A stretch of DNA of 64,000 nucleotides from Armillaria gallica (lineage: Eukaryota > Basidiomycota > Agaricomycetes > Agaricales > Physalacriaceae): assembly GCA_037576215.1 (NCBI GenBank), contig JBANDB010000011.1, positions 248,001 through 312,000 on the forward strand, given 5' to 3'. The notes beneath the pieces are model-generated. The model had not been told where the DNA came from. It searched no databases and was given only the letters and a program-made list of their open reading frames with translations. The position numbers and the translations under genes are program-made. Below, piece by piece: positions 1 to 64,000 of the stretch. Position 1 is the stretch's first letter, and each line of letters begins with the position of its first letter.

Positions 1-602
1 GTGGCAAGTCCGAATCCTTGATCAATTTTGGGAATCCATGGCAAAGCTGAAGGTGCCATGGATGCTTGCAAGGATCATAAGTAATGTGTATTACTAAAAC
101 CAAATACATCACTGTCAAAAATGGGGGCATTAGATATTGGAAGGGGAGGGAGGCATGGTCTATGGCTCATACATGTACGGGACAGGTTGCAGAGCTGTGA
201 GGTCATGTCAGACAAAGCACTCCAGAATCGTGCACAGACGGGCAAGTGAGGATTGAAGCTTGCTCTGAAAGAGGGATAAGAAATGACGAAAGAAAGTAAG
301 GCATGTAATTAATTCTTTACAGTTCTTGGCACCATTTATGGTGCGACCCCCATACCAGCCTCAAGTACTTGGCATCGTTATGTTTTCACTCGACAACGAC
401 CTATGCGAAGGATGTCAGAACACGAATGAAAGATAACTAACAAAATGATACCTTATTCATCCTCCAAATCCACTGCTCCTGCCTTTCGAAATAATCCTCA
501 ATCAAAAAGTGCTTGCTATAGGACAGCTTATCATTTCTGCAATCCTTGTTCTACCACCACATTCAATAGATGATTCTGGATGTGTCGTGAGTATACGATG
601 TT
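1..602. other. no supported gene
   Basis: I see no recognisable coding region in this stretch. It is mixed-composition sequence downstream of the minus-strand reading frame that stops at about 603. It may hold the 3' untranslated region of that gene. Confidence 0.4.
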
Positions 603-1272
603 TCACTGACACGGGATACCACAAACCTTGACTTTTACTGTGATACCAGAAGCCTTTGTCCCTTTCTCAATGCCCATATTGACCTCAGCATCAACTGACC
701 TTTTCACCATCCCAGGATCGATGGTGTCTGGCTGGCCATTCACCCCAGGAACCTAAATTTCCAGCCTCTCTTCATTGGGAACTCAGGAGCACCCTCCTCG
801 ACGTATTTGAGAGGTCCAGCGCTGGGAGTGATGGCTTTGACTGTGAGATCTCAGTCATTGACACTGAAGTTCTTGATCAGTTTCCGGAACTCTGAGTTGG
901 TCAAGACAAGCTTGATGAGCGCCAACGCATGGTGTGTTTCTGTAAGGCCATCAAGCCCAGAAAAGGTGTGTTCGACACATACTGGGTATCTCCTTCTAGA
1001 TTTCCCTTGTTAATGCCTCAAACAATCTCCATGAAGTCGACCTCCATTGTGTCAGAACTAGTCTTGTATGGGTTTGTCACTGTCACCTTCTTCTGGATCA
1101 TGCAGCGCAGCGCCTGAGAGTCTCTTGGATGTCGATGATGAGCTTCTGGCCATTTGAAAGTTTGAAGGCATGGAGGTGTAGACATGGTGGGGATCCATCG
1201 CTGACTCAGACTCTGAAATTTTGTCACAATGATATTCAGAAGAGGTCCTGAGAATAAAAAATGACATGGCAT
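603..1272 (-). CDS. C-terminal exons of an unrecognised spliced gene
   Basis: Read on the minus strand, about 1270-1025, 960-790 and 730-603 give protein-like sequence in three successive blocks. The last block is a lysine/valine-rich stretch ending in GIPCQ and a TGA at 603. The middle block contains a hydrophobic helix (HALALIKLVLTNSEF). The blocks lie in different frames, so either short introns or small indels separate them; a TGA interrupts the middle block. I do not recognise the family and assign no function. The start lies upstream and was not found. The alternative, chance open frames, is less likely because all three blocks are on one strand and in sensible order. Confidence 0.4.
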
Positions 1273-4200
1273 AAATACTACACATATGCGCTAAAATCAA
1301 AGCATGTACTCGACTCAAATCATTGGAAAGAAAAATGAGAACTGAGACAAGGACGGCCTTATTGCGTGCATGCTGTATTGAAATTTGTCTTGCAATATGA
1401 ACAGTACAGATATGTGTTGCTTAACAATGAAATATTGTATGAGAACGAGCGAGCTGAAAGGAAACGGAGTGGTCTCGGAGCAAAAGGATCTTGCGGAAAA
1501 CTTGCGGATATGACGTACTGAATACGTGTGACTCTCTGCTCCTAATACTATTCTATGATATATCGTACATATATACTGTAGGAAAAGGGGAATCACCAAC
1601 AAACACAGCCACAAAAAAAAAGCTCAGGTTGCAAAGACCGAATCCTGTATACACAGGACTCGGAACCTTCCCATCTGTTGGACTATGCACATGAATCATG
1701 CGCATACGATCTGTTGGTACTGGGATTTCAGATGGAGTTTGATTCATGCTCAAGATATAGCTGATATGCGCCGACGCCTTCCAGTATCGAAAGTGAGGAT
1801 TAGTCTTAAAGAGTGAAGCACACGCACGTACCAGTGTTGATGCCATGGATGCTGGACCCTATTCCTTACTGGCACCTACTATGCAATAATGAGACCCGGT
1901 CGTCTTTGCTTTCTCAAGAAACGGGCATCATTCACGTCAGGCACATCATACTAAGCCCGAATACGATTGAATTACAACAACAGTCACCGATGGTTCCGGA
2001 ACGAGAGACACTGGGGGCGGCCAGAGTCATCAACTGGCTGTAGCAACTTGGTCATTACTCGTATCCGGAGGAGTGTTGGGATTCAAGGCACTCAAAATAT
2101 CTGGGGAGAGAGAAGATTGGTTCAGATCGGCCTGAAGGAGAAGAACGAGTCTTACATTGGCTATTACATAACTTTCAAAACCATCAATACGATGGACCTG
2201 ATAAAACGTTCCGTTTAATGTAGATTGGACATAGAACTTTAAGGAAGTGGCCTTACATGTGTCTCCGTAACGACACTCATATACCAGTCTGATCTGCTAC
2301 CGTCACATTGTGTATGGTCTTACGCAAAAACATAAGGAACGATAAATGAGCGGCGAAGGGGAGTTTTGAGGAGAGAAGGTATACGGCACCTGGACCCTAA
2401 ATGGTTTAATGAAAAATTGCCGAGACGAATCAAAGCACAAGGTTATAGCCTAGGAAGGCGATGATTTTCGAACTGAGAACCAGAAACATAGATATCAAAA
2501 GTGTGGTGCTCTTCCTGCATCCCCATTTCTGAGAATCGGAAATTGCGATCTCTGATTCGCAGGGGCGGATTCAGGGTCTCAAAATCCCAATCCCGTTAAA
2601 GCTCTGACTCACACACAAAATGCGGTCGCGGCTTAAATGAGCTCTAAGGAAAGTGATGCGATGAGAAATGCAGTCAGAGTTGTCAGGCTCAGCATGTCAA
2701 TGCGGCCCGAATTTGGCAGGAATTTTGTCTACCATCCCAGAACATTGCGACAATGGACTCCTGCGATGGTGGTTGTTTGAATATACAATAGAACCAGAAA
2801 AATAATCCAGGTAAATCGTGTTTAAGCGCAGACGAGCGAGGCAGTTGGACGACGACCACATAAGAGGCGGGAAACACGTGCCGAACCCAAGGGGCGCCGA
2901 GAGTAGAGCCGAGCCCCCCAACGTAAGGACAATGCAAAAGCGCTGGAAACGACCGACTTAACCAAAATACACAGCCACCCGACCGAGCCAGGACTCGGAA
3001 TGAACAACTTGTGAAACAGAGAGTAGGGTGTACAAGCACTGACCCTCCAAATCTCCGACAGCTATGTTCCCGTGGGAGGAATATTTCTGAGTAGCCAGAC
3101 ATTCCTTATATATGAAGTGAGGCGGCGCATTCAGATGGTATGCCATATCTTGCATAAAAGCTGGAAGAGGAAGAGAGCGGAGCATTGAAAACTAGACATA
3201 ACACCTTCATTGTCAAGATCTCCTCGTCGTGGATGGTCGTAGCGGTGATTCACAAGAAGAAGAAATTGCTTTCTATTTTTGAACATGGCGTGCCGGCGGC
3301 ATTGCCTCCCCTGCGAATGTATACAGACTAGACGGTACTGAACGGGAATGCGCACCTTATTCCTTGACACCACGTACATGTACCAATCTTCGAATGGTTC
3401 TTGAAACCAATAGCGCCGTGATTTAAGCCGACTGGTGATGCGCCGTGACTGGGGACTCTGTCGTTCCGTTATTTGGATCTCTCAAAACCACACAAGCCAG
3501 GTCTAAGTAATCGATGTGAGTCAATGACCGGCATAGAACGTCGACGGTAGCGGTAGAAATCGTGGACGTTGCAGCCCTTGTAGGAAACCCGCAGGGATGT
3601 TATTCCTGAAGTCGACCTGTAGTGGCGGGCGAGACGTGTCCCAATGTCGGAGTTTCTGGCAGTCGCACAAACCAGGCCCGGTGGACCAAAGTCAATGACC
3701 GGTTTAAAACCAAGATGATAGCGATAGCGACGATGGATGTCAGATACCCTTATAAAAGACTGAGCGAAGATGCCGAGAAATCGGCATTTAAAACTTACTT
3801 TCAATTCCTTGCGTTCAGCCTGCCGGGAAGGACCGGTAGGCGCATCCTTGTACTGAGCCGGAGCAAGGAGTCATGCCAATGATTCGAGACAACGATTGTG
3901 GATGCAGCCAACGTTGGATTTCCCTGTTTATAGAGATCAATTTTTCACCAATACTGTAGAATAATTCATTACACCATAAAACCCAGCTATCCAACATAAA
4001 ATGTCCAGAATATTTACCGCTACCAACCCCATGGCAATCAGATCCGACAATTCACGCGTCGCGAACCGCCTAAGCGGTCAGTTGTTTCAATTGCTTTCAG
4101 AAATAATATTGGGAGTTGGAAGACATCGCTTGGCGAATCAGACAATGAGGAGAATATCGTGAAGCAGCTGAGCAAAAACAGAGGCTTATAGTAGCAGCAA

Positions 4201-4421
4201 GACAAGACAACAGAGACTAGAATCAACATGCACCAACAATGAATCTGGCCTTGCTGCTGTCGGTATTCTCCGGCACGACTTGCAACGTTGAACTCCCAGT
4301 TTCTATCAAACCTTATTCGACTTCAGGATTGAGTTCTGCCTGTTACGACATCGCCGTTCAACTCCTAAATTTGGTTTCACCGCGTTCTTCAGAAGGAGCA
4401 TCAGTAATCGTTAGACGAGCT
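1273..4421. other. CpG-rich stretch with unassigned short reading frames
   Basis: Several frames of 60-137 codons exist, the longest on the minus strand at 2689-3102 (Cys/Pro/Gly-rich, no known motif). None could be tied to a family. A diverged direct duplication of about 75 bp is visible at 3492-3570 and 3665-3745; both copies share the string TCAATGACCGG and lie about 178 bp apart. No RNA gene or element end was recognised. Confidence 0.35.
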
Positions 4422-4889
4422 CTAATCGATATCGGGAACTACGTCTTCCGGTTTAAACCTATCATCATTCAGCTTCCTCCTGAGGCCTTTCAAGAATGTG
4501 CGCATAGAAACACTTTCATAGTACGGCACCGACCCACGCACAGCACGTCCCTGATGGACCGTAACGTTCTCAGCTTTCGGGACGGGTTCAAGACTAAAAT
4601 TACGCACCATTAGTTTCTCAGCGACCTTCGCGATGAATGGGAGGAGCATGCCCGGCTCCCTCATAGAAAGCACTAGCACGAATATCCCACCGACGCCACC
4701 GAAAATACTCAAAACGGTATCAGGCCAATCCCGCCAGCGAACATCGAGTCGCCTATAAGCTCCCGGGAGAGTAAAATCCCCCGTAACACCGAAAATAAGG
4801 ATCATCGACGATAACAGGATGTGCCTCCGTAACGTCCGCGCGAGTGAAAACAGTGTTCCCGTAGCCGCACCAGCAGGCGTTTCCCGCAT
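4422..4889 (-). CDS. hypothetical exon with a membrane-like segment
   Basis: This minus-strand frame of 155 codons has a basic N-terminus and a hydrophobic stretch near residues 25-40. A second, glycine-rich hydrophobic stretch at about residues 60-80 (FGGVGGIFVLVL) could span a membrane. The C-terminal third is basic (LRRKLNDDRFKPED). Neighbouring minus-strand frames at 4963-5313 and 5390-5635 may be further exons of the same gene, because they have the same orientation and similar CpG-rich composition. No family was recognised. The start is uncertain, as an upstream exon is likely. Confidence 0.35.
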   Translation of the reverse strand: MRETPAGAATGTLFSLARTLRRHILLSSMILIFGVTGDFTLPGAYRRLDVRWRDWPDTVLSIFGGVGGIFVLVLSMREPGMLLPFIAKVAEKLMVRNFSLEPVPKAENVTVHQGRAVRGSVPYYESVSMRTFLKGLRRKLNDDRFKPEDVVPDID

Positions 4890-6212
4890 GGTAAGCTAGA
4901 ACGTGCGACTTTGCCGTACATGGGAGGTGGATATGTCCACGCGCGAATACGTTTGTCGTTGACTATAATTGGTTTACAGGGCGCCATATACTGGTATCCC
5001 AGAAGTCGAGGATGAAGGCTTGGGGGATGATGTGCAACTCCGGAGATGATTCCCATCTGACGGTGGCTATAGTCGAGCTGTCAAGGAAGATGCTTTTGAG
5101 ACTAGCTGTTGCTGGTGAATCCTCGACGAACAGAAGGAAAGGTGATTCTTCGATGATATGGAGTACCAGTGGCCGGTACGGATACGTTGGATAGTCGTCC
5201 CTGGGAGTTGTCAAACAAACATGTATCCCATGAAGTAGATGTCGTTGCCCTGAAAGAATATAAATTTCGGCGCGTTGGGTCCTATGCGATTTTGAGTCCA
5301 ACCGATAACGCAATGTATATCTCGCAAGGACGAAGTACGTTTGTCTGAAGGTCAGACACGAATAAATCTAGGTCTTCCGTCGAAGATGTTTACACCGACA
5401 TGGGAGAGAGGAATCGGTTCGCATCATCTCGGTTGCGGCATCTTTGCCGCCCAAGAAGCTCCAGTCGGGATTGAATGAAAGACATGACGGAGTCGGGAAG
5501 TTCTTCGTCGTCCGGACGACGGCGTTTATCGCAGATAGCTGTCAACGAGCCACGATGTGGGCCAAGATCTTGCAAAATATTCAGCCGTCGTCCTCGCATT
5601 CGAACGAGACCCTTACCGTATGGCCTCGTTGACACAAACTCTAAATTAGTGATTATCGCCGTCCTCCTGTCTCGGCGCGGTCTTCCTTGCGAATCTATTC
5701 CTCCTACACGTCGAAAGCCCTACACCAATACCCACTATCAAAATTTCATCATTTCCAGATTCCCTCATGTTGCGAACATACGGATCGCCATACAATACTT
5801 TGATATTGAAGGGTAGCGACAGATACTTTGGTCGTGAGAGAAGCCCGGTCTACTGTCTGGGGCAGCGAGGATGATTTCCCATGGTCGGGCTGACAAGTCT
5901 AGCGTCGTATTTGAGTGAAAAGGTCGCCGAGTTGAGTGGAAAACGGTAGATCACCGTCAACAGAGGTGTACAACGAATAAAGAGGGGTCCTTATCAAGGC
6001 CTACTTTTAGGCGGAACGTCAGTTCGCCAAATGTAGAGTGCCATACCTAAAACGGGCTGATCAGCAAGACATTCTATAAGATGGAGCTGAAGCCTACGTT
6101 CGGCAAAAAGTGGCCTTCATCTGTCAGTTCTTGGGTTACCTTTACTGCGGCCAGGCTTGGTGATCAAGGTGGACGTATCCTAAATGAAATATTAAATTTT
6201 GGGAGATACAGT
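4890..6212 (-). other. exon-like minus-strand frames, unresolved gene model
   Basis: Minus-strand frames at 4963-5313 and 5390-5635 have protein-like composition but no recognised motif. They sit between the frame ending at 4422 and the frame beginning at 6521, and could be the middle exons of one long minus-strand gene. I could not fix splice sites with confidence across this stretch. Confidence 0.25.
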
Positions 6213-6521
6213 CTATAACGATAGACATACGGTATGCCATCCGAGAGTTCGTCGGTAAGGAAGGATCGGCAAGGTGATGTTCGTCGGTGCTCCTAGATTT
6301 TTGCCATCGACGTCCGTGATGATAACACTACCTGATGGTGTGGGAGACACTGCTCCGTGTTCGAGAAGAACGCTAAACCGACGAACTGCCATACTGGTCC
6401 TTTGAATAAAATGGAAGGACTGGCTGGCGCCTATGATAATGAGAGTCAAGAGACGGAGCAAAGGATGGATATAATGCAACTCACGGTTCCCATTTGCAAC
6501 CGTCGTCACCAACCACTCCAA
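6213..6521 (-). CDS. hypothetical exon with a plausible 5' splice site
   Basis: This minus-strand frame of 102 codons reads through a hydrophobic helix (LLRLLTLIIIG) and then a Gly/Pro/Thr-rich stretch. The coding quality ends at about 6228 with GTATGT on the minus strand. A TTTAG acceptor follows some 50 bp downstream, matching the short introns seen elsewhere in the window. No domain was recognised. It may be an upstream exon of the gene ending near 4422. Confidence 0.3.
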   Translation of the reverse strand: MEWLVTTVANGNRELHYIHPLLRLLTLIIIGASQSFHFIQRTSMAVRRFSVLLEHGAVSPTPSGSVIITDVDGKNLGAPTNITLPILPYRRTLGWHTVCLSL

Positions 6522-7270
6522 AGCCTATCATGATGCATGAACCCCGAGCCCGAATCACAACCGAGTACTGAATACTGATTCCGAAATCAGACGATCATCG
6601 CTACAACGGTCGTTATCGAGACAACGTTTTGGAATTGCCATTCGACAACCCTCAACGAAGAGACGATGGCGATATTTGGGGAGAACGCCTCGGAGCCGGA
6701 AGATAGGGAGTCGTCAATAGTAGCATACAGAGTCCAACCTAGATAATTATCAGATCATCGAATAAAAATGAGGACAAGTACACACCAAGACTATCGGTAC
6801 TACCTGACATGGACACCTCAGCCATGCTAATCCCCCAAAGTCAAATAACCTCGGAGACGCCTAGAGTCCTATGCTTTCGTGTATATGTGAGAAAGACAAA
6901 AATCTAACATGTGCAAAACTAAGGACAGTGCCCGAGAACAGATCAAGCGCACATACCCAGGACAACCTAGCTTTACCACAGTCGGCAGACAATGGTAGCG
7001 ACAGTTGGACGATACGCCAGTTGCGAGCTAAATACAGTTCAAGAATGTCGAATCAAACGTAGAAAATGTACATACCAGGTACAATGTCCAGATCGTCGTG
7101 GCAGGCAAGTTCAAGATAAAGAACCGCTTAATACCCCGAGCATATTCGCAGGGGCGGGTACTGATACTGCTGTATGTTCCGCGATTTCTTGGCTGCATAT
7201 GAGAATAAGAAAATAAAGTGAAAAAGAGAGAAGGCATGCATAAAATCCATTCGCGTCAGACAGCGCGATG
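6522..7270. other. no assigned gene
   Basis: Short frames occur on both strands (6871-7062 plus, 7028-7237 minus). The minus-strand frame begins with a hydrophobic stretch (LFFTLFSYS) but shows no motif. I see no repeats or RNA genes here. Confidence 0.3.
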
Positions 7271-7450
7271 TCAGAGCATGAAACAGGGTGTCTCCGAATG
7301 CTTTGTTGTCACTGCCGCATCCTCTTGCAGTGGTTTGTCGCCGTCCTCGGTGGTGGTAGTGGTTTGCCAGGGTGTCTCAAAATATTTCGATGTTACTGCT
7401 GCGTCCTCTTGGAGAGAATGGAGGTCGGCGTCGGTGTAGGTAGTGGTGGT
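7271..7450 (-). CDS. exon encoding two tandem acidic peptide repeats
   Basis: On the minus strand this segment encodes two consecutive copies of a peptide of about 28 residues sharing LQEDAAVT and ETP, preceded by threonine runs. The matching DNA repeats are at about 7286-7366 and 7371-7450. Conservation of the peptide in one frame, with synonymous differences (gca/gcg, gcc/gct), argues that this frame is or was translated. The exon ends at a TGA at 7271. The wider gene and its function are unknown. Confidence 0.4.
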   Translation of the reverse strand, partial: TTTTYTDADLHSLQEDAAVTSKYFETPWQTTTTTEDGDKPLQEDAAVTTKHSETPCFML

Positions 7451-9685
7451 TGATCATCAAGACGCGCGACGCCAATATCAAATTTCTACCGATTTTCGGA
7501 TTTCGGTCTTTCGGACCGATTTTCCACGTGGAACTCATGCGGGCGTGCATGGCCCTAGCTTGACCCCAGCGACGATGTGTCCTAATAATTCAGCCTTACG
7601 TAACCGACAACTCTCCCATCTTGAGCGAGGGATTTATCTGGAGTTTTCGTGATTTTCCCCCATTTGACTTCAATTTTAGGCATCTCTCCATCCTTTTTAT
7701 CGATAATATCGGCCTTATTGTATATTTCGCGGCGAAACTTGCGCTTAATTTCCACGGTAACGTTACTAACGTATGAGCTCACTTTTGTGCTCTCTTCCGC
7801 ACTGAACCTGCTCACCAAACGTATACTTTATCTGGTGCATGTGTCATCAACCTTTCTCCAAGAGAAATCGACGTTATCTGCCTCACAACAAGGACTTACT
7901 ACTGGAACCAACCCGTTTCCAGTGTACTCGCGTCCTTCAGGATTTGGTGGCAATAGATAAGACTTTCCTCAGTCCGCTCGGTACTCAGAGGGCTTTCTCG
8001 GTCGGTGGACTTGCATGTAAAATACCGGCCACCTATCCGTGCGATTCCAGCCATTCATGGAGCGTATTGGAACGGCACCTAGCTGCTGTAACTTGAAGTA
8101 TAGATTATCCGTCGTTGTTCTGAGACTGATTTCAAATTTGTATTCAAGATGACCACACATTGGATCTACATAAAAGCAATAGAGATCTATTCTTCCTGAA
8201 TTCCCTTTGGCGGTCTACGAATTCTGCCGGTGTGCGTCTTTCTGAGCCAGCGTTTTGACAACTTGAAAGTACTGGAAGTAGGCGGATTTTTGTCGATTGC
8301 AGAGAGGCCTCTACGAAAATTCTGTCAGTCGATACTGTGCTCATCAAACCTCTGCTCTTCCCAGCAGCTCTGTGAACTTCTCTACTACTTATCCCGTCTG
8401 ACGCATAAACACCTGCGCGGTCCTCAACACGCAAGCTCTCCGTCAACTTACTGATCGTTTTGATAGAAAGGTGCCCACAACAACATCAATTACACCTGCT
8501 CAGGTTCAGATAGCGACCAGTATGGGGATTCGGCGTAAGTGTGGGTTGAGACTAGTTCACTCACAAGCGTTACAGTGAATGAGCCGTAAGTTGACCTCTC
8601 CGTCCCTGTGGAATATCTCATCAGAGTATTCGATCTCCCGTACCGTTGATCTGTGAGCGGAAGTCGGTACTAATATTAATAGCGCTGTGCGAGACAACTC
8701 ACCAGAACGGGGATATCAGAAGGACAGGACGGCGTGAGGCGGCCGCAGGAATGCGGATTCGCTCTCGAGGTTTTGGAGATTCCTTGCAACAACAATCCAG
8801 GAATAACGAGGCGGAGAGCCTCGCAGGGCATGCCTACCATCAGGACCATAGCTTCTGGTCTTCGCTTGAAGGTTCAAATGTTTGGTTCATGAAATAAAGA
8901 GGGATAAGTAAGTGATGAACACGGTAGATGATCTGACAAAGAGCTCCTGCCGTCATGGAAATATTAACTTCTTTGACAGGAACAATGGAAGGAGTCGAAG
9001 CTTTTGTGCAACTAAACAGAAATTTTGGAGGAGTCGCCGAGAATACAGACCAGAAGGCGAGGCATATCAATGTCGTAGGGAGAAGTAGGATCCTTGAGAT
9101 TCGGCAGAAGGAGCTAAGGTAAGTCGTTATCCTCTTACGAGTAGTGACTTTCTGAGACCTACACCGAGCAGAGATCAAAGTCACGTATCAATCTAACAAT
9201 ATCATCTCTGTCTTTCCGGCGCCAGATGGGCATGGACCTCGTGAGCACAAGGGATGCTTGACTGCCCCTATGTCCACACTTTAAGCAAGATCGTGCTCCC
9301 CTTGGTGATCTTTACAAGGCGTAATTAAGACTCGAGGCTGTACGTATGTTTTTCCTCAGAAGTGACTCAGATATAGTGCTCAAAAATGGATATTAGAACA
9401 TGGGCTGTGGGCGGGTTTACATCGAGTCCTCAAGGCCACATTAGCGCTGCTCAGACTGCTCTATCTGTCGTATCAAGTTAATTGGACTCCTGAAGACGTA
9501 TATTACGACAACTAAGCTTTATATTGAATGTATGCATCAATTCGGGTGCCTATCCTTTGGCAGTGGGGCCGGTAACAACGCAATGGTTGGAGCGTGGTAA
9601 CTTCTTCACCTTGCTTGCCTGTTACCACCTATCGTCAACTTAATACCAGCATACACCAGCTAGGGGTTTTATTGAAAACATACCA
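7451..9685. other. unassigned frames upstream of the HET-related gene
   Basis: Minus-strand frames at 7582-7818 (Lys/Glu-rich) and 8144-8446 and a plus-strand frame at 7649-7960 have some protein-like stretches but no recognised motif. 8900-9685 shows nothing I can name and probably includes the promoter of the plus-strand gene starting at 9686. Confidence 0.3.
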
Positions 9686-12240
9686 ATGGCTTTTGGGCCG
9701 GACATTCCGATTCTCTCTGGTTGGGCTACTTCCGGTGCCTCCAGAGAATCTAACTATGAAGACGACGACTCAGTAAGCACATAAAAGCATGCCCAGAAGG
9801 ACAAGGAATAACACATTGTAGGAATGCGACCCGAGTCTCCCTGTGGTCCCTCTCTCCACCTTCGACAAGACTGGCCAAGAAGAATCAACCATTCCAGTGC
9901 TGAAGCAACAGTCCTTCACTGGTAGAGTCTTACCATCCACTGTCACCTACATTCCCTGCGGGGTGCTAGGTGTTCAAGGAGTGTTGCAGAAGCTCAACGT
10001 CCTAGATTGCACTCCGGGTAGTTCCAGATACAACACGTGGGAATACTTCGTCGCTGAAGACTGTAACCTTGGGACTGCCTATGCTCATTTGCGCTACAAG
10101 CGACATGACATTGATATTGGCAAGCATGTCACGGAAGCGCGCGCAGACGATGAGAAGATGTGACGAAATTTGCTGGAGAAGAGAGAGATCGGGGAGTATG
10201 CACCCCCTCGGCGCGTCTGGGATCTGCATGCTAATCGAGTGGTGCCATGGTGGGCCGCCAGCAAATGCTCATGGGCGATATCACATGCATGGGTCGCCGA
10301 TGCGGATCTCAAGTACGAGATGACACCCATAAATGGATATGAATAGGGATGGTCACCGTGTCCGTAGTACGGTGTATACGGACGGTACCTACGGATACGG
10401 TCACCTTCCCGTGAGCCTCGCAATCTGTGACCCTACGGTACGGATATGGTGCGGCGATTGGCCTTCACGGACCAAATTCTACGGGTAGTTCTAACCGTAT
10501 ACGGCCGTTCACGGATAGTAATGGTAACGCCTCTTTTTCTGGATGCAGGAGGTGAAATAGCGCGCTGGGTGTTTGATTAACTACTGAAGAACTTACGAAA
10601 ACATTGGTGACCGAGTTTTGGCAGCCGTACATCATCAATTCAGCTGATTTTGTGAGTCGTCGCTGCCTTAAAAATGTATTCTATTGACATGCTGCTTTCA
10701 CAGATCATCAATAATGTAGGTAAATGACAAGGATATGGGGAGATGGTGTATCACTCACTTTAGGTACACATGTACTGGTACGTATGTGTTTTTTTTGTCA
10801 GCTCTGCGCACGGCCGTATGTATGGCCGTGAGGACCGTAAATGTAACCATCGATGCCATTGCAAGAGTTGACTGGGCATCGACGGTACGGTTACGGGAAC
10901 AACCGTAGCCGTAGATGACCGCCACTTCTACGGCTGTATCCGTTACGGTATGGTGATCATCCCTAGATATGAATGGCCTGTGCCGATGCCGAAGGATGCC
11001 GACATTGACCGCATCAGGATCGAGATGCTGAACTTTGGTGCGGAGTATGTCTGGTTAGATGTTCTGTGTTTGAGGCAAGAGGGTCAGGGTGAGGATCCAC
11101 ACGGTACTACACAGAAGGTATGGGACGATAGGGAGATTCTGCGCAAGGAGGAGTGGAAAGTCGACTTGCCAATGATTGGATGGGTGTATCACAGTGCCCG
11201 TCAGGTGGCGTGCTACTTGAGCGGTCTGGGTCTGCCGCTGAGTTTCAAAACGTACCAGGACTTGATGGACGAGCGGTGTTGGTTTAACTGAGCATGGACA
11301 CTGCAGTCTACAGGAGACTCCTCGTGGGGTAGTCATCGCCAGGAAGACCTGCGACGATCACATGATTGACAAAAGGTTCATGACAGAGCAGATGCAAATG
11401 TGGTTGCATCACAGACTGTGCGAGTTGCAGCATATACTACAATGGACGATGTGGGGAGAGCAAATAGTTCACTTCCTGGAGGAGATGAAGAAACGGAAAT
11501 CATCCAAACCTGTGGATAAAATTGCCGGGCTGGTATACTTGCTCCAGTTGAAGTGCATCCCAATATACGATGTGGGTCAGTCTGAAGGGGATGCCTGGAC
11601 AGACCTCCTGAATGTTGCGGATGGCCAACTTCATGCAGTCTTATTATTCTTGTACCATAAACCGAACGGAGAGAAATCCTGGCAACCATCATGGCAGCTG
11701 GTAATGACGGAGAGACTTCCTGACCCATATATTTCCTGGTGCTTTGTTGATGTTCCAAATGTTCATTGGAGGAAGGAAGATGGTGACTTGTACGATGGAC
11801 CTCATATGGAGGCATGCCATGTGCGGGGATTAGCTGACAAATTATGGAATAAGCAATACGGTCAGTTCAGTGTCAAAAATTCCTCTGGGGCAGAGTATAC
11901 CTTCAAAATTGACACCTACCATACATGCCCAATACCTGATGGCCCGTATACACTATTAGGTGTCATCAGAGATAGCCTCCAAGTGGAAGGAAGCTTCTGG
12001 GTCGTCAGGAAAGTAGAGGAGCCTGAGAGAAATTTTAGGAAAGTGTTGGTGGTCCGGATGGGGAAATTTTCAAAACCAGAGAGCTTTGCAAACCTTGATG
12101 TCTACAGGTACACTAAAACCAAGGGGGTACCGGAATGTCGGCCCAGAGCACCGGGTAGGGAGGGAGGGTCAAGCACCAGTCACAAAAAAATTTATATGAC
12201 CTCTCGAAATTTCAATTTTTTCCTGTGTAACTCAATGTAA
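9686..12240 (+). pseudogene. HET-related (heterokaryon-incompatibility-like) protein, interrupted by a MITE
   Basis: Exon 1 starts at the ATG at 9686. A 49-bp intron (GTAAGC...TTGTAG, 9773-9821) follows, then one long reading frame. Motifs in order are a VLGVQGVL segment near 9965, AISHAW at about 10277, YVWLDVLCLRQE at about 11052 (the HET signature that corresponds to WIDxxCINQ), and a DERCWFN-x-AWTLQ segment at about 11270. The region from 11362 continues in another frame with DKIAGLVYL and IPDGPYTLLG motifs that I associate with the C-terminal half of this basidiomycete family. HET-domain proteins trigger cell death on non-self recognition in ascomycetes; a role in this basidiomycete branch is inference. 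Damage seen: TGA at 10161 and 11289, a 7-bp insertion at about 11307, and a 622-bp MITE at 10344. The C-terminal end is uncertain, because a repeat begins near 12155. Confidence 0.8.
10344..10965. mobile_element. hAT-like MITE in the HET-related gene
   Basis: The element starts TAGGGATGGTCACC and ends with the inverted complement of TAGGGATGATCACC, so 13 of 14 terminal bases match. It is flanked by perfect 8-bp duplications GATATGAA at 10336-10343 and 10966-10973, the size made by hAT transposases. Subterminal regions on both strands are crowded with ACGG/CCGTA motifs. It encodes no transposase, so it is non-autonomous. Removing element plus one duplication leaves the HET reading frame open across the junction (630 bp, divisible by three) and restores a YEWPVPMPKD stretch. 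Confidence 0.9.
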
Positions 12241-12645
12241 AATGGCCTTTGCATCTTTATTGTACTTCAACCTTCATCCTCTTAGTCAGTATGATCTCAA
12301 TACACCTATAATCAACCAATAATGCACTGTAAGCTGAGCTGGAGCTCTAAGTAGGCATGTATTCTGATGTACTGTCACATAATTTATAATAAAGTGGTAA
12401 ATTACTGTTATACATGTCCCTCATTAGTACACAAGGGATTTATAATGCAAAGAGAGCGAATCCTACAGTAAAGAGCGACGCAGGCCAATATTGCAGATGT
12501 GTCAGGTAAGTCCGAGTCTGGCTGTACCGGCATACCTGATATAGTATAAATGATGTTATAATGGTCATGTGATAGGGTGGGAGGGTCAGCCAGAGGCACA
12601 AAATAATTTAATCGACCCTATGTATTTTTTAATTTTTTGGAACCC
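12155..12645. repeat. direct repeat of about 70 bp at the 3' end of the HET-related gene
   Basis: A G-rich motif (GGGAGGGTCA) followed by CACAAAA and AATTTA occurs at 12155-12220 and again at 12571-12645 in the same orientation, about 415 bp apart. The first copy overlaps the last codons of the HET-related frame. The natural end of that protein may therefore lie just upstream, with a repeat fused to it. The nature of the repeat is unknown. Confidence 0.45.
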
Positions 12646-13187
12646 CCTTGACTAAAACTTTTCTTCTTTAACATATTTAATAGTGCTTGATGCAAGTCTA
12701 CCACTCAGATAGTAGCAGTGGGACATTGTGTATGATCACCAAATGTCAGAATAATTTTGACTTCCTTTTTAATCTCTCCTCAGGCTCCAATGCTTATTCT
12801 TTCCTACCTTTCCTACTGTCATTACAATTTTTCTGGTCACGCTCTGTCGCTTTCCCATTTTGTTGTAGTTAGTTACTACAATGTATTCACTATAAACGAT
12901 TATTGGTACATGGAAATATGTTTCTGAGATCACTGTTACTTTAATAAAACCCCATATTGGAAATCAGGACTATGGGCATAGAGGGAGCTTAGGGAGCAAG
13001 TGTCATGATGGTCAAAATGTAGGTTGTTAAGGTATGAAGTGTCAAGTAATCTACTGGTAAGCAGTCTAAATATAGTAGGTAATCGGGCTGGATATATACC
13101 GAGTTTGACTTTCAACACCCTGGCCCCCAAGTGAATGATGAAAGAAAACAAAACTTTGTGAGTGGGATCTGTTCTTCCAAGTATCTA
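12241..13187. other. AT-rich, CpG-poor non-coding DNA
   Basis: No supported gene. CpG dinucleotides become rare here and stay rare until about 33 kb, in contrast with 1-11 kb. Short frames such as 12687-12872 have no motif. The second copy of the direct repeat lies at 12571-12645. Confidence 0.5.
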
Positions 13188-15203
13188 TCTATATATTAAG
13201 ACAGGTAGCGAAGATGACATAATAAGGCGGACTTTGAATTTCCGGCTGTTGCCATCCCACGGACCAATCCGGCTGAGTTTCAATTTCATTGCACTGCCAT
13301 TACTGCTGCCTCTGCAATCCCCCCATGGCACATCATTGGCATGGATGGCACCCAGTATTTGCTGAACTAAGACTATCTGCTAACTATATATGCTGACAGG
13401 ATGCTGTAAGCTCCAAAGCAAGTATCAAGCAATGAGCATTGAGCAATGAGTGAACAACAAACATCAAATGAAAAATTAGCAGGTAGGATCAGGGGCCAGG
13501 AGACCATCCAAGGACAGGTAACACATATATATGTACTGACTATGCCATAATTTACTTATTATGAGGCTTTGGCAAGCCTTCCCCCAGCAGGTAGAAATGG
13601 CAAGAAGACCATTCATGTAAGAATACATGCCACACTCAGCCTTTCTCTGTCAATGTAGAGCAACAAGCTGAGGTGACAAGTACAAAATATGAGGTATACA
13701 TACTACTGTACTATTTCACCCCTAAGTTCAGCCACTTTTAGGCGTTAGGACAGTAGTTCATTGGGTTGTCAGTTCAGACACTGATGTTAGGCATTAGGAC
13801 TTATCAGTTCAGTTCAGCCAAGTTTAGCCAGCATGGCCCAAGCTTTGGTGTAAAATCATAGTACATGTAGTACTACAGGAAGATGAGCAGGAAGTCAGAA
13901 TCACATAGATTATTGTAGTTATGCATGAAAAATAACATTCAAGAGGCAAATTTTAGTGCTATTTTGGGTTGCATGGATGTCAGTTCAGAGTCTGCTGTTA
14001 GGTGTTAGGTGAACTTAGAGTTGAAATAGTACAGTACTTTAAAGTCTGAGGATGCAAGGGAACATAAATATTATTAAGTAATGACTAAAACACAGAAATG
14101 AACTAATAGTCATAATGTCCAAGAACAGGGTTGTTGCAATGACAAGCAAAAAGATGGGATGTCAGCATGTGAGGTGCTCCAGAGGGCTTTGGCTTCAACA
14201 ATTCAGCTATGACAAGCTTACCCAGCTACCATGTCATAAATGGCCATTGCCATACCACAGTGCAAGCCAGGTGAGTTTCAATTTTGCTGCCTCTACCAAG
14301 CCTCTATTCTCCCTATAGCACATCATTGGTGTGACTGGCTCCTAACTGAGCTTCAACTGAGACCACTTATTCATGCTATAGCAACAAAGTGAGTAGGGAT
14401 CCGCACCATATCCATATACGGATACAACTATCAAATATACAGGTTGACCCGTACTGTCACCATATGGGCTGAAACTGTCAATGGTATAGATTGTAACCAT
14501 ACCCATCAACTATATTTATGGTAATGCTGAGTGACTCCAAGATTTTTTTGGATCAAATTTGTTTTAGATACACAAATAAGGTTAGTATCTGTCAGATCGC
14601 AGTAAATTATAGACAAAATTATTTATATTGAGTGAACCTGTACAGGACCTGTATTTTTTCTGGATCCCAAAATTGCATACAGTACCTGTATCAACTGTCC
14701 CATAATTCCATAAATATAGGTACAGTGCAGATCCCTCAAAGCAAGTATCAAGCAATGAGCAATGATTGAGCAACAAGTTGACAACGAGCAATGAATGTCA
14801 ATAGATATAAGTCTTATAGAAATTATCAGAGTTCAAATGATGACCATGGCAGCCCACCATGTCAGATATTCAAGTCAGGGACATAAGAACCAGAATATAG
14901 CTCTCCCTCTCTCCTGCCAGTAGTGACAGCTATTAACAATGATCAACCAAATCATGGGATTCCCTACCCATCCATTACATGGCTTACAGAAGTAACAGAA
15001 CAATGCTTTATGGCACTCATAAAAACCATTATGCTTCATTGCAGTAGCTCCAAAGAAATAACAGAGATTCAACCACATATCATAGTAATAAGCCGGGTTT
15101 GGGGTGGGCCCCAACAAGCCGAAGTCCCGTGTCGTAGTCAGGTTGCCAAGACCTGAGGTACGAGGGTCTGGCAATCGTGATGAAGACACGGGGCATAGGC
15201 TTG
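13188..15203. repeat. tandem duplication unit, copy 1 (about 2 kb)
   Basis: The unit begins at TCTATATATTAAG and runs to the next occurrence of that string, 2016 bp downstream. The order of landmarks matches copy 2: a GTTTCAATTTCATTGCACTGCC block, an AGGACAGGTAA...CATATA block, a GGGAACATAAAT...AAGTAATGA block, a CACATCATTGGTGTGACTGGCTCC block, and a final 110-bp block containing GTACGAGGGTCTGGCAATCG. No coding capacity was recognised. Copy 1 carries its own MITE at 14394. Confidence 0.75.
14394..14737. mobile_element. hAT-like MITE, decayed, in copy 1 of the duplication
   Basis: The left end TAGGGATCCGCACCATATCC pairs with the inverted right end, which starts GAGGGATCTGCACTGTACCT. Flanking octamers AAAGTGAG (14386-14393) and AAAGCAAG (14738-14745) match at six of eight positions, with transition differences. 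The terminal sequence resembles the MITE at 10344. There is no open reading frame. Confidence 0.65.
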
Positions 15204-17219
15204 TCTATATATTAAGAGAGGATGCATCAAAGCTGACATAATAAGCTGAGTTTCAATTCCATTGCACTGCTGTCACTGCCACCTCTCCACAGCGATGAGC
15301 TACAATTTCACTGTGCATACATTTACCAGTGTTCCATCCCCACATGGCAAATATTTGGGACATGTCCTGCACCCAGTATTCCCTGAACTGAGACTATTGA
15401 CTACCTATGCATGCTGACAGGACACTGTAGGCTCTAAAGCAAGTATCAAACAATGACCATTAAGCAACAAGTGAACAACAAACATCAAATGAAAAATTAG
15501 CAGATAGGATTAAGGGCCAGGAGACCATTCAAGGACAGGTAATACATATACAAGTACTGACTATACCATAATTTGCTTATTACAAGGCTTTGACAATGCT
15601 CAAGTCTTCCCTCAGCAGGTAGAAATGCCAAGGAGACTATTCATGTAAGAATACATGCTATGCTCAGCCTTTCTCTGTCCATGTAGAGCAATAAGGTGAT
15701 GACATTACCTATAAGAATATTTGCTATGCCATGCTATGTTGTGAGATGTAAATAAGGCAATAAATACAAGAAATATGGAAGAGCTCACTTAAGCCTTTCT
15801 CTGTCCATGTAGACCAACAAGCTGAGGTAACAAGTACAAATTACAAGGTATACATACTATTTTAAAGTCTGAGGAAGCAAGGGAACATAAATAAAGATGT
15901 GCGCTATACCTGTAGTATGGTGGTTATGTACAGTGTATATAGATACGGGTCCATACTATGGCTGACTTTAATGACCTAAAATATGGCTGGATTCATACAG
16001 TTTGAATATTGTCATTGAGGCAGGAACAGAAGACTCTTATGCTATAAAGATTAGTATCTATGACCTAAAAGAAGCATATAATACTCACCCTTTGGCACCA
16101 GATATCTGTATATGAACAACAGTATAGACACAGTACAGTTATGACATCAGCTGTACTATACCATGACCAATAATTTTATATGGTCTATGGTTGTATTTTT
16201 AATGGTATGATGTACATCCCTAAACATAAGTAATGATTAAAACATGGAAATGAACTGAAAGTCATAAAGTCCAAAAAGGGGATTGTTGCAATGACAAGCA
16301 AGAAGATAGGATGATAGCATGTGAGGTGCTCCAGAGGGCTTTGACTTTAAAAATTTAGCTATGACATGCTTACCCAGTTACCATGTCATAAATAGCCATT
16401 GCCATACCACAGTGCAGGCCAAGTAAGTTTCAATTTTGCCTGCCTTTACCAAGCCTCTACTCTCCCCACAGCACATCATTGGTGTGACTGGCTCCTAACT
16501 GAGCTTCAACCAAGACTACTGTTTGATTTTGACTGTTAATTTATGTAACACATAATGGGACCCTGTGAAGTAAAGCTCCCAGTAATTTGTCACACATAAT
16601 AAGCCCTTCTGAGAGGTAGTATCAGCCAAATTTGGGAATTTTTGGTGGCAGGCTGGCACTGGAGACACTATATATGGTAATTTCTCATCATATTTTAGTG
16701 AATGAAGCTATAGTAATTTGCCCATAAAGCATAACACATAAAATCCCATGAAGCTATGGCTGAAAGCAAACAGTACTTATCCACACTATAGCAACAACAA
16801 GCAATGAGTATTGAATGTCAATGGATGTAAGTCTTATAGAAATCATAAGAGTTCAAATGATGACTATAGCAGCCTACCATGTCAAATATCCAAGTCAGAG
16901 ACATAAGAACCAGAATCTCTCTCTCTCCCTCTCTCCTGCCAGCAATGACAGCTATTACAATGATCACCCAAATCATGAGAGTCTCTACCTGTCCATGACA
17001 TGGCTTACAGAAGTAACAGAACAGCTTTATAGCACTCAAGAAAAGCATTTTGCTCCATTGCAGTTGCTTTAAACAAATGCAGAGACTCAACAACATATTT
17101 TAGTAAAAAGCCAGGTTTGGGGTGGACCCCAACAAGCCGAAGCCTCGTGTCACAGTCAGGTTGCCAGCACCCGAGGTACGAGGGTCTGGCAATCGTGATG
17201 AAGACACGGGGCATAGGCT
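15204..17219. repeat. tandem duplication unit, copy 2 (about 2 kb)
   Basis: Same landmark order as copy 1, visibly diverged by many transitions. It lacks the 14394 MITE and instead contains one at 15892. The copy 1 position that corresponds to the 15892 insertion is an empty site at about 14062-14075, so the insertions followed the duplication. Confidence 0.75.
15892..16222. mobile_element. hAT-like MITE, decayed, in copy 2 of the duplication
   Basis: The left end TAAAGATGTGCGCTATACC pairs with the inverted right end TAGGGATGTACATCATACC. Several differences are G-to-A or C-to-T transitions. Flanking octamers are AACATAAA (15884-15891) and AACATAAG (16223-16230). The paralogous sequence at about 14060 reads straight through GGGAACATAAAT into AAGTAATGA, giving an empty-site comparison. 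Non-autonomous, about 331 bp. Confidence 0.75.
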
Positions 17220-17396
17220 TGTATAACGGAATAATGCTGGCGAGGCCCACAACAGGGGCAAAGCCTGCTACTTTAACCACTACATTATGATCCCATTGAC
17301 TTCATAATGCAAAACAAGTGCATTGCTTACTTATGGTCCTGGTATATGATGTATTGAGACAATAAGGCTAAAATATATGGACTCATACATAACCTA

Positions 17397-19252
17397 CTAC
17401 AAGAGAGCATTCAACATTTCTTCCATAGCGGTGTGATTTGACTGTTCTCTATTCCTCAGTGCCACAATCAATGCCCTATCTTTGGTCGCGAACTTTCTGA
17501 GACCTTCCATCACTAACTTGTTCCTTTTCAAAGCATGATCCAACCTGATCATTGTTTTGGCAAGTTCCTCCTGATACCCTTCTCAATCCAAGTCTTTTAG
17601 CATCTGAATGACCTTCTGAACCTCCTCAGAATCTGGTTTACCATCGAATGTGGACCCTTCTGTCAGGGCCTCAGATATCCTGAACGACTGCTCCATCAAG
17701 GATTGCAAGCTCGCATCCAGCTCAGGATGGCAATCAGGTGCAGGCAATGGGGGGGTGTTCGGAGGAGGCAATGGATTAGTGGGAGGCAGAGGCTTTGGAG
17801 GAGGTGAAGGATTAGTTGGGGGTGGAGGCTTTGCAAATGGAAACTGGGGAAAAGCAGCAGAAGATGTCAAAAAGGCAGGGGTTGAAGGGAACCTTATGGA
17901 AGCCAACGAGGCAAGGTTTGTCTTGGGGATCACAACTTCAGGCTTCTGAACATTCAGAGTCAGCCTCGGTTGTGGAGAAGGTTTTGAGGGGGACGGTGGC
18001 AAGTCAATGTCAAAATCATCGTCGTCGTCTGAGACCACTCTGTGCTGCGTAGTGGAAGGCATAGGTGATTTGGAGGCACACTTTTGTTTGTGCAATTTCT
18101 TGGCAGTCTCCAGTCCACCTGGGACACATTGTTTAGCTTGTAGGTGACACTCGTGACACTTTGAATGGTCCCCACTGTTTTGCCACTGACAGGCAATTTT
18201 TGTTCTGCAAGTTTTACACTATGCCATGGCGATCAATGTGATGTCGGTTACAGCAGAATGAAATGCACCAGTGCATCCACCTCTATGGGGATTAAGTCCC
18301 AATCCAAGATGTCAATCTTGCAAACCCTTGTCTTGTTCAGAGTTTGAGAATGACCATGGTGTACACTCAAAAAGACCAGCTGACACCAAAGTTCTGGACC
18401 AATTGTCGCAGATGCCTTGGCCTGGTATGCATCACCCATGCCAGCGATCATGTCTCTGATGTTGTTGAGCCATTCCACTGATGGTTCCTCTGGCACAAGT
18501 AAACAGGATTGAAACTAGACGGCATTGTCAGACTGCTGTCTTCCAAGTCATACCAGCGTACCTGTTTCCACAGCTCTTCATTCAGGGCCCACTTCTTTTG
18601 AGTGAGGGGGGCACTCTGGAAACCAGACTACTGAAACCATCAGAAGATACCATTGAAGAATAGTAGAAACTTATGGCAGGCCTCCTGGTGCCGTCGACTT
18701 CAACTTGTGCATCTCTTTTTTGCTGGTCACCCGTGGTTTAGAAGTCTGAGGATGGTCGGAATGCGATTGTACTCTGAAGGAGTGAGATGCTCACCAAGCT
18801 ACTGGCGACAGCGGGGGATGTGGTTTGGGCTTTATGTTTCGCATCAGGAACCGGTGCATCAGAAATTCTGTCGTTGGCAACATCTGATTTCACCGGGGGG
18901 GGGGGGGGGGGGTGGATGAATTGGACGGCAAATCCCACAGAGCCACCCCGTGTATCACAGTTGTATCGTCAACGTATTTCAAAGTATCGTAGACTCGATT
19001 CTTGAACAAGAGAGTCAACTAAAAAAGTGTGCATGAATACCAGTCACTCACAATATGCTGCTTCACCAAGCTCCACTGTGGTCCTGATTGATCTGACTCT
19101 AACTTCTCGCGACTCGAGATGTATAACATCAAAGCATCCTCTATGGCCTTCTCATGCTCCTTTGTTGTTTCTGGTAGCATGACAACTTTGATCATGAGCT
19201 GTTCTGGACCAATGACCATGCACTCTTTGGGTAAAGGTGCAACTCTGGACAT
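17397..19252 (-). pseudogene. Cys-cluster protein with proline-rich linker and coiled coil (decayed)
   Basis: The likely start is the ATG at 19252 (MSRVAPLPKE). A short GTGAGT...TTTTTTAG intron follows near 19055, then a frame broken at a run of 18 C on this strand (18895-18912). About 18496-18250 encodes a conserved-looking block (VEWLNNIRDMIAGMG, ELWCQLVFLSV, DWDLIPIEVDALVHF). A Cys cluster at about 18215-18110 has spacing CX2CX5CX10CX2CX6C, close to a fungal Zn(II)2Cys6 cluster. It is followed by an acidic patch (DDDDDFDID), a proline-rich linker and, past a TGA at 17583, a charged helical segment typical of a coiled coil ending at TAG 17397. The same order, cluster then coiled coil, occurs in the plus-strand paralogs at 22.6-24.7 kb. 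DNA binding is an inference from the cluster only; frameshifts near 18490 suggest it is not expressed intact. Confidence 0.55.
18895..18912. repeat. G18 homopolymer
   Basis: Eighteen consecutive G on the plus strand (C on the strand of the surrounding gene, where they encode a proline run). The reading frame changes across the tract, so replication slippage or a sequencing length error here could by itself explain one frameshift in that gene. Confidence 0.9.
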
Positions 19253-19396
19253 AATGGTAAGAGGTCAAGTGGTGATGATCGAAAACTTTTACAGATACAT
19301 TCCATATATAGTATATACCCCTAACAACAATTCTGGGCCTTAGGACCAGTAGAAACAATGTTCTTGGAGTCAATGACTCTGGCTGTCGCTGCAATT

Positions 19397-19990
19397 CTGA
19401 AACTGATCAGAGTCACTGAGTGTCTGTCCATTAAAAGTCAGAGGTTGGGTTCTTCAAGGACTTTTGACATACTGGAAGGTGGTCTGGAAATCCTTCCCAT
19501 CCATTAGGAGTATGTCACCCTTAGCAGAGTGTGTCAACATCAGGGTGGTTGTTATAGCTGCCATTGACCTCACATGTCTAAGATTGACTGCCAAGAAACA
19601 CCTCGGACTATCTGAAGGTGGATGCTTCCATCAGAATGTCATGGTCACATCAGAACCTAATGATAGACCCGCCACAAAAGGATACATGCCTCACTCATCG
19701 TTGCTGTGGAACTGTACAAAGTCAGTGGCTATCACAGCATAGTGCAGCTGCTCACCGCCATCACCTGGTCTGGAAGATATGTGGCACTTTGAATCTGTGA
19801 GTTTTGGATACAAGGAAGATACTGTGGATTCCAACCACCTAAGGAGTTTGTTGAAGTTGGGGACTGAATTGAACACTGAATTCAGTGAATCTTTTATGTG
19901 AGCATGAGCATTGTGAATGACTGCCAGGGCGCATTCCCAGTTCGTAGTTAGGCCATCGCCTCCTATGTACTGATGGACCTGATCAGCCAC
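19397..19990 (-). pseudogene. AlkB-like 2-oxoglutarate/Fe(II) oxygenase core (decayed)
   Basis: In one minus-strand frame the order is LHYAVIATDFVQFHSND, then YPFVAGLSLGSDVTMTF, then LRH joined across a 52-bp intron (GTGAGG...CTAAG) to GDILLMDGKDFQ. This follows the AlkB pattern: a histidine-containing metal motif, a SLG strand, and HGDLLVM. In the family the first metal motif is HxD; here it reads HSN followed by D, and the downstream metal histidine position seems to read Tyr. Both changes are G-to-A or C-to-T on one strand, so the enzyme is probably inactive. TGA codons interrupt it at 19691, just after the first metal motif, and after MTF. A zinc-ribbon exon on the same strand at 21.5-21.9 kb is probably its N-terminal part. 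Substrate unknown; family assignment is from motif reading only. Confidence 0.45.
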
Positions 19991-21454
19991 AAATCACCCT
20001 GGCCATTGCACATACATGGTAGGCAACGCTGGCTATGAAGAATGTAAGGGGACCGAAAGCAATTGGGAGGAGGAACTTACCGTTGTAAGAGAAGTAATTC
20101 ATGAACATTGTGCCTTAACCTGAGAAACGAAGTGAATCAAAGATAGCTGCTGCAATACAACAACGAACATTGGTGCTACATGCAGTGTCAATGGACCATG
20201 ACAACAAGGACAATAGAAGAGCCTACAGCTCTGAGAGGTGTTTGTTTGAAATTGAAGAGATGATTTGCTTCTGTGGCAATGTATTCTGTCAGGAGTTGAC
20301 TTGCATCCTGTAATACATGTGGCCCTGGTTGAAGCCAAAATATCTGCATGCTACGTTGTAAGGCTAGCAAACTCTCTGGTAAGAGAAAGTCGTGTCTGTG
20401 TCTGCAAGATCTTTTGTATACGCAAGGAGGGTTACCACCCACTCTGAAGGGATCCGATAGAATCCGCTCCGTCTGCAGATACGATAGAAAGAAGTAGTCC
20501 AAGCATCTGCTTAGGATGCTGAACTGAGAGTGGTTGTGTGAAGATAGTGAGAGAAAGGAGAATTCCTTGCAATCCGCTCGCAATGCTAGGCTCAAAGGTG
20601 GCTAGATATGCTTTAGGAGAGTAGTGGAATTTATTCCTTTAATGTGCTATGAGCAAGTGAGATTAACTAACTTTCTAAGTACATTGTATGCGCTTATATA
20701 GTAGCAGATCTGAGCCAGCTCCCTGCTCCCATGCCTGCCCGCTCCAATATTCCTGAATATATCCTTTAAAGGCGATATCCAACACGAGCTGATGCACTGA
20801 AATCCACTAGTGAACTACTTCAAAGCCATTGAGCAGATTCTACAACACCTTCTGCATCCAGTTTGGTTTGAGAATAGCCATATATGGCTATCCGCCATCA
20901 GCCCATTTGCCCGCTTCTCAAGGGTAAACCTTCTGCCATCCGCTGGCATGGATGCTTCAGGTTGATAGCTGTCAGCTCCTGGAGCCTAGGCTAGTCAAAT
21001 ACCTGTGAAACAGGGTGGTTTCATGGCGGATAGCATATGGCCAGGCTGATAGCGCAATGCTTGGCAGATGCGTAGTGGATGGGCAGCTGCCTGAGTGGAT
21101 TCCGCAGGAATTCCGTCTTTGAGCAGTAGAGATGCTGAGACTGGGGGAGCAGCGAGTGAAAGTGGTTGTAGCAATAGCACCTTGTTGCTGTGTCAAGGTG
21201 AAAACCAAAATTTGGTGCACACACAGATGTGGTGCAGCACAACGTCATCATCAGCCAATTGAAAAGTGGGTGTATGTTCTGGTTACTTGTATCCTTTCAC
21301 ATGGAAAACCATAAGCTGCTTCAACCTATGGCAGTGTTCAAAAATGTATTTATATGTACTGATTCCTGGTCATGTTGTTAGTTTAAAGTCTTCATGTTGA
21401 AGGATATCATGCACTTTCAGGATCTTTCAAGTCATATTCTGGCACTGACGCAGG
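19991..21454 (-). other. interior of the putative oxygenase gene, unresolved
   Basis: A plausible minus-strand intron (GTAAGTTCC...GGCCAG) spans about 20080-19998, just upstream of the oxygenase core. The rest holds frames up to 135 codons (20188-20595) without motifs. I could not join the zinc-ribbon exon to the oxygenase core through this stretch. Confidence 0.3.
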
Positions 21455-21885
21455 TCGATGGTGTATGTCCAAATTCGGCTCGATTGCCTTTTTGCACCCA
21501 CAATAGTCACATACAAGAGCAGACCATAAATATCTGTGAAGACAGAATTAAGAGCCAGGGGGAAGGGTTTTCCCTTAAACAAACTCACTCACTGACAAGT
21601 CATTCTTCCACAAGATGGACAGTGGAAACCAGATAGTTTTTTTGAAGTCTGGACTACAGTTGCCTCGATGGAGGATGATCTTTTATCACTGCAACAGCAA
21701 ATAAGGAACCCATTGTCATACACTAATGTAAAAGGTGGACAGATCTTCCAGAAGAATAGACAGTCCGAGTTCAAGCAGAATGGGCCTTTCATTACAGAAT
21801 AGGGTTCTCTGTGAAGCATGCCCCACAAGTATAAATCTCGGGTTCTGAAAACCCTGATATTGATATAGTGTTGGGCAACCACCAT
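21455..21885 (-). pseudogene. zinc-ribbon exons, probable N-terminal part of the AlkB-like gene
   Basis: The minus-strand frame from 21885 contains FCLNSDC and ends GFHCPSCGRMTCQ. A GTGAGT...TCACAG intron (about 21600-21540) joins it to LVCDYCGCKKAI. Together these give CX4C and CX2CX4C...CX2CXC, a treble-clef or ribbon-like zinc site. From memory, agaricomycete proteins with a GF-C-xx-CGR-C segment often carry an AlkB-like or TET/JBP-like oxygenase downstream. That fits the oxygenase core on the same strand about 1.5 kb away, but the link is inference. Confidence 0.45.
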
Positions 21886-22602
21886 GTTGGCATCTCCTGG
21901 TCCTGGATTAGAACCAGACTTTCAGAGCACCGAATGGCAGGCCTTACGTTGAGCCTAAGTCCAGCCTTAATCCTGATCGATTCACCATCTTTTTCATTTA
22001 TTGGTCGGTTATGGCAACATCAAGAAAGTAAACGAGAACCACTGATGCCATAGGAACCGGACCATGTAGGATACCAGGAGGCAAAAATTGATGCCTTCAG
22101 CCATAAGGTTGTAGGGAAAGAAGGGATAGTCATCTTTGATGAATACCGAGATTCGAGACTGTTTAGTCTCTGCAGCGAGCAATGGGACTTAATAATTCCT
22201 CTTAGAGTTTACAAAGTTCCTGTGGTTCCAGCAATAGTTGCGTTGACCTCTCGTTGACATTGACAACCATAACTTACCTGTGGGTAAATAATCCTGCCAC
22301 CAAAGAAAAACCTGTCACATCTAGAAAAAGTCTCAGTATCATTCGCTAAACATCGTGTTCTCACTGACAGAGCAGTATTGGCAGTTAAAAGCATGCCTTT
22401 TATGATATTATCTTGAGCGAAGATTCCAGCATGACAAGCTTTGAATTCCAATCTCGTTTTGCAGATCTCTTGGTGTGAACAACACCAAGCAGGTGGCAGT
22501 CACAGTAGATGGGCAGTGTTAAAAGACATGAGCACCACTTTGAAAGAGAATATGCTGCAAAGATGGCCTAGGAAACTCACATGATCCCATTTTTGATGCC
22601 AC
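21886..22602. other. exon-like minus-strand frame and spacer
   Basis: A minus-strand frame at 22209-22451 ends at a good donor (CAGGTAAG on the minus strand near 22280) and may be a further upstream exon of the oxygenase gene. No motif supports a name. The rest of the stretch shows nothing recognisable. Confidence 0.3.
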
Positions 22603-23602
22603 TTGGACTGTAACCTTCTTGCCTCATCCTCAATTCTTGCTCCTATGACAGCAACAGTCCAGGCAATAGACGTCCCTTTTGGGTGGATTGTAGGCCCCCC
22701 TGAGCTTCAAATACATCTCTTTCGACCATACATCATCGAAAACAGGGCTAGGTTCTTGGATAGGAAAATGTGCACATTCGTAGTTGGACTGAGGGAACAC
22801 CTGGAGGATGTGGTGGTGCTTCAGGTAACCATGACATCTACATATCCAAACCAGTCTAAAATGCCCCCTATGATAGGAAGATTTTCTTGAAATAGTAGAC
22901 ATGCTCAATGGCAATTATATGATTCTCTCGGGGCATGACCTCCTTGGGAGCGACTATCGTGCGAGTCGTATAATGGAAATGGTAAGTCAGGTTTCAAAGC
23001 TCCAAAGTCTAACTATTCTAATGCAGATTCAACCTAGTTCAAGCAGGTCACTGCCACAAGCTACATGGGTATCCCTCCGAACTTCCATTCATTCTGGCAC
23101 TCTTATCTGCATCTGCTTGTGGAAGTTGTCACAGAGGAGGATGTCATGGCCATGTGTGCCAAATGTTCTGGGCCTTTCTGGGCTGTGATGGTCAGAGAAA
23201 CAACAGGAGTACCAAACAAAGTAGTTGGAGAAAAGGTTGGGGCAGCAGCAGTTCGAACTTGGAGCCTTTTCGGCAGCGAGAGATCAAAGATATGTCTGCC
23301 CAAGGCTTCGCGTCGATAAATTGATTAAATGGTGGTAGTGTAATCAGTGTCGCAGTATGCAATTGAAGTGTCTAGAGATGGGAGACATCGAGGAGCCAAG
23401 ATGTTGACTATGCTGCATTGAGAATCTTCGTTGCAACAATGTAGATGCAGAAGCCGTAGGGCTGCAAGAATATCAGTCACTCAGTTACACTGTAGCGGGC
23501 ATCGAGCGACTGTATAACCAGCAACAGGCGATGCTGTCTCTGCTTGATGAATTGGTTCAAGTCTGGAAAGAAATTATTCAGTTTACCAGGGATCGACGGT
23601 AG
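22603..23602 (+). pseudogene. Zn(II)2Cys6-like cluster protein, paralog A
   Basis: Three exons are inferred. Exon 1 (to about 22821) contains LQIHLFRP and ends VVLQ. Exon 2 (about 22872-22981) contains NYMILSGHDLLG. Exon 3 begins FKQ near 23040 and runs through EDVMAMC, a PFWAVMVRETTG block, and a Cys cluster at about 23340-23430. The cluster spacing is CX2CX6CX10CX2CX6C, the exact layout of fungal binuclear zinc clusters. A leucine/glutamine-rich coiled-coil tail stops at TAG 23600. A TAG just before the cluster and a TGA inside it show decay. The intron positions and every block match paralog B immediately downstream, so the pair arose by tandem duplication. Zn-cluster proteins usually bind DNA, but here the cluster is near the C-terminus, which is unusual. 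Function unknown. Confidence 0.55.
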
Positions 23603-23699
23603 ATTACGATGTCAACATTATCATATTTGTGTTCCATCATTGCATCACAATTTACATGAATTGCATTTAGGCCCATCTGTCTGTTTGCACGTGACAGAC

Positions 23700-24673
23700 C
23701 ATGTGTATAGGAAGCATTTTTTGACTCTGTGTTGCCCACTTTCCCCCATATGGCATGCATACGAAAGCTTCCCACCCAGTTATATCATCAGGACTGACAG
23801 TCTTCAAATCCACCTCTTTATTCCAGACGTATCCCAGGAACGAGCATATGTGATCGATGGGAAGTTACAAGGTCTGGTGGAAGTGGTCAGTCAAAAAATG
23901 CAAAACATAGCAGCTCTCCAGGTAGCTATTGGTCATCTGTGGATGCGATAAACTCTTATTATCCTCTGAGGACAAAGTTCATATTTTCCTCAACATCATG
24001 AAAGGGAACTACACAATTCTATGTGGGTGCAAATTTTTGGGTGAGTGTCCACCACTTGATATTATGGATGGGGTGAGCTTTCATTTTTTGAATGTATAAC
24101 TTGTATTGACCACCGCAGTTCTACCAACTATGTCTGGTGTGTCATAAGTGCTTCCTGACAGAGTTCTCCAAATTCTAGCAAAATTATCTTCATCTGATCG
24201 TGTCTCAGGCCACAAAGGATCAGATGGCAGAGATGCACTTCAATTGTCCTCAACCACTATGGGCTGCCATGGTAGCTGAGACTATGGGCCAATCTCATCT
24301 GTTGACCCACACCATCATCAGTCAGGCTGCTGTAGGGGATTGGTCAATTTTTGCGCGCGTTAAGGAAGTCTTGGTGAGTACTCATCCTTGTTTTCCCGAT
24401 CTCTCCTCAGATGATCTACAGTGTTCTCATTGCATTGTGGAAGGAATTCCCTGCTTGGATACAGGCCAGGCATTCAAGCATGAATGTTGGGCCTGCCTTA
24501 TCAGAGGCACAGTTTGTGTTGGAGGGCAGCACGAACTCAGAAACATCGATGCAGACATAAAATTTTTAATGGAAGGGAATGAGGCCTACAGTGAGGGCCG
24601 CGCAGATTTTTCCAGGTTGATCTGCCCAGGTGACCTACAAAAGAAAGCCCAACAACACCAAGGCCGCTTCTAG
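23700..24673 (+). pseudogene. Zn(II)2Cys6-like cluster protein, paralog B
   Basis: Exon 1 contains LQIHLFIPD and ends AALQ near 23922; exon 2 (about 23970-24068) contains NYTILCGCKFLG. Exon 3 begins FYQ near 24110 and passes a TAG before NYLHLIV, then PLWAAMVAETMG. The Cys cluster at about 24417-24515 has CX2CX6CX10CX2CX6C spacing with all six cysteines present. The C-terminus (to TAA/TAG 24673) is charged. Both introns are in the same positions and phases as in paralog A. Apart from the in-frame TAG the reading frame is long and clean (157 codons at the end), so this copy may have decayed later than A. Confidence 0.55.
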
Positions 24674-25927
24674 AATAACATCGTCTGTATTTTACTCAAA
24701 CCAGCTCTTCATCTTATCCACCGATGTGAAACTGCTCTACAATTTCATCAGTGACATCTTATAACCACAAGCTGTGGTCCTACCAGATGAGCAGTTCTTC
24801 CACTTCAGCGGCGTCAACCATGGACATGTTCCCAATTGAGCGAGGGCTGGTCAGCTTTATGACTAGTACATCCTCTTTCATGACTCTCTCTGCGTGAAGC
24901 TTTTGAAGCAAGCTGTTCCTGGCCCACCATCAACTGTGTTGGGAGCTCACATAGTAGATGATGTAGGCATGCATGCCTGTCAAGCTCTGCATGAAAGGAG
25001 GCAGAGGGACCACTTTCCAGCCTTCGTCGCATTTTCATATACCACCGATATAAGGTGTGTTGTCCATCCAATAATGAACATCAAGGTTATTGATCAAACG
25101 AGTAGTACTGTCCATCACAGAATCCAGCAACAGCACAGGGACTAACACTTTTTCCATGCACTTTGTGCCAAAGAAGTAACCTAACTGATATGGGAGCTTC
25201 GAAAAAATCAGCCTAGAGTCCAAGGGAGAAGAAAACACTCGCCGCTGTGTTGATTGAGATTTGCTGTTCGCAGACCTTCACGTCAGTGTACCCATGGGAT
25301 CGGAGAGACATGATACATTTCCATCCATTACTCGTGGCTTCATATATATCAGTTGTCGGAGAAACCCAAGTCGGGCATCTGTATGGGAGCAGACAGCGAC
25401 ATTTGGGGTCTCCCATGGTTGCCTGTCACTGTACTCTAGCAAGCAGTGACACCATTGCTCCCATTCAAAGTTGTTACCGAAACTGGTATGGCATACCCAC
25501 TGCACGAGGTAAGTTTGTCCTCAGTCCTGGAGTTTGAACTGGAAGCTTACTTTGATACGAGGGTCGTCCAGGCTCATCCTTCAGTTGTTGGTATCATCCA
25601 TTGAACAAGATACACATCAACTGCCATCGCATCTGTTTGGAAATGCTATTGATTTTCCTGAATGCTGTGCTTATCAATGGGGTGAGGATCCGACTCCAAG
25701 CCTACTTTGCCTGTGACCTAACAAGACTTTACAGGAGCTAAAGAATGTCAGACTTCAATCCTAGCAGTCGGAACCTGATCCGGCTCTGTTACATTTTTCA
25801 ACACTTCTCATAAACACCTTGATGCTTGTCAAGGTAGGTTATTGTCACATTCCCATGCAATATTACATGATGCAATATAGAGTCAAAAGTATGAAGCCTA
25901 GATCTGGATGCAAGTACAGTCCTAGAC
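24674..25927 (-). other. unassigned minus-strand exon-like frames
   Basis: Minus-strand frames at 25278-25505, 25035-25238 and 24814-25071 have protein-like composition (for example LGYFFGTKCMEKVLVPVLLLD) and lie in order on one strand. They may be exons of a decayed gene. I recognise no family. Confidence 0.3.
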
Positions 25928-26952
25928 GTGAGATGGAATGCAACTGATAGTCTTTTGGCCTTGGCCTGTGGAGACCCTAGCTATGCTGTCGAGGTCATAG
26001 AGCCCAAAACAGGAACAATGTCTTGCACTTTGACAGGACATACACTTTCAGCAAAATCAATAATGCAGGACCCTGTTCATCCAATGATCTTAACAACAGG
26101 CGGGTGCGATGGCATGATATGAGTATGGGATATATGCTGCAAGGAGAGAAGATGGGACAGCCAAAGTGTCTCCCCAATTTCTACCATTGTGGGTGTGCAA
26201 GAGGAATGGAATATGGGACAGCCAGGATGGTTGTACCGCATCATTGGACCCTGCAGGAAAATGATAACCAGTGTGATGTATGATAGGTACAGCCTGTCAG
26301 ATATTATCAGTGGAGGCTTGTTCAACAGGTGTGTGCCTTGAATCATTACTCGTAGGGCTAATTTCTAATGAATCTAAAGCATTCTTCATCGATAGGATAC
26401 GAGGTTTTTGTCCAGCGAGGGTTCTATGGGTCCCACATGCCCCACCCTTTCATCATGCCATGACCCCTCGTCCGTCTCTGAGAGAAAATGATCTCAGGGA
26501 ATCATTTTAATTTCTCAAGGGAGCAGCCCCACATTGAGCATCTTATTCACACTTGGTATGAATTCAAGCATCCATACATATTCTCGTGCGGATTTACGGC
26601 CTATTGGAATACCCCATAAACACCCCTCAATGCTTACCAATTCCTTTGGGGCAGGACTAGTGTTGTCGCTGTGTGGACAATGGATTGCTTGCAGCTCTGT
26701 GTCTGTCGAGCCTACATTGTATTTATTCGATGTTGAAAATGTGACATGGACGTGGGAGGTCAATGACCAGGGTGTAGAGTTGTGAGGGGCATTCGGAAGG
26801 ATGGGGAAACTGGACTGGGTGCTAATGGAATTAGCAGTAAACAACGACACCGGTTCTCTTTTGCTCTGGCGTCCAAGTGTGCATGTATATTGGCACTGTG
26901 AGGATCAACCATGCATTGCATCAATGACATGGGCTTGGTCCCCCACGCAATA
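25928..26952 (+). pseudogene. WD40 protein fragment resembling Cdt2/DTL
   Basis: The first part has typical WD-repeat signatures: a GHT...HP...TTGGCDGMI stretch, then past a TGA a VWDI motif. Next come an ITSVMYD...DIISGG segment and a final part with IHTYSRADL, YLFDVENV, LLLWRPS and WAWSP. The order and the long inter-repeat insertion resemble the beta-propeller of Cdt2, the substrate adaptor of the CRL4 ubiquitin ligase that controls Cdt1 at replication. The N-terminal blades are missing, two frames are used, and stops occur near 26130 and 26783, so this is a truncated pseudogene. It could instead be another WD40 protein of the same shape. Confidence 0.5.
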
Positions 26953-27007
26953 GCTATTGTTGAATTACACATAGTGATTTATATATGTTGAATCTCCCTC
27001 CATCCAT

Positions 27008-28082
27008 GTGGTGCCGATGATGTTACATCTTTCCTACCACCCAGCGACTAGGATGGTTTCTGAAGCCCCAGTGGCAGCATGGTTTCTTGATGCACAGGAA
27101 CTCATCCTCCTATCCATGGAGCACTGTGATATAGGAATGCTTGTATCCTGGTCTCACATTGCTCCACTGTTCCGCCACATCATTCAGGGAATCATAGAAT
27201 CTCAGATCAAAAGAATACTTGCACCATTCATTCCTCACGACTACCACAGTCAATTTTTTTCTGTTCTCAACAAAACAAAGAGTTTGATTGCAGGTTCTAC
27301 AGCACTGGCAGCGATGACCCCATCTCTCAATTGGACCCCTCAGGACATCAACATAATTGTCCCCTGAGGCAGGATTCCGCAATGGATGAATCTTTTTTGG
27401 ACCCTCAGGTATACAGTGAACTGTGTGGGCAGGAAATGGTATGAAGCGCACCCACATTACCCCATACAGCAGTGAGGAGTAGCTTCCACTGTTGTTGTGT
27501 GCTTTTCAAAGCCAGAGATACACAGATTTGTGTCGTCGATTGCATGTCTGACCAATGCTTTGCAGTATGAAGTTATATTGATAGAGAGTGTTGATCACAC
27601 ACCCTTTCGTCTGCTCCTACATTCTCAGCTAACATCCCAAATGAATGGTATATATCAAGCAGCCACATATACTGTTTCTACCCAACATTAACAATGGAGC
27701 AGGTTTCATTCGTGGGGGATCCGACAAGTGCATCCACGTTGAGCACAGTCAAACTCAAGCCTTTTGGCCGGGAAAGGGCAAGGGAACAACAACTGACAGT
27801 ATATACATGTGGTGAAGGATATTCAGGGCCATGTGGAATGGCTTGCATGGATATCGATCGACCATTAATTGGTTATTGAGGGGTGGGTGTATTTCAGTGG
27901 GGAGGATATATGTGTACCAAGACTTCAGAGGTCACATTGTACCCTGATAATTGTTACGAACTTATTTGGAGGCTTGGGGAATGCTGTAACAATATTCACT
28001 GTCCCAATTGAACATCATTTTATGTACACATTTTCGGATTTCAACCTAATTTACTGGATTCAGAAAGAACGAGCTTCGAGAT
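27008..28082 (+). pseudogene. basidiomycete family with nucleotidyltransferase-like motif, copy 1
   Basis: The first exon (27008-27364) has an F-box-like start (ELILLSMEHCDIGML) and then a LIAGSTALAAMTP...DINIIVP stretch. This has the GS...(D)hNh pattern seen at the active site of the nucleotidyltransferase fold. Later blocks (about 27490-27690 and 27694-28060) include CGMACMDIDRP and VGVFQWGGY, which align by eye with the copy at 29473. Stops and frame changes interrupt it. Function unknown; the nucleotidyltransferase comparison rests on two short motifs. Confidence 0.45.
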
Positions 28083-28757
28083 GGTGAAAAAAACTGAATG
28101 GTAAATTCCCTAATAGGCCCATTTAAAGTATTATCCCATTTCTGTGTGTGATGCATGCACCATACAACGAGACTATGCAGTTTTTCATTTGAAGCATCTG
28201 CCAAATCCACATCAGCACTGTTGACCCATAAAACCAACACATTGCCTCTCAACTTGACCACCCCATGAGATCGAGATTGGAGCTGCATATTAGGTGGGGA
28301 ATTTTTGGGAAAGAATATCAGCAAATGAAAAACGATGTATGTCAGGCTATCGTCTTGGTCGCTGTGGATAGAGAACAATAGCTGGCCCAAGGTCCTCACA
28401 CCACCAAGCCTGTGAAATTCAGGAATCCATCGACACACATCCGAGTCATAAACTGACCAAGGGCAGGCATCTCTCATGCAAGGAAGCAGGGGAATGGGTA
28501 CCATGCGAGGAGATAGACAATCAGTGGCATACAACAATCTGAGGCAACATCTGTCAGCCTATAACAGGCATCAATGGACAGCGCCTCTTACAAAATTGAA
28601 GACTGACTGCCGATAAAATGTGTTTTCTCTCAGAGCTCACAGCATATTCCATATTCATCAGAGTATGGGAGAGGAAACGATAAAAAATGCAATAGTAATG
28701 TGATACGACATATTTCGAAATTTGGGACCAATACCAGGCCTTTTCAGCATCTACCAC
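28046..28757 (-). CDS. hypothetical protein, minus strand
   Basis: The minus-strand frame 28537-28046 (163 codons) contains LGGVRTLGQLLFSIHSDQDD, then a hydrophobic VFHLLIFFP, then SRSHGVVKLRGNVLVLWVN. It reads as a coherent globular protein. The frame at 28757-28554 may be an upstream exon. It is convergent with the plus-strand gene ending near 28082 and slightly overlaps it. I have a weak memory of similar agaricomycete hypothetical proteins but no function. Confidence 0.4.
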
Positions 28758-29472
28758 CAGTCAACTTTTCGGCTGACGGGATAAGGAGGCATCACTGACC
28801 AATCCATTCTTGGCTCACCACGATGTAGAGATACATGGATGCCCGCTCCCGATGACACACCACTGACCAAAATGACTCCAGTAGATGGCACTCCACCGGA
28901 ACATTTTGGTGTGGTTCCCATCTAGGATGTTGATGAACAATCAGCCTATCATCAAATAATTAGTCCAGCACTCACATAGCCTCCTCTTCATTGTATTCAG
29001 TCCACTAATCAAAGATTAATGACAGCCAGATCTTCAGACAGCCAATAAAACCTTACCTTGACAAGATATTCCCACTTCTAGGAAGGATTGTTATAGATGG
29101 ATGAAGGAATATGATGCGGAAACTTACCATGTTATTATCATCGTCCATCTTAGCATGAGCGCCCATCAGGTATTCTGAATAAAATGAGCATCAACAAGTA
29201 TGTGGCAAAAGAAGGGAGTTACCGATGTGATACTCATCTTCTTCCATACAGATGACTAAGAAAAAGGTGTAGCTGTGGACAACGATTGGATGCAAGGTGA
29301 ATTCTGACAAAATAGAGTTTTGCTCCCTCATGCAGAGTTACAGGATCCCATCCAAAATTTCTCTACTCTTCCGAGATTTCTCAATCCTCGGAGAGAGTCT
29401 TGGGCCGGAGATCAAGCCTAGACTCGAACTAGCAGACCAAAAAATCGACCCTTCCTGTCATTTGCATCGCCC
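28758..29472. other. no supported gene
   Basis: CpG-poor spacer upstream of the plus-strand gene starting at 29473. The plus frame 29297-29491 has no motif. No repeat ends or RNA genes were seen. Confidence 0.4.
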
Positions 29473-30486
29473 ATGTCCACTTCTATGGTAGAGTGTGTCA
29501 CCACACAGTGGTGGTACTCAGTGGAAGAGCTCATCGAGGAAGCCATGGCTGCAGCAGACGTTTCCATGCTCACTCGATGGGCATCCATCAATCAATGTTT
29601 CCGATCCCTGATTCAAGGAATTTTTCAAAGGCACATCAAGTCACATGTGGCCAAGTTCATTCAAAACAACGACCGCAGTTTATTCTTTGCCGTCTTGGAT
29701 AAGACAGACAGTGTGATCAGAGGGTCTGTTGCACTGTCTGTGATTACCCCACATTGCACTTGGGAACCTCAAGATCTCAACATAATGGTGCCTTGGGGCA
29801 GTCGAGAATGATGGCTCAACTTTTTCAACCACCATGGATACAACAGGTACGAGATTTGTCAGGGTGAACTAGGCGAACATGAGAACCCACGGTACCCGGT
29901 CCTACAGGCCACTGTTGCTGTTGCGGTGTATGCATTCGAGCACAAATAAAAGAAGGTACATACTCTACGATGGTGTGGTGGTCCAAGCTGACATTCTCTC
30001 ACCTTTTAGAGAGAGATCATCCTAATCATCAGTAACAGCAACTCCTGCATGACCCCGATCATTGGCGCTCAGACTACAAGTCAAATGAACACCATCACCA
30101 GCAGCCACATCTACTGCTTACATCCCATGCTCACTGCTGACAACATCTGCCTCAGAGGATATTATGCGAATCCAGCCGACAAATATTCACCCACTGCCCT
30201 ACTACCAGATTGATGGGAGCAACTTGGCATACAGAACTTGTCATACTACGAATCAAGTTCTAAATTGAATCAGAAGTGTGGATTAGCCTGCAGTGATATA
30301 GAGAGGACTCTTTTCAGCTGGCAGGGCATAGGGATCCTTCAATGGGGAGAATACATGGATTCTAAGTGATCCGAAGAATTTTTACTGCCGGAGGATACCT
30401 TGCACGTAGCATGGCAGCTTGGGGAGTGGTGTGATAATGTTGAGTGCGAGATGGGCCGCATCATTCTTCTGAATTCCATACATTGA
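29473..30486 (+). pseudogene. basidiomycete family with nucleotidyltransferase-like motif, copy 2
   Basis: Starts MSTSMVECVTTQWW with an F-box-like helix (ELIEEAMAAADVSML). It then has VIRGSVALSVITP...DLNIMVP, matching copy 1 position by position. After a TGA at about 29809 the frame continues through NHHGYNRYEICQ, SHIYCLHPML, CGLACSDIER and GIGILQWGEY to a TGA at 30484. Four or more stops interrupt the frame. The two copies share layout but are well diverged, so the duplication is old. Function unknown. Confidence 0.45.
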
Positions 30487-30737
30487 CAACAGAAATCAAC
30501 CATGCATATATCACACTAAATAATGATGTTCTGCTAAAGTACGTTCCAAGTGCCCACCTCTCACAACCTTTCTCATGAGATGGAGTATGTTCTGATGATC
30601 TCTAATGACTCGTGAGTGTGGCAAAGAGGTGTGATGGGTGTATGCGACACTTACAGTGTTTCCAAGTCCAACTGTCCCTGATGCCTCTGCAGAGACCTTC
30701 TCTTTCCTTTGGCCAAGCAAACAGAAGCTTCAGGTAA

Positions 30738-31868
30738 TTACCGGTTCTGCAACAACTCATAGTTGAACATATAAGAAGTACCCAGGCTGGCTATTCCCCA
30801 TGTGTTCGCAAACACCAGGTTGTCTTTCGGCGAGTGAGGTAAGGGATGATCACCATGCAAAGGGATTATCCAGGAAAATTTGTCCCCCATCTGGCGCTGG
30901 AATCGAAATTCAGCCCTGGTCATAGCTTCATCACGACTAAGGTATGAGAAGCCATGGCTTCTGTATTTCTCGAAAGCAGCATCGTCGGCTGGCCTGAGGG
31001 CCTTGTTTTGATAGGACATGCCTTCCAAAAAAGTACTTTGCAGGTACAGCGAGATTGCGTGCGCATAGGTGATGATATTCATCACACAGGCTGCCCATAG
31101 GTCAGAAAAGCACCATATATCTTATATGAACTCACTAGAATGGAAACCTAGGACAACTTGAATCGGGGAGAACAAGATAGTGACAAGATCTATCTTGGTC
31201 TCATCCCCCTTCGTGTAGCACAACACAGCAAATAATCCTCACCCAGAATAAGTAGCCAAAGTAGTGTTGGAACAAAACATCATGGAAAAGCGAAAGACCT
31301 CATCGAGGTGCACTTTGGCAGCGGAGAAACACTCTCTGGGCAGAATCTCCATGTAAATATAACCCGCAGCCAGGAGGAACTTGTGGATGACACCAATGTG
31401 ACAGTGGTTAACATAAAGATCTAGGTCTGATTGTTCATAATGCATGTGAAGAAAAAATTGCATTGCAACAGATCACAAAATGATCAGTCCAGTCTGCGCT
31501 TGGATTTCCTGAAAAACAATGTATTGTTGTCGGGTAAAGAAAGGAGCTAAGAAAGGTTCCAGTCTATAATCCCTTTTCATAAATGCAGCGACAGCATTTT
31601 GGGCTGAAGTGGTGGACATTGACACTTTGAATAGCTCTCCAGGTGACAAACATGGGAGGAGATAATTGTTGGTGGTGCCAAGTCTTAAAAAAAGATATAC
31701 ATCGGTTAACTTTTGAAGAAAAGAGAGAAACACCCACTGAAATAAGTCTGACAGCATAGGCATTGTTGAGGAGACTTCACAAAGAGACACCGAGTGGCAA
31801 ACAGGCACCCACCAGGAATGGAAGTGCATTATCTCGCTTGTTGATACGCTTGGTATCAGGCTATCCAT
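30738..31868 (-). pseudogene. basidiomycete family with GSxxDLDLYV-type motif, member 3
   Basis: Minus-strand exons: 31868-31473 with AVAAFMKRDYRLEPFLAPFF and QAQTGLII; 31463-31239 with SDLDLYVNHCHIGVIHKFL; and, across a GTGAGTTC...GGGCAG intron (about 31133-31089), the final exon with MNIITYAHAISLYL ending at 30738. I recall an abundant agaricomycete family with QTG-ISGS-SDLDLYV followed by IL-FHST-VMN-IT. Here the glycine of ISGS appears as a TGA. The SDLDLYV element again resembles a nucleotidyltransferase active-site strand. It is probably distantly related to the genes at 27.0 and 29.5 kb. Function unknown. Confidence 0.5.
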
Positions 31869-33575
31869 AGATTTTGTGATTTTCTATCAAATAGCGCAGT
31901 CTACAAGCAGTACAGAGAGCTATAGTGAAGGCTTTACACTGATAGCTAGTATACTACATAAGATAGTGAGCCGTACAGTGTCAGAATGGACTTAGAAGCG
32001 ACATCTAGACAAGTCAACTCTATAAGCCTTCAACATTGAATGCTATTCCCTGCCCAAAACAAGACTATTTACAGTCAGAACCAAGGGACACATCAAGATG
32101 AGATACAAACAATAAAGCAGAACACAGAAGGACTAGATTACTTGTCATCTCGACGACTTGAATGAACCTAGAAAAGAATTGCTAAGTCCACAACAATACA
32201 CACAGTGAAATGAACTTAGTCTAGAACATGACTAAACCTAGGAATAACTGAATAACTGATGCTTGGCACCGAGATAGCTAATTAAGATCACATACTGATT
32301 GAAGCAATACAATCTCAGTCCGACGATCGATCACGATTGGTGGTTACACCCTCAAAATACTGCGCAAGCCGTAGTATTGAATAGGAATCCATGCAACAAG
32401 GCATGAAGGAGAAGCGAGGGGTTCCTACAGACCAGTAGGGCACTCCTCGGCAATAGAATGACTACTAGTCATTCTGCACAACTGAATAGAAACCTCGGAA
32501 TGGCGCAATACTTGTAAATTAATTACTCATTGTTTGTATTGATACCCAAAGCTTGTACCATAATTACTTTTAGATACAAGCTCCTATACCTAGACTAGAA
32601 ATCATATAAATTAGCAGTGACTAGATGCATAACGGCAGGAAAGCATTCCCCCACGTTTGTGCTAGTAGCCTTATAGCTACCTAATCAATCACTGGTTTAA
32701 TTGCATATCCTCGACTGAAGTGAATTAAGTTTACCAAGTCAACCCCAAAAGGGCGGCTATAAGTAATCTAGAAGAACTAAGTAGGAAGAAGAGTCGTCCC
32801 CACATTTGTGCCTTGCTAGTTAATTGAACTGCTCCGCATACAAAGGCCTCATGCTCTTTCACTGACTAAAGTGATCTAGACGTGCTAAGTCGACCACAGA
32901 CCAAAGATGTTGCCTAGTTGAAGTGAAATAAGCCCTAGAACGCTTTAAGTTCAAACAGTTAACAAGTCAGTGTACTCTAGAGTCTGTGTACTCTTTGCAA
33001 GTCTCGTACTTGAAGCCAGGACCTGTGTGTTCTTTGTAGAGTCTGTGTACTCTTTGTAGAACTTTGGTTCTTTGTTGCAAGTGCATGTGCTTGTGTTGTA
33101 ATCGAGTCCATGTACTCCAGAGCAATTACGCTCTTCATAGACCTCTAGGTCTTTGATTGTTCGATTGTTAAAGCTTCCCTAGTTAAAGCCTTACCAGCTC
33201 TTCTAGACAAAGTCGTTTCGAGTCTAAGCCACTCAAATTATACCTTACAAAACCCCCACGTTCATATACCTCGCTATCGCCATTAGTGTATCTCGTGTAA
33301 ACACTTCTAGATTTGAATTGAAGTTGTTTTAAAAAGCAAAACCCAATTGATTATCGAAATCTACATACACCATGAGTGCTTCTATCGTACTCACCCTCAA
33401 ACTTAATATTGGTGATTGTGTGTGTGTGTGTGTGATTTAGTATCTAGATTGATGATCTAGACACTAGTTTCATTTGTGCACTGCCCGTTACCGAGCACAT
33501 CATCGTGGTGTGGAACAGAAAGCTCGGCACTCCATCCCTGCAGTATCTAACAAAGCCAATTGGTAGATCAGCTCC
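31869..33575. other. non-coding region with diverged short repeats
   Basis: No open frames of note. A loosely repeated motif (CTGAAGTGAATTAAG-like, near 32165, 32715, 32863 and 32920) and a repeated GAGTCTGTGTACTCTTTG string (32980, 33040) give it the look of a retroelement LTR or leader. I could not find matching ends or a target duplication. It also holds the promoter side of the spliced gene that begins near 33576. Confidence 0.35.
33416..33434 (+). repeat. (GT)n microsatellite
   Basis: An uninterrupted GT dinucleotide run in the leader region upstream of the interrupted spliced gene. Confidence 0.9.
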
Positions 33576-33724
33576 ATGGATAAATTTGCCCCCAATCTGT
33601 ACAAGCTCAGAAACGAGTGTGTCCTTGCGAAGGTAATTTCTTCAAGGGACGTTGTCTGGCCAAAGCCCCCTCTCCATTACAAGTTTCGGGACTCTGTCAT
33701 TGGGTCTGGTGATGCAATATTATT

Positions 33725-33741
33725 ATTATTATTATTATTTT
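33725..33741 (-). repeat. LINE 3' simple-repeat tail
   Basis: On the element's strand the 3' end is a short run of AAT repeats, as left by target-primed reverse transcription in many LINEs. It abuts the left copy of the target duplication, with which it shares some bases. Confidence 0.7.
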
Positions 33742-33978
33742 GGTGGGGGCTATCGCAGAGGCAGTCCAGCGACACAGTCACTTCTCGCATGCAGCCAAAT
33801 GTGTCACCAGGAGTTAAAACCAAGCAGATGTGGTTAGTAAATTGAGTAAATGTGATGGATGTCATCACCGCGAGGAAATGCTTTACGCACTGAGTGTGGG
33901 ACTCAAGACTCGTTCGATCACCGGGGCATCATTCTACTTCTTCGCGCCATCCCCTCACTTACCTTGCACGCCCCGGCT

Positions 33979-36900
33979 CTACAACGTTATACCCACTAAA
34001 ACCCTGCCTACTTCCGTCCAGTCTTCGGGAAGTTGATGCTCATTGAGGATCGAGCCAGACCAAGTTCGCATTACCAGTTCTTTGTTGAGAGGCTTTTTTC
34101 CGAAACGTCTGTGAGTCATTCGGCAGTCCAGTTCAAGCCTTTTGTTGACTTTGCTTAGCCACATATTCTTGATTTTCTCTGGGGGGAGTGAGACATTCTC
34201 TTTCTGTATCACTCTTTCACACCTTGCGTTCCAGATAACTTGTGCCGATGAGGACATTATGATTCGGTAGAACCGTTCTCTTCTGCTGTCTCTGTTGCCT
34301 GCTGGATTTTTGAACTCAGGGATTGCGCAGGTGAGGACTGTTGCCAGGGTGGGAGGGTGCCATGGTATACCACGCCGTTCCAGGACTGATTTCGCCAGTT
34401 GCCAGATTTCGTTTTGTCCTGGGGAAGAGCATGCGGTCAAGATGTGTTCCATGCTTTTGACACAGTTGCCGCAGTGTTTGCAGTACGCTCGTTCATGATA
34501 TTGGGGAGCAAAGTGCAGCCATTTCGCACCGACTCTGTATGCATCGTGCATTGTCATCCACAGTAGATATCTTGTGTTTCTGTCAACATCTCTGTGTCTT
34601 AACGATTTCCATAGCTTTATTTCTGTCGGTTTGACTCCAAAGATTGCTTTTGCTTCGCTTGTTGCTAGCTGGATGTTATCTTGGGTCCTTTTCCTGTGTG
34701 GGAGCTTCTGGATGCTCCTTTCTCTGAAGGCCTTGAAGGCTCGACTCTGGGAGATCGTACAGAGTGCTGCACCTGTGACTCTCAGGGTTGGAGGTATTTC
34801 TAAGTTAATTATCTCCCCCAGGTCCTTTCTAGCACCCTCGTTAGCAAGCAAGTCCGCCATTTCGTTGCCTGGGTGGCCATTGTGGCCCTTCACCCATTTC
34901 AGGATGGTTTTCTGCTTCCTGCCATGGAAGCTTGCTACCATCACTTGTATAATTTCTTTGTTTGGGATACCAATGTATCCCAAGTCTTCCATGAATTGTA
35001 GTGATGTTGTTAGGTGTTTCAGCACGTATTTTGAGTCTGTCTCATTTTCAAGGGCAACTCGTTTATCTGCCCTGTCTGCTAGTTCTTTTGTCGCAATAGC
35101 TTCTCCTACCTGGTTCGACTAAGGCAAGGATGCAGGGATTCTCAGGGCTGATGCAATGTTGTTTTCTCCTTCAGAAAATATTCCTGCTCCCACTCTTGCC
35201 TCTGCTGAGCCATTGTCTATGCATGACCCATCGGTCACTGCCTGGATTCTCTTGCCCGAAGGAGCGCATAGTCTTAGGTCAGGCAATTCGTTGCAGGTAT
35301 TGCCTTCTGTGAAGATTCGGAACACTTTAGCTATTGAGCCCTCTGTTGTAACTCTTCGGTCAAATTCATCACCGTCTTCAAGCTGATCTGGCTCTTCTTC
35401 ATAATCTTCAGGGAGCATGAAACGTGGGTCCCACTTCTCTGGAAGTGTGTCCAGCAATTCCTTAGCACAGGCCATACATGCATGTGGTTTGGCGCAGCCC
35501 AGATTTTCTCTCATTGCTGCACAGATGTGGCAGTTGCATCTCTGGTTTCCTGTTACATTGATATGATTCGGGTCATCTAGGAATTGTGATATCTCCTCTG
35601 CTTCTCCCACTAGACATAAATTATGATTCTCTTGTAGGCAAATGCTTGCTGCTGAGTTCATTAGGAGTCTGATGCGAGGGCTGGCTTCAGCGTGGTACCA
35701 TATCGGGCGGTTCCGGAGTATTCCTCTCGAGAAGGCAATACCTTCTGCTCTCACTCCTGTATCTTTAGCGGTGTTCATAATTCTCTGTAGGTCTCTTGGC
35801 AGCTTCAATTTTTTAGCGCTGACGGATTGTAGAAAGATGTTAATCTTTATATCCCAGCTGATGTTTCTTTCTGCTTTCGGTGTGGCATGGGCTATAATAT
35901 CGTGAGCAAACAGTGACCAGGTGGGCTTTTCTTCGGACAGTAGTGCTTTGATCCACATGACTTCGATAGCTTTATTTCTGGCGCTTATGTCTAGGACACC
36001 TAATCCCCCTTGGTCTATTGGGGCTTTCAGAGTTTCGAGGTCAACCAGATTTTTGGTTCTTCCTTCCCAGATGAATTTGCGCACTCGTTTTTCCAGTTTT
36101 TCCTCTACAAGCTTTGGCATGCCTTGGACTGCTGTCAGGTATTGGGTCAGTCCCCCTATGACTGACTGAATGATGATGCATCGCCCAGGGACCGATGGGT
36201 GGGACATTTCCCAACGGTCGAGGCTCTTGTCAATTTTGTCTAGGACTGGAGTCCACACTGTATTGTCAGGGATATTGTTCCCGAACCAAGCTCCCAGTAT
36301 CCTTATTGCATCGCTCTCTTTGACTATGCGTATGTTTTCTGGGATTTTCCGGAAGTCTTCCTTGGATCTCCGGTTTTCTATGAGGTTTCTGCGAAACTCC
36401 TTGCTCCCTATTGGTATTATCTGCGTCTTTTCAACATTGAATCTTGCACCACTCGCCAAGCACCATTTATTCAGGAGGTTCATTAGATCGTCAAAATTGT
36501 CTTCCTCATGGAGGAATGTTGTCGTGTCATCAGCAAAGAGGTTCGCGATTAGTCTCTCCTCTGAGCCAGGTACTTCTAACCCTTTTAGGGAGGATTTGCA
36601 TAGCATTTCTGCGAGTGGTTCAATGGCTAGGTCGAAGAGTAAGCATGATAGAGGGTCACCCTGGCGTACTCCACGTGTGACCTTGAAAGGCGAGCTAAGG
36701 AATCCGTTTACCATTACTCTTGTTTCTGCATGTTCATAGAGTGATTTTACTGTTGTAATGAATGGCATTGGTATTTGAAAGGCTTCCATTGTTCTCCATA
36801 AGTAGTCGTGGCGTATCTTATCGTACACTTTTTCTTGGTCCAGTGCAACTATGAGGCCATTCCGCTCAGTCATATCTGCATGGTCAATGATCATTCTTAT

Positions 36901-39333
36901 TAGCTTGGTTTGGTTCATGATCTGGCGACCAGGAATGAATCCTGCCTGATCTTTGTGGATTAGTTCCGGAGCTGTTTTGACCAGTCTGATTGACAGAGCT
37001 TTGGTGAACAGTTTGTATTCTGAGTTCAGAAGAGTTATTGGATGGTAGTTCGACATTTTGTTCCGATCATTCTTTTTGTATATTGGACACATCCATCCTT
37101 CTGTGAAGTTCGTTGACTTGTCTACTCCGGATTCTTCTATGTCATTGAAGACGTCTGTAAGCATTCCAACTATGTCGAAGCATGGGAGGCCTTTTCTTTC
37201 ATCCTCAATGCATCTGTCATTAAGAACTTTGAAGAATTTATTTGTCGCTCCATTTATTCCTGGTGCTGAGTCATTCTTTGACAGCTTCAGTGGTGTCAGG
37301 ACTTCTCCTTTAGCAGTTCTGGTTTTGAGGAGTTCTTTGGCTTCCTCTGAGGGTTCTACCTTTATTTGTGTTAGGACCTCAGTCATTGTAATCTCTCTGG
37401 CATGATTGTCTATGTCAATGCCATCTTTTTGAAGGATATCGCCATGGTATTCTCTCATCATCTCTGCCATTTTTGGAGAGCAGGTCTCGTACCTGGGTTG
37501 GGGCTCTGGAACTATCTCTTCTCCTTGCTGGATGTTTGCATTTTGTTGGTTGGATCTCAAGTCATCCCCGTCTGTCCTTAGGCTGTTTGGGAATTCAAAA
37601 GCTCATATCATGTCTCGTGGCTTAGACTCTTTGTTTGCTTGGAAGTAAAACTTCAAGACTGTCTCTCCTTCCAGCCTGTCCTTTGCTGCAATGAATTTAC
37701 GAGTTGTGTCATGTTCCTCTCTTTTGATTTTTTGGAGCTCATCTTTAAGTTTAGCCAGCCTCTCAGAGTGTTCCTTCTCACTCAAGCTATCATCTTTTGA
37801 CAGTTGGCTCATAGATTTGTTGAGGTTTGACTCTTTTAGGTGGGAGTGGCATATGACAGCATGCTCCCTCTCTCTGGCTTGTTTCATGGCTTCGGTGATG
37901 AAGCGATGGTATACCTGTTGAGGATTCGATGACCCTGTTCTTCCGATTCTTTTCAGTTCCGCTATTTCCTCTTGCGCTGCCATCCCTAAGTCTTTAATTG
38001 TGCTGGCTAGCTTTTTGTCTTTGAGGATGCTGTCTGGACAGGCCCATCTGCCTTTACCTAAAATGGGGGCTGCTTCGTGGGCGATTTGAACTGATACCAT
38101 GTCATGGTCCACCCCTCTTATGCCTACTGGCTGGATTTTCCATTGCCTGGTCACTTCGAAAAGTTTGTCGGTCATGTATATTCGGTCAATCCGTGACTGG
38201 TGCATTCTTGTCTCTCTCTGACTCGACTCCTGTACTTGTACTGTTTTTGTACAGCTATAAGTGAAGTCTCTCTTGTCGGGGAAAGTGCTTCGCCAGCCAT
38301 CTCGGATTCCTAATAATTCTTTGAGGTTATCAAAGGCATTTCGGACATCTGCATGGTCCACACGCATGGGGAGGCGGTCCATTGCATCTTCTACGAAGTT
38401 CATGTCACCGCCCATGTAGTCAGGTTTCCATTCTGGGAATTCCACAAAGAATTCATATAGTGTCCTGAAGAATTCCATTGCCTCTCTTGCATCACTAGCC
38501 GTGACATTTGGAGCATAGGTGCCTAGGATTATTATGTCCTCCTCACCATGCCATCTGGTTTTCAACAGCATAGCTCGTCCAGGTACCACGACTCTCGTCT
38601 GTATGTGATGCCATTGAGTCAGTTGTTTGTTTACTACAATCGCCACTCCACCTTTGCTGGTTGGGCTTTCAGGATTTGCTGTGAATTTTATTTTCATTCT
38701 TCTCGTGAAGAGGTTTTCTAGTTCTGTGCATCAACGTTCTGTCATGTGTGCCTCAGAGACAATTAGGATTCCCGTCCGTGAGGTTCAGAGGAGTTGGTTT
38801 ATATGGCACCACTTGCTGTTCTGGATGCTGTCGCCCAATCCTGCACTGCTGAAACCATTTATGTTTAAGCATGACACCATGATTGCTGCTTTTGTCGCCT
38901 TTCGGTATTCTGCACATCTTGCTTGCCTGTTAGGCGAGATCTGGTTTGCCTGTTGTTCCAGTTCTGCAGATGGTTCTAGTGGGGGTGTATCGACTTGTGA
39001 GCCCATGAAACCATTTGGGAGTGAGCATGGCTCCTCCCCTCTATGGTGCGTGGCATGGCCACTCTCGCTATCTGGGATCTCATCTATGGGGGGACTTGAA
39101 TCATGCGAGTTTGTCGAGATGCTCGACATACATCTTTGAGAGTGCTCTCTCTGATGTCTTCCATCGCTGACTTGCATGGGAACTCCCTGACCTGTACAAG
39201 GTAAGGTCTGGGAGGCAGCTGGCATATTCCTATCATTGTCTGGGGGACCATGTGATGTTAGGTCAACCGCACCATTCTCCAGGAATTCCAATGCTGGTTC
39301 CCCACCGTTGCTACTCACACTACCGTCTTGCAT
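33979..39333 (-). pseudogene. LINE ORF2: endonuclease, reverse transcriptase, RNase H
   Basis: One minus-strand frame runs from 39333 to 33979, broken by TGA at 38785, about 38720 and 37603 and by TAG at 35119. The endonuclease has LNING, SEAH, GGDMNF, SRIDRIY and GVDHDMV, so the catalytic Asn, Glu, Asp and His are present. The reverse transcriptase has DQEKVYDKI (motif A), RGVRQGDPLS and LFADDTTTFL (motif C, catalytic FADD intact). The RNase H has TDGS, a GEAIA glutamate (just after the TAG), ETDSKYV and GNEMAD, completing the DEDD set. The C-terminal part has a Cys/His-rich CKHCGNCVKSMEH segment. Each TGA sits where a CGA arginine codon would fit. Replacing stops by sense leaves no frameshift, which indicates recent loss of function. 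Confidence 0.9.
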
Positions 39334-39810
39334 GGAGGGATAACCAGTGGGTACGTCAGAGCCTCAACTGGGTAGTGCGAGGCCAGTACCGTAAAGACCC
39401 ATATCGTAGTTTGTAGTATCCCTGTGTTCCCGACAGTTAGTAGTGCAGTTGATTCACATACCGGGTTTGCCAAACCACTGGCACGCTAGATGAATCCACT
39501 TGATCACATCTCCCCTGATGAGAGGGAAGACTTCACAAGCAGTTTAGGCTCCATCGGGTCCTGTTGGAGACAGTTGTATCGCCCCTTCCTGCTCAGCAGT
39601 CCGACTTACCTCCACTAAATCGTCAGTAATCAGAACAGGAAGATGCTTTGATGAGTGTTAGATGGTTCTAATGGACTTCTCATCTTCTCCAGTCTCATCC
39701 CTGGTTCCACTCTTCTAAGCTTGAGGCTCACCGAGATCAAACAAGTGGAAGTAAAGGATCTCTATTCAAGGCAAAATGTTACATTGAGTGGCAATTAAAT
39801 GGTAAGCGGA

Positions 39811-40974
39811 CTACTGCTTTTTACCATGCCCGACAACTTTCCAACTGTCATCGTAGTTCCTTCCACACTTGGAGCGACCACCTGACTTTCCGCTACCCTC
39901 CTTCCGCTTTCGGCCTGGGTCTTTGGGGGGTTCTGATTTCATCATGCAAAGTCAGAGTTCATCAGTGGTAGGGCCATACCATGCTGAGTCTATCCCGGGG
40001 AAGGGGCAGGCATGGCTCAGGTGGTTTTGGTTCTTGCACCAGTCACAGCCTATGATCTTGTCAACGTTCAGGAGCTGTTGATAGTTGACGTGAACTCTGA
40101 GTCTTCTGATGTGGGCCGTGAGCACCTGATGGAGATCAAGGTCATTGGTAATAGGTTCACCCATGAGCATGAAAACTGGCCCTTTGTCGTTGTCGAGATT
40201 CTTTGTTTCAATGTAGAGGAGGTGCCAGGATTGAGTCATCCTGACGGTGAGCTCAACTGGGTTTCCAAAATTACCCTGGTCTTGTGTGATGCGTTTGACG
40301 AGGTTTTGTAGCAGTATGTCACGCCAGGCTGCCGATTTGAGACATGCTAGGGCTTCAGCTATGAGAGGGGCATCATCACGAACAACGTTCCCTTGGAAGG
40401 TGGCGATGACCCATGCAAGAGCTTTAGGATTGAACGGGACAAAATTCCATACCACACGTGAGGGGATGGTGAAGCACTGGTGCCATAGTAGGAATTTGAT
40501 GAAGTCGTCTGAGATACCGGTGACGACGAGGGGCCACGGTTTGTCGAACGCACTCTTCCTGCTGCGGTGTTCTTCCTTGTTCCATCCTTTCCTCTCTTCC
40601 TTGGATTCCACTGGAAAGAAGGCCATGATGGTGCCCTTGTCTGGGAAGTCGAACCCTTCAAGGAATTCCGTAAGGAGGAGGTCGGCTCTTGGGTTGTCTG
40701 AGTAGAATTTTGGTCCAGCACTGTAGGGGATCGCAGCAATGAAGGAGCCAGGGGAGGCTGCGATGTCGTTTCGTAGGTCTTCTGGGAAGCCTGCTGTGAG
40801 GTGGTTCCAAGGTACGTATACTCTTGGGAAGGCAGCGTCAGTGAAGGGGGTAGCAGATCCTGCCGGGAGGATTGAGGGTTTTTCCCCAGAGCGGGAGATT
40901 TTGTTGTAGGGGAAAGCGTCTTCAGCCATGGGGAGGTTTGCCGTGTTTCGAGGGTCGGGGAGCTCGTAAGGCAT
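39811..40974 (-). pseudogene. LINE ORF1: Gag-like RNA-binding protein
   Basis: The minus-strand frame starts at ATG 40974 (MPYELPDPRN) and passes a single TGA at 39952. It ends at TAG 39811 after a basic, glycine-rich tail. The C-terminal part has a CCHC knuckle, CDWCKNQNHLSHACP (CX2CX4HX4C), as in ORF1p of many fungal LINEs. The N-terminal 250 residues have no motif I can name. It lies about 480 bp upstream of the first ORF2 methionine. It would coat the element RNA. Confidence 0.8.
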
Positions 40975-42571
40975 TGTGAGGAAGTCGGTGGGCTTGGGAG
41001 TTTTCCGTCGAGCATCTCGGTCCTCGTCGCTATCTGCCTGGTGTGATTCCTAAAGAGAGATCAGGGGCGGAGGACCAAGGAGAAGAAAGCGACGCACTTT
41101 AGGCCTAGAAGAGGACTCCGAGACTTTCTGCTTTTTGTTTGGTTTGTCCCCAGTGGAGATGGAGGTTGAGATGGTAGTGGAAGACAGGGTGGCTCACTGG
41201 GTGGGTAGATGGGAACCTAGGGCTGGTTATGGCCTTTTATAGTCGTTTGGACTGTCTTTGTTTTTTCTAGGACAAAGGAAGACCATGCATCGCCAGCTTC
41301 CTTTGTTCGGCTCGTTGCCGGGTGGCAGAGATGAGGTCCTTGATTGAGTGGCACTTTTCCAGTCTGTCCGCGGAGGGGGTGTGAGCCGTTGGTGACGCGT
41401 TGAAGGCAGAGTGCGTGGATGTTCATCTCGTCTGGTGTCGTGAGGCAATGATGCTGGATGCGATTGTCAAGAGCGGTTTGCATGACGTGACTTCATTGCT
41501 GGTTGGTCACGGACTCACAGGCTAGTGTCGAACCGGAGTCTGGGAGATGATTGCGTCCTTGCCATCGTTGGCAGAGGGGAGCTGAGCAATGGGGCATTGA
41601 TATCAGGAATCAACCTGTTTGCTGAGAGGGAATCCAAGGGATGGGTATTAGGAGAACGTCAGCTATCTACTACATAGAGGTAGTTAGTGGCTCCTGCCTG
41701 AATATCTGGGACGTCTCAAGACTGCGAGATGTTTCTCCTGACCAGTGAAGGTGCAGGAACGACTAATTTATTCTGCTCGACGTCTTGACGAGCAGAATCC
41801 CTTGAGCCAGTCTTGAAGTGGCTAGACACCAAACCCCACATGGTGGTGGTTCTTGATCAAGGGGCTCCCCGTGATGCAATATTATTTGGGTGCCTGGAAC
41901 CAAATACTTCAATCATGTTGCACCTGTTGGTATGTAGCTGGGCATCTTCGAAGATCGTGCTAATGTAATGTCACACAGTGTCCAGACTACAAACCCAATG
42001 GCTGGTTTTGTTTGACTTGTCCGTCGCACTGGGGATTCGGAGCAGCTAAAGTCCTATACGATATGCAACTTGTGACTTTGAAGGAACTCGTGGAGCAGGA
42101 TTCGGAGGTACGTCTAGTTGTTCACAATACAATCGTAGCACCCATGACTCCCTCTCTCCACAGACGAGAACATCGGTCATGAGTTGGATCACAGGGGAGA
42201 AGGAGGAAGACATACTGATTTATATAGATCTGGAACATACAGTGAGTCACCAGTGTTATCAAAATACCTATACTGACGCAATGCAGGATATTTACGCACC
42301 ATGGGAAGAATTGAGTGGAATTGGACTATTAGGTCAAGATCTAGTCAGTATGCAACAAGGGTTGCTCACCCAGGCAGGTCACCACCCGGTGCACACTACT
42401 GTCCAGTTATAGCACATCTCCCAATTCACGGAAACCATCCAAGTACATTTCCAATTCTCATATGCAGACAAGGTTCATGATTGGATAAAAGCAGGCCTTT
42501 ATCGCAAAGGTCATTTGACTGGATATTATTCTGGTGGGTTAGACTTCATACAAGCTTGTATAGAGATGTAG

Positions 42572-42851
42572 ATGTGAATGTATCCTTTACAAGAATATGA
42601 CGTTAAGGGCGCTCAATTGTTCTTGACCTGTCATTTGTGCGTATGAAGTCGGCCGATAATGCCGACTTTGAAAGAGAATTTGAATACTTTATGTCAGAAG
42701 GGATCACGAGTCAGTAGCTGGGTGTCTTGGTGTGTGAGCAGGTCTCCCTTATCATTCTGATTCCAATGAGGAAGACCGAAATCATGCAATAGTAGTATAA
42801 ACCAAAAGAAATTTATATTGATGCTAGCACTTTTTTCATTGTACTGTAGTG
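42572..42851 (+). other. tail of the interrupted spliced gene, frame broken
   Basis: After the TAG at 42569 another frame (about 42610-42715) reads VLDLSFVRMKSADNADFEREF, so the gene probably continued here and has been broken by stops or a lost splice site. Confidence 0.35.
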
Positions 42852-44252
42852 CTAGAGTACACCCACATCTTCATCTTCATCATTGTCAGTCTCGCTGCCT
42901 TCTCCAGCACTCTCATCTAAGGGCTGGTACGGAACTGTACACAACACCCTGAGAGCTCTTTTGTCAAACAGGCTCACATGCCACTCTGGATTCGGTTCCT
43001 TACTCCAGTCAGACAATACTCTGTCTGCAAGAGCGATGATGCTCTGGACATTGAAGCTAACATGCATACCATTCTGCAAACAGAACTTTCCAACAGTAAA
43101 TATGACTAACACAGTGGAGTACTTAGCGAGTTCTCCACCATGGTAAGGGTTGAGGTCCCAATATTCCTTCAGTTTGAAGTTCTCTTGGCCATCGAACATA
43201 GGAACTAAGGGAACAAAATCAGCACAGACCAAGATACAGTATGCCTAACATACCCGGCTTCTTGGATGAGTGTATGTCAGGCCCATGATCTCCTTGCTTA
43301 GAGAAACAGGAAGCTGATTCCCATTCAGCTGTTCCTGTAGCATGGTGTTGGTCAGGTGTTACCATCCATCGATATAGTCAGACACAAACCTTGCTTGAAG
43401 GTGGAAAAATATAGGCCCCCCTCTTTTACTGGCATGGTCAAGACGTTGATGTTGATGGCGGTAGCCAAGAATGAGGCAACCTGGGGCCAGAACCTCTCGA
43501 TAATTGCGATGGAAATGAATTTGGTATTGTCGGTAATCGACAACGCACTATGGACAACTCTGCCAGTGATGTAGAAGGAGACTGTTTTGCTATCGGAATG
43601 ACAATTTCCGATATGCCAGCTGGTTGGGTTCTGCTTGTCCTGACCTACCGCATTAAGCTGGAAATCCTTGGGATCAGCAGTGTAAATGTTGTGTAAGTGT
43701 CTATAAGAAGGCATAAGAATGTATGAGTTGAGGATGCGCCTGTCGAGTATTCGAACTGCAGTCGAGGAGCAAGAAATAACACATGCACTTGATCTTCCTG
43801 AGGTTACTAGAACAGTGGTTGTGCATAGTGACAACTGGGACAGGTCCCCTGGTGCCTGTGGACACATCAATTGCTGCACTCCCTACACCATCCAGAACAA
43901 TGACACTGACTGGCAACTGGACTCCAGTCTCAGCAAAATTGACCACTGCTTTGGATGGTGAGGGAGGGGGCTTGGCGGTCACTTTCATTTCAGGGCTCCT
44001 GCCCAATGTCAACACTCATTATGGAAGGCAGGACAGGGTCACATACGTAGAGGTGTTCGACAATGTGCTGAAAGTTTATTTATATATCGTGAAGAAAGGA
44101 ACAAGTGAAATAAGTGTACCTGGCATCGGTAGCATTGCCATCACTAGCCCTATTGAGAGATGACATCAGGAGGCAGCCAGACTCCTTTTAATGGGGCTTC
44201 CACCTTGCTCATCTGCAGGTCTCTTCTCAGGGGTGTTTTTGGGCTTGGTCAT
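42852..44252 (-). CDS. spliced gene of unknown function, divergent from the next gene
   Basis: The likely start is the ATG at 44252 (MTKPKNTPEKRPADEQ), a basic hydrophilic N-terminus. Exons follow: after an intron GTACAC...TTTCAG (about 44118-44066), a Val/Gly-rich block (PVSVIVLDGVGSAAIDVSTG). Next comes a block at about 43700-43380 (SWHIGNCHSDSKTVSFYITG, FWPQVASFLATAININVLTM). A short exon near 43330-43255 and a last exon from 43207 (VPMFDGQENFKLKEYWDLNP) end at TAG 42852 with an acidic tail. Splice signals are present, but I could not make one clean model through all junctions. No family recognised. The start codons of this gene and the plus-strand gene are only about 70 bp apart, so they would share a promoter. 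Confidence 0.45.
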
Positions 44253-44323
44253 CGCTGAATGGTTGCAGGTTGGGTGTTTGAGAGGGAGAGGAAGGGGGCA
44301 ATCAAGGAGGGAGAGGTATAAAT

Positions 44324-45199
44324 ATGCAGAAGAAGGCATTCCCGTGTGGCTCCAACAAAAACAGACTCCCATTGATTCTGTTCCATGCAACATCTGAATT
44401 CACACGTACCTTTAAAAGAAGGGGCAAGCTAAATCTTCGGAACCACACGCTGAAACATGCCTCTAAAGTTCGAAGTTGCTGATTGCGACCATCTGCAAAA
44501 AATGGTATTAGAGTGCGGAGGTATGAGATGCTCTTTCTCGGACATGAACCACCAGACTTACCACTTACAGATAACATTTGAAAGGCCCAACTATTAGGGC
44601 AGAGAGACACTGAAAATCGTGACATCCAGTTATCATGCTTCACCAACATCGTCGACATTGAAACCTCATTCGACATAGATTCTGTTTTGTCCAATGACAG
44701 AAAGTATCTTGTATGGAAGAGTACCAGAGAAGAGGTGGTTTTACACTTCCAGGGAATCGTGTCGCAATTGTGCATGACACCATTTGTCCCCGATGCTCCT
44801 GGTCAATCGTGAGTTCATATGTTCTTGTGTGACTCGGTATTGATATTCTTCTTTGCTAGGTTACGTCCTGGAACACTCAGACAGTTCATTCAGGTGGTAT
44901 CAACACCAGATGACGATGTGTTTCAAAATGCACGAGCTGCTGTAAAGGCCATCGAAAAGTTCATGTGGCAATATGGTGGCAATCCAGATTGGCTTGTTCT
45001 GCACGATAGTACTTTCAGGGGAATACCAGCTTTGTATGCCGACAGTAAACTTCTGACCGCTGATGAGCCTAGACTTCCGTGGCAACAGCAACACCCAAAA
45101 CTCCGAGAGAGCTTAGGCAATTATTGTAGCAACACAGCAATCAAGGCAATGTGTGTGCGAGTGGTTCAGTGCACCTCAGTGCGGTCAATTCCTCAATAA
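44324..45199 (+). pseudogene. two-exon gene of unknown function with two TGA stops
   Basis: The start is the ATG at 44324 (MQKKAFPCGSNKNRLP), just after a TATAAAT string. The frame runs through a Lys/Arg-rich region, a TGA at 44480, RRYEMLFLGHEPPDLPL, a TGA at 44579, and CFTNIVDIETSFDIDSVL to a 51-bp intron (GTGAGT...TTGCTAG, 44809-44859). Exon 2 (RPGTLRQFIQVVSTPDDDV) ends at TAA 45197. The phase matches across the intron. Both TGA codons sit next to basic residues, as expected of CGA arginine codons. The last 46 codons or so, from about 45061, lie inside the left arm of the foldback structure, so the original C-terminus may differ. No family recognised. Confidence 0.55.
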
Positions 45200-48100
45200 C
45201 GCAAGATACACTGCAACTTTTCAGTCAGCGAAGTAGTACTCTTGGTCAAGGAGTACTAATAGACATTGGCTGTAAGCCAGGAAGGATCTCGATAAACGAG
45301 ATGGGAAGGAATCTGGTATGACATGAATACCAAGAAACCAGGATTGAGACCACGAAAATGGCTCTAGAAACCGTAACAATGCTCTAGAAATCGTAGCAAT
45401 GCTCTAGAAATCGTGGGGAAGGACTAGTAATCGTGGCAATGGACTAGAAGACGTCGAAATAGCCTAGTAAACGTGGCTAGAGGATGTACCTAATATTGTG
45501 AGTCAAAACAATAGCAATAAACGTACGGAGACTGGTAGAAATCATAGCAACTGAGGTGCTGAGTGGGGTGCTGCAGCAATAGATGCACGGCAACTCTGAA
45601 CAATGGTGAAGACCAGAGTAATCCTATGGAGCTGAACTGGGCCTACACGGAGGCAATACTGAACTGGGCAATGAAAACGATGGTGATGTAGAAGGTGAAA
45701 GCGATGAAACAATCCTATGTGGTGAAAGTGAAGCGATGTTGCAGCATTAAAAGACAAAAGCAAGTTATTGATGCAGGATTTTGTGTATTGGTGCAACCAA
45801 CAACGTTTAAGAGTAAAGCAAGCGATGAGAGATAACTTGGAGTAACCATAGCTGACTGGAATGCCATAGTCTCGTCAACTGGGTAAGAACTAGAACTAAA
45901 AACGCAGTATCTAACTGGTTTTTATACTACAAGTACGGTTTTATAAATAGAATATTCATTGAAGCCTTAGTAAGGCTGTAAGTCCTTAGCTTTTGTAATA
46001 GCCATAGTAAACATATGGTATCTGTGGTTCTAAAGCAACAGCAAGTCCTCGATGTTGCCATGTATGGATGTGAACCATGTGGTTTTATTGAGCGATGAGC
46101 AGATCATGAGGTGCTGTGTAGCTGCGGATTATTGAGCTGCAGTTACTGTACTGAGGTGTACACTTGTGGCAATGATAACTTGAGGTCTTGGCACTGTAAC
46201 AGCCTTAGTAAACACGGTCTGTAGTTGCTGTGGCTGTAAATATTGTAGCTGGAAGGGTACTCGTGTCAATCGCTGATGAGCCTCCAGGCTCTGTATGCTC
46301 AGAATTCGCGGATTTAGCCATCCATCACCCAATACCTTCGAAACGACGCCATTATAATCCTCACACACTCCATAACACTGCCAACACTCGATAATACCAC
46401 AGATTTTCGCAGTATATGCCACAAACATTCAGATCCAGTCCTAAAACCGTGACATCCACTCCTCACGCACTCCGTTATCCTTCCCAGCTCGCCTCGCATC
46501 ACAATTACTGTATCCCATCATGGCAAGGCACCTTTGATCGACAATCATCCTAAAACGGGGTTGCTATATCACTCAGAAGCACTAGTTGATGTGCCCATCA
46601 ATCATTTAATGAAATGACGTGATTGATGCGAGTACCCTCCCAGCTACGATAATTACAGCTATGGCAACTATAGACTGCATTTACTAAGGCTGTTACAGTG
46701 CCAAGACTTTGAATTATCGTTGCCCCATGCATACACCTCAGCACGGCAACTGCAGCTCAATAATCCGCAGCTACACAGCACCTTACGATCCGCTCATCGC
46801 TCAATAAAACCACACAGTTCGCATCCATACACGGCAACGTCAAGGACTTGCTGTTACTTTAGAACCACAGATACCATATGTTTACTATGGCTATTACAAA
46901 AGCCAAGGACTTACAGCCTTACTAAGGCTTCGATGAATATTCTATTTATAAAATCATACTTGTAGTATAAAAACTAGGTAGAAACCGCATTTTTAGAGCT
47001 AGTTCATCTCCAGTTGACCCCAGACTACATCAATTATTGTCACGCTCTAGTCTATCACCAGTAAACAATGTTTATTCACCGTTCCATGGCAATATACCGT
47101 TTGCACCAGCATATTCTTGATCGCACATCAACTCTTGAGCTCACCAGAGTTATCTCATGGTTTTAACTGTGAAGAGTCCTTCGCTACATGCTCTTCACTC
47201 TTAACACTATTGGTGCATGCTCATACTGTGCCAATACGTGATCGCCGCGCTATACCTCACCCCCATTATCTTTTATAGGCCGTCATCGTTTCACTTTTGC
47301 ACCATTGGAGTTTTTACAGTTTCACTTTCGCCATCGTTATTGTCGCCCACTTGGGTAGTCTCAGAGCAGACTTAGGATCAGTTTCAGCCAGTTTTCATAT
47401 AGTATCAGTCCCCCAAGTGGACTTGAAGGTTAGTTTGACATAGGATAGGATTGTTTCAGTACCAGACAAGTTTCGACATCGACTCAGCACCATTGCATCG
47501 TATAGGACCAGTATCGCCACCAGTTTTCGTAGTTCCGCATTTTCTCTAGCCAGCCCACCCTCAACACCTCGTTCCACGTTTATTTCGACACTCGCAGTCC
47601 CCACGCCGTTTTCTCATCGCCTCGCTCGCCCACAGACTATTGCTGACCGTTTAGTCTATTCTCCATCGTTCACCCCGCTCCGATTACCATTGAGCGACGT
47701 TTTCTAGTCTTGCAGCACGTTTTCTCATATGGATTTGTGGTATTCATGTCATACCCATTTTCGTTCCCTCTCATTTCGAGAGATCCCTACCGGCTTGAAG
47801 CCATAGCATTTAGTACTTGACTACCAAGCAGTACTACTTTGTAGACTTAAAGTTGCAGTGTATTCTTGTGTATAGAGGAATTGTTCTACTGCACAGAGGT
47901 GCCCCGAACCACTCGCACACATGATCACCTTGATTGCCACTACTATGTTAATTACCCAATCTCATTCCGAGTTGGTGTTTCTGTTGCCACGGAAGTCTTA
48001 GGCCCATCATCGCATTATTTCATTAAATGATTGATGGTGCATCAACTAGGTGCTTCTGAGTGATGTAGCAACCCCATTTTAGGATGATTATCGATCACAG

Positions 48101-48360
48101 GTGCCTTGCCATGATGGGATACAGTAATTGTGATGCAAGGCGAGCTGGGAAGGATAACGGAGTGTGTGAGGAGTGGATGTCACGGTTTTAGGACTGTATC
48201 TGAATGTTTGTGGCATATACTGCGAAAATCTGTGGTATTATCGAGTGTTGGCAGTATTATTGAGTGTGTGGGGATTATAATGGTGTCATTTCGAAGATAT
48301 TTGGTGATGAATGGGTAAATCCGCGAATTCTGAGTGTACAGAGCCTGGAGGCTCATCACC
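45061..48360. mobile_element. foldback structure A-B-A'-B'
   Basis: Segment A (45061-46273) is repeated in inverse orientation as A' (about 46617-48009). Segment B (46274-46616) is repeated in inverse orientation as B' (48010-48360). Matching landmarks are CTTCCGTGGCAACAG in A against CTGTTGCCACGGAAG in A', and TACTACAAG in A and CTTGTAGTA in A'. B and B' share a 60-codon open frame (GELGRITECVRSGCHGFRT) on opposite strands. The string TGATGAGCCT marks the starts of A and B and appears inverted near the end of B'. No transposase is encoded. Possible origins are a foldback-type transposon, or nested inverted insertions of a non-autonomous element. Confidence 0.75.
45351..45485. repeat. minisatellite of about 20-23 bp units in segment A
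   Basis: Six imperfect units follow the pattern GCTCTAGAAATCGTAGCAAT, with the later ones drifting to GACTAGTAATCGTGGCAAT. A shorter, degenerate run is visible at the matching place in A'. This part accounts for some of the length difference between the arms. Confidence 0.65.
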
Positions 48361-49028
48361 GCGCCCTCACAGCCGGTCGGTATGATGGTTCCGATTCCCA
48401 CCGACATGGAAGAGAAAAGCGCCCTCACTCGGATATGTCAGGATGCAAAACACCATTACACAGACAATAATGCGGTGCACTACTTCAAATGGTACTGTCT
48501 GAGTGAAAACATGATAAGGTATGCTTTGCTCCCTATCAAAGAACATAGCAATTAATGCTGTCTCGTAGTCTTCTACCTCATAGCAGCAGTTGTGCGATCA
48601 GGGCAGGACACTTAGTGGATGTGGGATTCACATTCAGAATGCTGTTCAGCAAACATGGGGATGCGAGGTTCATCTTGAAGTTAGATAGTATTACTATCAT
48701 CAATTGCTCCAGCGCAGATGTGAGTAGATTCATCCGATGCAACTACCAGTAGCTGACAATGATATCTAGAAGCTTTCTGACATGAAGAGAAACATCGGAG
48801 GTGCAGTAATTCAGGCAAGTCCAAAGAAAAGAAAGATAGAAGTGGAAATTATTAGCACAGAAGCTTTATTCTCCAACACGCAATAGCAATCACAACCAAA
48901 AAATTATTAGTACTATTCTCAAATATATTTTTGACCATATTTCGCCTCCTACCATTCCAGTTTCACCCCCTGTCCCCAACTCTGTCATCCCGATGTAATG
49001 GAAACCATCAATTTTTGGAAAACAATGG
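48361..49028 (+). other. short plus-strand exon-like frames right of the foldback
   Basis: About 48334-48540 reads RICQDAKHHYTDNNAVHYFKWYCL. After a likely intron, 48600-48750 reads FRMLFSKHGDARFILKLDSITI, ending at TAG. This may be the remnant of a small gene cut by the foldback structure at its left end. No family recognised. Confidence 0.3.
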
Positions 49029-50029
49029 ATGGGTCACATGAAAAACCAAACACTTTTCGTTCAACTCCCCACCGGCTCTTCTACCTTTACTCATACACAC
49101 TTGAACTCAGATATGTTGTCGTCTGACAACATGGCTATCATCGAGGGTGACCCTCCTGGGCCTCAGGCCATGGCTAAAGACAATGCTATTGTGATATCCT
49201 CATACGAAGAAGATGCTTCTATGATAGCCGAAAAGAAAATATCAGATCTGAAATACACCATCAAAAGACTGAAGCGGGTTAGGGTGTCCTCCATACCAGA
49301 GGGGCGGACAGTCCATTCTAACCAGCTTCTAGGACAACAGGAAAGCCAAGACAGCTCAGGACAACATCGAGAAGTTGGTCATACGGTATGCTGATGATTT
49401 GGAAAAAGTTCAGGAGGAGCTGGAAGAACTTTGGCAGGACACTAACCATCAAAAAATTGTATGTGTTTATTTTGTCTCACAGTTCTATCATCTTTGAGCT
49501 ATGCAATACAGGATCCCGCCCAGCTCGAGGATGACATTGCGTGCCCTATCTGCGAGTTGAAAATGTGGTGCCCATTCATGTGAGTAACTTTCATTGTAGT
49601 CGTTGAAATGCACATACTTATGCCATCTCACCTAGTCTCCCGGACTGCGGGCACATCTTCTGCAAAGGGTGCATTCATAATTGGTTCATAGTTATGGAAA
49701 GAAATTACTGATGAGAACACCTGGAATTCCATTGCAACATGCCTGTCCTAGTACCAGACCAGATCTGACAGGCATTCTTGCAGAGGTACATCGAACATAG
49801 ATGCCTTCCCCAATTATCAAAGCAAATTACAGCAGCTGGCAGCAGACTGTCGTACTCCTGCCCTACATGCTGCAAGTCTACAATAAATCGGCTGGTGGAG
49901 GTATATCAAATGAAGGCTGTTGTCCAAATGACTGCCGAAGCAGTAGGCGAAAATATACTGAGGGTGGCCAGTGCACGAACAGACACTTGGGATTTCTTTT
50001 TCCCTCCTCCACTGAACCCGGAAGTCTGA
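49029..50029 (+). pseudogene. RING-finger protein with coiled coil (decayed)
   Basis: Order: an N-terminal Ser/Asp-rich region, a lysine-rich helix and a coiled coil (about 49333-49460, YADDLEKVQEELEEL) reached through a probable intron ending CTAG at 49332. A GTATGT...ACAG intron leads to CPICELKMWCPF. Another intron (GTGAGT...CCTAG, about 49580-49636) leads to CGHIFCKGC. The RING is completed near 49855 by CPTCCK. The spacing CX2C...CXHX2CX2C...CX2C is that of a C3HC4 RING, so an E3 ubiquitin-ligase role is the default inference. TGA TGA at about 49708 and a TGA at about 49768 lie between the third and fourth zinc-ligand pairs. The gene is convergent with the Helitron frame. Confidence 0.65.
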
Positions 50030-50187
50030 CATGGGGGGAGGTGGGAAAGTCGGTATCAGGAGGAATTACAAACTGTTCAAAGTGCTATTCGAGAGGGGTA
50101 TCAAGAGCATTTCAAATGATGTACACATTCTAATACATAGCGGCAAGACTTAGTATCAAGGAATGTAGAAGATAATACAGAATATTC

Positions 50188-53100
50188 TTATGCTTTCTTC
50201 GCTTGATGCTTCTTCAGAGGTAGCATGTCCTGAGAAACACCCCCTTTCCGCTTTCCTCTGGATACAGCAGAATCGCGGCATGAAGCTGTACTGCCAACTG
50301 CTGCATCCCAACAATCGGCTTGCTTTTGAAGGGTGTGTAACCACTTGCCACTTATGTCAAGTTCGTCCCTGTTGCTACATTCCACACCGACCATTGCAGA
50401 ATCTTGGGGTTCTAGACCGGTGTCCCCCATGGAATTCAAAAAGGCCTGGGCTGTCAACTTCTCCTTGTCCATGCCATAGACAAGTCTCGTCTGCTCACAC
50501 TGCACACGAAGGCGGGTAATTTCCAGACATAAATCCTCAGAGGGCCTAACCTGTATCTTTTTTTCTGGGAACCAGACTACCAATAGGCCCTCCAGAGACT
50601 TGACTCGAGATGCCATAATGTACAGAGCTTCAGTCCCTGTGCATGAATCAAAGTCAATGATGGCACAAGTCAATGTTCTCCCCTGGGACTTGTGGGCCAT
50701 CATTGTAAACACTGGGCATACAGGGATTTGGGTGCGTTTGATGAGACACTTTCTTCCTGTATAGGGATCAACAAAACTTAGATCAACATCATTGTGGATT
50801 GCAATGGCCTGGCCTGGCCTCAGGCCTGGGAGAGCTGCAGAACTCATATCATCTACTCGTACAATGCAAGAAACTGCGTGACACAAACTAGCTTCATCTG
50901 TCCAATATCTAATCTTTTCCAAGGTACCTGAGGTCCCATTTACTACACCACCATTGACATCGTAATTCTGGGAGATCATAAGAGGCATACCAATAACCAA
51001 AGGTATTCTACCTAAGCGATGCTGTGTCTGTCCTGAATTAAGCGCCCACAAGCGATTTTGTAGATTGGAGTCGGACACTCGTGCACCTTGATGTCAATCT
51101 ACAGAGTAGTACCAGTAAAGAGGATGACCAGTCTCCCGAGCAAATGACATGGCCATTTCTTTGTTTATTGCATCCTTGATCGTGTTTTCATAAACAATAA
51201 TCTGTGCATCCTTCCAACTGGGCTCGTTCCAATCTGTTTTGACTGTGGACACCATCCATTGCAATAAAGCCTCTTAATCCTCAGTGGTGCACTTGCCAAT
51301 CTGCAATCTCCCCAGTAAGGCAACAAATGCATCATTTTCTGAACATGACTGGCACATAACCTCATGAAGTAAGACAACAGTGTCTACAGAATACCACAAC
51401 AACTTTCCTACCATGTTTGCCTGCTGCAGAATGCCGGTTGCCCATGTATTCATGTTGGTGTAGAGTCTTGTCTGCCTGACAGGTGGTAATCGAGAAAAAT
51501 CGCCAGCAAAGATAATATTTACTCTGCCAAAAGGCTTGTCATTCTCTTTTGCCACTTGTAATGCCTTGCTCACATCATGTAAAACTTTGCATCCAATCAT
51601 GGACACTTCATTGACAAATAGATAATCAACTCCTTGCCACATATTAATCAGGTCAGACTTAGTCTTGGTTGGCCGCCCATGTCGTGGATGTTGTGACAGC
51701 ATGAGCAGAGCATGCAACATGGAACTTTTAATGTTCCTGGCAGCCACTCCTGTAGAAGACGACAGTCGGAATCTGTGTTCTTGCTGCCACCACGAGAAAA
51801 AGTCCGTCAGTGCCTTTATCACCATGGACTTCCCTGTCCCTCTGGGCCCACCCAAGAACATCCACAGTTGTTCTGGTTGTTTCTTCAGGCTATGTAACAC
51901 TATGATCATAAAAGCACATTTCTGTTCTATGTTCAGAGTATACTTGAGAGCGATCGATTTGAGGTCAATGTCCATATCAGGATCTTGGGGTGCAATATCT
52001 TGCCTAAACTTGGTGCTGGCCAGAGGAACCCCACCAAAGTCGGTACAATTGGGAGAATCTCCAGTGCCAGATGATGCATCCCCGTCGGTGGGTTGCGACA
52101 AATTGTTATCAGTGCTGCCTTCCATTGCCAACTGATTTTTTCAATGCCAATCTGAATGTCTTTGGTCATAGGTTTTCTCCCATACATGCTCCTGGACAGG
52201 GTTAGCCTCACCAGCATCTTCGTAACCATCTTCTACATTGAGATTCTCATCGGAATTCATGTCCAAAGGCTGGCAATTGAAAAGCCCAGAGGCTTTCAGG
52301 GCTTTTAGACATTCCTTAATGTTCCGTTCTCGATGCTCCACATGCTGAGAGCGCTGGTTTTCAATTGTGTCGAGATGATCAAGAATTTCATCTTGGATAT
52401 CCCCTTCCCCATTGAAATCATCATCAACCTGATGCTGGCGAGTACAATTGGTGTCAGTTTTAGTCCCTGCTTTCCTGCGTCATTCTTCAAAATGGTCGTT
52501 TCGACTATCCCTGCACTTGTGCAAAAGTTGCGTGTTATCCATTCTTCGTGCAAAATCCGGATTTGCCACACAGAAGTTGGATAAGATATCAGACCAAGCC
52601 TTTCCCAGAACATGCAATTCATGGGCACTTTTCCATGGCTTGAAAAAAATAAGCATCAAATGACAGTACTGTTGATAGATCACTACTCTGTCGCGACGAG
52701 GCAGAGATTCGCCCCAAGGAACAGGCACCATCCACTTATCCGGTGGTAATTGAACTTGCACATGGGTGCTGGCCTCTTTGTGTTTGTCTTCAAATGGTAT
52801 CTGAATGTCTGCGTAGTTGTCTGGGAATGATTCGTCATCCGAATCACAGTTGTCATCTTCAACATGCTTTTGTCGCTTCTTCAGACTAGCCTTAGTAACC
52901 TTCTGTATCCAAGAAACGTATTCCCACATTGACATGTCCTTTAGATTAGGACCACGGTGAATATAGTCCTCCACCAAAGATGACCAAATGATCAGAGAAC
53001 CACTAGAATTGGTGGCGATATATACCTCATCGTTCTCATCAGGAACAAATGTTCCTTCCAGGGCTTCTTCATTGGGCCCTTCAGCACTGCTTTTGGGGAC

Positions 53101-54060
53101 CTGACATTCCACATCACATGTATTGGGCATTGTCTTGTCCAGTTCCTCCTGTGCTACCACCGGCAGCTCATCATCACCCTGTTCACCATCAGGCATTGTC
53201 TTGTCCAGTTCCTGTTGTCGTACCTGCAGTGGCTCATCACCACTCTGTTCACCATCAGGATTCTGTTCACGATCACCAGCAACACCCTCAGACACCTTTT
53301 TCGTGGTCCAACATTTGGGGGAGGGATCCATAGCATCTACAGCTTGTTCAAAGTTGGCCCAATAGACGCTGCGGAATGTATGACTCATGTAATGATCTTT
53401 ATAACCAGAAAGATATAACACGACCTCCTGACCAGACAATTCCTGTTCAGACATCATTGAATACACACACTTTTGTAACAGGTGTTTGGCTCAGATCATA
53501 ACATCGTCCTCGTCCAGGACAAATTCTCCCATCTTCTTAATGGACAGCTCCATTGTGGCATAAGCCACATTGGCCTTCAATTTCGACTTTGTGATATAGT
53601 CAGTGATATAATAGAGGACAGCTTTAGCCAATGCACTGGACCCAATGAATTTGATGTCCATGTTACAGTGGATGCTTCTAAGCATGGTCTTGTTGAAGTT
53701 GTTCACCCATCCATCCAATCATCTGAGGTGGATTTCACCTGTAGCTGAGTCTATGATAGTCTCTGGATGTCTCTTATCCTCCCTAAGCTCGAACCGGCAC
53801 TCTAGCTGGTCATCCTTGCAGTACTTGTAACAAGTATTGGCATGCTTTTGAATTTGCGACTTATTCACTAGGTTACGATAGTCTTCCTGGACCGCGTATT
53901 GACACAAGTGTTTGGGAATAGATGCCTGGATCCCATGCACAGCACTAGGGTAACATTTTGAAGAGGAGACTTTGACTCAGACAGCTGGTGGATCAGGTAA
54001 GGACATAGAAATTGTATCATCCAGAAAATCCACCAATTTCCTGTGGAACTCGGTCTCACC
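50188..54060 (-). pseudogene. Helitron Rep/helicase, 5'-truncated
   Basis: A single minus-strand frame from about 54060 to 50188 is interrupted only by stops (TGA at about 53970, 53719, 53489, 52480, 52141 and 51100; TAA at 51274). From the N-terminus: a Rep C-terminal region (FIGSSALAKAVLYYITDYIT), a linker with QELSGQEVVLYLSGY, RRDRVVIYQQYC and LLHKCRDSRNDHF, then a PIF1-type helicase. The helicase has GGPRGTGKS (Walker A), NEVSMIG where DEVSM is normal, and a C-terminal GMPLMISQNYDVNGGVVNG and FTMMAHKSQGRT. The HUH nuclease motif that should precede 54060 is absent. The frame ends close to the chromovirus left edge at about 54254. No Helitron 3' hairpin with CTRR end was recognised. The element is dead. 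Confidence 0.85.
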
Positions 54061-54253
54061 TAGTCTCTCCTAGACAGACGACGATATACCTTTTTTGACA
54101 GATGAGGTTGGTATATGTAGTCTGTCGCCTAACTCGGCCAAGTACCGCATGACTGACCTTATTATATAATCATAACTCGATGCGTCAATTTTGACCACAT
54201 CGTAGAGCATATCTGACATCTCTCAATACATAAAAACGTTACCAAGATGAAAT

Positions 54254-54719
54254 TGTTATGATTTATTCATTTTTTGCCTTATCTTATCTTATCATGGGAA
54301 ACCAGACCGACCGGGCTGTTGACCATAGGGGCAACCCAGCAACAAGACATCATTCCCATGTTATCTCTTCAATGTCGCGCAATCCAGCTTTGCTATGACA
54401 TACTCTTACATTCTCACTCCAACACCGTATGTTCGTGAACCTTACTTTTCTTACATGGTCTATTATTAGAACCCTCACTTCGCATACTTAAGTAGTAGCT
54501 CTCACTGTATGTACCCCAGCTTCAAGCTAACTTTAATCTATACCAAAACTATCACTTAATTCGTTGTGGACAGCTAGGGACTTAGCCTTAAAGCCTATTG
54601 TTTAAGGGACTCATCGGTGACTGCCCGAATGTGAGACAGCCATTGTTTACCCTTGATAGGAGTTCAGGTCTAATAATTAGCTCGAAGCTTACCCTTTGCT
54701 CCTTAACCGGAGCCTACAG
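54254..54719 (+). other. probable 5' LTR and leader of the chromovirus
   Basis: A TGTTATGA string at 54254, typical of Gypsy LTR starts, begins a 470-bp AT-rich stretch with TATC repeats and no open frame, just upstream of the first element frame. I could not find a convincing CA end, primer-binding site or 5-bp target duplication. The right LTR lies beyond the window. The boundary is provisional. Confidence 0.4.
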
Positions 54720-55952
54720 ATGTCGACGACGCTCAAGATTCTATTATCTGCAGTATACCTCGGTGTTGGACTAGCGTTTTTTGCAGCCACGCTTATATTG
54801 GCTATCATACACTACCAAAGGACAACTTGTCGCAGACGCAGCAGAAGAATTCAATACCCTCCACCACCTCTAAACTATGTCCTCCCACAGCAGCCACCAC
54901 TGGCGCACCTCCACCCACCCTTACCGCCATGAGCCCCAGCCGTTGATGAGCACCCTAGCCTCAACAGGGGAGATGAAGAAGACATTCCTGGGGAGGTGGA
55001 AGTCAGCATTCAGGAAGGAAGCAATGGAGATACTTCCGGAGCAAGGCTCCCCTTTATCGAGCTTTCGACCAACCCTCCCTCCCCTCACCAGTCCGCCAGC
55101 ACTACCCCCCATCCAGCAGCATGAGACGTTCCTACCGCCGCAGGCCTGGCAAGGTACCTCGTCCGACTCAGCTTGGGGCGACCAGGCCCTGGCGCATCCC
55201 CAGCCACAGAGCAACCTGCCAGCAGTTGTCCTGGGGGTAGCAGGGTACCAGCAGCCATCACTGACCCCTACGAGATTCGCGTCAGTTCCACTTCCGAGCT
55301 TGATATCGTCTGGGACAACCTCAATCTCCCCCTTACCACCTTCTTCCCCTACCACCCAAATCCCTATGCCACCCCTCACTACTGGGATACCCCAGTACGG
55401 ATTACAACACGATCTCCCACTCCCCCGGTCCCCGACAGACAGCCTTCGACACCTGAGTTCCCCTCTCGAGGAGCCCCAGAGACCTCGAACAGGCTCGCCA
55501 TTCCAAGGCGAAGGAGGGAGCCGCCAAGATTGGCAGTCGACCTCGTGCAGGAGCTCGACTCACATAACCAGGTCGACGAGCAGGGACTCAACTGGTATGA
55601 CCGCAAAAGGAGGAGAGCAGAGGCAGAGCGAGCGGCGGAGTTCAGAAGAATCGATGTCGAGGCAGGAAGGATTGAGGCAAGTGACCACCCCAGCATCAAC
55701 GACCAGGGAGAGACAGTATACCATACCACCAGTAGCTCCAGAACTGAGGTACTCCCCATCGAGGCGCATGTCAATGGCATCATCATCGGAGGAAGCCCTT
55801 CCCCAAGCCCCGTCCCAACCCCTGAGGTCCCAAACACCCCCCCGGCTGATCACCCCGATAACCATCGCCCAGGCGCTGTACCTCCTATCGACAGGCAAAC
55901 TGGTTCAGGTCCCTGCCATCCTCCTTGCCGCGACTCTAGAAGAGCTCTTTGA
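54720..55952 (+). pseudogene. chromovirus 5' frame with an N-terminal membrane segment
   Basis: The frame starts MSTTLKILLSAVYLGVGLAF at 54720, where residues 5-32 form a strong hydrophobic segment followed by a basic cluster (CRRRSRR). After TGA stops at 54930 and 55122 it continues through a proline-rich region and a charged helix (YDRKRRRAEAERAAEF) to 55952. It overlaps the Gag frame by more than 1 kb. A membrane-anchored 5' product is unusual for Gypsy elements. It could be a captured host exon or an extra element protein. The charge pattern and membrane segment suggest it was translated, but I have no comparison. Confidence 0.45.
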
Positions 55953-57417
55953 GCACTTCAGACAAAAATTACTAGCAGATTGAGATTGGGCCTTAATGCC
56001 AGCTGGGAGAGATTACGCACATTATGGATACAGTGATATATTGAAGGAAGAAGCCGCTCATTTTGCCTGCATCACCTACAACATGATCCATCAGGATCAC
56101 CATGCCGAAGTGCCGGCCAGGTACCAACGACCGCAGATTGACCTACCGCCGGTAACGTACACGCCGGAACCAATGGACGATGAACCCCCAGTACCGCCGC
56201 CACGGGTTGCCATGCCTGACTACCCAAGGTGGCAACTGGGCTATGCTGCTGCGGCGCCAAACTACGCGTATCCCCGAGGTTATGGACCACCAGGTACTCA
56301 GGGACGGCCTAGACTCTTCGCCGCCGCGAACGCCGATGACAGCGCTGGACCCTCGAATGTGCCCCAGCCGCCTAGTAAACCACAGCCGCCCTCTGGACCA
56401 CCAGAAGTACCACCTGCTATCCCTCAGAGGTGGGTACCACTGCGATATCCAGCGCCGCCAGGACCCCCAGACCCCCCCGCTCCATGGGTTCTCAACGCAG
56501 AGGATCAGGGACCCTGGGCGGTGCTAAAGCCAAACATGGTGAAGGAACCCAAGAATTTCAATGGTGACTCCAATGACATTGCCCGATTCTTCTCGCAGTG
56601 CGACATGTACTTCTCGGTTTTCAACCAATACTTCCGGTACCATCCCCACAAGGTCATCTTCTGCATGTCGCATTTTGGCAAGGACGCCCAGGTGTGGTGG
56701 GAACTATGCACGTGAGAGCTAGGGAGGGATACCAACAGGTTCCAATACTACCCGGCGTACAAGCAGTTCGTTGAAGAGGTCAGATGACAATTCTGGAAGG
56801 ACGCGAATGCGGAGATCAAGTTCGCGCAGTGGGAAAAACTCAGGCAGAACACCTTCCCTGATGGCGACCTATTCTTCCAGCAATTTGAATCGCTAGCTTT
56901 TGAAGCGGGAGTTATTGGAATTGACCAGATGATGGTGGCCCAGGTTAAAAAGGCATGCCGACAGACCACCAAGGATATCATTTAAGCAACAGATGGGGAA
57001 CTCCCAACAAACTACCAGGAGTGGAAACGGCGCATCCTATGAATTGACCATAATTGGAGGACACGGAAGGCAGAGCAAGGGGGCGCTAAAGCGGCAGACT
57101 GGAAGCAACAGGCGAAGACAAATGCAACCCTGACGACAAAGGGGAATCAGCAGCAGCAGAGCAGTGTCCCGGAAAAGCAGATGGGAACTGGCACGACATA
57201 TGGAGGAGCGGGCAAGCCCATGGACATCGATGTGGTATGCGCAAAGGCAAAATGCTTCTGATGCAGCCAAATCAGGCACTTCAAATGGGACTGCCCCAAG
57301 TCGCCAAAGATGAAGGAAGAGGCACTACGGTGCCTCGATTATTACTGGGACCATATAGCAACAAAGGAGAAGACGGACTCGAAGGTCAAGGAGGTAAAAG
57401 ACAGAGCCGAGCAGTAA
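54877..57417 (+). pseudogene. chromovirus Gag
   Basis: The frame is open from 54877 to 55980 (Pro/Ser-rich, then a helical LATLEELFEHFRQKLLAD). After TGA 55981 it runs on as WALMPAGRDYAHYGYSDIL, a proline-rich stretch, and a Gag core (RFFSQCDMYFSVF...VWWEL) near 56600. Further stops are TGA 56713, TGA 56785, TAA 56983, TGA 57040 and TGA 57259. The last falls inside a CCHC zinc knuckle (C-F-stop-C-x4-H-x4-C, about 57253-57291). The natural end is TAA at about 57415. The N-terminal boundary is uncertain because of the overlapping frame. The knuckle would bind element RNA. Confidence 0.75.
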
Positions 57418-57419
57418 AC

Positions 57420-58912
57420 GATTCAACTGACTCGGCTAAGAACTTGGTTTCATCGGGTGCACCCTCGTCGCCTGGTTGTAATACTCATAGTACTTCTGTA
57501 GTTATCAATACGCATTTGAATATACCCATTCGCGACTTTACTACCGAAGGTGAGACCAAGGAAGAACCAAAACTGGCAGTGGGGGCCGCTGACCCCAGGA
57601 CTGCGCAACCAGCTAAACGTCTGGCAAGTAGCTTACCACAAGCAAACACAGCAGATGAAAAGACACCTACCATAGTGTCACCTACCATAATGGTGTTGCA
57701 CCAGTCAAGGCCCTCTCCTAGCGAGACCGCCGCACTGACGAATGCACGACCAGGTAGGACGGAGCTAGAGTCTTACTTGACCTCTGATGAAGCAACCCCA
57801 TCCATCGATGGAGACCCCTCGTCACCTAAGGGGTTAGAGACCAATGCTATAACATCGTCTCCCCCGTCATCGGAGGGCTGTGCAAGGTTGTCGAAGGAGG
57901 GAACTTCGACTACAACCAGGAAAGTAGTTACCAACATCGAGGCGCCAAAAGCAACGGGGGACCCTGTGGGCTCCGAGGGAGCTGGTGAAACTGGTAAAAC
58001 CATTCATTCAGTACAAGTCGAACCTGTCGCCAGAGGTGACCCCTCCGAGAAAGGCACCCCACACCTCACCCAGGGAGGTCAAGAGCGGATACGTACCCTG
58101 CATCCTGCTCAGGAGCAGCAAGAGTCCTCAAGATGCAACTCCTCGAGGTACGACTCGAAGGAATACCGCACAGCCGATGAACAGGGGGAAGCCGCTAGCA
58201 CCCAGGTGGTAAATAGGGGGCATCCAGTACGGATCAAGGAGGTTCCTGACGACAAAGACGACACTAGCTTTCGGTTAAGCCAAAAGGCTAACCGAAAGTC
58301 CCCTGCAGTGCCTGAGGAGACCCAGTCGACGGTAGCCGAACCACCCAGTTCTAGTGCGAAGACTGAGAAGGTCCCATATATGTGGCTCAAACCGTTCGAG
58401 GCAGAATGGACGCTACGCAGCATTAAGGAAGCAAGGACCGAGTCAGAAGCGAGGGCGATCCTAAAAAACTGGATCCATAAGACGAGAGTTGAGGAAGTGG
58501 TCGACGAGATGATCGATGGGCTGAAGAAAGCCATGTGTATCAACGCGCTAGAATGGATGGACGAACTCTGACAACCCAAGTGCTATGTCTGCCGAGTAAG
58601 TGGAAATGAGAAAGCCCTGACAACCGATGTCCAAGTCGAGATACCGGGGAGTTGCACTCATATTACCTCCTCAGCTCTGGTTGACAGTGGTTGCACTAGT
58701 AGCGCCATCAACCGAGCCTTTGTCGAGAACCACCGTATCCCCACTCGTGCAACAGCGGTGCCCATTACCATATACAACACGGATGGATCAAGGAATAGTG
58801 CGGGACAAATCACCGCCTTCACCTCTTTGAGCGTCATTATCAGAGATCATGTTGAGTGCCTGGATCTGGCTGTCACTGACCTAAAAGACCGTGACATTTT
58901 CCTCGGGCATGA
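57420..58912 (+). pseudogene. chromovirus Pol N-terminus and aspartic protease
   Basis: Frame -1 relative to Gag. A long Ser/Thr/Glu-rich linker (57420-58330) leads to a charged helical block (YMWLKPFEAEW, about 58378) and a TGA at 58569. A CYVC pair follows and then the protease, with ALVDSGCTSSAI (catalytic DSG) near 58675 and DRDIFLGHD at the second hydrophobic motif, 58890-58913. The protease-RT junction GHD|WLVRHNP is cut exactly here by the insert. The sequence after GHD up to 59052 belongs to the insert, not to Pol. Confidence 0.75.
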
Positions 58913-59330
58913 TGAAGAGACTCTGTGCGCGCAGGCTAGAAATGCAACAGTGTCGAAGACACTGATCACACTCACACCCAACACTACACACACAAACCCT
59001 CAAGTTCTTGGGGGGATATTATGTGATAGAAGCAGATTGAAGCAAAACAACTAAACTCTCAGAATATACAATACACACGTATAGCAATAGCACGCGTCAC
59101 GTATCTAGATCTCTCTAAGTCCAAAGGCTTTTATAACAAGAGGCGCGACAGTTGTCGTGGGGCCTCAAGGCAAGGTGTACTACAATACACGATACGTCGC
59201 CACACACCCACAAAACCCTCAATAAGTCACGTGCGTCACACACAGGTAACCACAACAACCTAAACACACTCTAAACACGACTCAAAGCTTGCGCTCTAAG
59301 CAGAAACCCTTCACAAAACGTCCACTCAAG

Positions 59331-59735
59331 CCACAGGATTTGAACCTACGCACTCAAGCTTCCAAAACCAATCGTAGACCCACAGGGTTTGAACCTATGC
59401 CGATCCAGAGACACAATAGCCAACTAAACCCTGTCCGACAAGCCAAAGGGTTTGAACCTCTGCCGCTTGCGGAAATGAGAACCCTCAAGTGCGCACTAAT
59501 CAGACCACAGGGTTTGAACCTGTGCCGCCTGTAGCGCTGCGCGTTAGAAGAAGGCCTCTGTACGAACACTAATCAGACCAAAGGGTTTGAACCTCTGCCG
59601 CCTGTAGTATCTCGCACACAAGAAACGCCGTCCGACAAGCCAAAGGGTTTGAACCTCTGCCACTTGTGGAATGGTATACCCAACTAAGCGCGTGCTAATC
59701 AGACCACAGGGTTTGAACCTGTGCCACCTGTAGCA
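59331..59735 (-). repeat. seven tRNA T-arm-like repeats
   Basis: Seven units lie at about 59331, 59381, 59443, 59505, 59578, 59640 and 59704, spaced 50-73 bp. On the minus strand the core reads ACAGGTTCAAACCCTGT, a perfect 5-bp stem with a TTCAAAC loop, matching the tRNA T-arm and the pol III B box (GGTTCRANNCC). A shared flank (CTACAGGCGGCA) precedes the core in several units. The last units (59504, 59703) keep the full stem; others have one stem mismatch. No complete tRNA cloverleaf is evident. Confidence 0.75.
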
Positions 59736-59844
59736 CCACACATCACAAGAAACCCTCAAAACTCAAGAGCGCGTCTGCAATGACACAATATCTCTTATTC
59801 TCAGGGTAGAGCGCAGTCAACCAATCACTCAAACCATACACAAG

Positions 59845-59890
59845 TCCCCGCTAGGCAAGTCCCCTGCTAAGCAAGTCCCCCGCTAAGCTT
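59845..59890 (+). repeat. three short tandem repeats
   Basis: Three imperfect copies of CAAGTCCCCYGCTAAG lie in tandem within the insert, about 110 bp beyond the T-arm-like array. Confidence 0.7.
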
Positions 59891-60779
59891 TCTATGCCTC
59901 GCGCGCAACTCAATTCACTCGGTATGATATCAATTCTAGGTTTATTCTCTCGCTCGAAGTTACAAACTAATCCTGCTGCTAGGGCATCAAGCTGGAGGCT
60001 TGCGCACGACTACAACGGGGGTCCGAAACTTGTACACTACAAGTACACTGCGCTATTTATCTATTTTACATCCTACAAATTTGTACCACCAAATATAGTA
60101 ATATTTAAGCTGCGGGGTACTTTCACCTGCATCCCGCGCATGTTGCAATTATCACGCCATAGCTTGGCGCTGACTCAGGAGTCTGGCCCGGGGCCAGGTC
60201 CTGTCTCTGAGTGTCACAGCATTGGTTACCAAGGCTATGACATGCGGGTTGACATCAGTTGCCATATCCCCGGAGTTATAGCCTACCCCGCAACTTCTTA
60301 TTTCGCTTCCTAGTATTCTCACAGGGAATTCCATTGTAGTGAGGGCAATGTGCTTCTTGTCTAGGCCTCGCGCATTTCGGCTGAAGCCCGGAACTTCGGA
60401 TTTACTTGAGTTCTGACATCTCAAGGTCTAGAACTCTAAGCTTTGGGCCTGCCATGCCTTGCGCGTCATAGATCACTGCTACACGAAGTCTTAATTACCC
60501 CGCAAGCATGTCCCATGCTATTCTTAGCATGTGTATGCTTTGCCTTGTCAGAGCACTCAGTGTCAAGCACTGGGACTTCATACCTAGTACGGCCTTTCTA
60601 GTACCATTCTCAGGTTAAGCCATGCGCTCCACCCAGCTTTACTCTGGTAATATCATTACTGGCATTATAAACACTGCGCTCTGCTGCTTTCATCATTGCC
60701 TTCGTGTCTGGGCATTATTGCCTGTACTCATTTGTACAATTCGCAAATTTACACGCATGAATGCTTTTCAAGTGTGTCA

Positions 60780-62410
60780 ACGACTGGTTGGTGAGACACA
60801 ATCCGCTGATTAACTGGCAAACCGGGAAGATGATCTTTGCCCGATGCCAGTGCTGTCACACCCCAATTCCATTACCGGATGCGGACCCGTATGATAAATG
60901 GGACGAGGAGCTTGAAGAGGGTGACACCATCCTTGTGATAAACTTCAAAGAAGCTATTCACATCAGAGCAATGCGGCATGTGGCGAATGACTTAGCAGCC
61001 AAAGCAAATGTGGACAGGAAAGCCAAAACGTTCAAAGAAATTGTTCCTGAATGGTGCCGAGACTTCAAAGACTTATTCAATAAAGAAAGCTTTGATGAAC
61101 TCCCAGAACCGAAACCATGGGACCATGCCATCGAACTTATTCCAAATGCTAATGCCAACCTGGACTGCAAGGTCTATCCACTCAACCGAGAAGAGCAGGA
61201 AGAGTTGGACAAATTCCTGGATGAAAATCTAGCCAGCGGAAGGATACGACCTTCCAAATCGCCTATGGTGTCCCCATTCTTCTTCGTCAAGAAAAAGGAT
61301 GGGAAGTTGAGACCTGTTCAGGATTACCGGAAGCTTAACGAAATGACGATCAAAAATCGATACCCACTTCCTTTAATCTCAGAACTCATGGACAAACTAC
61401 GAGGCACCAAGTACTTCTCTAAACTGGATGTTTGATGGGGGTATAATAACATTTGTATCAAGACAGGAGATGAATGGAAGGCAGCCTTCAGAACCAACCG
61501 TGGCTTGTACAAGCCGACGGTTATGTTCTTCAGGCTCACCAACTTGCCTGCCACCTTCCAATGGATGATGAACAACATCTTTAAAGACCTCATCGCGTCC
61601 GAAAAGGTTACCATCTACCTCGACAACATCCTCATTATGTCCAAAACCAAAGAGGAGCACCGTTGGATCACACGGGAGATACTAGTGACCCTACGAAGAC
61701 ACAAACTGTTCCTTAAAGCCGAGAAATGCGAGTTCGAAGTCCTCAAAACGGAGTACCTAGGCATCATCATCAGCGAAGGCAGCACCCGCATGGACCCAGT
61801 CAAAATTAAGGGCATCCTCGATTGGCTGGTACCAACCAAGAAGAAGGAGCTGCAATCATTTTTGGGATTCACGAACTTTTACCGATGCTTCATAAACAAT
61901 TACAGCAAAATTGTGAAGCCCATGACTCAGTTGACAGGCAACAATGTGTGGCAATGGGGCAAGGCTCAGCAGGAGGTGTTCGAACAGTTGAAGAAGCAAT
62001 TGGCTGAGGACGTCATACTCGCTATACCAACGAACGAGGGGAAGTTCAGAGTAGAAGCAGATGCCAGCAAGGGAGCCATTGGTGCAGTGCTCTCTCAAGA
62101 GCAGGATGGCAAATGGAGAGCGGTCTCATTCTTATCCAAATCTCTTTCCATCACTGAGCGCAACTACGAGATCTACGACAAGGAGCTCCTTGCGATCATG
62201 CTTGCTCTCGAAGAATGGAGGCACTACTTAATGGGCACGTACCAAGATTTTGAAATCTGGACAGATCACCAAAACCTCCAGTATTTCCGAAAACCTCAGA
62301 AGGTAAACCGATGCCAAGCTCGGTGGATCACCGAGCTGGCCGAATACCATTTCACCCTCCACCACAAGGCTGGGACCGCCAACAAAAAGGCTGACCTACT
62401 CTCCCAATGA
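60780..62410 (+). pseudogene. chromovirus reverse transcriptase and RNase H
   Basis: The frame resumes after the insert with DWLVRHNPLINW. The reverse transcriptase has SPFFFVKKKDGKLRPVQDYR, YPLPLISELMDKLRG, and KLDV-stop-WGYNN (TGA 61433 at a position that is normally arginine). It continues through LPATFQWMMN and YLDNIL at about 61617, where the family has YLDD. Loss of the second aspartate would abolish polymerisation. The change GACGAC to GACAAC is a CpG transition on the other strand. The RNase H has EADASKGAIG, YDKELLAI, TDHQNLQYF and NKKADLLS, so the DEDD residues are kept. A TGA at 62408 separates it from integrase, again where arginine is expected. Confidence 0.9.
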
Positions 62411-63808
62411 GTGGACCACAACCAGGGACAGGACGACAACGACCAGGTCATAGTCCTATCCCTGGAGCACTTCAGGGCCATGATCATGCCCATGCTCGAA
62501 GAGACACACCAACACGTACAAACCGCTACCAGGAAGGTTCATCTCTGGGATAATGCCATCGCCGGCTCCATCAACCACGACCGCAGCATGAAGCTAGAGG
62601 ATGGACTCATTTGGTACGATGGCAGAATCTACGTTCCACGGGACCACGCACTACGAGGGGAAATCATCACCCGATCCCATGATCATGTCACTGCCAGACA
62701 CCCGGGTATCGAGAAGACCAAGGAACTCGTGCTGCGAGAGTTCTGGTGGCCGAAGTTGAAAAAAGACGTCGAAGCCTATGTATGAGCCTGCGAAACTTGT
62801 CAGCGCACAAAAAGCAGCACTCAAGCAAAGGCAGCCCCTTTTCACCCCAACGAAATACCTTCTCACCCATGGACCCACATCTCAGTAGACATGGTAACGG
62901 GTTTACCCAAGAGCAATGGCCATGACGCCATCCTGGTGATCATGGATCATTTCTCGAAAGAGATCATCCCTGTCACGTGCTCCACCGAACTATCATCAGA
63001 AGGGTGGGCAAAGATTTTATGAGACGAAGTATATGCCAAACATGGAATGCCCCAAGTCATCATTTTGGACAGAGGAACGGTGTTCGTATCCAAATTCATG
63101 AAGGACCTCTACGACCTCCTGCAAATCAAGGGCAATGCCTCTACAGCCTATCACCCCCAAACAGATGGACAGACCGAGAGGGTTAATCAAGAAATTGAAA
63201 AATACCTTTGTATGTTTGTCAATCATCTCCAAACCAATTGGGCAGAGTGGCTCTCCCTTGCCACATTTGCTCACAATAACCGAGTACATTCCTCTACCGG
63301 CAAAAGCCCATTCGAAATCAACTACGGCTACAACCCCAATGTGTTACCAGGAACAAAAACCACTGCACCATTCCGTACCCCCGCCTCCAACACCTTTGTC
63401 TCAAAAATGCAAGAGATCCATGCTGCTGCCAAGCAATCCCTCGAAAAGGCTGCACTACAGATGAAGACGCAATACGACAAGTCAAAGCACCCAGCCATCA
63501 AGTACAAAGTAGGCAACAAGGTCTGGCTCGACACATCCAATCTCCATCTTCCCCGTCCAAAGAAGAAACTCGACGACAAATGAATGGGCCCTTTCGAAAT
63601 CAAAGATAAGAAAGGCGCCTCGGCATATACCCTTGCCCTACCCGTCAACTGGAAAATTCACCCTACCTTCAACGAGTCGCTACTCACTCCATACATTCCT
63701 CCAGCATTTCCCAATCAAGAACAACCACCTCCCCCGCTGCCAGACCTTATAGACAGTGAAGAATACTATGAAGTCGAGAAAGTCCTAGACATCAGGCATC
63801 GACGAGTA
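62411..63808 (+). pseudogene. chromovirus integrase with GPF module
   Basis: The HHCC zinc domain reads HVTARHPG...(TGA 62783)...CETCQ. The DDE core has SVDMVTG, a MDHFSK segment, LDRGTVF and HPQTDGQTERVNQEIE, with D, D and E all present. A TGA at 63020 lies between the first and second catalytic residues. After a TGA at 63581 comes the GPF module (MGPFEIKDK...YTLALP...IHPTFNESLL), typical of chromovirus integrases. It would insert element cDNA if translated. All three stops are TGA at expected arginine positions. Confidence 0.85.
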
Positions 63809-64000
63809 TGAGGAAGGAGAGGGGAACCACCGAGAACGGCGACAGACTACTTTGTCAAATGGAAAGGCTATGGACCCGAATCAAACAGCTGGGTACGGGA
63901 GGACGACATGGATGCTGACAAACTTATCGAAGAGTTCCTTGCTGAACATGTTGACAAGGTTACCACCGACATATATCAAGCAGACTGGCAATCATACACA
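63809..64000 (+). pseudogene. chromovirus integrase chromodomain, cut by the window end
   Basis: After a TGA at 63809 the frame continues with DYFVKWKGYGPESNSWVRED, the core of a chromodomain with its aromatic residues (Y, W, W), then a DADKLIEEF helix. In chromoviruses this domain steers integration toward heterochromatin marked by histone methylation, which fits the dense transposon nest here. The stop codon and right LTR are beyond 64000. Confidence 0.85.

What the first reader, a model, noticed from the sequence alone, without database searches (positions are those of the whole stretch)
50188..63811. In-frame stops are almost all TGA at arginine positions: CpG-specific decay
By my count, in the correct frames, the chromovirus has about 12 TGA and 1 TAA; the LINE has 4 TGA and 1 TAG; the Helitron has 6 TGA and 1 TAA. 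The HET-related gene (TGA 10161, 11289), the RING gene and the 44324 gene add more TGA. Many sit where the family has arginine (for example LDV-stop-WGYNN in the RT). CGA to TGA is a CpG transition. Neurospora-type RIP prefers CpA and would make TAA/TAG from CAA/CAG. So the pattern points to 5-methyl-CpG deamination in methylated repeats and nearby genes.
Basis: partly seen in the sequence, partly recalled or inferred. Interest (0 to 1): 0.75.

Follow-up and report, generated by a model that had tools for sequence, protein, structure and literature searches.

The report
CpG decay of fungal transposons
Old mobile elements in what looks like a honey-mushroom genome are worn away almost only at CG letter pairs, which turns arginine codons into TGA stops; this fits slow chemical loss of methylated cytosine, already described in other mushrooms and seen here in an unusually pure form.

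Summary
The core of the finding holds. In 30 copies of the chromovirus RT-RNaseH-integrase piece, in-frame stops are 85 TGA, 7 TAG, 0 TAA; at TGA columns the commonest codon in the other copies is CGA in 70 of 85 cases. CGA has become TGA in 50 of 268 cases, CAA has become TAA in 0 of 218. The cleanest test: in 16 of 17 LTR pairs examined, 263 of 300 differences are CpG transitions, about 82-fold (bootstrap 55-150) above other C-to-T changes. Strand symmetry in LTRs, no strand tracts, graded decay, and DNMT1/DNMT5-type genes without a RID-type one favour passive deamination of 5-methyl-CpG over RIP; methylation itself was not measured. Corrections: the chromovirus TAA and one TGA lie in a nested 1.87-kb solo LTR; the LINE stops give no support; the Helitron counts are right, but arginine stands opposite only 2 of 6 TGA in the one relative aligned; the HET-like gene fits; the RING and 44324 genes were not identified. 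CpG-biased decay of basidiomycete transposons is in print, so this is a clean new case with a high ratio.

The parts
54254..64000 (+). Ty3/gypsy chromovirus; its 3' LTR lies just past the window end (L043:156-577, i.e. positions 64156-64577)
   Evidence: aspartic protease, RT, RNase H, integrase zinc finger, SH3_Tf2-1 and chromodomain matches (integrase core only weak, E 0.0079); LTR pair 422 nt, 92.9% identical, no gaps
54254..54675 (+). 5' LTR; 19 of 30 differences to the 3' LTR are CpG-class
60780..63811 (+). pol after the nested insertion: 6 in-frame stops, all TGA, at columns where CGN is the commonest class in 29 other copies
50188..53979 (-). Helitron-type gene with PIF1-like helicase; 6 TGA and 1 TAA in frame before the final TAA; CpG o/e 0.42
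33979..41060 (-). LINE (RT, RNase H); its stops do not support the CGA-to-TGA claim; CpG o/e 0.53
9706..12119 (+). HET-like gene copy, interrupted; both TGA opposite CGA in two paralogs; 30 of 66 shared CpG lost by transition
   Evidence: (HET match weak, E 0.012, below cut-off)
10344..10965 (+). hAT-like MITE inside the HET-like gene, CpG o/e 1.22
21300..31700 (.). CpG-poor stretch (o/e 0.42) with only two short matches elsewhere in the genome

Best explanation
The window most likely comes from an Armillaria-like agaric. Its transposons, and some sequence beside them, are CpG-methylated and lose CpG by deamination of 5-methylcytosine to T, which is poorly repaired. Sites mutate one by one, on either strand, and after the first hit the site is no longer a CpG. 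Because CGA is the only sense codon that a CpG transition turns into a stop, reading frames break almost only as TGA at arginine codons. Shown: CpG specificity, its size, strand symmetry in LTRs, the codon consequence, DNMT1- and DNMT5-type genes. Inferred: that these CpG are methylated, and that the deamination is passive.
For: 16 LTR pairs: 263 of 300 mismatches CpG-class, ratio to other C-to-T 82 (55-150), TG 131 and CA 132, strand runs z -0.19, the two LTRs of a pair decay alike (p 0.36), decay graded from 0.18 to 0.81. Codon positions 1+2 in 30 copies: CpG 299 of 1781, CpA 9 of 2018, CpC 22 of 3035, CpT 50 of 2238. CGA to TGA 50 of 268, CAA to TAA 0 of 218, CAG to TAG 1 of 334. Double change CG to TA 5 of 2370. 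Methyltransferase places: two DNMT5-type, two DNMT1-type, one DNMT2-type. Ten 2.5-kb samples elsewhere have CpG o/e 0.85-1.02, while much of the window lies at 0.15-0.8. A review table lists Armillaria bulbosa as methylated (PMC7862722, passages).
Against: Methylation was not measured. The ratio is above the 10-50-fold quoted for mammals (PMC1764022, passages), so something beyond plain deamination is possible. In the coding copies TG and CA products are unequal (493 and 351), which codon constraint may explain. In MITE copies only 53% of all-pair mismatches are CpG-class. In the window's own LTR pair 11 of 30 mismatches are not CpG. CpG decay correlates only weakly with other differences across pairs (rho 0.44, p 0.09).
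Confidence: 0.75

Rival explanations
1. An active RIP-like process in the sexual cycle that recognises repeats and mutates CpG, working through DNMT1/Masc2-type enzymes instead of RID.
For: The very high ratio of 82, the normal CpG content of ten samples elsewhere, and two DNMT1-type places. Published authors leave such a process open for basidiomycetes (PMC6980582 and PMC4014442, passages).
Against: No strand tracts (z -1.15 in copies, -0.19 in LTRs); graded decay; a stretch with almost no match elsewhere is as CpG-poor as the repeats, though that search failed to list the window itself and is therefore weak.
Confidence: 0.17
2. The TGA stops are inherited or background: this composition simply makes TGA common, or source elements already carried the stops.
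For: TGA is 48% of six-frame stop triplets in the window; each of the six pol TGA is shared with 2-7 of 29 copies; the LINE TGA is shared with its nearest copy.
Against: 85 of 92 stops against 39% expected; the six pol TGA are minority states; LTR differences are post-insertion and are CpG-class in 263 of 300.
Confidence: 0.05
3. Neurospora-type RIP with CpA preference.
For: None found; the process is C-to-T in repeats.
Against: CpA 0.8% against CpG 40% in LTR pairs; no RID-type among the five PF00145 matches; CAA to TAA 0 of 218.
Confidence: 0.01

Closest known systems
CpG-biased C-to-T decay of basidiomycete transposons (Amselem et al. 2015, PMC4352252, and Tricholoma matsutake, PMC6980582: passages read; Horns et al. 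2012: not held, known through citing passages only)
   Same: CpG context, repeats affected, DNMT1/Masc2-type genes present, RID absent
   Different: Here measured on LTR pairs with a ratio of about 82. The matsutake paper cites Horns as saying RIP is absent from Agaricomycotina, the Rhizoctonia paper cites two studies as reporting CpG bias in Basidiomycota; I could not read Horns
CpG hypermutation in Rhizoctonia solani AG8 (PMC4014442, passages read)
   Same: CpG-to-TpG bias; TGA named as its main nonsense product
   Different: There genes and repeats are hit alike with a moderate bias (about 40% of C-to-T at CpG); here the ten samples elsewhere keep CpG and the bias in LTRs is near-exclusive
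Neurospora RIP
   Same: C-to-T decay of repeats
   Different: Prefers CpA and needs RID; neither was found here
5-methyl-CpG deamination in mammals (PMC1764022, passages read)
   Same: CpG transitions on both strands, TpG/CpA excess
   Different: 10-50-fold quoted there, 82-fold (55-150) here

Membership tests
5-methyl-CpG deamination | C-to-T transitions concentrated at CpG | tested here: met
   263 of 300 LTR mismatches; codon positions 1+2
5-methyl-CpG deamination | independent hits on both strands, one hit ends the site | tested here: met
   TG 131, CA 132, runs z -0.19 in LTRs; TA 5 of 2370 in copies, where TG 493 and CA 351 are unequal
5-methyl-CpG deamination | CpG methyltransferases present | tested here: met
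   two DNMT1-type and two DNMT5-type places; C18 assigned only by its score, equal to C9
5-methyl-CpG deamination | the CpG are methylated | not testable with these tools
   no methylome; a review table lists Armillaria bulbosa as methylated
RIP of the Neurospora type | CpA preference | tested here: not met
RIP of the Neurospora type | RID/Masc1 gene | tested here: not met
   5 PF00145 matches, none of that type; search is exon by exon and may miss genes
RIP of the Neurospora type | acts only on repeated DNA | tested here: inconclusive
   21.3-31.7 kb is CpG-poor and had two short matches, but the search did not list the window itself
Pucciniomycotina-type TpCpG mutation | T before the mutated CpG | tested here: not met
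   ACG 0.20, CCG 0.19, GCG 0.16, TCG 0.15
Ty3/gypsy chromovirus | LTRs, RT-RNaseH-integrase order, chromodomain at the end of pol | tested here: met

The most novel reading that the evidence does not exclude
The decay is not plain chemistry. An unnamed, RID-independent process in this agaric turns methylated CpG in transposons into TpG at some 80 times the rate of other cytosines and leaves nearly everything else alone, a CpG-restricted genome defence. A milder form: in a very long-lived fungus, time-driven deamination far outruns replication error, so the CpG to non-CpG ratio of LTR pairs records life history.
Probability: 0.2. Interest if true: 0.7.

Novelty: new member of a known kind. Interest (0 to 1): 0.4.

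Why it matters
LTR pairs give a nearly selection-free measure of mutation in a mushroom, and it is almost pure CpG decay. This explains the TGA-at-arginine signature, warns that LTR dates in such genomes should leave CpG sites out, and makes the passive-or-active question for basidiomycete CpG mutation testable by methylome and pedigree sequencing.

Tried and rejected
RIP with CpA bias: rejected on the context tables. Strand tracts as a mark of an active process: none seen. TpCpG preference: none. Loss of a uracil/thymine glycosylase as reason for the high ratio: PF03167 gave no match in the genome, but the controls that ring are prokaryotes and introns may hide the gene, so no conclusion. A triplet polarisation over copies gave CpG 0.31 and CpT 0.14 but also T-to-C rates up to 0.15, since it mixes source-lineage change with decay; codon-position and LTR-pair tests were preferred. 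One search left minus-strand loci unturned and was redone. LINE stops as support: rejected. One LTR pair of 17 (C9:1.59M) was dropped before pooling because it was no closer to its partner than to another LTR; it had 23 of 29 mismatches CpG-class. In one search some copies may be out of frame (61 gap columns in the window row), so its stop counts are rougher than those.
Full report
What the window is. It is bases 248001-312000 of contig C11 of an 86-Mb genome in 28 contigs. The best named relatives of the RT piece are Armillaria ostoyae proteins (up to 76% identity over the whole piece; unnamed entries reach 87% over part of it), so the source is most likely an Armillaria or close agaric (inference). 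The elements are a Ty3/gypsy chromovirus from 54254 to 64577, just past the window end, a Helitron-type helicase gene at 50188-53979 and a LINE at 33979-41060.

Check of the stops. In pol after 60780 the frame has six stops, all TGA. Among 29 other copies CGN is the commonest class counted at each of the six, and TGA a minority. The Helitron counts (6 TGA, 1 TAA) are right, but in the one relative aligned, 40% identical, arginine stands opposite two of six TGA. In the LINE the one covered TGA is also TGA in the nearest copy, CAA in another and opposite Tyr in a third; the TAG stands opposite Gln. The HET-like gene at 9706-12119 is interrupted by an hAT-like MITE; both its TGA stand opposite CGA in two paralogs. 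There the window copy lost 30 of 66 CpG shared by the other two, the paralogs 6 of 43 and 9 of 44. I could not identify the RING gene or a family for the 44324 gene.

Thirty copies. The RT-IN piece was aligned in the window and 29 of the 39 other scored places (528 candidates in all). Stops are 85 TGA, 7 TAG, 0 TAA. Context-blind C-to-T would give 39% TGA; the excess stays when each column and stop type is counted once (27 of 33, p 7e-7). In the next kilobase the counts are 29 TGA, 7 TAG, 3 TAA, a weaker excess on a rougher alignment. At codon positions 1 and 2 C-to-T is 0.168 at CpG, 0.0045 at CpA, 0.0072 at CpC and 0.0223 at CpT. The mild CpT excess is not seen in LTR pairs and is unexplained.

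LTR pairs. The two LTRs of an element are alike at insertion, so their differences are later and nearly free of selection. I examined 17 pairs, the window's and 16 others, chosen from the 40 scored LTR matches (380 candidates); one was dropped as not clearly paired. In 16 pairs 263 of 300 mismatches are CpG-class (CG against TG or CA, or TG against CA), 29 are other transitions and 8 transversions in 6655 columns. The share of CpG decayed per LTR is 0.40, counting hidden same-strand double hits as equal to visible opposite-strand ones. The ratio to other C-to-T is 82 (bootstrap over pairs 55-150), or 99 without the window pair. The window pair is the least pure, 19 of 30.

Mechanism. In LTRs TG and CA products are equal (131 and 132), strand runs are absent (z -0.19) and the two LTRs decay alike (p 0.36); decay is graded from 0.18 to 0.81. 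In the coding copies runs are absent too (z -1.15), TA is rare (5 of 2370), and TG and CA are unequal (493 and 351), perhaps through codon constraint. This is what independent deamination of methylated CpG would give. The five methyltransferase places are two DNMT5-type (C9 read; C18 has the same score; the solved chain is 7r76, filed as Rad8, which I recall as Cryptococcus Dnmt5), two DNMT1-type and one DNMT2-type, none RID-type. That resembles the set a review lists for Agaricales, and its table marks Armillaria bulbosa as methylated (PMC7862722, passages). Ten 2.5-kb samples elsewhere have CpG o/e 0.85-1.02, against 0.42 in the Helitron and in 21.3-31.7 kb and 0.15 in the 13-17 kb duplication. 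The 21.3-31.7 kb stretch had two short matches elsewhere, which speaks against a need for repeats; but that search did not list the window itself, so it is weak.

Against the reading. Methylation was not measured. The ratio is above the 10-50-fold quoted for mammals (PMC1764022, passages). MITE copies show a CpG share of 53% of all-pair mismatches; they differ in source as well as in decay. CpG decay and other differences correlate weakly (rho 0.44, p 0.09), partly because other differences are few.

Compared with print. CpG-biased decay of basidiomycete transposons without RID and with Masc2/DNMT1-type genes is described (PMC4352252 and PMC6980582, passages), and TGA as its nonsense product is named for Rhizoctonia (PMC4014442, passages). 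Searches for Armillaria with methylation, RIP or mutation terms (one search listed 15 of 5,897) showed no title or abstract start on this pattern in Armillaria; the library lacks most subscription journals. So the kind is known; the LTR-pair measurement and its purity are what this case adds.

Noticed in passing
58913-60779: Young nested solo LTR (1,867 bp) inside the chromovirus pol; pairs of full-length matches about 6.9 kb apart elsewhere (for example on C20 and C7) suggest a complete element of about 8.8 kb.
   Followed up: partly
9706-12119: HET-like gene belongs to a family with many copies on C11 between 197 and 575 kb (and a few elsewhere); the window copy carries an hAT-like MITE with an apparent 8-bp duplication.
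   Followed up: partly
13300-17250: A 2-kb tandem duplication with extremely low CpG (o/e 0.15).
   Followed up: no
21300-31700: About 10 kb of CpG-poor sequence without Pfam matches in the pieces scanned; two short matches lie 9 kb apart on C5 in the same order, perhaps an old diverged relative.
   Followed up: partly
45267-48361: Several inverted repeats (arms 398 and 312 nt, 88-94% complementary).
   Followed up: no
whole genome G000: No match to the uracil/thymine DNA glycosylase family PF03167; inconclusive because introns may hide the gene.
   Followed up: no
30-copy alignment of window 60761-62782: Mild CpT-to-TpT excess at codon positions 1 and 2 (0.022 against 0.0045 at CpA), not seen in LTR pairs.
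   Followed up: no
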